The notes under the pieces: model-generated | What the model was told of the DNA's origin: nothing | Database searches by the model: none | Seen by the model: only the letters and a program-made list of their open reading frames with translations | Translations under genes and position numbers: made by a program | Source of the DNA: Cantharellus purpuraceus | Taxonomy: Eukaryota > Basidiomycota > Agaricomycetes > Cantharellales > Hydnaceae | Direction: 5' to 3' | Length of the DNA: 64,000 nucleotides | Assembly (NCBI GenBank): GCA_025174535.1 | Contig: JALBUN010000008.1 | Span: 62,001 to 126,000, forward strand | In this document: in pieces, positions 1 to 64,000 of the stretch | Layout: each line of letters starts with the position of its first letter | Numbering within the stretch: position 1 is the first letter of the stretch

Positions 1-1152
1 TTCAAGCTCAGATGTCTCTGATCAATAAATATTCTGTAACTTAACAACCACAGCCTCTCAGGGCACTATTTTCTGTGGAGATCATCACATGACATGTGGC
101 TATCCATGGCTGTCCAAACCAGTGCAGAGAACAGGGTGGACACCCTTCTTTTGCCTGATCAGTGCCTAGCTCAGGGATCAGATCAGCTGATGGGTGATCA
201 AATCAGGTGATTGCCTTGGAATATTCTACCCCTTTCCATAACATTCTAGCTGTTTCCTTCTATTATTAGATAGAACTTTCCAGAACCATTATTCAGCTCC
301 TGATCAGTGTTAGTGCTGTGATCAGATCCTGTGATTGGCTTGGAATATTCTACCCCTTTCTTCCACCTTCCACAACCTTCCAGTAGCTTCCATCTATTAA
401 TAGGTAGAATATTCCAGAAGCATTAGTCAGCCCCTGTAAATACAATATATAAGGAGGCCATTCTGCCTCTGAAAGAAGAAGATATCATCATATTCTACCC
501 ATCTTCTGCACACCAGTGTGACTAGAGTGACATACAGTGTCATCCTCTATCTCAGTAACTGTTGATTACCAGTTCAAGGATCTTTTACAGTTGTGTAACT
601 GTACTTGATTGCACTCGAAGTAGTGATATTCCTGCTTTGGGCGTGAGTGTAGTATCTGCCTCACGTGACTACGAATCTACAGGGTGAGATTGTCTGTCGA
701 TAGTCCTGCCATTAGTGCTCTTGTTTAAGTAACTAGTGTGTACTGCCTTTGCAGAGCATTAGAAGCTTGAACTTGTGTGAAGCAGTTGCTAGACTACTTC
801 ACACATCGCTGTTACCCGCTTCTGAGTGCCACTGGTTGGACGGTTGGATTCATCCACCTACTTCCTTTAGCCTCTAAGTGCATTCCCTCTTTTTGGAATA
901 TCTGGACCCCTAAGCGTCCGTGAACTCTAGACTCTGGAAGTCTTATTCATTTCTTGCTGCTAAGAAACGTATTACCTTTCTGCGTATAGTCTGCATTGAC
1001 CAATACAAAGGATTGTAACCAAAGTACAAACGTTAAATCGTTTCTGGAGTTGTGCTGCAGCAGGGTTTGATATTCTTCTCAGCTGTTCATTCACAGAATT
1101 GTGGTGATTTAGAGTTTGCCCTAACACCATAATTTTGCGGGTTCCAAAACAG
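1..1152 (+). repeat. LTR-like repeat A, copy 1 (window opens inside it)
   Basis: The same roughly 1.2-1.3 kb unit occurs four times: here, inverted at 5853-6863, inverted at 37512-38693 and direct at 56276-57593. Copy 3 shows the left terminus (TGTCCCAAAAC) where it interrupts a host exon; copies 1 and 4 share the right end GGGTTCCAAAACA. The unit therefore has TG...CA ends like an LTR. A TATATAAG box lies at 446-453, as expected of an LTR promoter. No gag or pol can be assigned to it here, so its superfamily is unknown. Confidence 0.6.
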
Positions 1153-1169
1153 TTGGTGGGACTCTGTGA

Positions 1170-1379
1170 ATATGTCTGAGTCTGACAGGGACGGATGTCT
1201 GTTCCTATGGTGATGCTGATGCATCAATTGGAACTGGAGGTGGATGAGTGAGATTGATTGTGACAATTGGACAGATAAATGGAGACATGATGGTTTCCAA
1301 ATGGAGTATAGATTTCATGCGCGCAGGGATCTGAGTGTATCAGATGGGGATCTGGGTGTTAATGAATATAGTCATAACA
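1170..1379 (-). repeat. LTR-B fragment, inverted
   Basis: This matches the outer 210 bp of LTR-B (compare 8088-8302 and the reverse complement of 12155-12370) and ends in GTCATAACA, the reverse complement of the LTR-B start TGTTATGAC. It would be the start of a 3' LTR of a family-B element lying on the minus strand. The inner part of the LTR is replaced by repeat A. Confidence 0.75.
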
Positions 1380-1481
1380 GCATCTCTCCATTTAAGGCCA
1401 AGCCCCTGAGGCCTCATGTCTGTGGATTGAATAGGTGAGATGGTTGGGTGCAGTCAGAGTTATACTGGGGATCTGGAGACA

Positions 1482-1489
1482 TATAAAAG
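1482..1489 (+). promoter_or_regulatory. TATA box of the family-B antisense gene, copy 1
   Basis: TATAAAAG lies just inside the LTR and 32 nt upstream of the ATG at 1521. The same box at the same place is present at 12045-12052 and 37333-37340 in the two other copies of this region, so it is a conserved part of the element. Confidence 0.6.
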
Positions 1490-1520
1490 GAGGGGCATGT
1501 CTGAGGTCTTATCCTCAACA

Positions 1521-2144
1521 ATGTTGAACCCCTTAGCAAGTATGAGTGTGGCCGAGCTTGAGCAGTTGCTCCTGGCCCAATGGAAGGAGGAAGAAGAGGA
1601 GCGGAGCGGAGATGGAAGGAAGAGGAGGAGGAACAGAGATGGAAAGAGGAGGAGGAGGAATAGAGATGGAAGGAGGAGGAGGAGGAATGGAGATGGAAGG
1701 AGGAGGAGGAGGAGGAATGGAGACGGAAGGAGGAGGAGGAGGAACGGAGACAGAAGGAGGAGGAGGAGATAGAATGGAAGCGGAAGGAGGAAGAGGCAAA
1801 GGCCGAGCGAGCATGCAGGGTCAAGGAGCTTGTGGCCACAATGGAGGTTGCAAGGCTGAAGGAAGTGGAAGAGCAGGTGCATGAGCTAGAGGCTGCCATG
1901 GAGGTAGAGGAGAAGGTGACCGGGGCAGGGGTGACTAGTCACCCAGGGAGTCTGAGTGTGCCAATACAGGCGGGGACCCCCAAGGTCACCATTATCTCGG
2001 TCACATGGAAAGGGTTGACCTGTCTGACAACTGCCCCTCCGGTAGACTCATCATTGCATCTGCAACCATGGCTGTTATTTGCAGTGGGTGCAGCTGAAGA
2101 GGATAATGCAGTGGAGGCAGAGAGGGCAGAAGCAGAGACAGATC
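1521..2144 (+). pseudogene. Family-B antisense gene, copy 1: Leu zipper-like start and Glu-rich repeats, truncated
   Basis: The protein starts MLNPLASMSVAELEQLLLAQ, almost the same as the copies at 12013 (minus) and near 37300 (minus). It then enters a purine tract of GGA-type repeats (1590-1770) whose ancestral frame encodes tandem W-K-E-E-E-E units. A repeated GCGGA near 1602-1611 and other indels throw the frame into Arg/Gly-rich nonsense. Around 1832 the frame resumes as a coiled coil (MATMEVARLKEVEEQVHELE). At 2144 the gene is cut by the 5' LTR of G1, so the cysteine cluster of the fuller copy is missing. Function unknown. Confidence 0.55.
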
Positions 2145-2506
2145 TGTCAGGGTTCAAATAAGTCATATTCTATTTTTAGTATTTTCTCTTGACACCCCTA
2201 TCAGCGCAGCCTGTCAGGGTGCATCTCCCCTATTTCATTGCCCCTATCACTTCCCCTATCCTTCCTCCCCTATCTTGGTTCTCCTATCCGTCCCCATCAT
2301 TTAGTATAAAGACTCGCCTTGGTGCAGTGTGATCCCCTCAGCTTGATCTCTGAGGATATCCGCTGTACCAGGTAAGTCCCATGTATTTATCAGAAACAGC
2401 TGTATAGACTGAGGATATCCGCTGTACCAGCTGGTATTATTTCTTATCAGCTCTCACTTATTGAGTATCTTGTTGTTGTGGCCTCGTCATCAGCGTTGCC
2501 CTCACA
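2145..2506 (+). repeat. G1 5' LTR
   Basis: 362 bp, TGTCAGG...CTCACA, aligned over its whole length with the 3' LTR at 5481-5852. The 3' copy has a short indel (CCTATTATTCC against CCT). Several differences between the two fall at former CpG sites, for example TCGTC here against TCATC there. Confidence 0.9.
2305..2349 (+). promoter_or_regulatory. G1 LTR promoter: TATA box and predicted start of R
   Basis: TATAAA at 2305-2310 is followed 30 nt later by AGCTTGATCT (2340-2349). That 10-mer is exactly complementary to the primer-site candidate at 2509-2518, which would make it the 5' end of a self-priming transcript. The same box and 10-mer occur in the 3' LTR. Confidence 0.55.
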
Positions 2507-2508
2507 GA

Positions 2509-2518
2509 AGATCAAGCT
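2509..2518 (+). other. G1 primer-binding site, self-priming type
   Basis: AGATCAAGCT begins 2 nt after the 5' LTR end and is the exact reverse complement of 2340-2349, the predicted transcript start. This is the arrangement known for Tf1/sushi chromoviruses, where the RNA 5' end folds back and primes reverse transcription instead of a tRNA. No tRNA 3'-end match was recognised here. Confidence 0.55.
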
Positions 2519-2524
2519 CATAAG

Positions 2525-3702
2525 ATGAACACTTTCCCTATTAACTACTTCACCGATACCATGACCGATCAGCTCCCTGAAGCCTATTGGGACACTCTAG
2601 GTGAAAGTGGTGGCTTTCTGCGAGCGTTGTTCAACACCCAGGCACAGCAGCTCCAGCAGCTGCAACTCCAGAACCAGCACCTCCAAAGCCAGTTCACCAA
2701 TGTCCAGAACAACCTAGCAGATGCTGCCACTGCTGCCACCATCACTGCAGCACAGACCATCTCTCAGACCACCTCATTTCCCACACCTTCTCCTACATCG
2801 TCATCCGTTTGCCCAATAAGGGCAGCTGAACCAGCCAAATTCAATGGAGATTGTGCAGAGACGGAAGGTTTCATTCGCTCTATCAGGCTTGCCATTGCAG
2901 TCCAGCCTACATCTTTCCCAGATGAGCGGACCAAGATCCTCTATGCCCTCTCTTTTATGACAGGAGGTTCTGCTGAAGTATGGGCGCACAATGAGACACA
3001 GGCAGTCATTGACAGGACCTCACCGTCTCCACCTTGGAGGAATTCATTAAGCAGGTGGAGAATGCTTTTGGGGACCCTGACCACTCTCAAACAGCACGAA
3101 CAAAGTTACATGATCTTAGGATGACACCTGGCATGTCAGCGGATGAATACACAGCACAGTTTGAGATACTAGCAGGAAGGACTGGGTTTAATGATGCAGC
3201 ACTGGAAGATGCCTATGCCCGAGGGCTCCCTGCAATGATTCTTGACAAGATCCATGCACAGCCATCCCTCCCGTCCGATCTCAAGGCATGAAAGGAAGCG
3301 GCCTGTCAAATTGACCGCAACCACCGTCGTCTTCTAGAAGTGAGACATGCTCAGACTTCCCTCACTCCTGCCCGCTCTACCCCATCCCGCCCTCACAGCA
3401 CTCCGGTCATCTCTGTACCAACTACCTTGGCAACCTCTAATGGTGCTGCACCTATGGATATTGACTCCAACCGCCATCGCATTGAGACTTGGACGTGCTA
3501 TAACTGTGGAAAGCATGGCCATATATCCTCAGCATGCCCTGAACCACGCAAGGAATGTATCCGAGCTGATCTCACACAAACAGCAATTGCAGGCATGATA
3601 TCAGAGTCAGTAGCAGCTGCACTGAAGGCCAAGGAAGAAGCGCAGAAGGCAGTAATTCCAAAGCAAGAGGAGAAGCAGGATTTTCAGGCCAGTCAGCAGT
3701 GA
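2525..3702 (+). pseudogene. gag: G1 gag (capsid and zinc knuckle), frameshifted and stopped
   Basis: Starts at ATG 2525, 18 nt after the LTR. An N-terminal Gln-rich stretch is followed by a capsid-like region (AKFNGD..., FMTGGSAEVWA, then FIKQVENAFGDP) typical of Ty3/gypsy Gag. A CCHC knuckle, CYNCGKHGHISSAC (near 3498-3540), lies close to the C-terminus. A frameshift near 3010-3030 separates the two halves, and an in-frame TGA at 3289-3291 interrupts the second half. The copy cannot make full-length Gag. Confidence 0.85.
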
Positions 3703-3759
3703 GGAGCATGCCCTGCCTGACAAACCGGTTTTCAGTTCTTGAATCATGTACTGTAGGGC

Positions 3760-4883
3760 TCACAAGTGATATTTTACACGCACACTCCCTTGTCCATCAG
3801 ACTGAAACCAAAACAGCCATGCCTGAACACCACGGCCTTCCTGAGGAGATCATCAGTGACCATGGCACCCAGTTTGTCTCTCAATTTATGCATGAGCTCA
3901 ATAAGCTTTTGGGGATCAAGGTTGCAGCATCCACAGCATATCATCCACAAACCGATGGTCAGACAGAAAGGGTCAATCAAGAAATTGAACAATACTTGAG
4001 GCTTTTCATCAATCAGCGCCAGGATGACTGGATTGAGTGGGTTCCTCTTGCTGAATTCACATACAACAACCGCATCTACTCCTCCATGCAATCAACCCCC
4101 TTCATGCTTGATACAGGCCAACACCCAAGGCTTGGGCTAGAGCCAATCCAAGAGACACAACTTGAAGCACTGGAAGAATTCACTAAGCATATGGAGATGG
4201 CCACCACTGAGGCTTGCTCTGCCCTGGAAAAGGCAGCAGATGATATGGCACGATTCTATGATGCCCATCAGCAAGCAGCCCCAGTATACAAGCTTGGTGA
4301 CAAGGTCTGGCTCAACGCACAAAATATCACCACCACCCGTCCAACCAAGAAACTTGATCACAAATGGTTAGGACCATATGTGATTAATAAGGTGGTCTTG
4401 CGAAATGCCTATGGCCTACAACTTCCCCCAATCTTTGGCTGCACTCATCCAGTGTTCTCTGTTGTCTTACTCCATCCTTATGAAAAGGATCCCATCCCTG
4501 AATGCCAGTCATCTCCTCCACCACCTCCAGTCATTCGAGATGGAGTACAGGAATATGAAGTTGAGAAGATCCTTGACAGCAGAGTTTTCTGAGGAAGACT
4601 GGAATACCTGGTGTGTTGGAAGGGCTATGGAGCTGCTGACGACCTCTGGATCCCAGCTAAGGATGCCAGTGGGGCTAGAAGGTGCATTGCAGACTTCCAT
4701 CGGGAGAATCCTGAAGCCCCAAGGCATATTTCGGCAGCCACCTATGCGGCTCTTCCCTTCAGATGCTTTGAGAACTTCACAGAACCTCCCAAACAGGTCC
4801 TCTTTGATTGGACAGCTGGCAGGAACCCAACATGTGTTATTGGACACATTTCAGAGCCGCAGAATAGGCACAGTGAAGCTTAG
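3760..4883 (+). pseudogene. pol: G1 integrase C-terminal two-thirds with chromodomain
   Basis: The second catalytic Asp (ISDHGTQF) and the Glu (DGQTERVNQEI) of the DDE core are present, followed by the GPY-type region (KWLGPYVINKVV) and a chromodomain (YEVEKILDSRVF ... LVCWKGYGAADDLW ... FHRENP). The zinc-binding N-terminus and first catalytic Asp are lost in the gag-integrase deletion. An in-frame TGA at 4590-4592 lies inside the chromodomain. The chromodomain places the element in the chromoviruses, whose integrases target modified histones. Confidence 0.9.
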
Positions 4884-4922
4884 CGCTCACCAAATTCATC
4901 CATGCCAAAATTCCACTAACTG

Positions 4923-4930
4923 TATATAAG
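4923..4930 (+). promoter_or_regulatory. TATA box ahead of the G1 third ORF
   Basis: TATATAAG about 60 nt upstream of the ATG at 4990, after the integrase frame has ended at 4883. Its position suggests the third ORF may be transcribed on its own. No second copy is available in the window for comparison. Confidence 0.4.
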
Positions 4931-4989
4931 CCAGTGAATCCACTTCCCCTTCCTCAGTAAAACCATCGTTGTTCACTACCCAACCCACC

Positions 4990-5427
4990 ATGCCTTACCA
5001 GTCTGAATCCACCCCTCTACGCTCACTCCATTCCTACCCATCAATCACTTGGTCAGTTGACTCAAGGGATACTGCATGTGCTGTAGAGGATTATAACCTC
5101 CTATCTCCACCTCCACAAGTTCATTTCCCCTTCTGGCATCGTAATCCATCAAGACGCCAGACATACTACATCGGGGACCCTCTATTCATCGGCAACTATG
5201 ACATACCATACGCCTTCCAAGGGCTCACTGGTAAAGTCACCTATGAGGGAGGGGAGATGATACTTGGAGCAGTTTTCAGCATGGACGATCCCATATCCCC
5301 CAGAGAGTTCACCATCCCACTTTACCCCAAGGCAGAGAAGAGTCACCATCAACACTTGTCATGGGCTCTACTTTGGCAGAGAGTGAGAAGGGACCTTGCA
5401 GAGTGCTTCAGGGTGTGTCTCTCTTGA
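4990..5427 (+). CDS. G1 third ORF, unknown protein of 145 aa
   Basis: The only long frame between integrase and the 3' LTR, in sense orientation, starting at ATG 4990 in a good context (CCCACCATGCC) and ending at 5427. It is open over 145 codons, unlike gag and pol of the same copy. The protein has a Ser/Pro/Tyr-rich N-terminus and a region around YYIGDPLFIGNYDIPYAF and GLTGKVTYEGGEM; no signal peptide or membrane segment is obvious. I do not recognise a family. It could be an accessory protein or captured host sequence. Confidence 0.5.
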   Translation: MPYQSESTPLRSLHSYPSITWSVDSRDTACAVEDYNLLSPPPQVHFPFWHRNPSRRQTYYIGDPLFIGNYDIPYAFQGLTGKVTYEGGEMILGAVFSMDDPISPREFTIPLYPKAEKSHHQHLSWALLWQRVRRDLAECFRVCLS

Positions 5428-5468
5428 GATGGACAGGATGATAGTGCATATTGAGACGACATGCATTA

Positions 5469-5852
5469 AGAGGGAGGTGATGTCAGGGTTCAAATGAGTC
5501 ATATTCTATTTTTAGTATCTTCTCTTGACACCCCTATCAGCACAGCCTGTCAGGGTGCGTCTCCCCTATTTCATTGCCCCTATCACTTCCCCTATCCTTC
5601 CTCCCTATTATTCCCCTATCTTGGTTCTCCTATCTGTCTCCATCATTTAGTATAAAGACTCACCTTGGTGCAGTGTGATCCCCTCAGCTTGATCTCTGAG
5701 GATATCCGCTGTACCAGGTAAGTCCCATGTATTTATCAGAAACAGCTGTATAGACTGAGGATATCCACTGTACCAGCTGGCATTATCTCTTATCAGCTCT
5801 CACTTATCAAGTATCTTGTTGTTGTGGCCTCATCATCAGCGTCACCCTCACA
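5469..5852 (+). repeat. G1 polypurine tract and 3' LTR
   Basis: AGAGGGAGGTGA (5469-5480) is the plus-strand primer tract directly in front of the 372-bp LTR (5481-5852). The LTR carries TATAAAG near 5650 and the same AGCTTGATCT start as the 5' copy. Confidence 0.88.
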
Positions 5853-6863
5853 TCAATGCAGACTATATGCAGAAAAGTAATACGCTTCTTAGCAGCAAGA
5901 AATGAATAAGACTTCCAGAGTCTAGAGTTCATGGACATAGGGGTCCAGATAGACGCTTGTTCAGAAATACAACAAATACATATATACAATCTATTTTCCT
6001 CAAATTTTACACAATACACTTCAATTCAAACTTATTTTCATATTTCAACATGACTCTCAAATTTTGCACAATATACTAGATTAAAAGATATTTTGATATT
6101 TTGGCATGATTCTCAAAAATAATTCTTTTTTTCCCTATTTAGTGGTGACAACTCTCTTGAAGGAACATCCAAATATCATTGATTCTTTCTTATACAATAC
6201 TTGTAACATAATTTGAACTATCTTTAATCCCCACCTGGTATTTGTATATCTAAATGACCTATATAATACCAATTATATTAATACATACATTCCTATTATA
6301 TTCATATAAACAGTTATGTTCATCTCAACCAAATATCTTATCTTTTAAAGTTTATTAAAATATAGAATATATGTTTATATTTATGAAAATTTCACACATC
6401 CAAAATCTTTTAAGATATCCAAATTGTAACTCCCTGGCTTTATGTATCATTGAAATTCTGATGTATATCTCATATACATCAGAATATTGTATACTGACAT
6501 GATTTGAACAAGTGTCATATTCCAAAAAGAGGGGAATGCACTTAGAGGCTAAAGGAAGTAGGTGGATGAATCCAACTGTCCAACCAGTGGCACTCTGAAG
6601 TGGGTAACAGCAATGTGTGAAGTAGTCTAGAAACTGCTTCACATGAGTTCAAGCTTCTAATGCTCTGCAAAGGCAGTACACACTAGTAACTTAAACAAGA
6701 GCACTAATGGCAGGACTATCGGCAGACAATCTCACCCTGTAGATTTGTAGTCATGTGAGGCAGATACTACACTCATGCCCAAAGCAGGAATATCACTACT
6801 TCGAGTGCAATCAAGTACAGTTACACAACTGTAAAAGATCCTTGAACTGGTAATCAACAGTTA
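5853..6863 (-). repeat. Repeat A, copy 2 (partial, inverted), split by a MITE
   Basis: Reverse complement of roughly positions 560-1000 of copy 1. It is abutted on the left by the G1 3' LTR and on the right by the reverse transcriptase of a family-B gypsy, so both ends are truncated. The MITE at 5952-6517 interrupts it at a TA within CCAGATATTCC, as shown by the uninterrupted copies. Confidence 0.8.
5952..6517. mobile_element. MITE-1, copy 1 (566 bp, TA target duplication)
   Basis: Flanked by TA at 5950-5951 and 6518-6519, with terminal inverted repeats GACGCTTGTTCAGAA / TGACACTTGTTCAAA (the right end has one extra base). It is AT-rich and non-coding. A perfect 14-bp inverted repeat with a 3-nt loop lies near 6454-6484 (ATTCTGATGTATAT and its complement). 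The second copy, in opposite orientation, is 53996-54561 and is also 566 bp. Features fit a non-autonomous Tc1/mariner-type element. Confidence 0.85.
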
Positions 6864-8640
6864 GATTCGCATTTGTCAGTGCAGGCAAAGAGGCCATGTT
6901 TTCAGAGACATTGGAGTACTTCTCAGACATGTGTCCAATGTTCATCTTCATTATCCAAATATACCAAAATGTTGTCTAAGTAAACAAGGACAGTAACATC
7001 AAGGAGGTTGGTGAAGGTATCATTCATGAACCACTGGAAGGTGGCCAGAGCATTGGTTAGTCCAAAGGGCATGACACACCATTCAAAAGATTCATATCGA
7101 GTGTGGAAAGTCATTTTCCACTCATCACCTTGAATGTGGACTAGATGGTAGGCATGTCAGAGATCTATTTTGGAATAGATCTTAGCCTTTCATGGGCTCT
7201 CGAGTAGGTCTGCGGTGTGGGGTATTGGGTATTGGTCTTTCTTAGTGATCTTGAGTCCACAGAAGTTGACGCATAAACGGAGTGATCCGTCCTTTTTGCG
7301 GACAAATAGGACCGGAGCTCCATGGGGGGATAAGAATGGGCAGATGAAGCCCATGGCCAAGTTCTTGTCTATGAATATCTGGAGAGCCAGTAGCTCTTTT
7401 TGGGATAGCGAGTAGATAGGGCCAAGCGGAGGGGTGGAGTTGTCATCCAACTCAATCTTGAGATCGTATGGTCAGTGTTCTACTAGGGAGTCAGCTTTAG
7501 ACTTGCTGAACACATCAGTGAACTTGTGATACTCCTTAGGAGCCATAGATAGGTCCAGTGGAGTTGATCGAGTAGAATGGGTGGTGAGGAGCATTGGATT
7601 GGAGAGGTGAACCTGGAATGTTTGTGAGCCATCCAATTTGCTTAGTCTGGCAAAGACCATAGCATCCACCATCAATATAGACAGAGGGGGAGATAGAGTA
7701 TCTATCAGAGCAGAGTCAGTGGAGGCAGAAGATAATTTCACACCTAAAGTTGCTGGTGACATCTGTTATGCACTAGGTCCAATTGGGGGTCAGAGATTGG
7801 GTCGGAAGTTGGGTTGGAGGTTGGGTTGGAGTTGGAGAGGGAGTCAGGGTACATCATGGGGGTTGGAATGGACTTGGCTTCAGCTTATGTGCTGCACCCT
7901 CACTAATACTGGTGTCTGAGATTTTGGAGACGGAGTACGACTTAGAGAATTAGGATCAGACTTAGGAACTAGGCGTGATTCAATATTCAAACTGGGGAAT
8001 GAGGTCCCCAGTTGGGCAACTTAAATACATATTTGAAATCTAATAATAATTACTCCGGTGATGGGTCTCCAAGGCTGACAGCCTTACATGAGTATGTCTG
8101 AGTCCAACGGGGATGGATGTCCAGGTTCCTATGGTGATGCTGATGCATCAATCGGAACCAGAGACAGATGGGTGAGATTTGGCAGTGACAATCGGACAGA
8201 TAAATGGAGACATGACAGTTCCCAAATGGAGTATAGATTTCATATGCATGGGGATCTGAGTGGATCAGACGGGGATCTGGGTGTTAATGAATAGTCATAA
8301 CAACATCAGGGATGACACAGCCTGCACTGGAGAATGGAATGTGATATGGCCCAATGCCCAGTCAATCAACAGATTGTAGCAGGTGGGCCAATTATGTCTG
8401 AGAACCACAGAACAGCTGGAGCCAAGTGGAGTAACATAGAATGTAAGGTTCTGGATTTCTCCAACAGAAAAACAGATAGACAGATCTATAGCTTGTGAAA
8501 TAACAGCATTAGTAGTGCCATCAAATAATTGGAGCAATATTGGAGTTATGGTGTATGTATGGAGTTTATGTGAATTGGAAAAAGAGGAATCAAGGAAACA
8601 GTGAGTAGAACCGGAGTCAATTAATGCTTGGATAGCGGTA
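6864..8640 (-). pseudogene. pol: Family-B gypsy protease and reverse transcriptase, minus strand, broken
   Basis: Reading leftward: an aspartic protease ([12 protein letters not shown] near 8600, then [15 protein letters not shown]), the linker (PKEYHKFTDVFSKSKADSL), and reverse transcriptase ([47 protein letters not shown]). The catalytic YLDD reads YLDN, which would inactivate it. The frame changes several times and the rest of RT, RNase H and integrase are missing at 6864, where repeat A begins. A solo LTR-B (7764-8302) sits between protease and RT. Confidence 0.85.
7764..8302 (-). repeat. Solo LTR-B with intact 5-bp target duplication
   Basis: 539 bp, TGTTATGCAC...GTCATAACA, flanked by ACATC at 7759-7763 and at 8303-8307. 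Removing it joins the protease and RT parts of the family-B pol. It is oriented like the host element (minus). A TATTTAA box is readable on the minus strand near 8025. A small frame at 8088-8294 is only LTR sequence. Confidence 0.93.
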
Positions 8641-8779
8641 TTGGGAATGGAGTCGGAGTAGATGAGGAGGGTGGGGGAGTCAGAGTGGAAAAGAGTGGAT
8701 ACATTCAGGCAGACCTTGTTTGTCGTACGGGGAGTACCAATGCAGCCCTCAGCCCATATGGAGGCTAGAGGACTGCTTA

Positions 8780-9860
8780 TTATTTTTTTGGGTCTGTCGC
8801 TTTTGTGTCAGACTTGTCCATCATGGCATTGGTGGCACAGCCCTTTGCCTTTGCTGCCAATGAGGTTGCCTTGTTGCAATCCTTGGCTTGGTGGCCAGGT
8901 TTTCTGCAGAACAGACAGAGGTTGTTGTCCATGTGGTGCTGGCATTCCTGCTGGGTAAGTTTGCCATCCTTCCTAAGCTTGGTGGAGAGGTCTGGAGTGC
9001 TCTTGCAAGCTGTGCTGGAGTTGTTCTGACTGGAACCAGAAGTGGCAGAGTTACCAGTGTTTGACTTCTGGGCGGAGTTGGTAGTAGTCTTCTTATCGGA
9101 CCCCTTGTTGGACTTTGGGGTCTTGTCTGATGATTTGTCCAATTTGTTGTCAGCCAAATTTTTGTGGGAGACCTCAGATTGACATTCCCAATAACAGGCG
9201 TCGATGGATTGGGTGAGCTTGCAAAGGTTAACCAAAGTATCCGGCTTACCAACATGTGATATCTCATCCTTGATGCAGGATGGAAGGCCAATGTAAAATT
9301 GGCATCAGAGTGTAGCATCACCCCATTGGACTTTCAGAGCTAGCTGCTGGAAACACAATGTATTTTGCGATCTTGTGATTTTCCTTCATCTGAAGTCAAT
9401 CAAGTTCATTCTTGGCGTTGGCCTCAGGGTTGTAAGGACTGAAATTGGTCTGAAGTTCAGAGATGAAGTCAGAGTAGTCTTCTGACCATATTGGGTCATT
9501 GGAGTTGTCCATGAGCGCTGGCTCGAAGTAGTCCAGTGCGGTGCCCTTGAGATAGGACATGGCAAAGGTGACCTTCATCTGATTGGATGTGGATGCACCG
9601 GGGCGGTCATGGAAATTCAACCGGCATTGCACCAAGAATGGTTGGAACTTGTGCGGATCAGAGCCATTGAATGGGTTGGGTTCCTGGACCTTGGTCCAGG
9701 ACTTAGGAGCTTGTGGGGTACAGATGCTGCTGGTGAGCAGGGAGATGGCTTGCGCCGTGGAGTATCATCCTCTTCATTGACAGCCTCTATGTGGTCTGTT
9801 GGTTCTTCAATGACCTCGGGGATGGTGTCGATGCTAGGAGCAGGCACCTTGACGGTTCAT
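8780..9860 (-). pseudogene. gag: Family-B gypsy gag, minus strand, frameshifted
   Basis: Capsid-type sequence (KVTFAMSYLKGTALDYFEPA, then DFISELQTNFSPYNPEANA) is followed by a basic/Ser-rich stretch and a CCHC knuckle, CLFCRKPGHQAKDC (near 8880-8925). The N-terminal part (IDTIPEVIEEPTD...) and the capsid part are in different frames, so the copy is dead. It lies directly downstream of the LTR-B U5 fragment and primer site at 9911-10094. Confidence 0.85.
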
Positions 9861-9910
9861 GTGCATTCAGAATTGGTGGTGGATTGTGGCATTGGTAGGA
9901 GCAAGTACGG

Positions 9911-10094
9911 CAGTTCAAATATACTGTTATGCACTAGGTCCGATTGGGGGTCAGAGATTGGGTCAGAGTCAGAGCAGGGATTGGGGGGCGTCATGGGGGT
10001 CAGAAACGGACTTGGCTTCAGTTTATGTGCTGTGCCCTCACTAATACCGGTGTCTGAGATTTTGGAGATGGAGTACGACTTAGATAGTTAGGAT
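9911..10094 (-). repeat. LTR-B U5 fragment (9925-10094) with self-priming primer site (9911-9922)
   Basis: On the minus strand the LTR ends GTGCATAACA at 9925. After 2 nt comes ATATTTGAACTG (9922-9911), complementary to CAGTTCAAATAT at 12464-12475 in the family's full LTR, 32 nt after its TATTTAA box. This is the geometry of Tf1-like self-priming. The LTR fragment is cut at 10094, where a chromodomain fragment of opposite orientation begins. Confidence 0.65.
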
Positions 10095-10099
10095 GAACC

Positions 10100-10375
10100 T
10101 GCTACTACAAACGAGATATCCGGTCACATGCAACCTCACCTCCTCCGATCATCATTGAAGGAGATAACAAATATGAGATATCTGAGATCCTGGACTCAAA
10201 GATCAATCGTCAATACAAGTGCAAGCTCCAGTACCTAGTCAAATGGACTGGATACGAAGGCACCAATGAAGAGTCCTCATGGATCTCCACGTCCAAACTC
10301 GATCATGCATCCGAATCCATCTCCGATTTTCACTCCGCTTATCCAGACAAACCTGGCCCTCTTATGAATCCTTAA
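10100..10375 (+). pseudogene. pol: Family-B integrase C-terminus: isolated chromodomain
   Basis: One open frame without its own ATG reads KYEISEILDSKI ... KLQYLVKWTGYEG ... SSWIS ... ISDFHSAYPDKPGPL and stops near 10375. This is a well preserved chromodomain tail of a chromovirus pol on the plus strand. The rest of pol is gone: upstream is an LTR-B fragment of the opposite element. It is followed by the antisense gene and the plus-oriented 3' LTR-B, so 10100-12682 is the 3' third of one family-B element. Confidence 0.85.
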
Positions 10376-10533
10376 GTTCCATTACTGATGCTAATTATAT
10401 TATTTCACATAATCATTCATTACAAAGTCACAAAGGAAATTACAAGTCTACCCCAAACTCCAAAGGAACCTCACTCTGCCCCATTTTTCTCCACTCCAAA
10501 ATATTACAATCATTTTCATTTTCATTTTTTAAG

Positions 10534-12013
10534 TTATACATTGCGTTTCCTTTTTCCCCTCCCCTTGTCTACCTCAGGCTCCGTCTCCAACTCATCATCA
10601 CTCTCTACATCCAACACCCAATCTTTCTCATCCCCCATATCTGAATCCTCGTCCAAGGGGGCCATGAACTTCCGCAGCTGACGCAACTCAGCAGTCTGCC
10701 GACCCTCAAGAACCTCCTTCCATTTCATCATCTTCACCAAGTCCACTAACAACCCCTCCATCCGCCAGAGGTGCTCCAACTGCAGGTTAACCAGCTGGAT
10801 AAGCTGGCCCATGGTACTGTTGGGCACAGAAACACATCCTGTACCTGTGCCGGTCGTTGCTCCTTCTGATCTGACACTGCTACCCCCAGCTGCCACAGCG
10901 CCCATCTCCATCTGCCACCTTTTGGTTGGATGACCTTCTGATTCTTTCTCCACCCCTCCTTGTACCACTAGTCAGGGCTTGATGCTCTGACTTTGGGGAT
11001 CAAACTTTCCATTGATCCTACACCCTCCTTTCTGACCCTGACAACGATCACAGGACCGAAGGTGGCGAGTTGGGCCAGTAGGCCACACACACTCCACACC
11101 CGCATCACGATACAAGTCACAAATTACACTGGGCCCGCCGAATGGCTCTGTCGGAGCCAGAGCCTTGGGTGGTCTGCCCCTTCTCGATACGGCCTCCAAG
11201 TGCTCCCTCTCCTCCTCCTTGTCCTGCTGTTCTGCCACCACCTTCTCCATCTCATGCTTGCAAAGCTGGATCGCTGACCTAGCGACACACAGCTCCTTCT
11301 TACAAGTCGCCAACACATGATTCTCTGCCTTGCACCATATGACCCTCTGGTCCATATCAGCACTCAGGTGTGCCTTCAATGAAAAAACCATGACCTCAAG
11401 GTTCCTCTTGGTGGTAGCAGCATAGAGCTCTGCCCTTTTGTGAGCTTCGACCGTGGCTACCCAAGCCATCTCCTTGTAGCAATTCAAGGTCAGATCCGGC
11501 TCCATATCCATCCCAACATCCACACCCACCTCGGGCTCTGCATTTGCATCAAGCTCCATATTGGCATCAGGATCCACCTCCACCTCCACCCTCTCCACCT
11601 CTGCCACATCATCTTCCTCAGCTGCACCCACCGCAAATAATGGCCATGACCGCAGATGTAACGGCAAGTGCACCTGCTCTTCCACTTCCTTCAGTCTCAT
11701 GGCCTCCATCGCAGCCGCAAGTTCCTTGACCCTGCGGGCTTGCTTGGCTTTCACTTCTTCCTCCTTCTCTGTTCCATCTCTGCCTCCTCCTTCCATCTCC
11801 GCTCCTCCTCCTCCTCCTTCCGTCTCCACTCCTCCTCCTCCTCCTCCTTCCATCTCCACTCTTCCTCCTCCTTCCATCTCCACTCTTCCTCCTCCTTCCA
11901 TCTCCATTCCACCACCACCACCTCCTCCTCCTCCTCCTCCCTCCATCTCCGCTCCGGGCCAGGAGCAACTGCTCAAGCTTGGCCACACTCATGTTTGCCA
12001 AAGGGTTTGACAT
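10534..12013 (-). pseudogene. Family-B antisense gene, fullest copy: coiled coil plus cysteine cluster
   Basis: Lies between the chromodomain and the 3' LTR, antisense to gag-pol. It starts MSNPLANMSVAKLEQLLLAR at 12013, passes a GGA-repeat tract (11780-11960) with frame loss, then continues as coiled coil (RRVKELAAAMEAMRLKEVEE), an acidic stretch, a helical region, and a cysteine cluster (CDLYRDAGVECVW ... SCDRCQGQKGGC, C-x9-C-x13-C-x2-C-x6-C) resembling part of a Zn2Cys6 finger. One TGA at 10972-10974 separates it from an in-frame C-terminal part (LVNLQLEHLWRMEGLLVDL, acidic end) that closes at 10534. About 490 codons in all. Related Cys-rich, Glu-rich proteins are common as predicted proteins in Agaricomycetes; a DNA- or RNA-binding role is only inference. 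Confidence 0.65.
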
Positions 12014-12044
12014 CATTGAGGATAAGACCTCAATCATGCCCCTC

Positions 12045-12052
12045 CTTTTATA
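12045..12052 (-). promoter_or_regulatory. TATA box of the family-B antisense gene, copy 2
   Basis: CTTTTATA on the plus strand (TATAAAAG on the minus), 32 nt upstream of the ATG at 12013 and about 100 bp inside the 3' LTR boundary. Conserved at the same place in the copies at 1482 and 37340. Confidence 0.6.
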
Positions 12053-12140
12053 TGTCTCCAGACCCCCAGTATAACTCCAACTGCACCCAACCATCTCACC
12101 TATTCAATCCATGGACATGAGGCCTCAGGGGCTCAGCCCC

Positions 12141-12682
12141 AAATGGAGAGATACTGTTATGACTATATTCATTAATGCCCAGATCCCCATCCAATCCACT
12201 CAGATCCCCGCACATATGAAATCTATACTCCATTTGGAAACCATCACGTCTCCATTTATCTGTCCAATTGTCACCACCGATTCTCACCCATCCGTGTCCA
12301 GTTCTGATTGATGCATCAGCATCACCATAGGAACCTGGACATCCATCCCTGTCGGACTCAGACATACTCATGTAAGGCTGTCAGCCTTGGAGACCCATCA
12401 CCGGAGTAATTATTATTAGATTTCAAATATGTATTTAAGTTGCCCAACTGGGGACTTCATCCCCAGTTCAAATATTGAATCACACCTAGTTCCTAAGTCT
12501 GATCCTAACTATCTAAGTCATACTCCATCTCCAAAATCTTGGACACCAGTATTAGTGAGAGCGCAGCACATAAGCTGAAGCCAAGTCCATTCCAACCCCC
12601 ACGATGTACCCCAATTCCCTCTCCGACTCTGACCCAACCTCCAACCCAATCTCCAACCTCCAATCAGACCTAGTGCATAACA
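12141..12682 (+). repeat. Family-B polypurine tract and 3' LTR-B
   Basis: AAATGGAGAGATAC precedes the 528-bp LTR (12155-12682, TGTTATGAC...GTGCATAACA). Inside are a TATTTAA box (12432-12438), an 8-bp hairpin (AACTGGGG / CCCCAGTT, from 12446) and the predicted transcript start CAGTTCAAATAT (12464-12475). The flank GTACA to the right belongs to LTR-E, into which this element seems to have inserted; the matching left flank is lost. Confidence 0.85.
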
Positions 12683-12840
12683 GTACAGTGTGGTAGTTAA
12701 CTAAGTTCCATCTACTACATATGCACCCTATGGGCACATATATCTACCAAGAAGACAGCATTCCTTAATGGAATGCTGCATATATTAATTATGACTATAT
12801 AACTACATACTATAGTAAGTAAGTACCCTGGGTACTTACA
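12683..12840 (-). repeat. LTR-E fragment 1
   Basis: Reverse complement of the first part of LTR-E (compare 47687-47954), ending GGTACTTACA at 12840. It contains the LTR-E hairpin CAGCATTCC/GGAATGCTG (one base changed here). Cut on the left by LTR-B and joined on the right to copia integrase. Confidence 0.8.
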
Positions 12841-15047
12841 ATGAGGGCCCAGCATTTGCACCCATATGTGCATAACCAATCAATGCTCAGTTTCTTCTTC
12901 CAGAAAGCTTCATAAGGGGATATTCCAAGATAGTGTTATAAGACACAATTCCTGATAAAATTAATGGTATGAATCATAGATACCCAGAATTTGTTAGGAA
13001 GATCAGCCTCATGTCATAAGGTCAATGCTCCTTCCTGTAACATCCTATTGTAATGTTCGGCAATCCCATTGTGTTCTGGAGTGTATGGTGAGGTCATCTC
13101 ATGAATACCAAGCTTACAGCACATCTCTTTGAAATCCTTCCCCATATATTCTCCTCCATTATCCATCCTGATCTTCTTAACATCAGCCTTCTTCTGATGC
13201 AACAACCATGCCATGTATCTCTTGAATGATTCCATGACTGTCTTGGATTCTTTGTCCTTGAGAAATTTGATGCTAGCCATACATGTTGCTAGATCAATTC
13301 AGATGATAAAATATTTGTAGCCACCAATGGATAACTTGAATGGTCTGCATATATCAGATACAATGATGTCGCCAATATTAGATGGTAGGGTTTCAGATTT
13401 CTGAAATGGAGTTCAGGTCTGTTCCCATAATGGACAGTTATTACACTGCATGATGGGACTATAATGGACATTTGGAGTGAATCCATCTGCTGTATAAAGC
13501 CTCTTCATTGCTTCTAGAGTGGAATATCCAGTGTAAGTGAACAGATTGTTGATGTTCAGTCCTTGTGCCAGGATCTGTCCATTAAGTGAAAATGCCAATT
13601 GATATTTACTGAATAACACATTGACATTGGCATTTGTCATTCATCCAACTGAGAGTAAATTGGCATGTAGTTTGGGTGCATATATGACATTGGTGAGCAT
13701 GATGTGAAGATCAGGCAATTCAAATGAGGGGTCAGATATGAGCTTTATACATATAGACCCACTTTGATTGGCAGTGAATGACTCCCTGCTGACGGTTTGT
13801 ATCATGACAGGTGGGATGTTGTTCATGTTGGAAAACAATGGTAAGTTTCCAGATAAAAGACCAGATGCAGCAGAATCCACCAGCCATGTGTGTGTATTGT
13901 TATGGATTGATGATGGAGCTGAGATGGACACTTGGGTTGGTATGACAGATAGTTTGGTGATCAAGGCAATCATTATAATGACCTTCATTTGTCCTGCAAG
14001 GTGAGCTGGTGTATTGGTCATAGGTTTATCTGTCTGAATGTTATGTTGTAGTTGATTTATAGTCTGTATAGGTCTTTGTATAAGAAACTGAGGAGTTTGG
14101 GCATGAAATCCTTGGTTCTGTTTCCAAGGCATCTGTCCTTTGAGTCCACCACCCTATGCATAGCATCAAGAAGCCATATGTCCCAATTTGCCACAGTGGT
14201 TGCATCATAACATGTTATATTGATTGGATCTAGGTATGTTGTTATAATAGCTATTGTTGGGTAGTGGAATGTAGGGATTTTGTGTCAATATCTTCAGTTG
14301 TAGAGGTCAGATAGGCCTAGACCGTACAGTGAATGCAGTGCCAGCTTGGACAGATATTCCCAGGGCACTGAGGTCTGCTTCATGAGCCTCAAGACATTCT
14401 TCAATCTCCTCTGGCTTATGTGTGATCATCTGGATCATTTGTGCAATTGGACACCAGGATTCAGGTACATTCCTGAGTAAAGTGGCCACATATGTGGAAT
14501 CAGGTATTGTTTCACCCATCCATTTCAACTGATTCCCATATTCCTTCATGATTGTGATATATGTGATGACAGACTGGCCTTCAATCATATGGTAATTCTT
14601 GTATTTCATTCTAATAATGCTGATCTTGCTTGGGTCAGTAGATTTGAATTTACTGATGAGGATGACCCATGCATCTCTGGTGATGTCAGTATCATCAATT
14701 GCACTCTGGAGTTTGGGTGAGATGCAGAACAAAATCTGGTTATATGCAACATTGTTATGATCATTCCATTCATCAATGAGTTGTGATAATGGTGTAGTGC
14801 CAATATGTGGAATGTTATTGGTTATAGTAACCAATTGGTCTGTGAGTAAGGGTAAAACATCAGTGCTGAGAATAGTAGCATATAAGCTGCAATCTCTCAC
14901 CATGGCTAAAAGTTCCCTTTTCCAGGAAATCCAGTTGTCTTGTCCCAATTTGGGTTTGAGATCTCAAAATTTGTGAACATCATGTTTTGGGTGAGAAGTA
15001 GTGAGTGCAACTTGAGTCATGGTAGATCAATGAGACTCTTAATCTGT
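12841..15047 (-). pseudogene. gag-pol: Ty1/copia gag-protease-integrase, minus strand, truncated and stopped
   Basis: From right to left: gag starting at ATG 15019 (MTQVALTTSHPK) with a TGA soon after, then DNWISWKRELLAMV and a UBN2-type capsid, a knuckle CNHCGKLGHMAS-stop-C near 14180-14220, a protease (WLVDSAASGLLSG near 13870), the GAG-pre-integrase region, and the integrase core (IRMDNGGEYMGKDFKEM, SPYTPEHNGIAEHYNR). The order protease-integrase before RT is diagnostic of copia. RT and RNase H are missing; the integrase runs into LTR-E at 12841. Confidence 0.9.
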
Positions 15048-15653
15048 TGTGAGATTAAGTAGACAAATAGCAGTCAGTAGAACAATAGCATAGTATTCCA
15101 ATATGCAATTGGAATCTTCAAGAGATAAAAGCAGTGAGTCAGTGAGATTAATACAATTCAGAATTGACTGGAGAACTACATGTCTGTGCAGGTGTATTTA
15201 TGTAAATAAAAGTGAACATGATATCCAGAACATACATGATTTGTTATGATCACATGTTTATAGTTAGGAGAGAAATTGACCATGTGTGAAATATTAGTGA
15301 ATGGAGAGGTACAAAAAAGAGATGTGATTGGATTTGAATTTACAAGTAATCTATAGTAATGAGAAAAATAAAACTTGGTGTATGGGTCCATAACTCCTGA
15401 ATGTATGCAGGGGTTCATTGTATGGGCAGATGTTTGTGTGTATGATGATAACATGATCATTCCTCAAGACTGAGATCAGAGAGAGCATGATGATTAGAAT
15501 ATGAGGTGTGACTTTGATAATGCATGTGTTGATCAATATTAACAAGATCCAGTATTATTTGTGATATGGAGCTTGAGGTGATAGTCAACAGGTGTGATGA
15601 CAATTGAGAGTAAATGTTGATGGGGATATTATGGACCATGCACATGTTTTACA
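15048..15653 (-). repeat. LTR-C, copia 5' LTR
   Basis: 606 bp, TGTAAAACATG...ATCTCACA on the minus strand, directly upstream of the copia gag. A second copy is at 46458-47064. An 8-bp inverted repeat, CTTAATCT/AGATTAAG with a 6-nt loop, spans the LTR-internal boundary at 15038-15059. Confidence 0.85.
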
Positions 15654-15752
15654 ACATATATAACTATCAAGAGAGCAGCATTCCTTAAGGGAATACTGTA
15701 TATACATTAAGTATAACTATGATACTCTATGTAAGTACCTAGGGTACTTACA
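15654..15752 (-). repeat. LTR-E fragment 2
   Basis: Carries the LTR-E hairpin CAGCATTCC...GGAATACTG and the end GGGTACTTACA. It overlaps fragment 1 in content, so it is a separate copy. Cut on the left by LTR-C; AATTTCCCAAGCC to the right resembles a purine tract read on the minus strand (GGCTTGGGAAATT). Confidence 0.75.
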
Positions 15753-15762
15753 ATTTCCCAAG

Positions 15763-16236
15763 CCTTAACACACCCTTCAGATTGTCAGTCCAATATTTTG
15801 GAGTTTGGAGGTACAGGGTTGGATCAGGGATTCAGAGTTTGAATTGTCAAGAAGATACTTGTCAAGAAGCTAGCAACCAAGAAGGTCATGGTGGTCAAAC
15901 TTAGTTGATATATGAACTGCTGTCACATACAGAGAATAGCCCATATAAGTATCTGAAGAATTGAATAAAAAACTAAAGTAGGAGAACAATAAGATGGATA
16001 TGGAATACAACATGGAAAGGAGATCAGAGTTTGGACTTAAGTCCAAACTAATACTAATCAATATAAAAGGTGACAGTTATTGTAACCCATATCAAGGAGA
16101 CTACTTATCAAGAACACAATAAATGGAGTTCCAGGTTGTTGGAGATGGAATTGTCAGAGATGGAGTTGACAGAGATGAAGTAGAAGGAGGTGGAGTTGGA
16201 GTCCAGAGGTCAGACTTGGTGTTACAGGATGTAACA
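15763..16236 (-). repeat. LTR-F, copy 1 (inverted)
   Basis: Reverse complement of 55575-56108: it shares CAAGAAGCTAGCAACCAAGAAG and the terminal hairpin TGTTACAGGATGTAACA (16220-16236). It interrupts a spliced host-like or transposon gene immediately after that gene's predicted GTAAGC donor. Confidence 0.7.
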
Positions 16237-16871
16237 TGTTGTGCTTACCTCCTTGATCTGCTCTCTTTTCTCCTCCTTTGTCTCCTTAGCCTCAATCTTC
16301 AGGTGCTGGATTGCATCCAGCTTCCCTGAAAGTGAGACAAACATTGACAGATTGTGCTCCCACTCTCTTCTAAGATGGGAGCATCTTGACCACTTCTCCC
16401 CCCTGTATAATTAATAGTTATATTGAAAATAGGATTAATAAAGTGTATGCATACCTCTACCCATGATAGCAGTGCAGTCACCTTATTTTTGAGTGTTTCC
16501 AGCTCCCTGTTGAGACAGTACCCATGGTCTTGAGCTTTGCTAGCTACCTCCTTCCACTTCTCACCAATCATGGACCATGGTGCCATGAATGGGTTGACTT
16601 CAATCACTGTGCTGAGCAGTTGATTGAGGTCATGTGTGGAAAACTCTTCACACAGCTTGAGTGAAGGTTTTTAAAGGGAAGGGAGGCTGGCTGTGGTAAC
16701 CAAGGTGGTAAGAGAGAGGTGAGCCAGGAGAAGATGTGCTGAGTTTGGGTCAGCTAGTAACAATGGAGGGGGGTGTGCAGTAGCGGGGGTAGAGGAGCCA
16801 TAGAACAGCTCAGGTGGGATGGCAGCCATGTGAGGTGAGATGTGGCATGTTCTGGGTAGGGGTGGATGCAT
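16237..16871 (-). pseudogene. Myb/SANT-like gene fragment, transposon-associated, cut by LTR-F
   Basis: A Pro/Leu/Ala-rich start (MHPPLPRTCHISPH) is followed in the same frame, after one TAA at 16671-16673, by EVNPFMAPWSMIGEKWKEVA and GYCLNRELETLKNKVTALLS. Such W-K-E and NRELxTLKNK sequences are typical of Myb/SANT-like proteins linked to transposases in fungi and plants. A GT-AG intron is likely at 16326-16454. The next exon encodes a charged helix (HLKIEAKETKEEK, read in a frame that needs one base of adjustment) and ends at a GTAAGC donor just before LTR-F. The rest is absent. Confidence 0.4.
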
Positions 16872-17864
16872 TCTTTGCTATTGAGTTCCCATGGTGTAGT
16901 GACTATTATTCTGCTTGGCACATTCCAGAGCCAATAATTATTGGTAGCAAATACTTTCTATTCTCTGAGCTATATAGTTAGTCCCAGACTGGCAAAGTAC
17001 TCCTCAGAGTTTTCTCTTTGGATACCCCTTTGTCAGGTATGTTCTGCCCTCTGTACATAAACTTCTATGTGACTTTGGATCTCCCTTCATCACCCAGGTA
17101 GAGCATCTGCTTAGGTTTCCCTTACAATGGGGATCTAGGCATAATAAATGAGGTCATAACAACAGTTCACTGTCTCACTTTAATCTCAACAAGATCAGTT
17201 GTTATATTGGAGTTTGAATATTAGGTTCCATATCCGTTGAGTCTGGGCTCCTTACAAAGTAATTCCCATACACATCCCGCATCCATATATGGTATTGACA
17301 TACAATGGTCTTCAAGTCATTTACTCATCTGAGGCATAGGCTTAGCCTAGATATGGAAATTATCACAATTTGCTTTCACAGCAGCATTGTCGCAAAAAGA
17401 TGATAGCATACGCCGGCATCTAAATGCTTTGTACATGCGGAAGTCCATGGGAGTCGCTGCGTTATTATGTATTCAGTTTCAAAAACCCTTGCATAGTCTT
17501 GGGGAGGAGCTCATTGTGAATACGCAGTAGAAGCAATATATTGCAAGCAATGTAAAATGGGATTCTTCTGTAGTTGAGAACGAGTCCACAAATATTACAT
17601 TCGATAATCGATGATACCTTTCGTGGAGAGAGTTCGTGAGAACGAGTCCACGAATCCCATTTTGTACTCCGATGATCAAATCACAGTAACTGATGAGTCA
17701 TGATGCATCATCATTCAACACCCATAGGATAGGATATGGCATGGAAGGAAGGGAGTTGCCTTGTCCCCTGTCTGCTACAGGTCATCTATAAGTAAGTACT
17801 TACATCTGCTTTGAAATCGGAGGCCACTCAAGACCTTTCACCCACCCGTTGTGAATCGTGATCC
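16872..17864. other. Intergenic, no gene recognised
   Basis: 16872-17220 is AT-rich and may be the 5' flank of the Myb-like element. 17221-17864 has host-like composition. Near 17575-17670 GAACGAGTCCAC occurs twice about 60 bp apart. The end of this stretch is the upstream region of the cupin gene; no clear TATA box was seen. Confidence 0.4.
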
Positions 17865-18622
17865 ATGTCATCAGCTGAAGTTCCGGACATTGCGTCGCTT
17901 CCTCCACCCAGAAGAGTCGTCACCGGAAACGACGACCAGAACAAGTCACAATTCTTGTACGATGATTCCCATGGAAACACCCAGTGAGCTTTCGTCTATG
18001 ATTAAAAAAACACGACAGTAAGTCTGAGATATAAATCAGAGTATTGCCCGGCGGCACAACCATGTAGTAGCTGTCGTATTGTTAAGCGGAATAACGTGAC
18101 CAGCTAATATTTTCTGCAATAGGACACACACAGTTTGGTTCACGGATGGGGTCCCTGCAGACTGTTCCTCTGAGACAAGTAAGGATCCGACAGGAAACCA
18201 GACGTTTAACATCGACAACGGAGGATCAGTATGTCATTTTCCTGCGCAGGGTAATCTGATCATGACCGTTTGTATCACTCCCACCCCCTCACACAGCTAT
18301 GTACGACAGTATGGATGAAACCAGGTACATTCTTCCCGATGCATCAAACGAAATCCATCGACTATGGAGTAGTCCTTGAGGGCGAAATTATCCTCGAACT
18401 GGAGAGTGGGGATGAACGTCTCTTAAAGGTTGGGTACGTCATTCCTCCAAGTGGTTAATCGTTCGTGGATATCTCGCTCACAAGGATGTATGCAGAGATG
18501 TTGCCGTTCAACGTGAGACTCTACATGCCTGGCATAATCGACACCCCAAGACGTGGGCAAAACTCTTCTTCGTGTTGATCGCCTCGAAGAATGCAAAGAG
18601 TAATTCTGAGATCTCCGGGTGA
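17865..18622 (+). CDS. Small cupin-domain protein, four exons, 162 aa
   Basis: Exons 17865-17983, 18123-18228, 18297-18433 and 18496-18622 join at GT-AG sites with all phases closing (489 nt). The protein starts MSSAEVPDIASLPPPRRVVT and contains the single cupin barrel: WMKPGTFFPMHQTKSIDYGV, then GEIILELESGDERLLKVGDV and QRETLHAWHN. His and Glu residues at the usual metal positions (MHQTKS..., LHAWHN) are present. Such small fungal cupins usually end near QRGTxHAWRN plus about 25 residues, as here. Substrate unknown; the family often occurs near secondary-metabolism genes, but no such genes are adjacent. The next gene is a convergent ABC transporter. Confidence 0.75.
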
Positions 18623-19291
18623 ATTTGCAATCGTCGACATTGACGTTCCAGGGTGTAAGAAATTGGAAGACAATATAGGGAGATTAACAGCTTAAATCAA
18701 TAGAGCCTAGACGGTCCGGGAAGGGATTTGAGTACAAACAGCACAAGCTAGCCTTCCACCGTGGCGCTGTAAATTTAGATGGAAAAATTGCCTTGTAGGT
18801 TACTTCGAAGTGCTTATTATAGTACCAGAGATTATGTCGCTGATCGGGAGCTTCAATCGCTTCGTCGTATTCCTGTCGACTGATGTGCAAATTTGACCCT
18901 GAGTCTATGTAGCTTGTACACAACTTGAATCGATGGTAATGACAGACGTGCGCAAGTCAACTTTAGACCCACGCATATGCCTTCGACCAATCCTGGCCAT
19001 TATGAGACTGAACACGTATTCCTGAATGCATGGCCTTAAAGAAGTTGTATACATAAAATGTCTACGTCCCAAAGGTGGTCCAAGCGGAAGCTAGTTATGT
19101 GTCCTTATACAACAGTCTGGAGCTACTGTATATTTTTCACGCAATTGTTAAAGTCCGTGTTAGCCTTCAGAGGCAGTGTGTGAGGTCCACCTGACATCTA
19201 TCAACGCCATATCAGACTTGCTTGCTTGCTTGACGAAATTACTTCTTCTCATCCTGTTCCAAATGTCATCAGTCATATATAGTGCAGACGC
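18623..19291. other. Intergenic between convergent cupin and ABC genes
   Basis: Both genes end into this 670-bp stretch, so it should hold two 3' ends. A minus-strand frame at 18684-18923 has no recognisable domain. No repeat was seen. Confidence 0.4.
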
Positions 19292-22128
19292 TCACATGCT
19301 CACATCAGGCAAGAACGCCTCAGCTTGTAGTTTGTACAGCTTTGCGTATTCGCCTCCCAAGTCCACCAGGTCACTATGCTTTCCTTGCTCGATGAGGACC
19401 CCATTTTGCATGACACTAGAGCAATCATAAATCCAAATTAGATGCACGGTGTACAAGACTTACAGTATGAGATCCGCCCGCTTTGTCAAATAGCCAAAAC
19501 GGTGCGTCACGAATACCTGATGAAAGACTCAGTCAAAACCTCCTCTAGTGTAAAGAAGTTCATAATGACTACCATTGTCTTTCCCTGAGCTGTGCTCAAG
19601 GCTCTCAAGCTCTCAAAAAGCTCATACTCCATTTTTGGATCCAACGAAGCGCTAGGTTCATCGACAGCTACCAACTTGATGTGCGGCGCCGCAGCGCGAT
19701 AGAATAACCGTGACCTGTTGCGAGAAGCGAAATGTTAAGATAGAGACTAGAAGGTTAAATGGGCTCCCTCACAGGGCGAGTCGCTGCCATTGGCCAGAAG
19801 ATATATCCGCGTGCTTAGAGATCTCTTTCATCTTGTCCTTGAAGGCTTGGCTGGCACCCGAAGATGACATCGAATAAGAATAGGTAGAGGGTTGAAGGAC
19901 TCCATCGAAACCGTTGGGTTGCTTTTCAATGATTTCAATAGCTCCTCCGCGGCGAGCGGCTTCCTTTACTCGATCGTCACAGGAAGGTTGACTTCCCTTC
20001 TCCCCCTTATCGGGAGTCGTTGTGTATTCTTCATCAGGAAGTCCCATCATGATATTTTCTCGGATAGAAAGTGGGTAGTGCGTAAAATTTTGAGATAGTA
20101 TGGCCATCGACCGGCGCACATCCGATGCGACAAAGGAAGTAAGAGGGGTGCCATCGATCGCGATCATGCCTGAATTTGGGTCATATAGTCGGTTGAACAG
20201 CTTGAGCAGTGTTGACTTCCCGCTGCCGTTGATTCCAACTATCACGACGGCCTGACCTTTTCCGATAGTGAAAGAGACATCCTTGACGACGTTGTCGGCC
20301 TTGGGGTAAGCAAATGAAACATGCCTGTTCAGGACGGGGTATAGTCAGTGATATTGCATTAAGTCTCTAAGACAGCTATCAAGGGGCACTGCCACTAACT
20401 GGAACTTGATTTCCATTCCAGGCGACGTTTTGGGTATATCTTCAGGGTATCGTAGCTTTCCATCCGCAAGTTGATTTCGCATGTTTCCCAGCTCGGTAAG
20501 TGTTATTATCTCAAGCAGACGCTGTTGAAAGGATTTTTCATCCCTAAAAAGAGAATAGAATGTCCAGGTCAATGATGACGAGGCCTGCTGGATTAATGCG
20601 ATGGATGCCAGAGAGAAACTCTCAGGAGAAAGGTAGACTTGAAAAGCATAAAAAATCTGTGGAAGTCATGATCTGTCGAAAGAACAGTATGACCGAATAT
20701 AGTCTCACGAGAGGAAAGTCCTCTTGTAGAGCATCAACCACCATGAGGAAATTGGACCTCTGTAGGCGCATGATCGAGTCCGGATAATCATCCGACTCGT
20801 CGCCGAGTAGGTTGCGTGCCTTCTTCCACTCTGAGAACATAAGCTGAATGAGACAGACACAGAGCTGGAGGCGTACCTCGCTTTATGTAGTCGACAAGTA
20901 CGTCGCTGATGACCTCTACTCTATGCGTAGAGTCGGTCACTATCTCCAACAAAGAACGCATCCGACGGTAATGTGGGTTGGAATCCCAAACATACGCGGC
21001 TGAAGAAGCGGGTAAGCGTAACACCGTCAGTAGTGAGAACAATCAAACACGAACTGTGATTCCAGAGTGAATCGTGTGAGACACTGACATACAGAGACTT
21101 TGCCAAACAAACTGCAGCAAACCAAGATCCACCAGGTTGAGATCTCAAGGCTCCGAAGATAAAACTGAGTTGGGATACAACACTTGTCAAAGTGCTTGTC
21201 TTGGATATCAAGTCCGCAAATATCTCCCAAGCACCTCCACGGGAACCGTGACCAAAGTACCTGTTAATTTTGTCGGCAGTCTCAGGTTCTAAGCTCGTCA
21301 TGAGTGATTTTCTTGTCTGGCACGATAGGAGTCACCTTCAAATGTGGGAAGGTCTAATCGTAGGTTGGCTATATGCAGGATTTGTAAATGTCAACGGGAC
21401 GTTTAGCCATAATGCTTGCCTTGTATCAGTCGCTCTTCGAATAAATAGCGGACACGAATAGCAAGTTTAATGCCTAGTCGTTTTCTGTATATGTTCAATC
21501 AACTCTTCGTTGATCGCATAGCATCAGGGTTTACCTGGCCCGGCTGATCAACGAGCTCATTAGAGTGAATACGATCTGAGAAACTACGGCTCTCGCTAAT
21601 GCATGACCATTTACGTGGTGACTTGTAACACTTTGCTGGATCTTAGACAAAAAGGAGTTAGCAATGTCTTAGGGGCGGAGATGACAGCAACCACACGTAC
21701 GATGTTCAACAATTGACTTGAAAAATAAAGGCTGGCTGCTTCCTATATATGCGTCGTCAGATTGCAGAACCATCGACGGATAGTGAAGTTTTTGCCTCGG
21801 TGCTAGACCAAAATGACGAGAGTAGATAAATAGCCATCATCGAAGGAGACACATTGAAAATTTCTCGAAGAAACTGAAAAATGATAGGAAAAACAGCCAG
21901 TATTTCTTTTGCTTGTTTCAGCTTTGCGCGATACGTTAGAGTCCATGATGCCACGGTCTTAATTTCACGCATAACAGTCCAAACCCCAATATCCTCGAAT
22001 TCAAGAACAGTTTCTGGTGGCTCGTCCTTCTCTGCTTTGGCAGGTTTGGTAGGCTCTTTGTCATATTCGGGTGCCGATGCCTTGAATAATAACGGAGTAG
22101 ACGTTTCAGAGTGACTGTCGCTGGTCAT
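19292..22128 (-). CDS. ABC transporter, single TMD-NBD (half) type, about ten exons
   Basis: Starts MTSDSHSETSTPLLFKASAP at 22128. An N-terminal membrane region (exons near 22128-21770, 21301-20900, 20840-20700 and 20570-20400) is followed by the nucleotide-binding domain. Five C-terminal exons were resolved with closing phases: 20324-19773, 19714-19573, 19516-19464 and 19415-19292, plus the preceding one. Motifs: Walker A GINGSGKST, Q-loop SQNFTHYPLSIREN, signature ISSGQWQRLAL, Walker B IKLVAVDEPSASLD, H-loop FVTHRFGYLTK; the end is YKLQAEAFLPDVSM. The signature is SSGQ rather than SGGQ/SGGE. It resembles a basidiomycete family of full-length TMD-NBD exporters of unknown substrate; exon borders in the membrane half are not certain. 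Confidence 0.8.
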
Positions 22129-24073
22129 GTTGGCGCTCCTTGATCAAGTTGAAGTCTGGATGGCTGCTCGACTTTATACTGATTCGTACTGCTTTCGAGT
22201 CATTACGGTCAAACCCCGCCACCCGAAGATTCACCCAGGGGCCTTGCAACTCGGAGCAGAGAGACACCGATATCCCCATTGGAAATATGGGCATCGATTA
22301 GACGTTCATGCCGCGAGGTGGGCCTATGTAACCGACTTGGACGCCATATAGTACCGAGGACCGCTTTCTCGTACAGGGATCAGTGCAGTGGTGCCGCCCT
22401 ACTGTGCCGCTGTTGGGCGGTGCGGCAATACACAGCGTCGTGCCCATACCTATCTGCCTAAACAGGCTTATCGCGCCCGTAGTCGAGAAGTCACCAAACA
22501 GGTCTCTGAGCGCTATTTATCCTACCGTACTTAGCGCCATACCCCCGAACCAGCATCAGAAACACTATATCATACTTGGCGGCATACCGCGCCAGGATCA
22601 GCACCATAAGTGTATAGGTGAATGATGGTTGATAGATACCGCAGGAGTGAAAAGTACAACTATGAAAGACGTTGTAAATGAGCAACTGCTATGTGCGAAC
22701 TTTGTCGATGCAAAATCCGTGCAGTGGGAACAAATGGATTACTAATGGCAGATTCGAACGTCTAAAGTCAACTTGGACCTCCACTCCTGACCACTGTTTT
22801 TCCAGCTATCTCACACTAGATAGCCCATAGGCTCTCTGGGATGCAATTTGACATGACTCATCTTCCCGGAAACTGAAGAAATTGAGGGAGCCTATTTGTG
22901 TAAAGTGTGCATGAGCAACTCCTACCAAGGTATCCGTAGCAGCGCCAAGGAAGCGGGTGTCACTCTCTCAATCAAAGTGCAAGGGGGCCTGAACCCATAC
23001 ATAAATGGCGCGGTCATTACCGCAACATCTATGTTGTACACTCACCTACAGGTCTGAACTACCTTGCATGAATCTAAACTTTCAGTGCTCAGGCAGAAAT
23101 GTGTGCTACGCAAGAAGCCAACAGGATTTGTGTGCAGCTGAAAGAAAAATTGATAGACTACGATCTAATAACGTTTCTGAGGAAAAGCCAGTTTGAGAGG
23201 CTTTTGAAGGAGATCCAATACGGTTCTGATGGCCGGCCAGGACGCTTGGAGAAAGCCTGCCTCCAGAGGCTTCTTTAATAGTCGTCTGTCAGGTAAGCAA
23301 ACAGAGCAACGAAGGACACGTGTCCTGCAGACCTGTCCACGGTGGCCCCTAGTCGGGTACGGTCCTCCACAAATTCATCCATCATGTACACGTATGAAAC
23401 ACGTCGTACCCAGACGCTAACAAAAACAAAGATAACACGGGGTGACCGTCATTAGAATCAGGCGCAAGCTAAATTTGGCAGTGAACGTGGACATTTGAAG
23501 TTCTCTGCAATATGACAACTGCGCCGTCCTTCGTCGACACACCTCGGGAGACTTGTAGTGTCTTCTGGTTGATGTCGAAACTTGAAAGTATCTCCAGAGA
23601 CGCAGGTGAAGGGTAGTCTATGCTTTGGACGATAGCATTCAGTAAGGAAATAAACAACCGACCCATTCTTGTCAGGTCTAGTCGAACGATGCCTGATGAT
23701 CTGATAATTGGCTACCAAAGATGAGCTGAAATCCTGCCAGAAATGACTGCAGAGCATGGTTCTAGGCACAAAATGAACCGCTTCTTAGAACCGCGAGAAG
23801 TGTAATATTGAGAAGTGCCAACGAGTAAGACTAGGATCAGGTTATGATCGAAAAGTTAGTCGAAAGCATTGTTCTCGCATCCAGTGCAACGTCATGCAGC
23901 GCGCACGGAAAGTGATAGAAAGTTGGAGAATTGACGCGAAGGTAACTCACTTTGAACTCCGATAAGCTTCATTAGTTTTTTCAGCAGCCACCCGACACGC
24001 CATCCCCTCAAGGCCTTTTTCCACTTTCCTTTCACACCTTACATTCACCACCTGGAATTTAGAGAAAGATAAT
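22129..24073. other. Divergent intergenic region, ABC / Hsp110
   Basis: About 1.9 kb between two genes transcribed away from each other, so it should hold both promoters. The middle (22300-22640) is GC- and CpG-rich without a coding signal I recognise. A 103-codon minus frame (23458-23769) contains no known domain. A pyrimidine-rich run precedes the Hsp110 ATG. Confidence 0.4.
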
Positions 24074-26646
24074 ATGGCCGTTGTAGGCATAGATCTTGGC
24101 AATCTCGCAAGCAAGGTGAGTCTCCAATGATAGTTGCATACGTTCTTACTCACACAACAGCAGATTGGTGTTGCCAGACATCGGGGAATAGACATCATAA
24201 CAAATGAAGTTTCTAATCGAGCTACGCCGTGTGTATTCCGTGTCTTGTCTGGACCGATCGTACTCGTCATTGACTCCGGGTTTCTTCAGGTCACTGGTTT
24301 CGTTTGGCGTCAAGCAGCGGTCCATTGGTGAAGCAGCAAAGACCCAGGAGACGTCGAATTTCAAAAATACAGTTGGATCTCTCAAGCGGCTAATTGGCAG
24401 ATCATCGACTGATCCAGAAGTGCTCAACGTTGAGAAAAAGTTTATCAATGCAACCTTGGTGGATGCAAATGGCACAGTTGGTGTCAAGGTAGGTTTGACG
24501 CGTTCGTATCGTATCATTTTGCTAAGCTATCATTTAGGTGAACTATCTTGGTGAGCCTACCGTGTTCACGGCGACGCAACTGGTGGCAATGTTTCTGGGG
24601 AAGCTTCGGGATATCGCTGCCAAGGAATTAAAACAGGTCGTCTCGGACGTCGTCATTGCTGTTCCTGGCTGGTATACTGATGTTCAGAGACGGGCTGTCA
24701 TTGACGCTGCCAACATTGCCAACCTCAATCCTCTCCGCATCATCAACGATACTACTGCTGTTGCCCTCGGCTATGGGATTACAAAATCAGATCTCCCAGA
24801 GCCGGACCAGACGCCTCGACATGTGGTCTTCGTGGATGTCGGACACTCTAACTATTCTGTCGCGGTTGTTGCGTTCTGCAAAGGTCAGCTTCATGTTAAG
24901 AGCACTGCATATGACCGCCACCTCGGAGGGCGCGACATCGACTACGCTCTTGTGAGACATTTCGCGGAGGAGTTTAAGACGAAGTATAGGATCGATGTCC
25001 TTTCCAATCCCAAGGCAACCTTCCGTCTTGCTACTCAGGTTGAGCGTCTCAAGAAGATTTTGTCGGCCAACGCTGAGGCTCCGCTCTCTGTCGAGTCCAT
25101 TATGAATGATATCGATGCGTCGTCCAAACTGTCCCGGGAACAGCTCGAAGGTCTCATCGCCGGTCTTCTTGACCGGATCGTGAAACCTCTTGAGAAGGCG
25201 CTCCAAGACGCCAGTCTCACCGCTGATCAGGTAGATGCCATTGAGCTGGTTGGAGGTTCTACCCGTGTCCCTGCAATCCGCCAGCGTATTCAGTCTGTGT
25301 TCCCGAGCAAGACGCTCTCAACGACCTTGAACCAGGACGAGGCTATTGCACGAGGTTCCACTTTTGCATGTGCTATGCTCTCCCCCGTTTTCCGTGTTCG
25401 CGACTTTGCATTCCACGACATTGCACCCTATTCAATCAAGATTTGCTGGGACAGGTCGGAAGGAGCTCCAGAAGAAGATAATGAACTTGAGGTCTTCCCT
25501 CGGGGTAACGCTATTCCGTCCACCAAGATCCTCAGTTTCTTCCGGGACAAGCCGTTCGATCTCGAGGCGCGTTATACCGAACCATCTATGCTCCCAGGTG
25601 CGATTAATCCCTGGATTGCCAACTTCCACGCAAAGAGTGTACACGTGGTAGACACCAAAGGCGAATCAAGCATCGTGAAGGTCAAGACCCGACTTAACCC
25701 TCATGGTCTCCTAAGTTTCGAGGGTGCATACGTTGAGGAGGAGATTGTTGAAAAGGACGAGTCTATGGAAGTAGATAGTGCACCTGATGGAGAAGCATCC
25801 GCCCCGAAGAAGAAGAAACGAGTCATTAAGAAGGACATTCCTTTTGTCACGGGAACGACGTCTCTGGACAAGAGTGTCCTCGAAGCTCTTACTGAGAAAG
25901 AGGGTCAAATGCATGCTGCTGACAAGCTTGTCATGGAGACTGAGGTTCGTATTTATTTATCTGCAATACTGTGCCTGTGTGACTGAGGCTGATATGCCTT
26001 AAAGGACCGCAAAAACGCGCTCGAGGAGTACGTGTATGACATGCGCAGCAAGCTTGAGGACCGTTACGCATCGTTTGTACAGCCTGCAGAGAAGGAGAAA
26101 CTTTTGGCAGCGTCACAGGAAGCTGAAGACTGGCTGTACACGGAAGAGGGTGAAGATGCACCCAAGTCGGCATACGTGTCTCGCCTGGAGACACTCCACG
26201 CCCTTGGTGACCCGATCGCAGCGCGGTGGCGTGAGTCTGAGGAGCGCCCGAAGGCGACAAGTCAGCTTCGCGAGACAATCAATACATTTCTGGCGCAAGC
26301 TACTTCCGGAGAGGAGCGGTACGCACACCTAGATGATAAGGAAAAGGAGAGCGTCATCGAGCGCGCCGCAACAACGCAAAAATGGCTTGACGATCAGATC
26401 GCCAGGCAGGCTGAGCGGTCAAAGAATGTTGATCCGGCGCTGACGAGTGCAGAGATATTCAAGAAGAGGGATGACTTGATTTACTTTGCGACGCCCATTT
26501 TCAACAAGCCGAAGCCAAAGCCAAAGCTCGAGACCCCACCTGCTACGAATGGGACGCAGACTCCCCAGAACCAGGAGACACCTGACGCTGCTCCCGCTAG
26601 TGGCGAAGGTGCACCCACTGGTCCTCCGGAGATGGATGTAGATTAG
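24074..26646 (+). CDS. SSE1: Hsp110 family chaperone (SSE1-like nucleotide exchange factor for Hsp70), five exons, 784 aa
   Basis: Exons 24074-24115, 24164-24228, 24290-24488, 24538-25944 and 26005-26646; all phases close (785 codons with stop). The protein starts MAVVGIDLGNLASKIGVARH, as in Sse1 proteins. The actin-like ATPase domain spans residues 1 to about 390: phosphate motif DVGHSNYSVAVV, GRDIDYALVRHF, and the adenosine motif ELVGGSTRVPAIRQR near residue 338. The beta domain is followed by an acidic loop (KDESMEVDSAPDGE, near 505) and a Lys/Arg run, then the helical bundle and an acidic tail ending PPEMDVD. Hsp110 releases ADP from cytosolic Hsp70 and holds unfolded proteins. Exon 4 begins with GTG (Val), so it is not a start codon. 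No breaks were seen; the gene looks functional. Confidence 0.93.
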
Positions 26647-28210
26647 CAGTGTAGGGACTTGGCTTGATTTTCTTACTTTTGATTCTATATTAGATTTGCA
26701 CGTTCAAAAGAGATATCGTGATCATATAATACTGTGTCAGCCTGACTGGGTCCACGCCGGTCTGGACATCACGACCTCTCGGTTGTGTTAAGGGTAGGAC
26801 CTACTATGAGAATAAGTAGCCATTGGGTTTGAAGCAGCAGGTGGAAGTGATTGGAACAACAGAAAAGAAGTAGATGGGCACTGGGTCCGATGAGAATCAT
26901 ACGGCTAATGAGCGCTGTCTTTCGAGTCTTGAGAGCTAGAGCCTGCATGTTGGCCCTGCGCAGCCATTTTGAAAGATATTTCATGAAACACCTTTCTTAG
27001 GCATCATTCATTGAGGACCATTCTTTCCTCTGGTCGTTGGTTGCCATCCAGCGCTGAGCGCTGGGACTGAATTGAAGTAGTGCATGCAGTGACGTTTTCT
27101 GTGAAATGTCCTTTAGGGTAAGATGCGTACCGTTGGCAGGGTTACTGGACGCTGGTCAACATCGTGGGCTATCCGTCTCGTTAGCTCCAGCACTACAGCA
27201 CTACAGCGTCCAGCACTGGTTGGTAGGAGCCTCCTTTGGCATTCAGACTGCGATAGATTACCGGCGACAACGGCCTCACTAGGCAGCATCCACTAGGCAG
27301 CATCAGTAATTATGACAGAGTCTGAAAGCAAGTGACACATTTAACTCAAAGTATATTGTGATCTCTGAACGCAATACCCACAATTGACTATGTGTTTGGT
27401 CCATCAGCGGAGACCACTGATGAACCAGCCTGTGACACCACCAGATCCCGCATCAGGAGAGATCATTGAGGGATATGTGAGGTCAAATCTGACGGTCCAT
27501 GCGACATATATTCGGACTACGCTGTACGCCTGGGGCCTTGAAGGTCCTCGAATACACATTACAGCAATCATTGGTAAAGCCTAAAGCTTAATTAAAGACT
27601 CGGTGCGTATATTGCACAATCTTCCCGAGGGGTGAACCGTTGATTACATAGATGGCGTCCGATCATAGGCCATGACTACCTGCAGCACTAATCAACTACT
27701 TAGTATTCAAGCCAGGACAAATAAGAGACCGATTGATATGAATCTGTTTCAACTCGGTAGTTGGGGCTCCATCTGAGTCACATTTCAAACCACAATGGCA
27801 TGATGCGAACACAGCTGATCAAAGGAATCTCGGTGTTGCTACTTAAAAGGCTTTGCCTGTTGTCTTCTCCCAAAGTAAATGTTGGGCACCACCTACTTAT
27901 TCAGCCTGTTACTTCTGTTAGGCCCCTGCGAAGGCAGCTACTGATGGAGCATTCTGTCATGTTCGTGCTTGGGTAAGAGCGCCAGGAAAGGTTATCCAGG
28001 GTGATGTGAGGGTCACACTAGACGGTCCTTGTGATGAGGTTTCAGATTACATGCTTGGGTTAAAATTCATAGAGTGTGCATGGGTGAAGACTCAGTGTGT
28101 ACTTTTGTACACTCCTTCCAAGTGAAGTTGAACTACTAATGGGGAAATCATGGAGAAATGAAGCGACAGATAGGATTCAAAAGTTTGATATGAAAAGATG
28201 CTGGTGGAGT
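26647..28210. other. 3' flank of Hsp110 and unassigned region
   Basis: A 3' UTR probably ends near 26740. Two short plus-strand stretches, near 27450-27585 (GEIIEGYVRSNLTVHATYIR) and 27985-28110 (PGKVIQGDVRVTLDGPCDE), look like the first strands of arrestin-type domains. They are isolated and could be remnants of one duplicated gene. The resemblance is weak. Confidence 0.3.
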
Positions 28211-29822
28211 TGGACTGTCAGAGTGGTTTGATATACGTCCTCAATGCGCCCTGGCTCATCACTGGTGGCATTATCATGCGACCTGCATACTTATCTAGGT
28301 TGTTCATTAATTCGTGAACAGTCCTTTGACCCTGTATTACAGAGTCAAATTTATTTGACACATGGTGATGCATCAGGGTGTGTAGGAATCTACGCTGCAA
28401 TCCTTGGATTGCAGTTTCCAGGGTCCAGTCTTGGACTTCCCTGTCATAGTGTTCTACATTTCTGTAGAACCATTCCTGCGCCTCACCTTTAAGGCAAGTG
28501 CCTAAGTACAATAGCTGAAACTTTGTACTTGATGGTCCTAGGAGATTGTTCAGTGCATGTCATGACTGTTGATTTAAATCGACAGCCACATTAAGCTCTT
28601 GCTGGGGCCACTGCTCTCTAAACAGCTGGCTGAGCTCTTGCTCTGCATGTTTAGCCTTCCATTTGAGGGCTAATCTATGTTTATGAGAAGCCTCAACTTC
28701 TCATTGTTTCCATAGCTTGATCTCTTGATCGAGCTCCTTTGCCATAGATTGAGGAGTTTCCTCTTCAATCTGGATTGGTAATCCTTGCCTTGCCAGGATT
28801 ACTAGGTCTCTAACTCCCTCCATTGGGGGAATTTCATTTCCTCTGTCTAACTGATCATTTGGTTGGACCCTCTCACCCTGGGGAGGTCCAGACTCTCCAG
28901 ATTTGGATTCTTGTCAAGAATCTGATCTTCAGCAATGTGACTTGTGTCGCTCAGAGTTCTCTTGGAGCAATTTTAACATTGTTCCTAGCTCTGCTATTTG
29001 CTGCCCCATAGTAGTGGCAGCATGCCCTGCTTCAGCAGCCATCTTAGCTGCCTGAGCACTAGTTTTGCTAACACTCTTCATCTCATGTTGATTACACATG
29101 AGTTGTTCAGTCAATCTTGCGATTGACCTGTGGGTTTCATGCCACTCCGTGCTGCACAATTCCCTAGTAGAAGTATTGCTACTTCTACTTGTGCTTGTAT
29201 ATTGAGCACATTCCTTTCCTTTAGGGACGTTGGAGACAGTGGATGACTGTCTCCTCCTTTCTTCTCTAATCAAATAACCACTTGATGAAGGGTTCTTATT
29301 TGACAGATGATCTATTGTGATTGTCTGTGTGGTCTCATGATTGTGGTGACTCTCTTCTAGAGTCTTCCTTACAAGAAGTCCTTGCGACTTCTCTAGGGTC
29401 TAGCCCCCCTTCCTGGGAGCTTCTGCTGCTGGCTATGTGCTGCCATTCATCATTCATGATGTCCTGTGCACTGCCAGCACAACTCACTCTACTGCAAGTC
29501 ATTATTATGATGACTCCTTATCTAAGTTAGTCTACTAGTTGCTCACTTATATGAGTGACTGAGGGGGTTGGTATATGTCTGTACACCAGCAACAGCTGGT
29601 TTTCTAGTATTGGCTAGAAAACTTCAATAATGAGGAAGAATCAATTGATTGTTCCTTTGGAAATTCAAAAAAGTGTTAATGGTGATGAGAGTCAATTCCC
29701 TCAGGAGGACTCCCTTGATTCGCACAATTTCCTACAGGGCTGTGCTGGCTGGCTTGCTGTCTTAAATTTTGTTGCTACCCTGAAATTGACAGCTGGGTGG
29801 CACACTCACCATACCTAGATGA
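28211..29822 (-). pseudogene. gag: Family-E gypsy gag fragment (copy E1)
   Basis: Matches the gag of the fuller copy at 52460-55491: N-terminal helical part (HETHRSIARLTEQLMCNQHE, 29273-28929), and capsid (LKGEAQEWFYRNVEHYD, QGLQRRFLHTL, 28511-28218). Frames are broken and no LTR or pol is attached. It shows the same dense short hairpins as the other E copies, e.g. AGTAGAAGTA-TTGC-TACTTCTACT at 29166-29189 and GGAGACAGT-GGATG-ACTGTCTCC at 29232-29254. Confidence 0.8.
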
Positions 29823-29924
29823 AGATACAGAATGACAGTGGTCCTTCCCTGCTTGGCACCTTCACATCAATACCTGTGCTATCAGTTCATGGTGGATCCC
29901 TTTGTACTTGACCCAGAATCCAAG

Positions 29925-29975
29925 GACCAGATCCCTGTTCAGATCCCCATGCATATGGAATCTACAGGGTTTGCC
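29925..29975 (+). repeat. LTR-B scrap
   Basis: About 50 bp containing TCAGATCCCCATGCATATGG, matching the start of LTR-B (12185-12240). It has no partner on either side. Confidence 0.45.
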
Positions 29976-30800
29976 GACCAGCATCGTGACCATAAGGTAT
30001 CAAATGGCGTTGTTGCAGCGGATTTTTCTTGACCGTGTCAATGGGAAAGATAAGCGGCAGTCCTCTAACGTTGATTAGGTCCATTGCCGGACTGTATTTA
30101 GGGTGGGGAGATCCCGAGTCTAGACGATTGTTGGCAGACAATGTAGAAGTCGATGGGGAGACAATTGTGACGGAAGGGGAGGCATTAGTGCGGATGAAAG
30201 CGGAAATGCCAGGCATCGGGTCCTCGTCTTCATCACCCAACACGGGATCCTTATGTCTGTTGGGGCGCTCACACAGCTGCTTCCTGAGGGCGTTATGCTT
30301 GAGAACTCGTGCGTTGTGGATTTCGGTTTTACGGATGAATTCTTGAAATTGCGAGTTCGGTAGCATCATTCCCATGAGTGGACGTTGTTGAGGTGGGCGT
30401 AGTTGAAGGACTTGACTCGGAGGTGGAGGTAACGGGGGTCATTAGGGGTCGCGGCCGACGTCAACGCGATTCTCAAAGGGTTCACCGACCTCATATTTAC
30501 CGACAGCGGCCTGTCGTTGGGATCCATGTTTGACTGAAAACGCTAGCCATCGTTGAGACCCACTGGAAATTGAGGAAGAATTCCGCAGCCGCATGTTGGG
30601 GGGATGCGGGATGCAAAAAGGAGATACTTGCACAAGCATTCTCTTCCCTTCTTAAGCAGCGGGGTTTGAGCTTGGTCAGCTCATGCCTCACTTTCAGCTC
30701 AACCTCTAATGAGCGAGTCGCATCACGTGGCCCCACTTGCCAGTCGCTGCGAAATAGTGCAGACAAGTCCGGAGCTCTCCAGGGCGCTTCTTTCAAGGCA
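29976..30800 (-). pseudogene. Unassigned coding remnant, minus strand
   Basis: Two long minus frames are likely parts of one protein: 30796-30497 (WQVGPRDATRSLEVELKVRH...) and 30375-29962 (NSQFQEFIRKTEIHNARVLK ... GDEDEDPMPGI). Composition is CpG-rich, unlike the repeats. The frames are not joined by an obvious intron and the upper one stops in the middle. I do not recognise a domain; a decayed host gene is more likely than a transposon gene. Confidence 0.3.
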
Positions 30801-31202
30801 TATCATAGATGAGAAACCCACTCCCAAATGCAGCGATGAGTACTGATGCATCGCCTTCTCCTGAAAGTCGTGTAGGTCCTGATGCAATTAAGTGGCAGAG
30901 GCAGCGTCTACCAGTGGAAAACATGGAAGGAGAGTGAGAGAAGTAGTCTTTGCAAATTGCATTTGACAGATGAATCGATGACGGATGGCGAACCTCTGTT
31001 TTATAGCTCCACGTCCGATTTAGAGGCATGACTAGTCCCTTTGGACCAAGCAAAGGGTTCGGCAGGCAGCAGCTTCACCAGATCAGTTATCAATCCCGGC
31101 TTCCACAGGGGCAGAATACGGTATATTCTTTATCGGTTCAGCCCTTCCCTACTACGCTATCACAATCAACGTTCATTCGAAGTTGTGTCTGCGGTGACAC
31201 CA
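30801..31202. other. Unassigned, host-like composition
   Basis: No frame or repeat of note. Bounded on the right by LTR-E. Confidence 0.35.
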
Positions 31203-31463
31203 CCGTGACTTAGTTCACACCGTTGCATAGAACTCAACCAAGTGTATTAGTTGGATGATGTGCTGTACAGTGCAGTAGTTACTAAGTTCTATCTACTATA
31301 TGTGGACCCACACATGTACTGGGTCCACTGGCTTACATAATAACTGTACATATGCACCCATAGGGTGCATATATCTACCAAGAGAACAGCATTCCTTAAG
31401 GGAATGCTGCATATATTAATTGTACCTATATGTTATAGTAAGTAAGTTCATTGGGTACTTACA
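31203..31463 (-). repeat. LTR-E, 3' LTR of copy E2
   Basis: 261 bp, ending GGGTACTTACA at 31463; the last 15 bp or so of the LTR on the left are replaced. It holds two exact hairpins: ATATGCACCC-ATA-GGGTGCATAT (31350-31372) and CAGCATTCC-TTAAG-GGAATGCTG (31387-31409). Confidence 0.85.
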
Positions 31464-34114
31464 TTTGCACATTGTGGTCATGAACCTCTTTCTGAATGTG
31501 TATGTGTCTGGCAGCATTATCATGCAGCCTGTGTATTTGTTTAGATCATTCATCAACTCATGAATGGTCCTTTGACTCTGCATTACAGAGTTGAATTTAT
31601 TTGATGCATGATCATATGTCAGTGTGTGTAGAAACCTACACTGCAATCCTTGGATTGCAGTTTCCAGGGTCCAGTCTTGAACTGCCCTGTCATAATGTTC
31701 TACATTTCTGTAGAACCATTCCTGTGCCTCACCTTTAAGGTGAGTGCCTAAGTACAATAGCTGAAACTTTGTACTTGATGGTCCTAGGAGATTGTTCATC
31801 TTCAGCCATCATAGTATCCCTGCTACAAAGATCTTGAACTCCTTGAGATCTGCACCTCCTGAGTATTGCTCAGGGGGCAACACCTTCATGTCAGCTTTGG
31901 CAAGTACAGACTTCTCTGGGTCTGTATCTCTGTTATCAACTATGGCTACTCATACCATGCAAGTAATGCCATTGATAGGATCAATTGTGTCCGATTGATC
32001 CAGGATACCTTGGCCTTCCAAGGTCAATGGTGCAGATTGCTCCCTGTGATGGGGAGCATCCTCCTGAGATACCCATTGGGTATCTCGCTGCTCATGGTAG
32101 GTGTCTCCTGAGAGACTTGCCGCTCATATGTGCTAATAACTATTCAGCACATTTCATGACTGTTGGTTCAAGTTGACAGCAACATTGAGCTCCTGTTGAG
32201 GCTGCTGCTCCCTAAAGAGCTGGCTGAGCTCTTGTTCTGCATGTTTAGCTTGTCAAGAATTTATTCAAGGAATATTACAATCTATTGGAGCAAGAAGGGG
32301 GAGTTTTATGATAAGAAAAAGTTGTGAAAAGTTTGGGAATTTTTTGATTAAGGGATGAGGAGAAGGTGTTTTTCGATTTTATTTTGTGAGCCATCCTTTC
32401 GTTCTACGGGGGTGGCTACCACTCAAAAAGGGAGGTATTATGATGATTTTCATTCGTCATAAACCTCAAGTCAAACGGGTAAAAACTCCTTTCTCTGTAA
32501 AAAGTTTTTCCCCATGACATCACATATTATCAGTATCCACATCATTTCTTTTATCATATGTTTCAATCTTACTAAAAGGTTTTTTTTATCATGTGATTGT
32601 CAAATTGTATATTAACTACAACTGTGTACGAGTATCAATAAGGAGATTCACTATTCTTAATCCCTTCCAAGCTGCAAACAAACAGCTTGTGTCAACTTTC
32701 TGTCGTTCCTGGAATAACTCCTAAACGACCTATTCGATTGGAAATCTTTTGCATATCCTATTAGGATATTGCATCAACTATTTCTATCTCAAATTACGAA
32801 CGATTTGGATGATTACATCCATTTCTATTAAGCAAACACTTTTTCGAAGTGTTGCTATTCCCATTTCTGCTCAAATATTTTGCAGAAGTCCCAGTTCTTA
32901 ACCAAATATCCTGATATTTGGTAACATTACTCTACTAAACAACACCTTTCCATCGACCCCGCATATATCTGCATCCTTGCAGTAATTGCTCCCCTATTCA
33001 AAATCTACTTCGCCACCATCCCTCACCTTCATTTTATATTCACCCACAACCCCCTCCATATCTTTTCTTAACATAGCTTTCTGTTTAAGAGCTGATCTAT
33101 GTTTGCAAGAAGCCTCAGCTTCTCACTGTTTCCATAGCTCAATCTCTTGATCAAGCTCCATTGATCTAGATTGAGGAGTTTCCTCTTCAATCCATATCAG
33201 TAATCCTTGCCTTACAGGCATTATTGAATCTCTGATTGCCTCCATTGGGGGGATCTTGTTTCCTCTATCCAACTAATCATTCAGTTGGGCTCTCTCACTC
33301 TGGGGGGATCTGGACTCTCCAGATTCAGATTCTTGTCAGGAATCTGATCTTTGGTGACATGACTTGCATCACTCAGAGCTTTCTTGGAGCAATTTTAACA
33401 TCATTCTGAGCTCTGTGATTTGCTGCCCCATAGTGGTGGCAGCATGTTCTGCTACAGCAGCCATCTTGGCTGCCTGAGCACTAGCTTTGCTAATGCTCTT
33501 CATCTCATGCTGATTGCACATGATTTGCCCAGTCAATCTTGTGATTGACCTGTGGGTTTCATGCCACTCCATGCTGCATGACACCCTGGTAGAAGTATTG
33601 CTACTTCTACTTATGCTCATCTCTCAAGCACATCCCTTCCCTTTAGGAATATTGGAGGCAGTTCCCAGCTGTCTCCTTCTTTCTTTTCTTAGTAAAGAAC
33701 CACTTAATGAGGGGTTCTTGTTTGACAGATGATCTATTGTATGATCATCTGTGTGGTCTCACAACCATGATGACTCTCCCAGAGTCCCCTTTATGAGAAG
33801 TCCCTATGACTTCTCTAGGATCTAGCTCCCCTTCATGGGAGTTTCTACTGCTGGCTACATGCTGCCGTTCATTGTTTATGATGTCCTGGTCACTGCCAGA
33901 ATGACTTGCTCTGCTTCAAGTCATCATTATGATGACTCCTTCTCTTCTGCTTCTGTAGACTAACTAAGTTAGTCTACTAGTTGCTCACTTATGTGAGCAA
34001 CTGGGGGGGGTTTGTATATGTCTGTATACCAGCAACAGCCAGTTTTCTAGCACTGGCTAGAAAACTTCAATAAGAAGGAAGAATCAGCTGATTCTTTCTG
34101 TGGAAGTTCAAAAA
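31464..34114 (-). pseudogene. gag: Family-E gypsy gag (copy E2), pol deleted, split by a solo LTR
   Basis: Gag N-terminus (HETHRSITRLTGQIMCNQHE, 33620-33369) and capsid (LKGEAQEWFYRNVEHYD, 31799-31490) are present; right after RKRFMTTM the sequence jumps to the 3' LTR, so pol and ORF3 are lost. A solo LTR-D (32251-33073) interrupts the middle. The gag leader carries three hairpins in a row: 33955-33977 (11-bp arms around one base), AGTTGCTCA/TGAGCAACT (33979-34002) and AGTTTTCTAG/CTAGAAAACT (34041-34066). Confidence 0.85.
32251..33073. repeat. Solo LTR-D with 5-bp target duplication
   Basis: 823 bp, TGTCAAGAATT...TTTTCTTAACA, flanked by TAGCT at 32246-32250 and 33074-33078. Removing it restores the gag sequence seen in the other E copies. 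AT-rich and non-coding; contains a CCAAATATC-CT-GATATTTGG hairpin near 32915. No other copy in the window. Confidence 0.9.
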
Positions 34115-34131
34115 TGTGTATGTGTGACTTA

Positions 34132-35705
34132 CAGTGACTCAAAAAACGATTTCAATGTTTGCTTGTTTTGACTTTACAGTGCTATAACCTAACAAATAAA
34201 TCTGGTAAAATATCCAAAATATTACTGTATTTAGTAATGCATCTTATATTCAAGATATTTGTTGAATCATGTTGATCAGGTGTGATCTGACAGAGATATG
34301 GAAACATTAATGCAGTCATATCATTGAAATGGTTTTTTGGCTGACAGATTATAGATACTATTTCATACTTTGTATAGCCTCCTTTGGCTTCTATTGCAGC
34401 AGAAAGTCTTCTAGGCATACTCTCAATTAGTCCTTGACACACCTCTACCCCTATTTTTCCCCATTCCTCTTGTACTCTCTCTCAAAGTTCCAAAATTCCC
34501 TGAGGAGGTGTCTCATACTCTGCAAGCCTTCTCTTCAGATGATTCCATAGGTGTTCAATGGGATTAAGGTCTGGTGGTTGTGCAGGCCATGGGAGGACTT
34601 GGAAACCATGGTCTTTGAACCAGTCTTGAGCCTTTTTACAGGTGTGTTTTAGATCATTGTCCTGTTGAAAGATGATGCTACATGGAGTCTTGCCATAATA
34701 TGAAAGGCTGCTTTGGAGTTTATCCTCCAGAATCTTGATGTAAAGGTCTCCATCTATCCTCCCATCTATCTTGCATGCATCCCCAACTCCCTCCCACAGC
34801 ATACAGCCCCATATCATCAAGGATCCTCCTCCAAACTTCAGGGCCCTTCCACTAATTGGTCACTCAATCCCTCTCCTGCCTTTTTTCACACCCATTTCTT
34901 GCCATCTGACCAAATAACCTTCTTCCAGTCCTCCAAAGTCCAGTGCTGGTGACTTTTGGCAAAGTTTAGCCTCTCCTTCCTGTGATGGTGGATGAGCCCT
35001 GGCCTTTTCTTCTTCACCACAGCCTTCATTCCAACTCTCTTCAAGTCATTCCCCACTGTTTGTGTTGAGAGAGATTGGTTGATGACATCCTGAAGTGCTT
35101 TAGTGACCTGGACAGTATTTTCAGCTCTGCCAGAGCCAATAAGATGAAGAGCATGGTAAATATTAGTATCTGAAAGTTTGTTTGGAGGACCACCAGGAGA
35201 CTTTGGAAGGTAGGATGAGTGTTTAGAGCATAGTCTGGAGATAGTAGCATTGGATACACCAGTCTGTGATGAGATTTGATAGCCTGAGATGCCTGAATCA
35301 AGGAGGGAAAAGATATGAGTCTGTAGAGAGGGAGACAGGGGTTTCATGATAATATAGAGTAGATCAACAAGTTGTTATAGTCTATTTGGCTATTGTTCAA
35401 GAATCATGTGATATAAAGGAATCATTATATGCCAAATATGTCACAACAGGTACTGTCTGGCAGTCCACAAAAGCAGATTTTCAGTCACAGATCAGCTGGC
35501 CAAAAAACTATTTTGATATGACTGCATTAATGTTTCCATATCTCTATCAGATCACACCTGATCAACATGATTCAACAAATGTCTTGGATATAAGATGCAT
35601 TATGATATACAGTAATATTTTGGATATTTTTCCAGATTTATTTGTTAGGTTATAGCACTGTAAAGTCAAAACAAGCAAACATTGAAACAGTTTTTTGAGT
35701 CACTG
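34132..35705 (-). mobile_element. Tc1/mariner element with roughly 210-bp terminal inverted repeats
   Basis: 1574 bp flanked by TA (34130-34131, 35706-35707). Both ends start CAGTGACTCAAAAAAC and stay nearly identical for about 210 bp (34132-34343 against 35494-35705), with only scattered changes. It is inserted in the 5' LTR-E of copy E2 and is therefore younger than that element. The close match of its arms suggests a recent insertion, yet its transposase is broken. Confidence 0.93.
34370..35347 (-). pseudogene. Tc1-type transposase, inactivated
   Basis: Starts MKPLSPSLQTHIFSLLDSGI at 35347 with the N-terminal paired-like helices (GYQISSQTGVSNATISRL). The core keeps IIFQQDNDLKHTCKKA and PPDLNPIEHLWNHLKRRL, with 34 residues between Asp and Glu (DD34E of Tc1). 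Around VIWSDGKKWV about 12 residues are missing after the first Asp. Then comes a TGA in place of Trp (near 34880) and a frameshift near 34825; a further stop follows GILEL. Confidence 0.88.
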
Positions 35706-35963
35706 TAGTTCACACTGACACAGAATTCAACCAAAGTTTATTGGTTGTGCTATGTGCAACAGTGGTGTGGTTAAATCTAAGTTACTCTACTACATGTGGA
35801 CCCACACATATACTTGAGTCCACTGATTATATAATAACTGTATATGCACCCCATGGGTGCATATAGCTACCAAGAAGCAGCATTCCTTAAGGGAATGCTG
35901 TAGATATGAATACATACATATATATATAATATTTTACCATAAGTAAGTACCTAGGGTACTTAC

Positions 35964-36505
35964 GGCACTCCCTTGCTGAGCATTTATGTCACAATTATTG
36001 GAATGTGGAATGTATCCACATACCACAGTGCGTCAACATGATTGTAGTTAAGCATGCCGTGTTCCACTTGTTTCATCCACTACTATTCCACTGTTCCACA
36101 CTCCACACTGGTGACCATATATATAGTGGCCACCAGTCATTCCTTCCCCTCAGTCGTATTCTCTACATACTGACTGAGGTAAGGAATTAAGTCTTATTTA
36201 TTTACCAAGTTCACTCATGTACTATGTCATACAGATCTGTCTGTACAGGTACTTGGAATAAAGTCATATTTTCTACATACTGACTGAGATCTGTCTGTAC
36301 AGATTTTAACAATGATAAGCTCAATCATGACCTTGATCAAGATGCCACATTAGCAGTTGCCTCCTCCTCATCCATTCAGGTGGATGAGGATGTAATGATG
36401 ATGTTGGGGACAACTGAGAGTCATCCTCCTCCAGAACCATATGATCAAGATGATCATATAGACACTGACTCATCCAAACAGCTCCATAAGGAGCTATATG
36501 ATTAA
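35964..36505 (+). pseudogene. 3' end of family-E ORF3 (copy E3), split by a solo LTR
   Basis: Without the insert at 35996-36308 the frame reads SLAEHLCHNDKLNHDL ... SSSSIQVDEDV ... PPPEPYDQDDHIDTD ... LHKELYD and stops at 36503-36505. This matches the C-terminus of the ORF at 47997-48260 (minus). It is followed by a purine tract and LTR-E, so this is the 3' end of a plus-strand family-E element, head to head with copy E2. Confidence 0.75.
35996..36308. repeat. Solo LTR-G with 5-bp target duplication
   Basis: 313 bp, TATTGGAATGTGG...GTACAGATTTTA, flanked by ACAAT at 35991-35995 and 36309-36313. Its removal restores the ORF3 frame. TATATATAG near 36120 may be its TATA box. The start resembles copia LTRs (TGTTGGAAT) with one change. 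Confidence 0.75.
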
Positions 36506-36530
36506 TTAGTGAATGGGGTCATGCCTCATT

Positions 36531-36809
36531 CAAAATGGGGAGGGTGTAAGTTCCCTATGTACTTATGGTAAAATATTATAGATATATATGTTATCTACAG
36601 CATTCCCTTAAGGAATCTGCTTCTTGGTAGCTATATGTGCCCATGGGGTGCATATATACAGTTATTATATAATCAGTGGACCCAAGTATACATGTGGGTC
36701 CATGTGTAGTTAGACAGCTTAGATTTAACTACACCACTGTTGCACATAGCACAACCAATAAACCTTGGTTGAGTTTTGTGTCAGTGTGAACTAAGTCACA
36801 CTTCTTACA
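36531..36809 (+). repeat. Polypurine tract and 3' LTR-E (copy E3)
   Basis: CAAAATGGGGAGGG (36531-36544) leads into the 265-bp LTR TGTAAGTTCCC...CTTCTTACA (36545-36809). It contains hairpins such as GCATTCC/GGAATCTGC (imperfect) and CAACCAAGG/CCTTGGTTG. Confidence 0.85.
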
Positions 36810-36829
36810 GGGGAGGATGCACCAGTTTG

Positions 36830-37310
36830 GTGGTTGATGAAGCCATGGTTGGCTTATTTGGCCCTGCCTCCCCAGCCAATATTATGATGACCTCAGGGGT
36901 CCAGAGCTACATTGGCACATCCTAATTCCCTGGCTGACTAGTTGTCTCCACTCCAACCACCTCTACCTCAACCTCCATGACAGCCTCCAGTTTCTTTACT
37001 TGCTCTTCTACTTCTTTCAATCTCACTCCCTCCTCCTCCTTCCATCCCCATTCCTCCTCTTCCTCCCCCCATCTCCACTCCTCCTCCTCTTCCTCCCTTC
37101 ATTTTGCTCCTCTTCTTCCACCTTCCATCTTTGTTCCTCCTCCTTCCACTTCCATTTCTCTTCTTCCTCTTTCCACTTCCACTCCTCCTCCCTCTATCTC
37201 TCCACCTCCTTCCTCTTCCATTCCTCCTCCTCCTCCTTCCATCAGGCTAGGAGCAACTGCTCAATCTCAGCCACACTCATGTTAGCAAAGGGGTTTGACA
37301 TTGTTGAGGA
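36830..37310 (-). pseudogene. Family-B antisense gene, copy 3
   Basis: Starts MSNPFANMSVAEIEQLLLA near 37302, then a TGA, then Glu-rich W-K repeats that are still readable in the original frame for part of the tract (KWKWKEEEQRWKVEEEEQNE). Later stops and frame changes follow. The cysteine cluster is missing; the sequence ends near LTR-E at about 36815. The WKEEE frame here reveals the ancestral reading of the repeats in the other copies. Confidence 0.55.
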
Positions 37311-37332
37311 TAAGACCTCAACCTGTCCCCTC

Positions 37333-37340
37333 CTTTTATA
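37333..37340 (-). promoter_or_regulatory. TATA box of the family-B antisense gene, copy 3
   Basis: TATAAAAG on the minus strand, about 32 nt upstream of the ATG, as in the other two copies. Confidence 0.6.
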
Positions 37341-37444
37341 TGCCTCCAGACCTACCAGTATACAGTAACTCTGACTGCACCCAATCATCTCACCTATTCA
37401 GTTCATGGACAGGCCTCAAAGGCTCAGCCTTGACAGAGAGATAC

Positions 37445-37511
37445 TGTTATGACCACATTCATTAATGTCCAGATCCCTGTTCGATCTATGCAGATCCCCA
37501 TGCAAATGAAA
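37445..37511 (+). repeat. Start of a family-B 3' LTR, truncated
   Basis: TGTTATGACCACATTC... preceded by the tract GACAGAGAGATAC, as at 12155. Cut at 37511 by repeat A. Confidence 0.8.
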
Positions 37512-38693
37512 TCTACTGCAGCACAACTCCAGAAACAATTTGATGTTTGTACTTTGGTTACAATATGTTGTAATGGTCAATGCAGATGATGTGCAGGAAA
37601 GTAATACATTTCTTAGCAGTAGAGAATGAATATAACTTCCAGAGTCTAGAGTTCACAGACGCTTAGGGGTCCAGATATTCCAAAAAGAGGGGAATGCACT
37701 TAGAGGCTAGAGTAGGTGGATGAATCTGACCATCCAACCAGTGACACTCTGAAGTGGGTAACAGCAATGTGTGAAGTAGTCTAGCAACTGCTTCACATGA
37801 GTTCAAGATCCTAATGCTCTGCAAAGGCAGTACGCACTAGTAACTTAAACAAGAGCACTAATGACAGGACTATCAACAGACAATCTCACCCTGTAGATTT
37901 GTAGTCATGTGAGGCAGATACTACACTTGTGCCCAAAGCAGGACAATCAAATACAGTTACACAACTGTAAGTGACCCTTGAACTGGACAATCAACAGTTG
38001 CTGAGATATAGAGGATGACACTGTATGTCACTCTAGTCACACTGGTGTGCAAATGATAGGGTAGAAGGTTTTTATTTCAGAGGCAAAATGGCCTCCTTAT
38101 ATATTGTATTTACAGGAGCTGAATAATACTACTGGAAACTTCTACCTATTAATAGATGGAAACTACTGGAAGCCTGTGGAATATGAGAGAAAGGGGTGGA
38201 AGTTTCCTAGCCAATGAGCTGCTTGGATTTGCTCTGGCTCATGGCATGAGTCATGACAGGAGTCATAGTATGAGTCACCATTAGTCAAATAACTTGGGTA
38301 ATACTCCATTTCCCAGGACCATTGCACAGCTATGGGCAGGCACAGCTTCAATTGAACTCTCTACCAAAAATGGAGTCAGGAGATGCTGTGGTTGCCAAGA
38401 TATTGAGCATTTACGGGCAGTGGTGACCAGATTGGATCAGAGATTGAAATGAGTCATGTGATCAAAAATGAGTCAGTTGATCAGGTGACTCTGCTGACTT
38501 TGAAGCTGCTGACTCCTGCAAAGTTTTGTGGGTCTATGTGGGTCCAAAGCTTTGCCCAATAAGTTTGTGAACTCATTTCTGCATAGAAAATTCCCAAAAA
38601 ATGAAAAAATAGAACGACCCTAAATCAAGAGAAAGCAGCAAGTTTATGCTGATATTTTAAGGCCATGAAGCAAAGTTGTACAGTTTTGGGACA
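37512..38693 (-). repeat. Repeat A, copy 3 (inverted), inserted in the BCS1 gene
   Basis: Diverged reverse complement of copies 1 and 4. Its 5' terminus TGTCCCAAAACTG lies at 38693 and abuts a BCS1 exon (CTTGTTTAC before the junction). The other end is truncated at 37512, so no target duplication can be tested. Confidence 0.75.
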
Positions 38694-39376
38694 GTAAACA
38701 AGATCTGTTTCACACTCGCGTTTCACCTGTCAAGCAAGTGAGCGTTCAATGCCTCACCACAAAGGCGGCGATCAAGATATGTCGTTTGTAATCGCAAACC
38801 TGCATCCATGCTCCGCGATATCTAAACCAATGCGTGCTAGGTCCTGCAACAAGATTAAATATGGCTTCGGATTTTCCATTCGGGTGCTGCTGGTATGTTG
38901 TCTCAAGACTGAGTTCATGACTACGCATAAATCGAGACGCCGCGGATGCCCTATGCGCCTGCGCTTGCCATGCGAGAAACCATTCAAAAGCCTTGTCCTG
39001 ATTTGGAATTTCGAGGGTGACGAGCATTCTCCGACGGACTGCATGACTCAAGAAGCCAACAGAGCGTCTGAGAACGGCTAGACCTACTCCTACTCCCTAG
39101 GACGAGCATGTTTCAAACTCACTCGCTACTGAGTCAAATACTTCGCACCATTAAACCGAATCCAGCGGAGAAGTAAGGACTGCCGATTTTGTTTCATTAT
39201 GAGAGAAAATTCCAGGTGATGTCGTGTTCTTACTTCGAGCCAATGAGATTTTCCATAATTGTGCTTGAGTTATTGCGGGATACATCGGACTCTTGCATAA
39301 GGTGTGCCTCCTGCTTCCTTATGGAAGGCTCTTGTGTCTCAGGCGGTCCTGACCCACTAAATGGCATCGCAGCCAT
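38694..39376 (-). pseudogene. BCS1: BCS1-like AAA ATPase gene, 5' part only
   Basis: Exons 39376-39234, 39179-39149, 39096-38800 and the start of exon 4 (38726-38694) join in phase. The protein starts MAAMPFSGSGPPETQEPSIR and continues NPYFSAGFGLMGVGVGLAVL (membrane segment, residues 48-67). The BCS1 N-terminal domain follows: RMLVTLEIPNQDKAFEWFLA, SHELSLETTYQQH, FNLVAGPSTHWFRYRGAWMQ, VKRE. BCS1 is a mitochondrial inner-membrane chaperone for respiratory complex III; basidiomycetes carry many paralogues. After about 168 residues repeat A replaces the gene, so the AAA domain is absent. Splice sites are intact, so disruption may be fairly recent. Confidence 0.85.
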
Positions 39377-39880
39377 GGCTGGTGAATGCAGCAATTTTCT
39401 CCTTGCGCTTTGTAGTTCCGCTTGAAGTTGCAGATGAGTTCAACAGTACTACTGCGCCGTCCAACACTTCGAAAATCTCGGAATTGGGGTTTCCTCCGCC
39501 AATTCTGTTTCCCCTCAACTACTTGGTACTTCTTATAAATATGCGTATAATTTTTCAAAAAGGAATTCATAGTGCCTTGTACCTGTAATTTCCATGGTCA
39601 CATTCTGTACACATTCACCACCAATTAAAATGGACACTTTTATGGTGAGACTACGAATATTTACACTCGACAGAACCCCGAACACCCTTCGGATAGAGTT
39701 GGGGACGGTCACTTTTCCTCTTCCTATTCTTCAAGTTTTATCTTGTAACAGGTTCAGTGATGCGACGTGGAGTAGCACTTGGAGCAAATGAATACTAAGT
39801 ATGCTCCGAAACGAAAGCGAGGGACGTGATCAGGAAATGACATGCATTATTACAATGTCCACATTGCGTTATCACTATGT
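39377..39880. other. Intergenic between BCS1 remnant and a small gene
   Basis: No domain-bearing frame. It lies upstream of the BCS1 start and downstream of the small minus-strand gene, so it probably held the BCS1 promoter. Confidence 0.4.
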
Positions 39881-40401
39881 TTAGTCCAGCCAAGAATTTG
39901 TTGTTCCACGAGGTCCACGGATGCGACCGGGACGTGTGCTCTTCCTCTGCGCTCTCTTCTCTAACTCTCGCATGCGCCGCACCCTCAGGAACTGACTGAT
40001 CCTCCCATTCCTCTGAGGACTCAATATTGATTTCATCTCCTCACGTGTTATGACGCTGATTGGTCTGTCTACTTCAGACCTAGATCCACCGAATCATGAA
40101 ACAATACAGAGCATTAACCGCCAATTCCACCAATACAGATATCAACTCACTCAGCTGGGTATGAATACCAGGGCATGGGCTCGGTCGTCTCTGCAAGAGG
40201 GAAGTCGATAGTGACATATCGTGGTGGAATGACAAGCTGAGCGACGGTTCGAAAGAATGGCATGGTTTCGCAAATTCGAGCGGGTGACGAATCCACGATT
40301 AAAATTCTCCTTGGACTGTCGTGCATGAGACAACGAGATGAGGCACTATGGTACAGCAAGAATACGCCTGTTAGGTTTTGCATCCGCCAACTTGCAAACA
40401 T
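39881..40401 (-). CDS. Hypothetical protein, two exons, 144 aa
   Basis: Exon 40401-40151 (MFASWRMQNLTGVFLLYHSA ... IPPRYVTIDFPLAETTEPMP) splices by GTGAGT...GACAG to exon 40064-39881, which is strongly basic (REEMKSILSPQRNGRISQF, RVRRMRELEKRAQRKS) and ends TTNSWLD. Phases close at 145 codons. The basic tail would suit nucleic-acid binding or organelle import, but I do not recognise a family. The true start could lie in a further upstream exon. Confidence 0.4.
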
Positions 40402-40638
40402 ACATATATCCTAATCTACCTTTTTGTTAGCATTTTCGACATACTTTCCATATAAGACTCTTGACATAGGAGCTACAGAGCAACCATGGCTGAGACAAAA
40501 AGCGTTGTTAGGTGGCCACAGTGTTTCTCTTTTGTTCGGAGGTCCGCGGGGTTCGATCCATAGCCACCCATCAAAGCATCATGGCCTGTACAAGCTGTTG
40601 CTCCTGCTACGTACTGTTGAATCACGTCTGTATTACTA

Positions 40639-41137
40639 GGGCATATTTGGAACCAGCTTAAGCTGAAGACCCAGCTTTTTGATGTTCCGCCATAGTCCGA
40701 GGTGGAGCAACGGCCTGGACCGGCAGCTTGTCAAGCTGCTGAACGGCATGGCATCCCATCCATCATAAGTGTGACTTGCGATGGACAACCATGGCCGTGT
40801 TCATGAATGCCCTGACCACTACTGCTGTGCCTCCCGAATCACCTCTCCAGCTGTCAGAATCTTCTGCTTTGTGCCTGAGTTGGAAGCTGCGAAGAGTCAC
40901 GAACGAAGACACAAGGTTGTTCAGCGGCTGGGGATAAGGGAACCGAATAGTTATCAGGGTTATCGATCCTTTTCTCGTCCATGGTGGCTTCACATCGGCG
41001 AAGTAGTGAGGTTTGACACTCTTTTTGAACGGAGCTTCAAAGCGGCATGTGTGGAGCTTTACGAACGCTCCACTGTAGCTTTTCCTAAGGCTATCATAGC
41101 TAGCGAAGTTCGGCTAAAGTTGATTTCACATATGCCC
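40639..41137. mobile_element. MITE-2, copy 1 (499 bp)
   Basis: Flanked by TA (40637-40638, 41138-41139), with ends GGGCATATTTGG and, inverted, GGGCATATGTGA. The right arm is repeated in part at 61542-61680 (shared GCTACAGTGGAGCG and GCCGCTTTGAAGCTCCGTTC). No coding potential. CpG-richer than MITE-1. Confidence 0.7.
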
Positions 41138-41465
41138 TACTGAGCTACACACGTGCCCGGTCACTAATCATTATGTAAGATGTGGGAACGCACTTGAGGA
41201 TCCATCGATTTCTTAAGCAACCTCTGAAACCACAAAGAAATGAGCCAATCAGGCTGTGTTGCTTAATGTCTTTATTCGATGGACCGGGGAAATGAGCATG
41301 TGAAATATTTATCCTTATAAAGGATGGGATAATTGGACGGTCCGCAAACGAAGCTCGTTGAAAAGCGCCCAAAGCCATTAGCTTACTCATACCGACAGGG
41401 TTCTTGGTATATATGACGCAACGTCGAGAACACATGCAGCTTAGATTGAAAAACATCGCTCCCCC
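41138..41465. other. Upstream region of the NAD(P)-binding protein gene
   Basis: No frame. Follows the right end of MITE-2. TATATATGAC near 41409 could be a TATA element about 55 nt before the ATG. Confidence 0.35.
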
Positions 41466-42890
41466 ATGACTAAAACCATCTTCTTCACAGGTGAGTGCTT
41501 GATGCAAGCACTCCAACCTGCTGCATCTGAGTGTTCCCTTTGCAGCGCTACAGGATATATTGGTGGTGCAACGCTAGCGCACTTACTCTCATTGCCCTCA
41601 ACGAAATCCTTCTCATATTCTGCTCTCATGAGAGACAAAGATAAGGCGGCTTTGCTAGAGTCGTTTGGCGTTCGTTCCATCATCGGCACACTCGACGATG
41701 CCGCCATTCTCTCAGCCGAAGCACAGAAAGCGGACGTGGTAATTCATACCGCTGAGTCTGCCGATCACGTGCCTTCCTGCAACGCAATCTTGGAAGGGAT
41801 GAAAGACGGAAGGATAATCCTATTTTGATTCACATAGTGAGAAGTGACTTTACTTTGATGTTCAGTGTCTGAGACGGTATAGAGTGGGACAGGTGTACTG
41901 GCTGATGATGCTCGGGGAGAGTATGGTATGTCGTTTGAACGATATTTCTTATTCTTAAGCCCGAACTTTTCCATCAGCCACGAATGTGGTTTACTCCGAC
42001 CTTGATACGGAGCATATTTACACAATCCCCGACACGGCTTTCCATCGTAACGTGGAACTCCTAGTCCTTGCCGCAGCTCCCAAAGTCAAAACGCACATCA
42101 TTTCACCCCCTACTATCTATGGCATCGCCGACCATGCGCTTGTTCAAAAGGGCATCTCTAACCCGACCTCTATTCAGCTCCCCGGCCTCATCCGCGCCAG
42201 CATCGCACGCGGACAAGCGGGGGTGATTGGGAAAGGATTGAATGTGTGGCCAGACGTCCATATTACCGAAAGTGCGCCCTCAATATGAAGCGAGCCTTGT
42301 AGAGAACTAAGTCATACTGTGCATAGTTGCCGCGGCGATCGTTACGGTATTCGAAACAGCACTTGCCGGAAAGACGGAAACCGGTCGCCAGGGGTACTAC
42401 TTCACAGGTTTGTGAGGATCGTCCATGCTTCACTCATAAGACTCAATTACATTTTCACCCCTCAGCTTCTGGAGGTGAGTCAAAGGTTTTTTCATCCAGA
42501 GGTAGCTCATTAATCATTTTATAGAGTACACCGCCATAGATGTTTCCAGGGAGGTAGCTCGTACTCTGCATGCCAAGGGGATAGGAAAACCTGAGCCAAT
42601 CCCGTTCACTGAAGTGGAAATCCAGAAATATTTTGGCGGGGTGAGTCTGAGTCATTATCAGATTGTTGCTGACTTGTTTCCTGGATTACAGTCGTATTAT
42701 TTAGGCTCAAACGCTCGTTGCAGGTCAGAGTATACTCGTCAGCTAGGATGGAAGCCCACTCATACTACTGCGGACTTTCTCAAGAGCATTGGGTACGCAG
42801 ATTGATTGTTTTTAACATGAGGTTAACGTTGATTCTTGATGCAGCTCTGAAGTTGATTATATTTTGAAAGTAGACAGAGTCAAGGTTTGA
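41466..42890 (+). CDS. NAD(P)-binding protein, extended SDR / NmrA-like epimerase, nine exons, possibly inactive
   Basis: Exons (after the first): 41546 or 41554-41836, 41883-41925, 41978-42271, 42327-42407, 42466-42474 (9-nt micro-exon), 42525-42640, 42692-42792 and 42845-42890; phases close from exon 3 on. Motifs: MTKTIFFTG and TGYIGGATLAHLL (dinucleotide fold), VVIHTAESADHV, SGTGVLADDARGEYATNVVY, ISPPTIYGIADHALVQ, GKGLNVWPDVHI, KYFGGSYYLGSNARCR, LGWKPTHTTADFL. Exon 2 needs a one-base frameshift to reach its donor (DGRI then PILIHI), and the first splice gives either TG-YIGG or TG-D-ATGYIGG instead of TGATGYIGG. Either sequence error or early decay; family assignment is solid. Confidence 0.75.
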
Positions 42891-43419
42891 ATCGACATGT
42901 ATATAGAGCCTTTGAATGTGTAGGAAGAGGTAGAATGTAAAACAGCGCAGTTTACTAGTGTCTCGAGTGAAATATCAGCTAATAGGGCAACACAGTTCGA
43001 AACACGTCCCTTTTGGTTTGCCCTAGAAAGAAACGAGAAGCTATGTGGACGAATTAGCATAAGGCGACAACCTCGAACTCGATTCCCAGATCGATCAAGG
43101 AATGTATGGGTGGTATTGGCCGCAGAAACGAGCAATGTTCTGATAATTGCATCTACGTCTCACCAAGCTGGATCCTACACCAATCAGCTGAGCTTCAAAT
43201 GTGGACGTAGTCTACAATCTAACAACCACAACAGCTCGATATATTGTTATATTAATCAACCCGACCTCGCAACAGGAGGTTGTGAGTGCATTCTGTTCCT
43301 AGGAACTCACGGCAGCAACTGCCGATTGCAATGGGCTCAACATCACCACATTCGTTCAACACCTTCATCGATCAACCAATCGCTCCGCTGACGTGGTTAA
43401 AAAAGCCCCTACAGCGCTT
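42891..43419. other. Intergenic between convergent genes
   Basis: 3' ends of the NAD(P)-binding gene and the zinc-finger gene. No domain-bearing frame or repeat seen. Confidence 0.4.
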
Positions 43420-44752
43420 TCAAACATCCTCAACCGAACGACTGTGCTCAGCTTGCTGATGGTCCCCTAGTCGACGGAGCTTCCTCGCAGTCTCGTTCCA
43501 CCTTATCGGTTTCTCAGCCTCGCTCAACAGTTGTGAAATCTCTTCCTCGGAGTGCAGCCGCTGACAGCGACGTCTCAGATGGCGGAGGAGATGCTCCTTC
43601 CTCGAGAAGGTAAGCAGATGCGTCCGTTTATCCGTGCATCTCAGAGGACAAGTCAACTGGTGACGTGCAAGCAACTCCTGACACTCCAACGATTTCACAA
43701 TCGTGGCGTCCTGCATCGAGAGTCTTCCCCGTTGGACTGCCTCTAACTCAGTGAGACCATGTGCGACCCAGTGACGGTCGAAGTTGTGCGACATGACACG
43801 CCCGCAGACGTTGCCGTCTGCAGCGACAAAGTCACATTTACGTGACTTGCGACGGTATGGACGATTTTGAGCCGCGGTTGCCGGTGATCCAACCTGCGAT
43901 GGTCCTATTGACGCTGTGGCAGGGGAAGGAGGGTGTGATGCTGACGTAGCCAGTGGTGGTGCTGGCGTTCCAGACCATAAAGGTACTGGATTTGTGTCGG
44001 CCAGCGATGGTCCTGTCACAGGTCCATCCTGGACTGGAGCGGCCAGTAGTGATGCAGTCAGGTTTCCACCCTCTTGCATATAACTGGTATTTGCGGGCTG
44101 TGGGGAGGTTGTGGCATTCCACGCCGTCCCCTGGTTGTGAATGTAATTGTATGTGTTGATGGTGGACCTGAACACACATCAGCCTCATTCTCTGCAATTT
44201 CATCATGTCAAAGTCACGCACCTCACTTGTCCACCATCCTGAATATGTTGGGCAGGTTGTATGTGGCCACATGCCACACACTGAAACAGCCCGGGGGGTG
44301 CACTTGGCAGATTACCTGTTGCTGGGTATAGCGATGGAGCTGCCGCACCGGGGAGATACCGCGATGATGGGTATGTCCATGGTGCTGCTGCCGCACCTGG
44401 AAAATTACCCATTGCTGGGTATCCCCCATTCCCTGGCCCCAGAGTTGCCATGCTTGCCCATGGCTCGCCCAAGCCCATCGGCGCATTGATTGATCCTGAG
44501 TGGGAAGTGTTGCACTGACATCTACAATATCAGTTCTTGCTCTAGGTTGATGCACAGCGTCGCAACACTCAAAACATCCGATGACTGCAACTCCCCCTAT
44601 AGCACTGTTAGTGGTATACACCTAGAGATAGTTCAGGTACTCACTGCATTGTAAATGAGGCCTTCATCTAGATTATGAGAGTCATGTGTCGTCATTGCAT
44701 TACTTGTCGAGGCTGTCATCTCGTCCAGAGACATTGTGCTGTAGTTTGCCAT
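43420..44752 (-). CDS. C2H2-type zinc-finger protein, three exons, 382 aa
   Basis: Exons 44752-44645, 44514-44222 and 44167-43420; all phases close (383 codons with stop). Starts MANYSTMSLDEMTASTSNAM, then a Gly/Pro/Ala/Tyr-rich, low-complexity region (AMGNFPGAAAAPWTYPSSRY). Near the C-terminus are two finger-like units: CDFVAADGNVCGRVMS...HWVAH (C-x9-C, H-x3-H) and CPLRCTDKRTH...HLLRH (C-x3-C, H-x3-H), with a basic stretch before (RPYRRKSRKCDF) that may serve as nuclear signal. A C-x2-C pair (FQCVACGH) lies in exon 2. Most likely a lineage-specific transcription factor; targets unknown. Confidence 0.7.
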
Positions 44753-44781
44753 GGGGAAAGAAGTCTTAGGAGACCCCACCG

Positions 44782-44789
44782 TTTATATA
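44782..44789 (-). promoter_or_regulatory. TATA box of the zinc-finger gene
   Basis: TATATAAA on the minus strand, 30 nt upstream of the ATG at 44752, which implies a very short 5' leader. Confidence 0.55.
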
Positions 44790-45894
44790 GACGCAGCTAT
44801 GCTTCACGCTAACAGCCTTACAGCTCATTGTGCTTATTCAGTTTACAGCGTGGCAAACACTTTGAGACTTTTAATTCACAAATTCCTAATTGGAGCCATA
44901 TGGCTCACTTGATTGGAGCTTCGGTACGGCGCTGACTGGCAGAAATTAAGTTTAGCGAGTGCACCTACTGTATATGTCAAGCCGCCGCCTCAGTGCCTAT
45001 AAGCGGGAGATCCTAGATCCTGCACGTGAATGCATGGTATAATCTAATATGGAAGCCTTTGCATCCTTCGTCTGGTACCTCTTACAAACAAAGGAAGTCT
45101 TGCACTACTACTCCACCTACATCATGATTTGAGACTATGATATTGACCCGTCACGTTGAAGATGCCTCACAGATTTTGCCATCCTTGAAGGCGAGATTCA
45201 GAAGTGAGGACATTTCTAACCTTATTGTAGACGCTGATTTCCACATCCTACCATGCGTAGCATCGCGAGGTTTGAACCTAATCGGAACCTAATCGCACAC
45301 GCTGTTTCCTCATGTTGTCATATGACGTTGCTGCACAGTACCCTGGCTGTTGAATAGCACAGTCGAACATTGGGGAGAGCAGTGCCGTGGGGTTTTCACC
45401 CTAGCTTCATTCCTCACAATCATTGCGAAATCCGTAGACTGCGCGCCGACATGGAGATGGCAATTGAGATGGCACTTGCATTTGCCTCACATAATATGTA
45501 CCATGTACTCTCCATTGATCCTATAGGAAGCAACACTCAGAAATAGAACAAAGTAGTCCTGTAATCTTGCGAGACTGTATCGTGAGCCATGCCTTGATGA
45601 AACACTTGCGTGGGATATTTAGAGCTTGGTGGGCCAAGCCATTGGACCCGAAGGGTAGGCGAGCATGATAGAGGGCAGAGCGGACAGAGAGTAAGGACCA
45701 TACGCAGGGGAGACGAGCCTAGTATACGAAGGTGGACAACTGTTATCTGACTCATCGTATTACAAGTCCACCCACTGGGCTGTTATCAGAGAATTCATTC
45801 ATCAGTATGCTTGAAAGTCGCACCGTCATGTTCTCGCCCATCGGATCACTTAAATTCTTCCATAGTTGGCTGTGAGGCGAAGATTTCACTTTGA
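44790..45894. other. Intergenic, host-like
   Basis: No recognisable gene or repeat. Composition changes abruptly near 45895, where CpG-poor copia sequence begins. Confidence 0.4.
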
Positions 45895-47220
45895 CTGCAA
45901 AAATGTCAAAGAAACCATATCAGATGGCTGTAGGATCACCCATGTATGCAGCAATAACCACATGGCCAGATATCAGCTTTGCTGTTCAGCAACTGAGCCA
46001 ATACACATCCAATCCAGGATGTGAGCAATGAGAGGCAGCAAAACGTGTAATATGGTACCTTAAAGGCACATGCAATTTTTGTCTGGTACTGGAGGAAAAG
46101 CCAACATAAAACTCACCAGGTATACTGACTCCAACTGGGGAAACAACCCTGACAGACATTGATCAATATCGGGTTACCTTTTCAGCCTAGGCAAAGGGGT
46201 TATATCTTGGAGTTCCAAAAAACAGCAGACAGTTGCTGCCTCATCCTGTAAAGCTGATATATGGCAACAAATCATTGTGCAAAGGAAGCATTATGGTTGA
46301 GGAGCTTACTCAACTGTCTTTCCCTACCTCAAAAGGGAGCTACCATGATTTTTTGTGACAATCTTGGAACTATCACACTGACCAAGGATGCATCTTTCCA
46401 TGTATGATTGAAGCACATAGATGTGGCACATCATTTTGTCAGAGAGCGGGTTGGATTTGTGAGATTAAGTAGACAAATAGCAGTTGGTAGAACAATAGCA
46501 TAGTATTCCAATATGTAATTGGAATCTTTGAGAAGCAAAAGCAGTGAGTCAGTGGGATCAATATGATCTGGAATGACTGGAGAACTACATGTCTGCATGG
46601 GCATATTTATGTAAATAAAAGTGGACACAATATTTGGAACATACATGATTTGTTATGATCACATGTTTATAGATAGGAGAGAAACTGACCGTGTGTGAAA
46701 TATTAGTGAATGGAGAGGTGCAAAAAAGAGATGTGGTTGGATTTGAATTTACAAGTAATCTATAGTAATGAGAAAAAATAAAACTTGGTGTATGGGTCCA
46801 TAACTCCTGAATGCATGCAGGGGTTCATTGTATGGGCAGATGTTCATGTGTATGATGATAACATGATCATTCCTCAAGACTGGGATTGGACAGAGCATGA
46901 CGATTAGAATATGAGGCATGACTTCAATAATGCACATGTTGATCAATATTAGCAAGATCCAGTATTATTTGTGATATGGAGCTTGAGGCAATAGGTCAAT
47001 AGGTGTGATGGCAATTGAGAGTAAATGTTGATGGGGATATTATGAACCATGCACATGTTTTACAATAGAGATGAATCAAATAACTTTCAAACATTTACCC
47101 ACCCACCTGATGCCTGCAGATGCACTTACAAAGCCCCTTACTGGCCAAAAACACATAAAATTCTGGGACATGATGGGTCTTACACAGAAGGAAAGTGGGA
47201 CTTGTTAGATCGAGGGGGAG
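45895..47220 (+). pseudogene. pol: Ty1/copia pol C-terminus (RT end and RNase H), split by a solo LTR-C
   Basis: Reads PYQMAVGSPMYAAITTWPDI and FAVQQLSQYTSNPG (end of RT), then SGYLFSLGKGVISWSSKKQQ, TVAASSCKAD, IDVAHHFVRERVG (RNase H) with stops. It continues beyond the LTR-C insertion as INQITFKHLPTHLMPADALT, the usual copia pol end. A purine tract (GATCGAGGGGGAG) and the start of a 3' LTR follow at 47221. The upstream parts of this element are absent. Confidence 0.88.
46458..47064 (-). repeat. Solo LTR-C inside copia RNase H
   Basis: 607 bp, same sequence and orientation on the plus strand as 15048-15653. It separates RERVG from INQITFKH of the copia pol. No clean 5-bp duplication (GGATT left, ATAGA right), so either the flanks have mutated or a rearrangement followed insertion. 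Confidence 0.85.
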
Positions 47221-47345
47221 TGTTGGAATATGCTCTAACAAGTACATATACATCCACAGCATCTATCAGACTAGCTAGGTGCTGAAGACACGAGTATATT
47301 TTCCTCAGTTGTTTTATACCACAACTGAGACTGATATCTATCAGA
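47221..47345 (+). repeat. Start of a copia 3' LTR, truncated
   Basis: TGTTGGAATATGCTCTAACA directly after the purine tract. Similarity to LTR-type sequence cannot be followed beyond about 47345. Confidence 0.5.
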
Positions 47346-47686
47346 TCTTAACAGCCATGCCAATGCATCTCATACCACCACACTTCACAGTAGATGATGA
47401 TGGTGTGCGAGTTGAGAATGTTGATGTACACGAGCTGTTTCTGTGGCTGCAGGAGCATGTTGAGGGTGTCATGTATTGGAGCAGTGTGAGGCAGGGGGTT
47501 GTAGTGGGTGGGGGAGGAGGATAATAGTGCCTTGGAGTGTTGGGGGTTGTGGTGGGTGTGGGGATGGGTGGGCAAGTTAGAGTACATGGACATGTCCATC
47601 ATCATAGTGGCACCCACTGCTTCTACCATCACCTCCACACCCCCTATGCTCTTCTCAATCACCTGCAGTGTCTCCATGGCCATTGT
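47346..47686. other. Unassigned stretch between copia and family-E elements
   Basis: A plus frame contains HFTVDDDGVRVENVDVHELF and WLQEHVEGVMYW, which read like protein, but no family was recognised. CpG-poor, so probably repeat-derived. Confidence 0.3.
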
Positions 47687-47968
47687 TGTAAGTTGTGCCT
47701 TAGTTCACACCATTATACAGAACTCAACCAAGTATATTGGTTGGGTGATGTGTTGTACAGTGTGGTTTTTAGCTAAGTTCTATCTACTATAAGTGGACCC
47801 ACACATGTACTAGGTCCATTGGCTTACATAATAACTATACATATGCACCCTATGGGCACATACATCTACTAAGAGGACAACATTCCTGAAGGGAATGCTA
47901 CATATATCAATTATACTTATATACTATAGTAAGTAAGTACCTTGGGTACTTACACCCTCCCCTTTTTG
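47687..47968 (-). repeat. 3' LTR-E and polypurine tract (copy E4)
   Basis: 268 bp LTR (47687-47954, TGTAAGTACCC...GCACAACTTACA on the minus strand) preceded on that strand by AAAAAGGGGAGGG. Confidence 0.88.
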
Positions 47969-47996
47969 AATGAGACATCATCTGATTCAGTACCTT

Positions 47997-49740
47997 TTAA
48001 TTATACAGCTCCTTATGAAGCTGCTCTGATGAGTTGGTATCCATATGATTGTCTTGATCATACGGCTCTGGAGGGGGACAGCTCTCAGTCATCCCTGATG
48101 TTGTTGTGGTATCCTCATCCACTTGAATGGATGAGGAGGATGCAATTGCTACCACAGTGTCCCAATTGAGTTCATGATTAAGTTGATTGTGACCTAAATG
48201 CTTAGCAAGAGAGCATTTAGCAGCTTTATGAGCTGCTTGGGAGACTCCCTGAGTCTCCTGCTTCTGCTTACCAACCCTTGTGGGCTGGTTAAAAGCTGTG
48301 CCAGAGGTGATGTGTTTAGCAAACTCCTCTAAACTAGCAGCATGATTGGGGGTGATGCCTCCCAATTGCCCAAACCAGAGCACAAGCTCTAATTCAGTAT
48401 GTTCTTTGGGGGAGTGATTCCCCCAATCATACACTCCAGTGACTGAAGTGCAAAGTGTCACCAAGAGTTGGTGAGAACTTTTGGCCACTGGTCAATAATT
48501 CCCAGTGGCTGGGATTCTGGAACATAGTCCAGAGGTTCTTCTTGAATGCAGAAGAACCCTTCTTAGAAGTGGCCTTTTGCAGCCACATCCATATATCCAC
48601 ATCAGACAAGTTCATGGTGCCATCTGACTCCTGTCAGATGGCCAGGGGGACCCCATTAGGGTTTACTTGCCACCCCTGTATAAGGGCAAGTGTGTCTACT
48701 GGTGTGGTTGGTAGAGTGACAATAAGACTCATGTTGTCAGCACAAGCTAGCAGAGTCATTCTTTTGATTACTCTGCACATTGGTACAGTCTGTTCTGCGA
48801 ATGGTGTGGCCAATGCCTTTTTATGGAGCGATATGAACTCTGGAGTGTCCATATCACAGATGTCAAACCAGTCTGCCCTGATAGGGGCAGACTTGCCCAG
48901 AGGTCATGGCAGGTAGCCAGTGACTGCTCTGGGGGGGTCAGCTGCAGTCATGAACCATGGTGCCCATTTGGGGAATGATTTCCCCACATTGGCATGCTTG
49001 AGAGCATGCCTGAAATCATCCCAGCATTTGCAATAATTTGCATGCTGGGCTTCTTCCAGCATCTTCAATGCTGGGTCTTTTAAGGTACAGCTGGCATCAC
49101 CAGCCATGTATTCCTTTTGAAGCTGATCAATCTCAGCTTCAATTTTGGATAGGGCAAACTCAAAGAGTTTGCCCAGTTGCTTAGCACCCTTGGGAATGCT
49201 AGCCAGGAGGAGACCATGATCATGGTCATATCCCTCCCAGATTGGGTCGGTGTTGTCCCAATCTTGACCCTCAAACCCTCGAGGGTTGACCTGAGGCAAT
49301 TTTCTCAGGAGATTGTCCTCTTTGGTGGGGTTGATTGTTTCCTGTGATGATGAAGCCACGGGTTGTGATCGCATAATGGCAGGCAATGATTTGCTTGCCA
49401 TAGCATGTGATAGTGATGCTACTGGGGCCAAGTGCACTGTCATGAGCTTGGTTTTGAACATAGGAGGTGCTCTACCTGCAGCCTCCTTCAGTGTTTTTAA
49501 CTTGTCTCTGAGATGGGTTACTTTGGACTTCTCATTGTCGAGAAGTCCTTTGAGTTCTTGGACCTGTGCAAACAGGTCCAAGTTATCTTTGTACATCTTA
49601 TCGTAATTTTCATGATAAGGTGTTGCAACATCATCTTCAATGTCACATATAAGTTGCAGCCATGTGACTCTTAATGCTCTTTCCACTGAAGCAGTGGAGA
49701 GATATAGTTGGCCCCCATTTTGAGCCTTGATTAAGTGCAA
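47997..49740 (-). pseudogene. Family-E ORF3, about 580 codons, sense orientation 3' of pol
   Basis: One frame runs from 49740 (MHLIKAQNGGQLYLSTASVE) to 48427 with TGA/TAG-type stops at 48904-48906, 48634-48636 and 48427-48429; the C-terminal part (48420-47997) is one frame over. It contains a coiled coil (QELKGLLDNEKSKVTHLRDK), then EGQDWDNTDPIWEGYDHDHG, a region with WDDFRHALKHANVGKSFPKW, and an acidic tail (SSSSIQVDED, PPPEPYDQD). The C-terminus recurs at 35964-36505, so it is a regular part of the family. No retroviral domain and no other family recognised. Confidence 0.6.
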
Positions 49741-50467
49741 TATGCATGCATTGGATGTTCGTCTTGATCATCCATCATCTCCCTTCTGGGAGATGACATT
49801 TTAATGGAGGGGGGGTTGTGGTGGTTCAAAGAAACACTGCTAGCCCTTTATGGCTGAGCTTGAAAATTCTTTATTGAGAATTTTTCCAGTGACTATGTCA
49901 CATGGGTGTAATGCAATTAATTATCACTTACCCTTTTTGTGCTACTATGAGTAGCATGACAGTGAACTGCTCCCTATGGAAGCAGTTTTTACTGCCATCA
50001 AGCTGCCTGTTGTTATGGCAGCTCTATCCTCATCTAGGAACTACCATTAATCAAGGTAGTTCCTCCTCCCCTTGTTGAGCTACTGTCATTGATGGCAGCT
50101 CTTTGTTGCATCTCACTAGGAGCTACCTTTATTCTTGGTAGCTCCACTTCTCCCCCTTGAGCCCCATTAAATCTTTGGGGCTCTGTCTCTCTGAGAACTA
50201 CCATCTATGAGGTAGTTCTCACACTCGAGTCACCCCTCAAAGCTCTAAATTATTGTCTAGAGCTTCTAGGTCCTTACACAACATGTAAGGTTCCCAGGTG
50301 ACGTCTCCCAACATCCATAGAACTTGAAATTCAAGTTCTTTATTGCTTATCTATCGATGAGTGATGATTTCATCAACAAGCCACTCTTGCTTGTCATCAT
50401 TCCCAAAGTCGTAAAATGACTTTGCTTCCCATTTCAGGAATCTCATCTCATCATTTGGCACATATGG
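49741..50467. other. Hairpin-rich spacer between integrase and ORF3 of family E
   Basis: No frame of note. Between 49941 and 50350 at least nine exact short inverted repeats follow each other: AACTGCT/AGCAGTT (49965-49987), AGCTGCC/GGCAGCT (50001-50023), AGGAACTACC/GGTAGTTCCT (50036-50064), GGAGCTACC/GGTAGCTCC (50119-50145), GAGCCCCA/TGGGGCTC (50159-50183), GAGAACTACC/GGTAGTTCTC (50193-50220), AGCTCTA/TAGAGCT (50241-50264), CCTTACA/TGTAAGG (50272-50290), AGAACTTGA/TCAAGTTCT (50329-50349). Confidence 0.85.
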
Positions 50468-52063
50468 TCAAATGAGACTGATGTGGAATGTAGGCGTAAT
50501 ATGCCTACTAGTCATTTCTGGTGGCAGTTCCAGTGTCACCATTGAAGCTTTATTATGGGCTTCAATTACTTTATAGGGCCTAATATACTTGGGCACTAGT
50601 TTGCTGGTTCTACCCTTAGGTAGAGTCAGGTTTTTTGTTGAGAGGTAGACTTTGTCACCTCTCTGGAAGGTTGAACCTTCCGGACATTTCTTATTGGCAT
50701 GAAACAGCTGAACGATGTGACTTTCTATAATCACATCATGCACCACTAGCAGGTTCATTTGACACCCTTGAACTTGGTGTCATTGTTAATGGGCATGCCT
50801 ATTCTAGGCACATACCCATAGTTAAGCTCAAACGGAGTAAACCCCATTGTTGAGCTTATGTTGGAGTTTAGCACAAGCTCCACCATTGGACACTTGTGTG
50901 CCCAATCTTTCTGATCACTTTGTACAACTGTATGAAGTATTTGGCCAATGGAATGATTCACTTGTTCTGTTGCTCCATCCATTTGTGGATGGAATGCTGT
51001 GGACATGATTTTGGATCTTGATCAGACATGATTGAGTCTGGTACACTGTGAAGGTGTACAACTTCTTTAAGGAATAGCCATGCTACTCCTTTCACTGTCA
51101 CATGCATATCCATAGGTATTATATATACCTGCAATGTGAAGCAATCTATGACTACCAGTAGGTAGTTATAGTTGTTCAATTTTGGTAATGGACCCATAAA
51201 GTCCATACCTATTGATTGCCAGGGCCGTTCCGGTACTGGCAAGCTATGAAGAAGCCCTATGGGTTTCTTTGTACTGTCTTTATTCATTTGGCACTTTGTG
51301 CATGAAGTGCAGAATGATTTGACATTGGTGGTCATGCCTGGCCACCAGTACAACCATCAAATGTAATTTGTGGTCTTTAGTTGACCAAAATGGCCAACTA
51401 CTTGGTGTGCATGGTTGATTATTATCTCAACCAGCCTCCTCCCCTTCAGAAACACTGAACAGGGTATACAGACGACATTGTGTTTGATCTTATCCTTGCT
51501 CAGGAACATATGTGCTTTCCTGAGCTCAGTGAATACCATCTCTAGGTGGTGTTCATGCTCTTGTATAGTATGAGAGTACACAAATATGTCATCCAGATAC
51601 ACATGGATGAATCCCCTGATATATTCTTGGAAAATGGCAGTCATGAGCCACTGAAATGTCAAGGGGGCATTGCAGTCCCCTTGCTGCATGACTTGACTGA
51701 CGAATGTCCCCAAGACAGTTGCAAACACCATCTTGGGTATATCCATCGGTCTGAAGCATATCTGTTTGTATGCCTCAGACATATTGAGTTTAGATCAATA
51801 TGTACAGTGGGCAACATCATGTCTGATGTTGTCCTGATTGGGGAAGGGCATTATGTCCTTCACCATATTATCATTCTGTTCACACAAGTCGAACACAGTG
51901 CGGGGCTTTCCATTTTTCTTGGGAATGGATAGCATTGGTACAACCTGTCAGGCTGTAGCCGATACCCCCCATTTAGCCGTGGTGTATTGCAGAACTTTCT
52001 CTGAGAGTTCTGAGTGTTCTGGGCACTTACCCATAATTTATGGTACTCCTGCTCCCAATGCAC
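50468..52063 (-). pseudogene. pol: Family-E pol: RT and integrase, RNase H deleted
   Basis: RT keeps IDMSEAYKQI-type start (MSEAYKQICFRPMD), CNAPLTFQWLMTAIF and the catalytic VYLDDIFVYS, then FLSKDKIKH. The sequence jumps straight into the integrase zinc domain (NHAHQVVGHFGQLKT, CTSCTKCQMNK), so RNase H is lost. Integrase has MDFMGPLPKL (Asp 1), SDQDPK (Asp 2) and DGATEQVNHSI (Glu); about 18 codons between Asp 2 and HPQ are deleted and the frame shifts near 51000. The C-terminal part (FQRGDKVYLSTKNL ... YIRPYKVIEAHN) shows no chromodomain, unlike G1 and family B. Confidence 0.88.
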
Positions 52064-55000
52064 ACTAATTGCAGTGCAATGGGTTGCTCTAGCATGAAGG
52101 TTTTTATACCTGTCACCTGTGTGAATTCAGGGGATATCATTATCCCCTCACTTCCACTGTCTAATGGACAGTGGGCTAGTGTTCCACCAATCTCCCAATA
52201 CCCAGAGATTGTTTTATTGTCTTTGCATGGTCTATCTGGTCACACTGTCAACTTCTGTTGGCTCCTATGATTATACATAGGTTTGGCTGATCTGTCGATG
52301 CTGACAGCAGCTATATGCAGCTGTCGTGATTCCCTGCTTGTCAGGAATCTTGTTGCACTACAGAAACACACTGCATAGGTGTGTTTCGGTGTAATTCAAT
52401 CATTGGGTCGAATTCATATCACATTAGAACGATACATTGGTGTAGCCTACTCTTTGGGGGCATCATCTTGGTCATCCAATTTGTATGGGGTGATCTCCTC
52501 GTTCCATTCATCAGCTACTTCTATAACTGGCGTTTTTCCCTCTAGATGGTCCTTGGGGTCATCCATTGCTTCTTCATGTTCTCCCTCTATCAGGGAGAAT
52601 CCATCTACATTGTCCTCCACTATGTGTGAGGACACATCCTTTCAGACCGCAGCTGACCTTATGTTGCCCTTTAGTTTGGGGCAGCTGGGTCACATGTGAC
52701 CTGTCTGGCTGCATTTGTAGCACACAACATTACTGGTAATGTTGTTCAATTAATCACCACTCACATGCGCTGGTGGCTTTGATTGATAATTACCCTTCAA
52801 AAGGTAATTGTTGGAATTAGACCCAGAGCTTCCATTATGGTGTTCCAACCTTGACACACTTGCTTGTCATGAGTGTGTGTTGGGAGCTGTATACACACGT
52901 CCATGGGGCATGGGTCAACTCCCCATATTCATCATACCAGTAGTTCTATTGACTACTGGTCTATGGGTTGAGGAGGACACGTTAGTCACATTCTCTGGGC
53001 ATCGCATACCATGGTGGTATTGCGTTGCTTCCTCTATCATTTGAGCAGTTTTGTACAACTGCTTGATACTGCTGAACTCAGCATTGAAGCCCTTCTTGAG
53101 GACTTTTTGTCTCAGAGGTTCATGCATTGTGGTTATGAACCTCTTCCTGCATGTGTATGCATCTGGTGGCATTATCATGCAGCCTGCATACTTATCTAGG
53201 TCATTCATTAATTTTTGAACAGTCCTTTGACCCGGTATTACAGAGTCAAATTTATTTGACACATGATGATGCGTCAGGGTGTGTAGGAATCTATGCTGCA
53301 ATCCTTGGATTGCAGTTTCCAGGGTCCAGTCTTGGACTGCCCTGTCATAGTGTTCTACATTCCTGTAGAACCATTCCTGGGCCTCACCTTTAAGGTGAGT
53401 GTCTAAGTACAATAGCTGAAGGTTTTTACTTGATGGCCCTAGGAGATTATTCATCTTCAGCCATCGTAGCATACCTGCTACAAATATCTCAAACTCTTTG
53501 AGATCTGCGCCTCCTGCATATTGCTCAGGAGGTGATACTTTAATGCCCACTTTGGTGAGTACAGACTTCTCTGGGTCTGTATCTCTATTATCAATTATAG
53601 CTACTTGCACCATGTGAGTAATGCCATCAATAGGATCAATTGTGTCCAATTGATCCGGTATGCCTTGACCTTCTAGGGTCAATGGCACTGATTGTTCCCT
53701 GTTATGGGGAACATCTTCTTGAGGTACCTATTGGGTATCTCATTGCTCATGGCAGGTGTCTCCTGAAAGGCCCACAGCTTGTATGTACTGATAACTGTTC
53801 AGTGCATGTTGCAACTGTTGGTTTAAATTGACAGCCACATTAAGCTCTTGCTGGGGCCACTGCTCTCTAAACAGCTGGCCAAGCTCCTGCTCTGCATGTT
53901 TAGCCTTCCATTCAAGGGCTAACCTGTGTTTACGAGAAGCCTCAACTTCTTGTTGTTTCCATAGCTCGATCTCTTGATCGAGCTCCTTTGCCATAAATGC
54001 TTGTTCAGAATCATGTCAGTATACAATATTCTGATGTATATGAGATATACATCAGAATTTCAATGATACATAAAGCCAGGGAGTTACAATTTGGATATCT
54101 TAAAAGATTTCAGATGTGTGAAATTTTTATAAATATAAACATATATTCTATATTTTAATAAACTTTAAAAGATAAGATATTTGGTTGAGATGAACATAAC
54201 TGTTTATATGAATATAACAGTAATGTATGTATTAATATAATTGGTATTATATAGGTTATTTAGATATACAAATACCAGGTGGGGATTAAAGATAGTTCAA
54301 ATTATGTTACAAGTATTGTATAAGAAAGAATCAATGATATTTGGATGTTCCCTCAAGAGAGTTGCCACCACTAAATGGGGAAAAAACAATTATTTTTGAG
54401 AATTATGCCAAAATATCAAAATATGTTTTAATCTAGTATATTGTGTAAAATTTGAGAATCATGTTGAAATATGAAAATAAGTTTTAATCTAAGTGTGTTG
54501 TGTAAAATTTGAGGAAAATAGATTGTATATACATATTTGTTGTATTTCTGAACAAGCGTTATAGATTGAGGAGTTTCCTCTTCAATCTGGATTGGTAATC
54601 CTTGCCTCACAGGGATTACTGGGTCTCTAATTCCCTCCATTGGGGGAATTTCATTTCCTCTGCTCAACTGATCATTTGGTTGGATCCCCTCACCCCAGGG
54701 AGATCCAGACTCTCTGGATTCAGATTCCTGTTGAGAATCGGCAATGCAACTTGCATTGCTCAGAGTTCTCTTGGAGCGATTTTAACATTGTTCCTAGCTC
54801 TGCAATTTGCTGCCCCATAGTAGTGGCAGCATGCCCTGCTTTGGCAGCCATCTTAGCTGCCTGAGCACTAGCTTTGCTAATGCTCTTCATCTCATGTTGA
54901 TTATGCATGAGTTGTTCAGCCAATCTTGCAATTGACCTGTGGGTTTCATGCCGCTCCGTGCTGTGCAATTCCCTAGTAGAAGTATTGCTACTTCTACTTG

Positions 55001-55491
55001 TGCTTATACATTGAGCACATTCCTTTCCTTTAGGAACATTGGAGACAGTTGATGACTGTCTCCTCCTTTCTTCTCTAATCAAAGAACCACTCGATGAAGG
55101 GTTCGACAGATGATCTATTTTCTGATCATCTGTGCAGTCTCAATCATGGTGACTCTCTTCTAGAGTCTTCCTTATGAGAAGTCCCTGCAACTTCTCTAGG
55201 GTCTAGCTCCCCTTCATGGGAGCTTCTGCTGCTGGGTGCCACCATTCATCATTTATGATGTCCTGGGTGCTGCCAGTATGACTCACTCTACTGCAAGCCA
55301 TTATTATGATGACTCCTTTCTTTCTTCTATCTTTGTAGACTAACTAAGTTAGTTTACTAGTTGCTCACTTTTATGAGCGACTGGGGGGGTTGGTATATGT
55401 CTGTACACCAGCAATAGTTGGTTTTCTAGTATTGACTAGAAAACTTCAATAATGAGGAAGAATTGATTCTTCCTTTGGAAGTTCAAAAAAG
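52064..55491 (-). pseudogene. gag: Family-E gag and gag-pol linker (copy E4), split by MITE-1
   Basis: N-terminal part (MIREERRRQSSTVSNVPKGK, HETHRSIARLAEQLMHNQHE, 55082-54720), helical linker (MAKELDQEIELWKQQEVEAS, 53994-53740), capsid (LKGEAQEWFYRNVEHYD, RKRFITTMHEPLRQKVLKK, 53688-52915), a CCHC knuckle CYKCSQTGHM-stop-PSC (TGA at 52690-52692, inside the palindrome 52688-52701) and an acidic linker to protease. MITE-1 lies between linker and N-terminus. The protease itself was not clearly found. Confidence 0.85.
53996..54561. mobile_element. MITE-1, copy 2 (566 bp), inside family-E gag
   Basis: Flanked by TA at 53994-53995 and 54562-54563; the uninterrupted site GCCATAGATTGAGG is seen at 28740. 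Ends AATGCTTGTTCAGAA and, inverted, TAACGCTTGTTCAGAA. Same length as copy 1 and opposite orientation; near-identical internally, including the ATTCTGATGTATAT hairpin. Confidence 0.88.
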
Positions 55492-55574
55492 TGTAAATGT
55501 GTGTCTTAGTTCACACCATTGCACAGAACTCAATGAAGTATATTGGTTGGGCGATGTGTTGTACAGTGTGGTAG
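55492..55574 (-). repeat. 5' LTR-E of copy E4, truncated
   Basis: TGTAAATGTGTGTCTTAG... (the 3' end of the LTR as read on the minus strand), cut at 55574 by LTR-F. The leader after it (CTTTTTTGAACTTCC on the minus strand) has no complement in the LTR, so no self-priming signal as in G1 and B. Confidence 0.8.
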
Positions 55575-56275
55575 TGTTACATCCTGTAACACCAAGTCCA
55601 AACTCCTGACCTCCATCTCCTTCATCTCCATCCCCATCAACTCCACCTCTGTCAACTCCACCTCCATCAACCCTGAACTCCTGTTACATCTTGTAACACT
55701 GAGTCTGATCTCCAGATCCCATCTCCATCTCCTTTTACTCCACCTCCATTAACTCCACCTCCATCAACCCCAAACTCCATTATTGTTCTCCTTATAAGTA
55801 GTTTTCTTCTTATGGGTTACAACAAGCCGTTACCTTTTATATTAGTTTGGACTTGAGTCCAAACTCCAAACTCCTTTCTGTGTTGTATTCCATATCCATC
55901 TTATTGTCCTATCACTTTTAGTTTATCATTCATTTCTTTACATACTTATATGGGCTACTCTCTGTATGTTACAGCAGTTTGTATATCAACTAAGATTCCC
56001 CATCAGCTTCTTGGTTGCTAGCTTCTTGACAAGTATCTTCTTGACAAGTCAAACTCTGGATCCTGATTCAACTCCGTACTCCAATCTCTGAAATATTGGA
56101 CTGACATTTTGAGGGGGCACAACACACAAGTTGAAGCCAAGTCCACTTGATCCGACTCAAGAGTTATTGTTGACATCTGTCTCTGGTTGAACTGGAACAG
56201 TAAAGTCCCACCCTATTCCTCACTACCATCTGAACTCCAGTGACTGTATGGGAACCACCTTTTCCCTATTAAATT
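55575..56275 (+). repeat. LTR-F, copy 2, with leader
   Basis: Starts with the hairpin TGTTACATCCTGTAACA, then tandem CTCCACCTCCATCAAC-like units and a conserved AT-rich part to about 56108 (ATATTGGACTGACA). A leader (GGGGGCACAACACACAAGTTG...) to 56275 is shared with copy 3 but not with copy 1. No coding sequence is attached, so the superfamily is unknown. Confidence 0.65.
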
Positions 56276-57593
56276 CCATTTATGCAGCACCAATGTGCTA
56301 TTCTTTGCTTTTCCATTCCTAAATATCAGCATATATTTTATGCTTGTACCTGGAATGGACTTATTCAAATATTCTCTAATTTTTCATATTTTTTTCAGGA
56401 ATATTCCATCCAGAACTCGGCCCAGAATCATTTATTTCTGCTGTGCTACAGTTGTGGACCCATAGGCACCCACAAACCTTCCCACAGCCGGCTCTCCCCT
56501 TTTGGACCAGGCATTCGGCCTGAATTCAAGCTCAGATGTCTCTGATCAATAAATATTCTGTAACTTAACAACCACAGCCTCTCAGGGCACTATTTTCCAT
56601 GGAGATCATCACCTGAGATCAAATCAGCTGATGGGTGATCAAATCAGGTGATTGCCTTGGAATATTCTACTCCTTTCCATAACATTCTAGCTGTTTCCTT
56701 CTATTATTAGATAGAACTTTCCAGAACCATTATTCACCTCCTGATCAGTGTTAGTCCAGTGATCAGAACCTGTGATTGGCTTGGAATATTCTACCCCTTT
56801 CTTCCACCTTCCACAACCTTCCAGTAGTTTCCATCTATTAATAGGTAGAATATTCCAGAACCATTAGTCAGCCCCTGTAAATACAATATATAAGGAGGCC
56901 ATTCTGCCTCTGAAATAGTAACATATTCAACCTCTTCTACCCATCTTCTGCACACCAGTGTGACTAGAGTGACATACAGTGTCATCCTCTATCTCAGTAA
57001 CTGTTGATTACCAGTTCAAGGATCTTTTACAGTTGTGTAACTGTACTTGATTGCACTTGAAGTAGTATTCCTGCTTTGGGCGTGAGTGTAGTATCTGCCT
57101 CACATGACTACAAATCTACAGGGTGAGATTGTCTGTCGATAGTCCTGCCATTAGTGCTCTTGTTTAAGTTACTAGTGTGTACTGCCTTTGCAGAGCATTA
57201 GAAGCTTGAACTCATGTGAAGCAGTTGCTAGACTACTTCATGCATTGCTGTTACCCACTTCTGAGTGCCACTGGTTGGATGGTTGGATTCATCCACCTAC
57301 TTCCTTTAGCCTCTAAGTGCATTCCCCTCTTTTCGGAATATCTGGATCCCTAAGCATCTGTGAACTCTAGACTCTGGAAGTCTTATTCATTTCTTGCTGC
57401 TAAGAAACGTATTACTTTTCTGCGTATAGTCTGCATTGACCAATACAAAGGATTGTAACCAAAGTACAAACGTTAAATCGTTTCTGGAGTTGTGCTGCAG
57501 CAGGGTTTGATATTCTTCTCAGCTGTTCATTCATGGAATTGTGGTGATTTAGAGTTTGCCCTAACACCATAATTTTGCGGGTTCCAAAACAGT
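56276..57593 (+). repeat. Repeat A, copy 4 (most complete)
   Basis: About 1.3 kb, near-identical to copy 1 over the shared part; carries TATATAAGG near 56888-56896. Bounded by LTR-F leader on the left and LTR-F body on the right. Confidence 0.75.
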
Positions 57594-57624
57594 GACTCCT
57601 TTGCACTCCAAGATTTTCAACGCT

Positions 57625-58110
57625 TAACAACTCCATTATTGTTCTCCTTATAAGTAGTTTCTTCTTATGGATTACAACAAACCTCCTTCTTTTATATTGT
57701 TTAGTTGCAGTTTGGACTTGGGTCCAAACTCCAAACTCCTTTCCATGTTGTACTCATATCCATCTTATTGTCTTATTGTTTTAGTTTCATTCTCCACATA
57801 CTTATACAGGCTACTCTCTGTCTATTACAGTAGTTCGTATATCAACTAAGATTTGCCCATTAACTTCTTGGTTGCTAGCTTCTTGACAAGTACCTTCTTG
57901 ACAAGTTGAACTCTGGATCCCTGATCCAACTCCAAACTCCAAACTCCAAAATATTGGACCAACAATCTGAGGGGGTGCAACACACAAGTTGAAGCCAAGT
58001 CCACTCAATCTGACTCAATAGTATTGCTCCCACCCTGTCTCCAATTGAACTGGAACAGTAAAGTCCCATCTCCCTCTTTACTAGCAGCCAAACTCTGGCC
58101 TTTTCCCATT
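57625..58110 (+). repeat. LTR-F, copy 3 (5' part missing) with leader
   Basis: From ACTCCATTATTGTTCTCC onward it follows copy 2 through ATATTGGACCAACA into the leader (GAACTGGAACAGTAAAGTCCCA). Host-like, CpG-rich sequence starts near 58140. Confidence 0.65.
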
Positions 58111-58186
58111 GAACCCTGAGTTGTGATACATTAGCCCCTTGGGCGCGGAATGCCACTCTTCCCGAGTGTCCTGCTGAGGAACTGTG

Positions 58187-59807
58187 GTGTCTCTAAACAG
58201 CAAATGACGACATTTACATCCTCCCCGTCCATTCAGGACTCACGCACAGTAGAAACGAATACCTTTTGGAACAATATGAGAACGCTTTGAGAAATCCGGA
58301 TCTTTGGCTGGTCCGTGAGGAGATGCGGATCGGCTTTGAGACGACATTCCCCCTCCAGAAAGGTTGGAAAACGCTATCCATACTGGAGTCATGCTGTGCT
58401 AATAGTCGGTGTCGTTCTTAGAAAACTGCTTGGGTGGTGAAATAATACAACCACTCGCCCTTCTTGTTCCATCTACAAACTACCCTCAGCTTCCCGTTCA
58501 ACCTGTCGCTGCAGAACCAATGCATGAAACAGACGTGAGTACTAATGTGATATATATTATGTGGAAATTTTAAATTTCCAGCTATAAAAGCCAGCGGACT
58601 CCGAGCATATCTACAGCTACTATGTCAACGCAACATTTGCCAACCGGACAATGAATCAGATTGAAGCGGGGTACACTTCTTTCGATGGAATCACGGTGTC
58701 CCTTCCCCCTTCCGGTCCAGAGATGATTGAGGCAAAAGCGAGTCAATGGTAGGGTGCTAGTGGTTCTAGGGAATGTGGCGTTAGAGAGTGCAGCGAGAAT
58801 TACCCCGATTCCCCTGATGAGTTCACTCTACTTGTCGAATTTCCAAAGGGCAGGCACTTCATGCAAGCTATGTGCGTGTAAATGCAGGTTGCATTTTGCC
58901 CACTGTGCCGGAAACTAGGCTCCACAAAACGATATCACTGTCGTTTCGCGTCAAACAGGACCTGGTCCTCAAAGACCTCTCTCGATACTTGTGTCTCGCA
59001 CCGAAGTGGTCCAGATGAACAGTTGGACCGCAGGTTTCGCCGCAGATGATCACACTTCCGAGACCTTGCTTTATTCTGGAACGACATCTGCTCGCAGCTA
59101 ACCCCCACTGCCCACGGGGTGCATTATCATGATCATATTTACTCCCCCAACTCATATATCTTCTTTACTCAGACTGGTGCCGGAAAGGAAGGTACACAAA
59201 TGACGGAAAAGATCTCAGCGTAGTTCAGGGTCGGACAACATTGTTATCCATCTCTCGACATGTACTTCGGCAAGTCAGAAGCTCAGCTGCTGATACCTTT
59301 GGTAGTCCAGAGCGTCTCGTTAGAAGCCTCCAATGAGTCCAGAACCGGGATAAGTGACAAGGATTACGACTGGGTGCCGTGGTTTCAGGAAGTGCCATGG
59401 CTTGAGGATGATGACACCGATGGTTCTTCGGAAATCCTAGTATCCAGCATTCCGATATTCATTTATACGAAAGAACACAAATCTTCAACGGTCCCGGACC
59501 AGCATACGCCTGTCCCTTACCTCTCTCTGAAGACCAGAGCACCCATTTTGCGGACCTCTCCTCTGTTCCTGAGCTGCTTCGGAAGACCGTAGGTGAATGC
59601 GACAATCTGGCGCCTATGGCTTCCGCCAGATATTGGTCGCAAGAGGATGGGAGAAACGTTGTGAGACGTAGATACTGCGTGGGCTGCGTCATGAAGGCCC
59701 CACTATGTCGGGACCACTATGTCGGGAATACGTGGCTCCGGAAAGTTGAAAGGAAGAATGAGGAGCAGATAATGCAACTTGAGCCCCTGGTCATTCAGAC
59801 GTAGCAG
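58187..59807 (+). other. Unresolved multi-exon gene, plus strand
   Basis: Several stretches look like exons: 58187-58362 (NDDIYILPVHSGLTHSRNEY ... FETTFPLQK), 58430-58535 (GGEIIQPLALLVPSTNYPQL ... MHETD), about 58590-58748 (SEHIYSYYVNATFANRTMNQ ... MIEAKASQW), 59255-59450 and 59454-59804 (IHLYERTQIFNGPGPAYACP ... VPELLRKTVGECDN ... LEPLVIQT). Donors and acceptors of GT-AG type are nearby but I could not join all phases. No family recognised. The intact splice signals suggest a host gene rather than a repeat. Confidence 0.4.
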
Positions 59808-60248
59808 TGCCTAGGCCACTTCAACTCACTATTTTATGTGCGCTCGATGAGGCGTGTATGATATTGTGATATATGCAACTGTCGATACAACATGACTGCG
59901 CGGCTCTGCAGCTGTATGTGATGGTAGCATGAGTCGAGTTGTGCAAGACTAAGTTGGAAAACGTGCGAATACTGTTCGCTTGTCTAATTACGAATTGGGA
60001 GAGGTAGTGGGGTATTTCTGTTTACTAGAAAAGATGATCTGGCTCGTCGCTCCGCCACCCTTGCCTTTAGAATAGGTGAGGTTTCTACTGAGATGGTCCT
60101 ACACGATAGAATGTTGAACAGCACTTTGCGCATCCACATCCCAAGTGAGATCATAACAGCAACATTTGTCAAAAAAGTCGATCGCAATATTCAAAATCTA
60201 TGGTACTATACATACGAAGTGAAGGGGAGAGGAGAGAGCCAGCTCTAC
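59808..60248. other. Intergenic
   Basis: 3' flanks of the unresolved plus-strand gene and the minus-strand membrane-protein gene. No recognisable element. Confidence 0.4.
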
Positions 60249-61263
60249 TTAATATGGAGATGCGTCCTTTCCATTGTTCACCATCCCAATACGTTCCACG
60301 TCCGACCCATTGGCAGGGGTAGCAATGTATCTTCCACTAACCTCTTTATGCAACGGAACGACAGCACCGGTGATGACGTAGGCGCTCACGACGATGTACT
60401 CCATGATGAGGCCCATCACGAGATATATCCGCCAGTTTCCCGTGAGTGGGGACCACTGACCCCGGACAAATGCACCAAGGATAGAGTAGAGAGTTCGGAT
60501 CCCCAGGAATGGTAAGGCAAATGATAGACTCATGAGAAGCTATCATATACATAGGAGAGGATTTCTTTAGCAACTCGTGGGTTTACAGCAGAGAGCGGAA
60601 TGCTAACCTTACGATGATTCAATGGGATATCCTCGACGACACTCCAAAGAAGAATGTTCAAGGCGGAAAGAATAAGATATGAGGCCAAGAAGGCTATGGA
60701 GCCGAGCTTTGAGAGCGTGTGCCCTGTGGACTGAGTAGAGGGGGGGTTATCTGGGGTCGCCTTAGTGCCGCCAATGATCGCCATTATAACACCAGCAACG
60801 AGGACAAGTCGGACGATCCGTAGCACTTTTTGGGAGTTCGGAAGTCCAAATTCAGCTCTGGATGCACGTCAGAGTGTCTGGGCATTAGCCATGTACAATG
60901 GACGACTGATGAGGAAGATTTCTTACAGGCCTATAGTGAAACCGAGTGTGGCGTGGAGCAGTGGATTGAGTCCTAGTGCTTGTAGAATACCGACTGCAGT
61001 AAGGAGACCAAGGGAAGGGTTTGGTTGGGTCTGCGAAACGATTGATAGCACAGCAGATAAAGTTCGTACTATCGTGTCTTGTTAGAGATTGCTGCAAGTG
61101 GAATTAAGACAGACAACTGCACACCTGAGGAGAATACGAAGAGAAAAATCCAGCCTTCACTTCGCTTGAAGCCATATCGTAACGTCACAAAGAACGCAAT
61201 GCAGAGGATGGGAGCGTAAAAGATGATTTCCGCAATAGCGATTTTCCCGAATTCATTAAGCAT
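60249..61263 (-). CDS. DUF7702-like fungal multi-spanning membrane protein, four exons, 276 aa
   Basis: Exons 61263-61125, 61077-60927, 60857-60608 and 60539-60249; all phases close (277 codons with stop). Starts MLNEFGKIAIAEIIFYAPIL. About seven hydrophobic segments: IIFYAPILCIAFFVTL, GWIFLFVFSSG..., GLLTAVGILQALGLNPLLHA, IVRLVLVAGVIMAIIGG, IAFLASYLILSALNILLW, FALPFLGIRTLYSILGAF, WRIYLVMGLIMEYIVVSAYV. The pattern GFKRSEGWIF, LGLNPLLHATLGF and PFLGIRTLYSIL fits the fungal DUF7702 family of unknown function. The short hydrophilic tail faces the same side as the last loop. Confidence 0.75.
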
Positions 61264-61541
61264 GATGCTGATATTAAAACGAAGAAAGTGTAATTGTAGG
61301 ATTGGGGTGGCGGGGAATCAGAATTTGCTTGAGAGTTTTATAGACAGACATCATAGTATAGCCACTGTTTTTGGATCCTTTACCGAGCACGGGCTAGTGG
61401 CGGTGAACAGTTTCGCGGGCGGGTTTCCAGTTGCGGCAAACACGCATTGCCGACCATGGCTCAGTCATGGATAATTACTACGACAACCGCAGTGGGAGAT
61501 GCCTGATGCCCAAGCGCTCATGCCTCTGACAGCAATAGTAG
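61264..61541. other. Promoter-side flank of the membrane-protein gene
   Basis: Upstream of the minus-strand ATG at 61263. No clear TATA box. Confidence 0.35.
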
Positions 61542-61680
61542 GGTGTATATGGAACCAGCTTAAGCTGAGTTTCACTAGCTATGTGAAAGCTACAGTGGAG
61601 CGTCCGCAAGGCTCCGGTCAAGCCACAGTTGCTCCACACATGCCGCTTTGAAGCTCCGTTCAAAAAAAATGCTACATAAA
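61542..61680. mobile_element. MITE-2, copy 2 (deleted form)
   Basis: Begins GGGTGTATATGGAACCAGCT after TA (61540-61541), like the left end of 40639, then follows the inverted right arm of copy 1 (GCTACAGTGGAGCG, CACACATGCCGCTTTGAAGC). The other end is not seen. Confidence 0.55.
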
Positions 61681-63183
61681 AAATATATCTGGCGTCCCCA
61701 GCTGAGCCTCTGGTCATCTTAGTTCTTCTACCTCCAAAGTTTTTTTTTGATCAATCGGTATGATTGGTATCTTGAAGGAGATGAAGGTCCCGTGTATGTT
61801 TTACGTGAATCGAAACGCACCCTTCTATTCAGGTGGCATCAGCAGTTTAGTTCCCTCGCTGGTGATAGCTTGGACGCTTGTCTGTCGGACCTACCTCTGA
61901 ACTTGGTCAGCATAGGTTACTTGTACAACTCCTGCGTACTACCCAGATGGGGACAGTAACTCCTGGTGACAACGTTGATTGGACAACTCGCACTGCATGG
62001 AGAATCATTTGCCTAGAGGTCATCTGAGTTTGTTACACTGCACTGCGACGATGCCCACGTTGTCCAATTCTATCTCGGCTATTGTATATAGTATCTCTGT
62101 TGCAGAGCGGAACGTGACGTTGGGAAACCGGCTAAGGCAAACTGGGTCCTTATATGCGACGTTGAAAGTTAAGCAACTGCTGTGCGCAGTCAGTTACGCG
62201 CGGGTCCGCCGCATTTTATTTATATATAGTTGCGTTGCAGCTGCCCCGAGTTTGCGGGGTATCAGATTCGAAATGCTTATTTTCGACAAGCAAGCACATC
62301 GTTGCTAAATGGTACGCATGCCCGCTACTTGTTCTAGCTTACTACTGACATTGAGTCGAAACACAGAACTAGTCTGAGCGGTCATCTATAAACGAATAAC
62401 TGCGGCTTAGAAGTTCATATCGTTGCACTGGCGTCTTGGTCTGATGCCCCGGTGTAGTCCCTCGCCGGTAGAAAGAAGTTCTCGACGGATGTCTGCATGC
62501 GGAGATTCTTTCTAGTTTATGCGGATGCAGGATAGTCGAAACAAGCTACAGTGTCTTTGGGTTATGCTCCCCCTGAGGCATAATACACTTTATGCAGGTA
62601 TGGGACCTTATGCTGTGTCCGCAGGTCGAAACGTGACCGGTGACCAGCCACAGGTTTGGTTCCATATCGTCCCAGTGCCCATCCTGCTATACCATCAAAT
62701 CAGTTGCCCTAGTATTGTATATGCCAGACTTTCGTCATATACCTTCTGAGCTGTGGTAACAAGGCACTCCCACTTGAGATGCTGTCCAGGAGCCAAAGAG
62801 ACGTCATGTTCAGGACCCGGGGCTTATCTCCTTTCTGATAGCGGCCATCTAGAATGATAGTATTTGTAACGACGAACAAATAGTTACGTAGAACTTGAGG
62901 TACCTAAATTTGTCACTTAGTCGACGGCAGGGAGAGTATGCAAACGAGTGACGATGTCCAAGGGAAATATGTTCCGGTGGCAGAGCTCATCGGGAGGCGA
63001 TGCTGATTTCCTGAGACTGCTTCTGCAGTCAATTCAATGTCCGCTAGCACGTGCACGTGCACTTGTGGTATCTACAGAACAAGTAATTTCCCTGGCAGCA
63101 GACATGACACGTCCAGATCGCTATTTGTAGATATGCTTAGATGATAAATTCACTCTGGCCAACCAAACATCGTTCCGTAGTAA
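61681..63183. other. Unassigned, host-like composition
   Basis: No frame longer than about 110 codons and none with a recognisable domain. No copy elsewhere in the window noticed. Confidence 0.35.
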
Positions 63184-63387
63184 TGTTGGATAAGCATCAA
63201 TTCGGCGCTGCATCAAAGAGATAAGGGGACTAGCTTGAGACAAAGGGAATAAAGGGGACAAGGGGATTAACAAATGTGATTGTATTTTTTCTCTAAAGAC
63301 TTGGATATAAGACAGTGACTTCAGTTGTTGTTGTTGGTAAAAAGGAATTACACGTGATTCCCCTCTACTCTTTACCTTCGATCTATA
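63184..63387 (+). repeat. Copia 5' LTR
   Basis: About 204 bp from TGTTGGATAAGC to just before the primer site; TATAAG near 63305. The left boundary is inferred from the TGTTGG start typical of copia LTRs. Confidence 0.55.
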
Positions 63388-63399
63388 GGTTATGGGCCC
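63388..63399 (+). other. Copia primer-binding site (initiator tRNA-Met half-molecule type)
   Basis: GGTTATGGGCCC is complementary to the anticodon arm of eukaryotic initiator tRNA-Met, the primer known for Drosophila copia and many fungal copia elements. Confidence 0.75.
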
Positions 63400-63469
63400 C
63401 GGCCTTAACTAAAAACAATCAAAGTTACTACATACCTCTCTACATCGAAACCACTCGCTAAACGTCACC

Positions 63470-64000
63470 ATGTCAAACATCAATAACTCATACAAGGTTG
63501 ACCCATTGAATGGGGACAACTACACTACATGGCAGAGACGTCTCGAATGGATTCTAGACGACCAAGAACTTTGGGATATTACCACTGGCATGGACACAGA
63601 ACCGGTTCCAGCTGATAAGGAAGCTGTCACACCCAAAGAAGGTCTAGCAATTACTGCATGGAGAAGAAGAGAGAAGAAAGCTAGAAAGGAAGTTTGCCTA
63701 AGGATCTCCGATGAGTACCTTGTGTACATTGATCAAAACATGACCGCACCAGATATTTGGAATAGGCTGCAGGGGATATTCGAGTCCAGGGCAGCAGTCG
63801 GTATCATAAACATACGCCGAGAGTTCTTCCAGACCTTTGCTGAGGATGGTACGAACATGGAAGAACACATTCGCAAACTTCGTGGATTGCACCAGCAACT
63901 AAATGCTCGGGGGCAGGAGATCAATGATGCTGATTTCTCAAACACGCTGCTCACATCATTACCAGACTCCTGGTCATTGTTCATAATGACTATCAATGCA
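63470..64000 (+). CDS. gag: Copia gag, runs off the window, intact so far
   Basis: Open from ATG 63470 (context TCACCATGTC) to the window end, 177 codons without a break. Starts MSNINNSYKVDPLNGDNYTT and contains WQRRLEWILDDQELWDITTG, AWRRREKKARKEVCLRISDE, APDIWNRLQGIFESR and SLPDSWSLFIM, the UBN2-type capsid of copia elements. CpG sites are preserved, so this is the youngest-looking retroelement here and may be active. Confidence 0.88.
   Translation, partial: MSNINNSYKVDPLNGDNYTTWQRRLEWILDDQELWDITTGMDTEPVPADKEAVTPKEGLAITAWRRREKKARKEVCLRISDEYLVYIDQNMTAPDIWNRLQGIFESRAAVGIINIRREFFQTFAEDGTNMEEHIRKLRGLHQQLNARGQEINDADFSNTLLTSLPDSWSLFIMTINA

Follow-up and report, generated by a model that had tools for sequence, protein, structure and literature searches.

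Perfect mini-hairpins along a Ty3/gypsy retrotransposon family of Cantharellus purpuraceus, with recurrent inversion of short loops

Family E, a Ty3/gypsy retrotransposon family in the 64,000-nucleotide stretch of Cantharellus purpuraceus DNA analysed here (the window), carries a real and strong excess of short hairpins. Their stems pair almost entirely by Watson-Crick rules, the pattern is symmetric between strands and limited to short loops, some loops recur in exactly inverted form, and the stems decay in dead copies. On a judgement close to evenly balanced, we suggest that strand switching during the copying of E made and perfected these hairpins under protein constraint, and that dead copies then decayed.

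Family E and its parts

The window copy and the features named below are as follows.

47687-55574, minus (sense) strand: window copy of family E, a degenerate Ty3/gypsy retrotransposon (Ty3_capsid, RVT_1, Integrase_H2C2 and SH3_Tf2-1 matches)
48904-49767, minus strand: ORF3, 14 hairpins against 1.9 in shuffles
49768-50467, minus strand: spacer with the highest hairpin density (18.6 per kb, hairpin count)
50468-50779, minus strand: SH3_Tf2-1 domain (domain match)
50958-51356, minus strand: integrase piece (H2C2, weak rve; domain match)
51357-51794, minus strand: RT piece, joined directly to the zinc domain of the integrase, with RNase H missing (domain match)
52915-53688, minus strand: gag ORF, 257 aa, 11 perfect hairpins (Ty3_capsid match)
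54000-54560: nested repeat outside E, with a hairpin of 14-bp stem and 3-nt loop (repeat comparison)
28122-36800: second nest of E pieces (subfamilies E2 and E3), also hairpin-dense (repeat comparison and hairpin count)

A Ty3-type capsid, RT, RNase H and an integrase following the RT place E in Ty3/gypsy. In copy L034, RVT_1, pieces of RT_RNaseH and H2C2 follow one another on one strand; the window copy itself has no RNase H, and other E copies show a break at 51485-51488. The window copy ends in a flanking repeat (47694-47766 and 55500-55572, 92%), and terminal similarity in E spans 73-81 bp at 90-92% identity (candidate LTRs); the block 47694-47954 is found again elsewhere. ORF3 has a single database relative, P0121 (44% over 75%). 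The conserved part of gag can be aligned gap-free with 11 outside relatives (proteins, 53-70% identity), which rules out insertion of hairpin units for gag. The repeat at 54000-54560 is most probably a solo LTR, nested in E, that belongs to a different LTR family of ~7.2 kb. The gag alignment and RT piece, used as queries, found no DNA relatives of E among viral contigs, and no Rfam family reached its gathering score in 47000-56000.

Hairpin density against shuffles and other sequence

We counted as a hairpin any perfect inverted repeat with a stem of at least 7 and a loop of at most 15. The 11 arm pairs named in a preliminary description of this DNA (one of them a palindrome) are all exact and lie where it placed them, among them:

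48619-48642: hairpin GCCATCTGAC/GTCAGATGGC
49525-49582: hairpins GGACTTCTC/GAGAAGTCC and (C)TTGGACCTG(T)/(A)CAGGTCCAA(G)
52688-52745: palindrome GGTCACATGTGACC and hairpin (A)CAACATTAC/GTAATGTTG(T)

The same description claimed a density beyond that of shuffled sequence, and the window copy bears this out at about ten times expectation: 98 hairpins (99 with one that begins on the last base) against a mean of 9.1 in 60 dinucleotide shuffles (sd 3.2, maximum 18). For stems of at least 9, the count is 31 against 0.75. Codon use fails as an explanation, as had been argued. Gag, ORF3 and the RT piece, with 11, 14 and 5 hairpins, exceed the maxima of 100 codon-and-dinucleotide shuffles each (means 1.3, 1.9 and 0.8; maxima 5, 6 and 3), where a summed dinucleotide count difference of up to 8 was permitted. 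The integrase piece, with 2, stays within its range (mean 0.7, maximum 3, n=100), and a host HSP70 ORF has 1 (mean 1.1, maximum 4, n=40). A stricter shuffle of gag, in which neighbouring bases are fixed and few codons move, gives a mean of 5.8 and a maximum of 11 (n=300). The claim that every part of E is affected thus stands for density, with ten parts at 6.4-18.6 hairpins per kb, but not for the integrase piece, which does not exceed its shuffles.

Host sequence was said to lack the excess; accordingly, three non-E stretches of the window have 1.4-1.8 hairpins per kb and HSP70 sits at shuffle level. Among five sampled 10-kb stretches elsewhere in the genome, four have 0.4-1.1 per kb, and the fifth reaches 10.0 because it contains E pieces. 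Other retroelements also fall below E: the 30 other RVT_1 loci counted, fetched from 150 scored RT matches, all lie at 0.57-2.59 per kb. Overall, E-like sequence holds 1348 hairpins in 100,169 bp (13.5 per kb) and non-E sequence 433 in 242,115 bp (1.8 per kb), with L001, which overlaps part of the window, pooled with it. The best 30 copy matches, which include the window's own copy and two near-identical ones, have a mean of 12.1 per kb across one piece. Many hairpins are common to these copies but not all, so that the description of copies as having the same hairpins holds in part.

The excess in E is confined to short loops and is gone beyond about 11-14 nt; long-range stems show none. The longest stem in the window copy is 11 bp, the 14-bp stem belonging to the nested LTR. 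Nearby re-use of arm sequences is not above expectation (p 0.16-0.31), hairpin spacing is not regular (gaps look random, CV 0.99), and short direct repeats show no clear excess. Overlapping hairpins are scarce (3 against 25.7 under free placement), which is not diagnostic because any model that plants hairpins predicts it.

Loop inversions and stem changes among copies

We scanned three alignments of E copies for places where the sequence of some copy is exactly the majority sequence reverse-complemented and differs from it by at least 2 transversions, and found 7. Five are loops of stems of at least 7 pairs, and two lie between arms recognised by inspection. A further hairpin with a 6-nt loop (49117-49142) was searched for, allowing up to 1 mismatch: 0 places had the loop inverted and 24 had it as it stands.

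49153-49173: hairpin GGCAAACTC-AAA-GAGTTTGCC, recurrent loop inversion (copy comparison and tree); loop 49162-49164 is TTT in the majority of copies, AAA in others
47841-47863: hairpin, loop TAT (47851-47853), inverted to ATA in L017 (copy comparison)
49678-49702: hairpin, loop AAG (49689-49691), inverted to CTT in L017 (copy comparison)
49965-49987: hairpin, loop TAT (49975-49977), inverted to ATA in L014 and L025 (copy comparison)
50795-50811: hairpin, loop TTC/GAA (50802-50804), GAA in L008 and L030 (copy comparison)
49275-49278: ACCC in the majority, GGGT in L024 and L026, flanked by inverted-repeat arms (by inspection and in L034)
50894-50897: TTGT in the majority, ACAA in L004, flanked by short arms (by inspection), GACAC/GTGTC in L004
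49117-49142: hairpin with 6-nt loop, not seen inverted (sequence search)

With the same threshold of at least 2 transversions, control rules of plain reversal, a fixed transversion, and reversal plus transversion each gave 0 places; a plain-complement rule gave 3, all of them AAA/TTT and TAT/ATA loops that fit both rules. Exact inversion affected 6 of 16 helices with 3-nt loops (14 of 305 comparisons) and 1 of 11 with 4-nt loops (1 of 214), against none of 79 helices with 5-14-nt loops (0 of 1458); loops of 7-11 nt are merely nearer the inverted form in 12 of 2129 comparisons. Spacer inversion, a mark of template switching, therefore occurs in E in exact form only for loops of 3-4 nt. At the centres of odd palindromes with arms of at least 3, complement transversions (13/202) are likewise commoner than other transversions (5/236) or transitions (27/1614).

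On a 29-copy tree, which is weakly supported and on which recombination between copies could mimic part of the recurrence, the AAA state of the 49162-49164 loop takes 7 changes among the 7 copies that carry it. Scored as a three-letter state, this loop takes 8, against 7.4 for random labels. Within the tree region, the five other sites that are not CpG and have a minor count of 7 average 2.0 changes, and comparison sites outside that region 3.5 (2 sites) and 1.3 (3 sites). The singleton rate in E copies is 0.0074 per site and copy. Genome-wide, TTT occurs at 17 places and AAA at 14, the latter being partly non-independent (one extra change is common to five, another to four).

The hairpin of the ~7.2-kb LTR family also exists in both loop states (CTC 42, GAG 255). 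We took same-strand pairs ~7.2 kb apart as the two putative LTRs of one element, using the first 100 of the 255 GAG places, a set that covers contigs C1-C20 in full for exact matches only. On those contigs, 12 pairs are GAG/GAG, 2 are CTC/CTC and a single one is mixed, whereas 4.5 mixed pairs among 15 would be expected if the two states were independent; a third CTC/CTC pair (C47) lies outside this scope.

Perfect arms dominate in E: column-majority stems comprise 69 perfect ones (at least 7 pairs) and 8 with one mismatch (at least 8 pairs). The mismatches do not favour G.U over A.C, with 2 G.U, 3 A.C and 3 others among those 8, 7 G.U and 5 A.C of 17 at a looser cut, and 7 G.U and 13 A.C of 27 in the window copy; just beyond the stem ends there is no G.U enrichment either (6 G.U, 18 A.C of 76). 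In gag, whose conserved part shows no indels relative to its outside relatives, codons in stems are not less conserved than elsewhere and if anything more so (0.67 against 0.55; 9 of 11 hairpins scorable). Compensatory stem changes among family members, proposed earlier as a check, show no excess: paired changes number 8 where shuffles average 5.4 (sd 2.0), beside 420 one-sided arm changes. Nor did we see upkeep of stems in dead copies, minor alleles having a frequency of 0.074 in stems and 0.079 in other columns. For gag, 20 of 152 matches were fetched, 40 of 177 relatives (120 of the 177 being listed) entered a protein alignment, and misaligned L083 was excluded from the counts and retained in one set of frequencies. 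L005 (near-identical to L006) was excluded from the paired-change analysis and later comparisons, and CpG-like columns from parts of the paired-change and tree analyses.

Possible origins of the hairpins

Under strand switching, E would have been palindromised while it was still an active retrotransposon. At short inverted repeats that exist by chance, the enzyme that copies E, most likely its own reverse transcriptase, would sometimes jump across to the complementary arm or strand and then return, converting near-palindromes into perfect ones and flipping the loop. Switches that harmed proteins would be lost, and the surviving hairpins in coding sequence would therefore show no visible protein cost; after insertion, dead copies would decay and their stems would no longer be maintained. 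We infer that the switching that inverts loops also built the arms and that it takes place in the retrotransposition cycle, a timing supported by the agreement in loop state of the putative LTR pairs of the other family. An arm-copying mutational process had been offered among other options, and the exact, recurrent loop inversions make it the best supported of them, although the paired changes that arm-to-arm correction would leave among close relatives are not in excess. Against it, gag stems are if anything better conserved where arm overwriting should cost some residues, and most E hairpins have loops outside the 3-4-nt range of exact inversion. Switching alone is also insufficient to explain why E stands apart from the other retroelements sampled in this genome, because the second repeat flips too, yet 30 other RT loci are at background.

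The flips could instead be a host process acting after insertion, through cruciforms or replication switching, unrelated to how the hairpins arose. Arms are perfect in 11 of 15 flipped but 49 of 110 unflipped copies, which is compatible with flipping after insertion and to that extent counts against switching within the cycle; the non-E hairpin flips likewise, and recurrent microinversions associated with stem-loops are known from chloroplast DNA, as described in PMC3123225. However, 14 of 15 putative LTR pairs agree in loop state and the stems of dead copies are unrepaired, and we consider this explanation very unlikely. An origin in chance, in base composition or codon use, in nested repeats or in faulty assembly has next to no probability: its sole support is that the nested LTR, which is low in GC, has a raised density (5.3 per kb), whereas shuffles of both kinds, the average over 30 copies and the contrast between E-like and other sequence all stand against it.

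Selection could also have built the hairpins. Many small stem-loops in the sense transcript, assembled by synonymous changes, might aid packaging, stability or escape from silencing. Predicted folding, for which the earlier description had proposed a comparison with shuffles, is far more stable than theirs (mean z -4.21 for the sense strand, 30 windows). The hairpin density is specific to E within our sample, coding stems carry no visible protein cost, and sense-strand loops often end in A (11 of 13 four-base loops, 37 of 76 of 3-11 nt). RNA viruses with genome-scale ordered RNA structure have coding-sequence folding energies well below shuffles, and E resembles them in this; unlike them, it shows neither strand preference nor G.U tolerance. 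The antisense strand is equally stable (mean z -4.30), and there is no long-range pairing excess. The scarcity of mismatched stems, the absence of a G.U surplus over A.C, strand symmetry and the short-loop limit argue against selection on sense RNA, as does the decay of stems at the rate of other columns, which is expected of dead copies anyway. We do not favour the earlier suggestion of a folded genomic RNA; it is unlikely, if still a serious contender. Selection for hairpins in DNA, either single-stranded cDNA or supercoiled duplex (for cDNA protection or as protein-binding sites, for example), requires perfect Watson-Crick stems and is strand-symmetric. It shares the symmetry, stem-perfection and short-loop evidence with strand switching, and E-specificity suits it. 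On the other hand, arms are not re-used nearby above expectation, hairpins occur in coding and non-coding parts alike, and it does not by itself predict loop inversions; we regard it as distinctly unlikely.

Strand switching of this kind has precedents. In Saccharomyces cerevisiae genes, template switching between short inverted repeats is described as isolated events in 39 genes, with arm homogenisation and spacer inversion as its products (PMC8604942). As presented there, that case shares with E perfect coding inverted repeats with arms of at least 7 bp and some recurrent events; E differs in having about 13-17 hairpins per kb over the whole element, inversions exact only at 3-4 nt and no paired-arm excess among copies. 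Template-switch mutations in DNA replication are reported to create and maintain RNA hairpins in rRNA and microRNA genes (PMC8794818). There too switching perfects hairpins and loop inversions, typically of 4 nt, count as support; they are described as rare, whereas in E they recur. Nematomorpha mitochondrial genes contain many perfect inverted repeats within conserved coding regions, and conserved residues are encoded by both arms (in E shown for gag); in that account template switching is a possible mechanism and the lineage-specific excess is left unexplained (PMC6649704). Unlike that mitochondrial DNA, with arms of 15-142 bp, E is nuclear and its arms are mostly 7-11 bp, none reaching 15 bp. 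In yeast without RNase H2, quasi-palindrome mutations extend the identity of inverted-repeat arms, but through a host polymerase in a mutant (PMC3820800). Chloroplast DNA shows recurrent small inversions at stem-loop-forming palindromes, described without hairpin tiling of genes, and the avian inversions studied in the same source are given as not associated with stem-loops (PMC3123225).

Coding perfect inverted repeats and loop inversion by template switching are thus each known separately; among the top-ranked results of the literature searched, we found no nuclear retrotransposon family tiled with perfect mini-hairpins. Family E may represent a lineage whose copying cycle systematically rewrites its own genome, coding sequence included, into a perfect DNA-level array of mini-hairpins, a possibility that we hold to be somewhat doubtful. 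We are equally tentative in supposing that replication-coupled palindrome-making and protein selection jointly shape the whole element. If the process is linked to reverse transcription, a single genome with its many decayed copies would preserve a natural record of hairpin strand switching in which loop length, stem length and timing can be measured, with control elements in the same genome. If selection is responsible instead, E would stand as a strong example of structure extending over the whole genome of a retrotransposon.

Hairpin excess in family E

The Ty3/gypsy retrotransposon of family E at 47687-55574 (sense strand minus) carries 98 perfect inverted repeats, or 12-13 per kb, counted with a stem of at least 7 and a loop of at most 15 bases. 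The preliminary description had claimed that this element is tiled with short perfect hairpins; the tiling is real, and all 11 of its example hairpins are exact, with correct coordinates. Dinucleotide-preserving shuffles gave 9.1 hairpins (sd 3.2, max 18, n=60), and stems of at least 9 number 31 versus 0.75 in such shuffles. Among hairpins with 3-11-nt loops, observed counts exceed shuffled ones 1.3-1.4-fold when the stem is 4-5 bases long, 3.2-fold at 6, 11-fold at 7, 25-fold at 8 and roughly 100-fold or higher at 9-10. Stems of at least 7 number 4-10 per loop length for loops of 0-11, 2.0 for 12-14 and 0.3-0.8 beyond 15. The coding parts of the window copy are as follows.

52915-53688, minus strand: Ty3 capsid (gag)
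48904-49767, minus strand: ORF3, with a single database relative
Minus strand, domain matches between gag and ORF3: RT, integrase zinc domain, weak integrase core and SH3_Tf2-1 domain

In shuffles preserving the protein, the number of each codon and almost every dinucleotide count, gag (11 hairpins versus 1.3), ORF3 (14 versus 1.9) and the RT piece (5 versus 0.8) all exceed expectation. The IN piece shows no excess (2 versus 0.7, within the shuffle range), nor does the host HSP70 ORF at 24538-25986 (1 versus 1.1), whose closest match with a named species is Hysterangium stoloniferum (77-79%). This match marks the genome as fungal and would probably place the host in Phallomycetidae. Under a stricter shuffle of gag, with neighbours fixed and few codons moved, the mean is 5.8 and the maximum 11, with 11 observed. 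The RNase H part is present in the E copy L034 and missing from the window copy. Of 120 gag relatives listed, one is from Gautieria morchelliformis and the remainder are ena or jgi proteins. A copia-type gag (Retrotran_gag_2) lies at 14307-14948.

In what we sampled of the genome (40.15 Mb, 50 contigs), the excess is specific to E: E-like sequence holds 1348 inverted repeats in 100,169 bp (13.46 per kb) versus 433 in 242,115 bp of other sequence (1.79 per kb), and in 8 of 12 dense non-E 400-bp windows GC does not exceed 0.32. Of five 10-kb stretches at arbitrary places, four carry 0.4-1.1 hairpins per kb; the fifth, at 10.0 per kb, is packed with E pieces. The other RVT_1 loci counted, the best 30 of 150 scored matches, all fall at 0.57-2.59 per kb. 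Across thirty E copies, one piece of about 985 bp averages 12.1 hairpins per kb, and 25 of its 27 hairpin centres occur in at least two copies. Four E copies have near-identical match scores (G000:C37:29563-30523, plus; C37:61411-62371, minus; C1:3856906-3857866; C35:75197-76147); two share a contig in inverted orientation, and the four are probably duplicated host segments.

Hairpins also occur in local arrays. The spacer between pol and ORF3 (49965-50340) has nine in a row, with starts 32-48 bases apart and one gap of 83, several of whose stems are alike but co-varying, of the GAGCTACC/GGTAGCTC type. In L034 (3168-3307), a 22-base unit (TGGTACCA...TGCAT) repeated head-to-tail forms six overlapping copies of one hairpin. 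In a further E copy, L087, a 12-nt hairpin arm adjoining a loop-1 hairpin is duplicated in tandem (utr alignment columns 154-193).

Stem composition, protein cost and folding

Insertion of hairpins into gag was ruled out, since its conserved part aligns gap-free with 11 relatives at 53-70% identity. Nor are gag stem codons less conserved: the window residue has a frequency of 0.67 in stems versus 0.55 elsewhere among 40 relatives (48 of 217 residues in stems; p = 0.97 for lower conservation, by permutation). Strong CpG decay, with TG/CA alternation and TGA stops, marks the E copies (gag L066-L085, L001-L030); founder stems therefore probably contained CpG pairs, and they may have exceeded today's in length. 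Gag columns with a CpG history are far more variable (minor-allele frequency 0.374 versus 0.060), and among the matches listed most E gag places contain stops, usually TGA.

Taking the commonest state per column over E copies, there are 69 perfect stems of at least 7 over roughly 4.1 kb, or 16.9 per kb. One-mismatch stems number only 8 at 8 or more pairs (G.U 2, A.C 3, other 3) and 17 at 7 or more (G.U 7, A.C 5); the window copy alone has A.C 13, G.U 7 and other 7. Folding z, averaged over 30 windows of 200 bases, is -4.21 for sense and -4.30 for antisense RNA, reaching -5.16 and -4.69 in the 5' part (4 windows), and lies at 0.0 to 0.4 in two other stretches.

Loop inversions and their timing

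Loops are closer to the inverted form in 31 of 2129 inter-copy comparisons, 16 of them exact reverse complements inside intact stems. In three alignments we scanned every segment 3-24 bases long for copies that are the reverse complement of the majority at 3 or more differences. Seven of the 14 places found have at least 2 transversions: TAT/ATA (twice), TTT/AAA, AAG/CTT and TTC/GAA are loops of stems with 7 or more pairs, and ACCC/GGGT and TTGT/ACAA lie between arms, by inspection. AAC/GTT is a further in-loop inversion with a single transversion; the remaining six, all transitions, can be explained by CpG decay. Control rules on the same alignments found 0 places for reversal alone and 0 for a fixed transversion, 10 for reversal plus transversion (0 with at least 2 transversions), and 3 for plain complement, all common to the inversion rule.

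Exact inversions occur in 14 of 305 comparisons at 3-nt loops (6 of 16 helices), 1 of 214 at 4-nt loops (1 of 11 helices) and 0 of 1458 at 5-14-nt loops (0 of 79 helices). One 10-bp stem with a 6-nt loop occurs at 24 places genome-wide in its usual form and at 0 with the loop inverted, at up to 1 mismatch. The TTT/AAA loop stands at 17 TTT versus 14 AAA across the genome, some of the latter interrelated. On a weakly supported tree of 29 E copies (763 columns, CpG columns and this hairpin left out), AAA requires 7 changes for 7 copies, and the five other non-CpG sites in this region with a minor count of 7 average 2.0; a few other sites are also homoplasious. Scored as a three-letter state, the loop takes 8 changes, no better than random labels (7.4). 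Singletons arise at 0.74% per site and copy. Centres of odd palindromes are richer in complement transversions (13/202) than in other transversions (5/236) or transitions (27/1614).

A second repeat, 561 bases long inside the window copy of E, is distinct from E. Several of its matches pair up on one strand at a spacing of 6.9-7.6 kb, which makes it most likely an LTR belonging to another family, with elements of about 7.2 kb. Its copies of about 560 bases include:

54000-54560: repeat inside the window copy of E
5951-6516: second copy in the window
208-767, 3704-4274 and 7104-7686 of L034: three copies

Its hairpin (14-bp stem, 3-nt loop) has 297 sites genome-wide at up to 1 mismatch, 255 GAG and 42 CTC. 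The first 100 GAG places listed cover every exact match on contigs C1-C20. On these contigs, pairs in the same orientation at a distance of 6.8-7.7 kb comprise 12 GAG/GAG, 2 CTC/CTC and 1 mixed, from a three-LTR array, versus about 4.5 of 15 expected mixed under independence. The loop thus has its state by the time of insertion in most cases, although descent from few source elements would look identical. C47 adds another CTC/CTC pair. Decay in E is about the same in stem columns as in the rest (0.074 versus 0.079), and the compensatory change raised in the preliminary description is not in excess (8 both-arm paired changes versus 5.4), so there is no sign of repair after insertion. Perfect arms are commoner in flipped E hairpins (11/15) than in unflipped ones (49/110), which counts against flips before or at insertion.

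Origin of the hairpins

According to PMC8604942, template switching across inverted-repeat arms homogenises the arms and inverts spacers; in yeast genes the perfect arms measure at least 7 bp. PMC8794818 describes switching that creates and maintains hairpins of RNA genes and inverts loops that are typically 4 nt long. E carries what such switching leaves behind: perfect short-spaced stems with no strand preference, and inverted loops. The nearest published puzzle that we came across concerns coding palindromes in the mitochondria of Nematomorpha (PMC6649704), whose authors name switching as one possible mechanism and state that it cannot explain lineage specificity. Among the top-ranked matches in the literature searched (few subscription journals), there were no hairpin-rich or palindromic retrotransposons resembling E.

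A folded RNA, one option of the preliminary description, accords with predicted folding far more stable than in shuffles, and many loops have A as their last sense-strand base (37/76; 11/13 of four-base loops), a hint to be read against an A-rich strand. Selection on RNA structure predicts G.U tolerance, strand preference and longer-range pairs; none is seen, and antisense RNA folds equally well. We consider such selection, alone or with switching, unlikely, and selection on DNA hairpins, alone or with switching, less likely still. Another option, a mutational process copying one arm onto the other, fits the exact inverted loops and perfect stems, but no copying of arms was observed directly among E copies. 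Strand switching has further weak points: the second repeat has both loop states, yet other RT loci are hairpin-poor; exact flips occur at 3-4-nt loops only; and gag stems carry no residue cost. Given perfect short-spaced stems, no strand preference and inverted loops, we nevertheless tentatively regard it as the likeliest origin: switching during the copying cycle of E would yield such stems and loops, and protein selection would filter the outcomes in its coding sequence.
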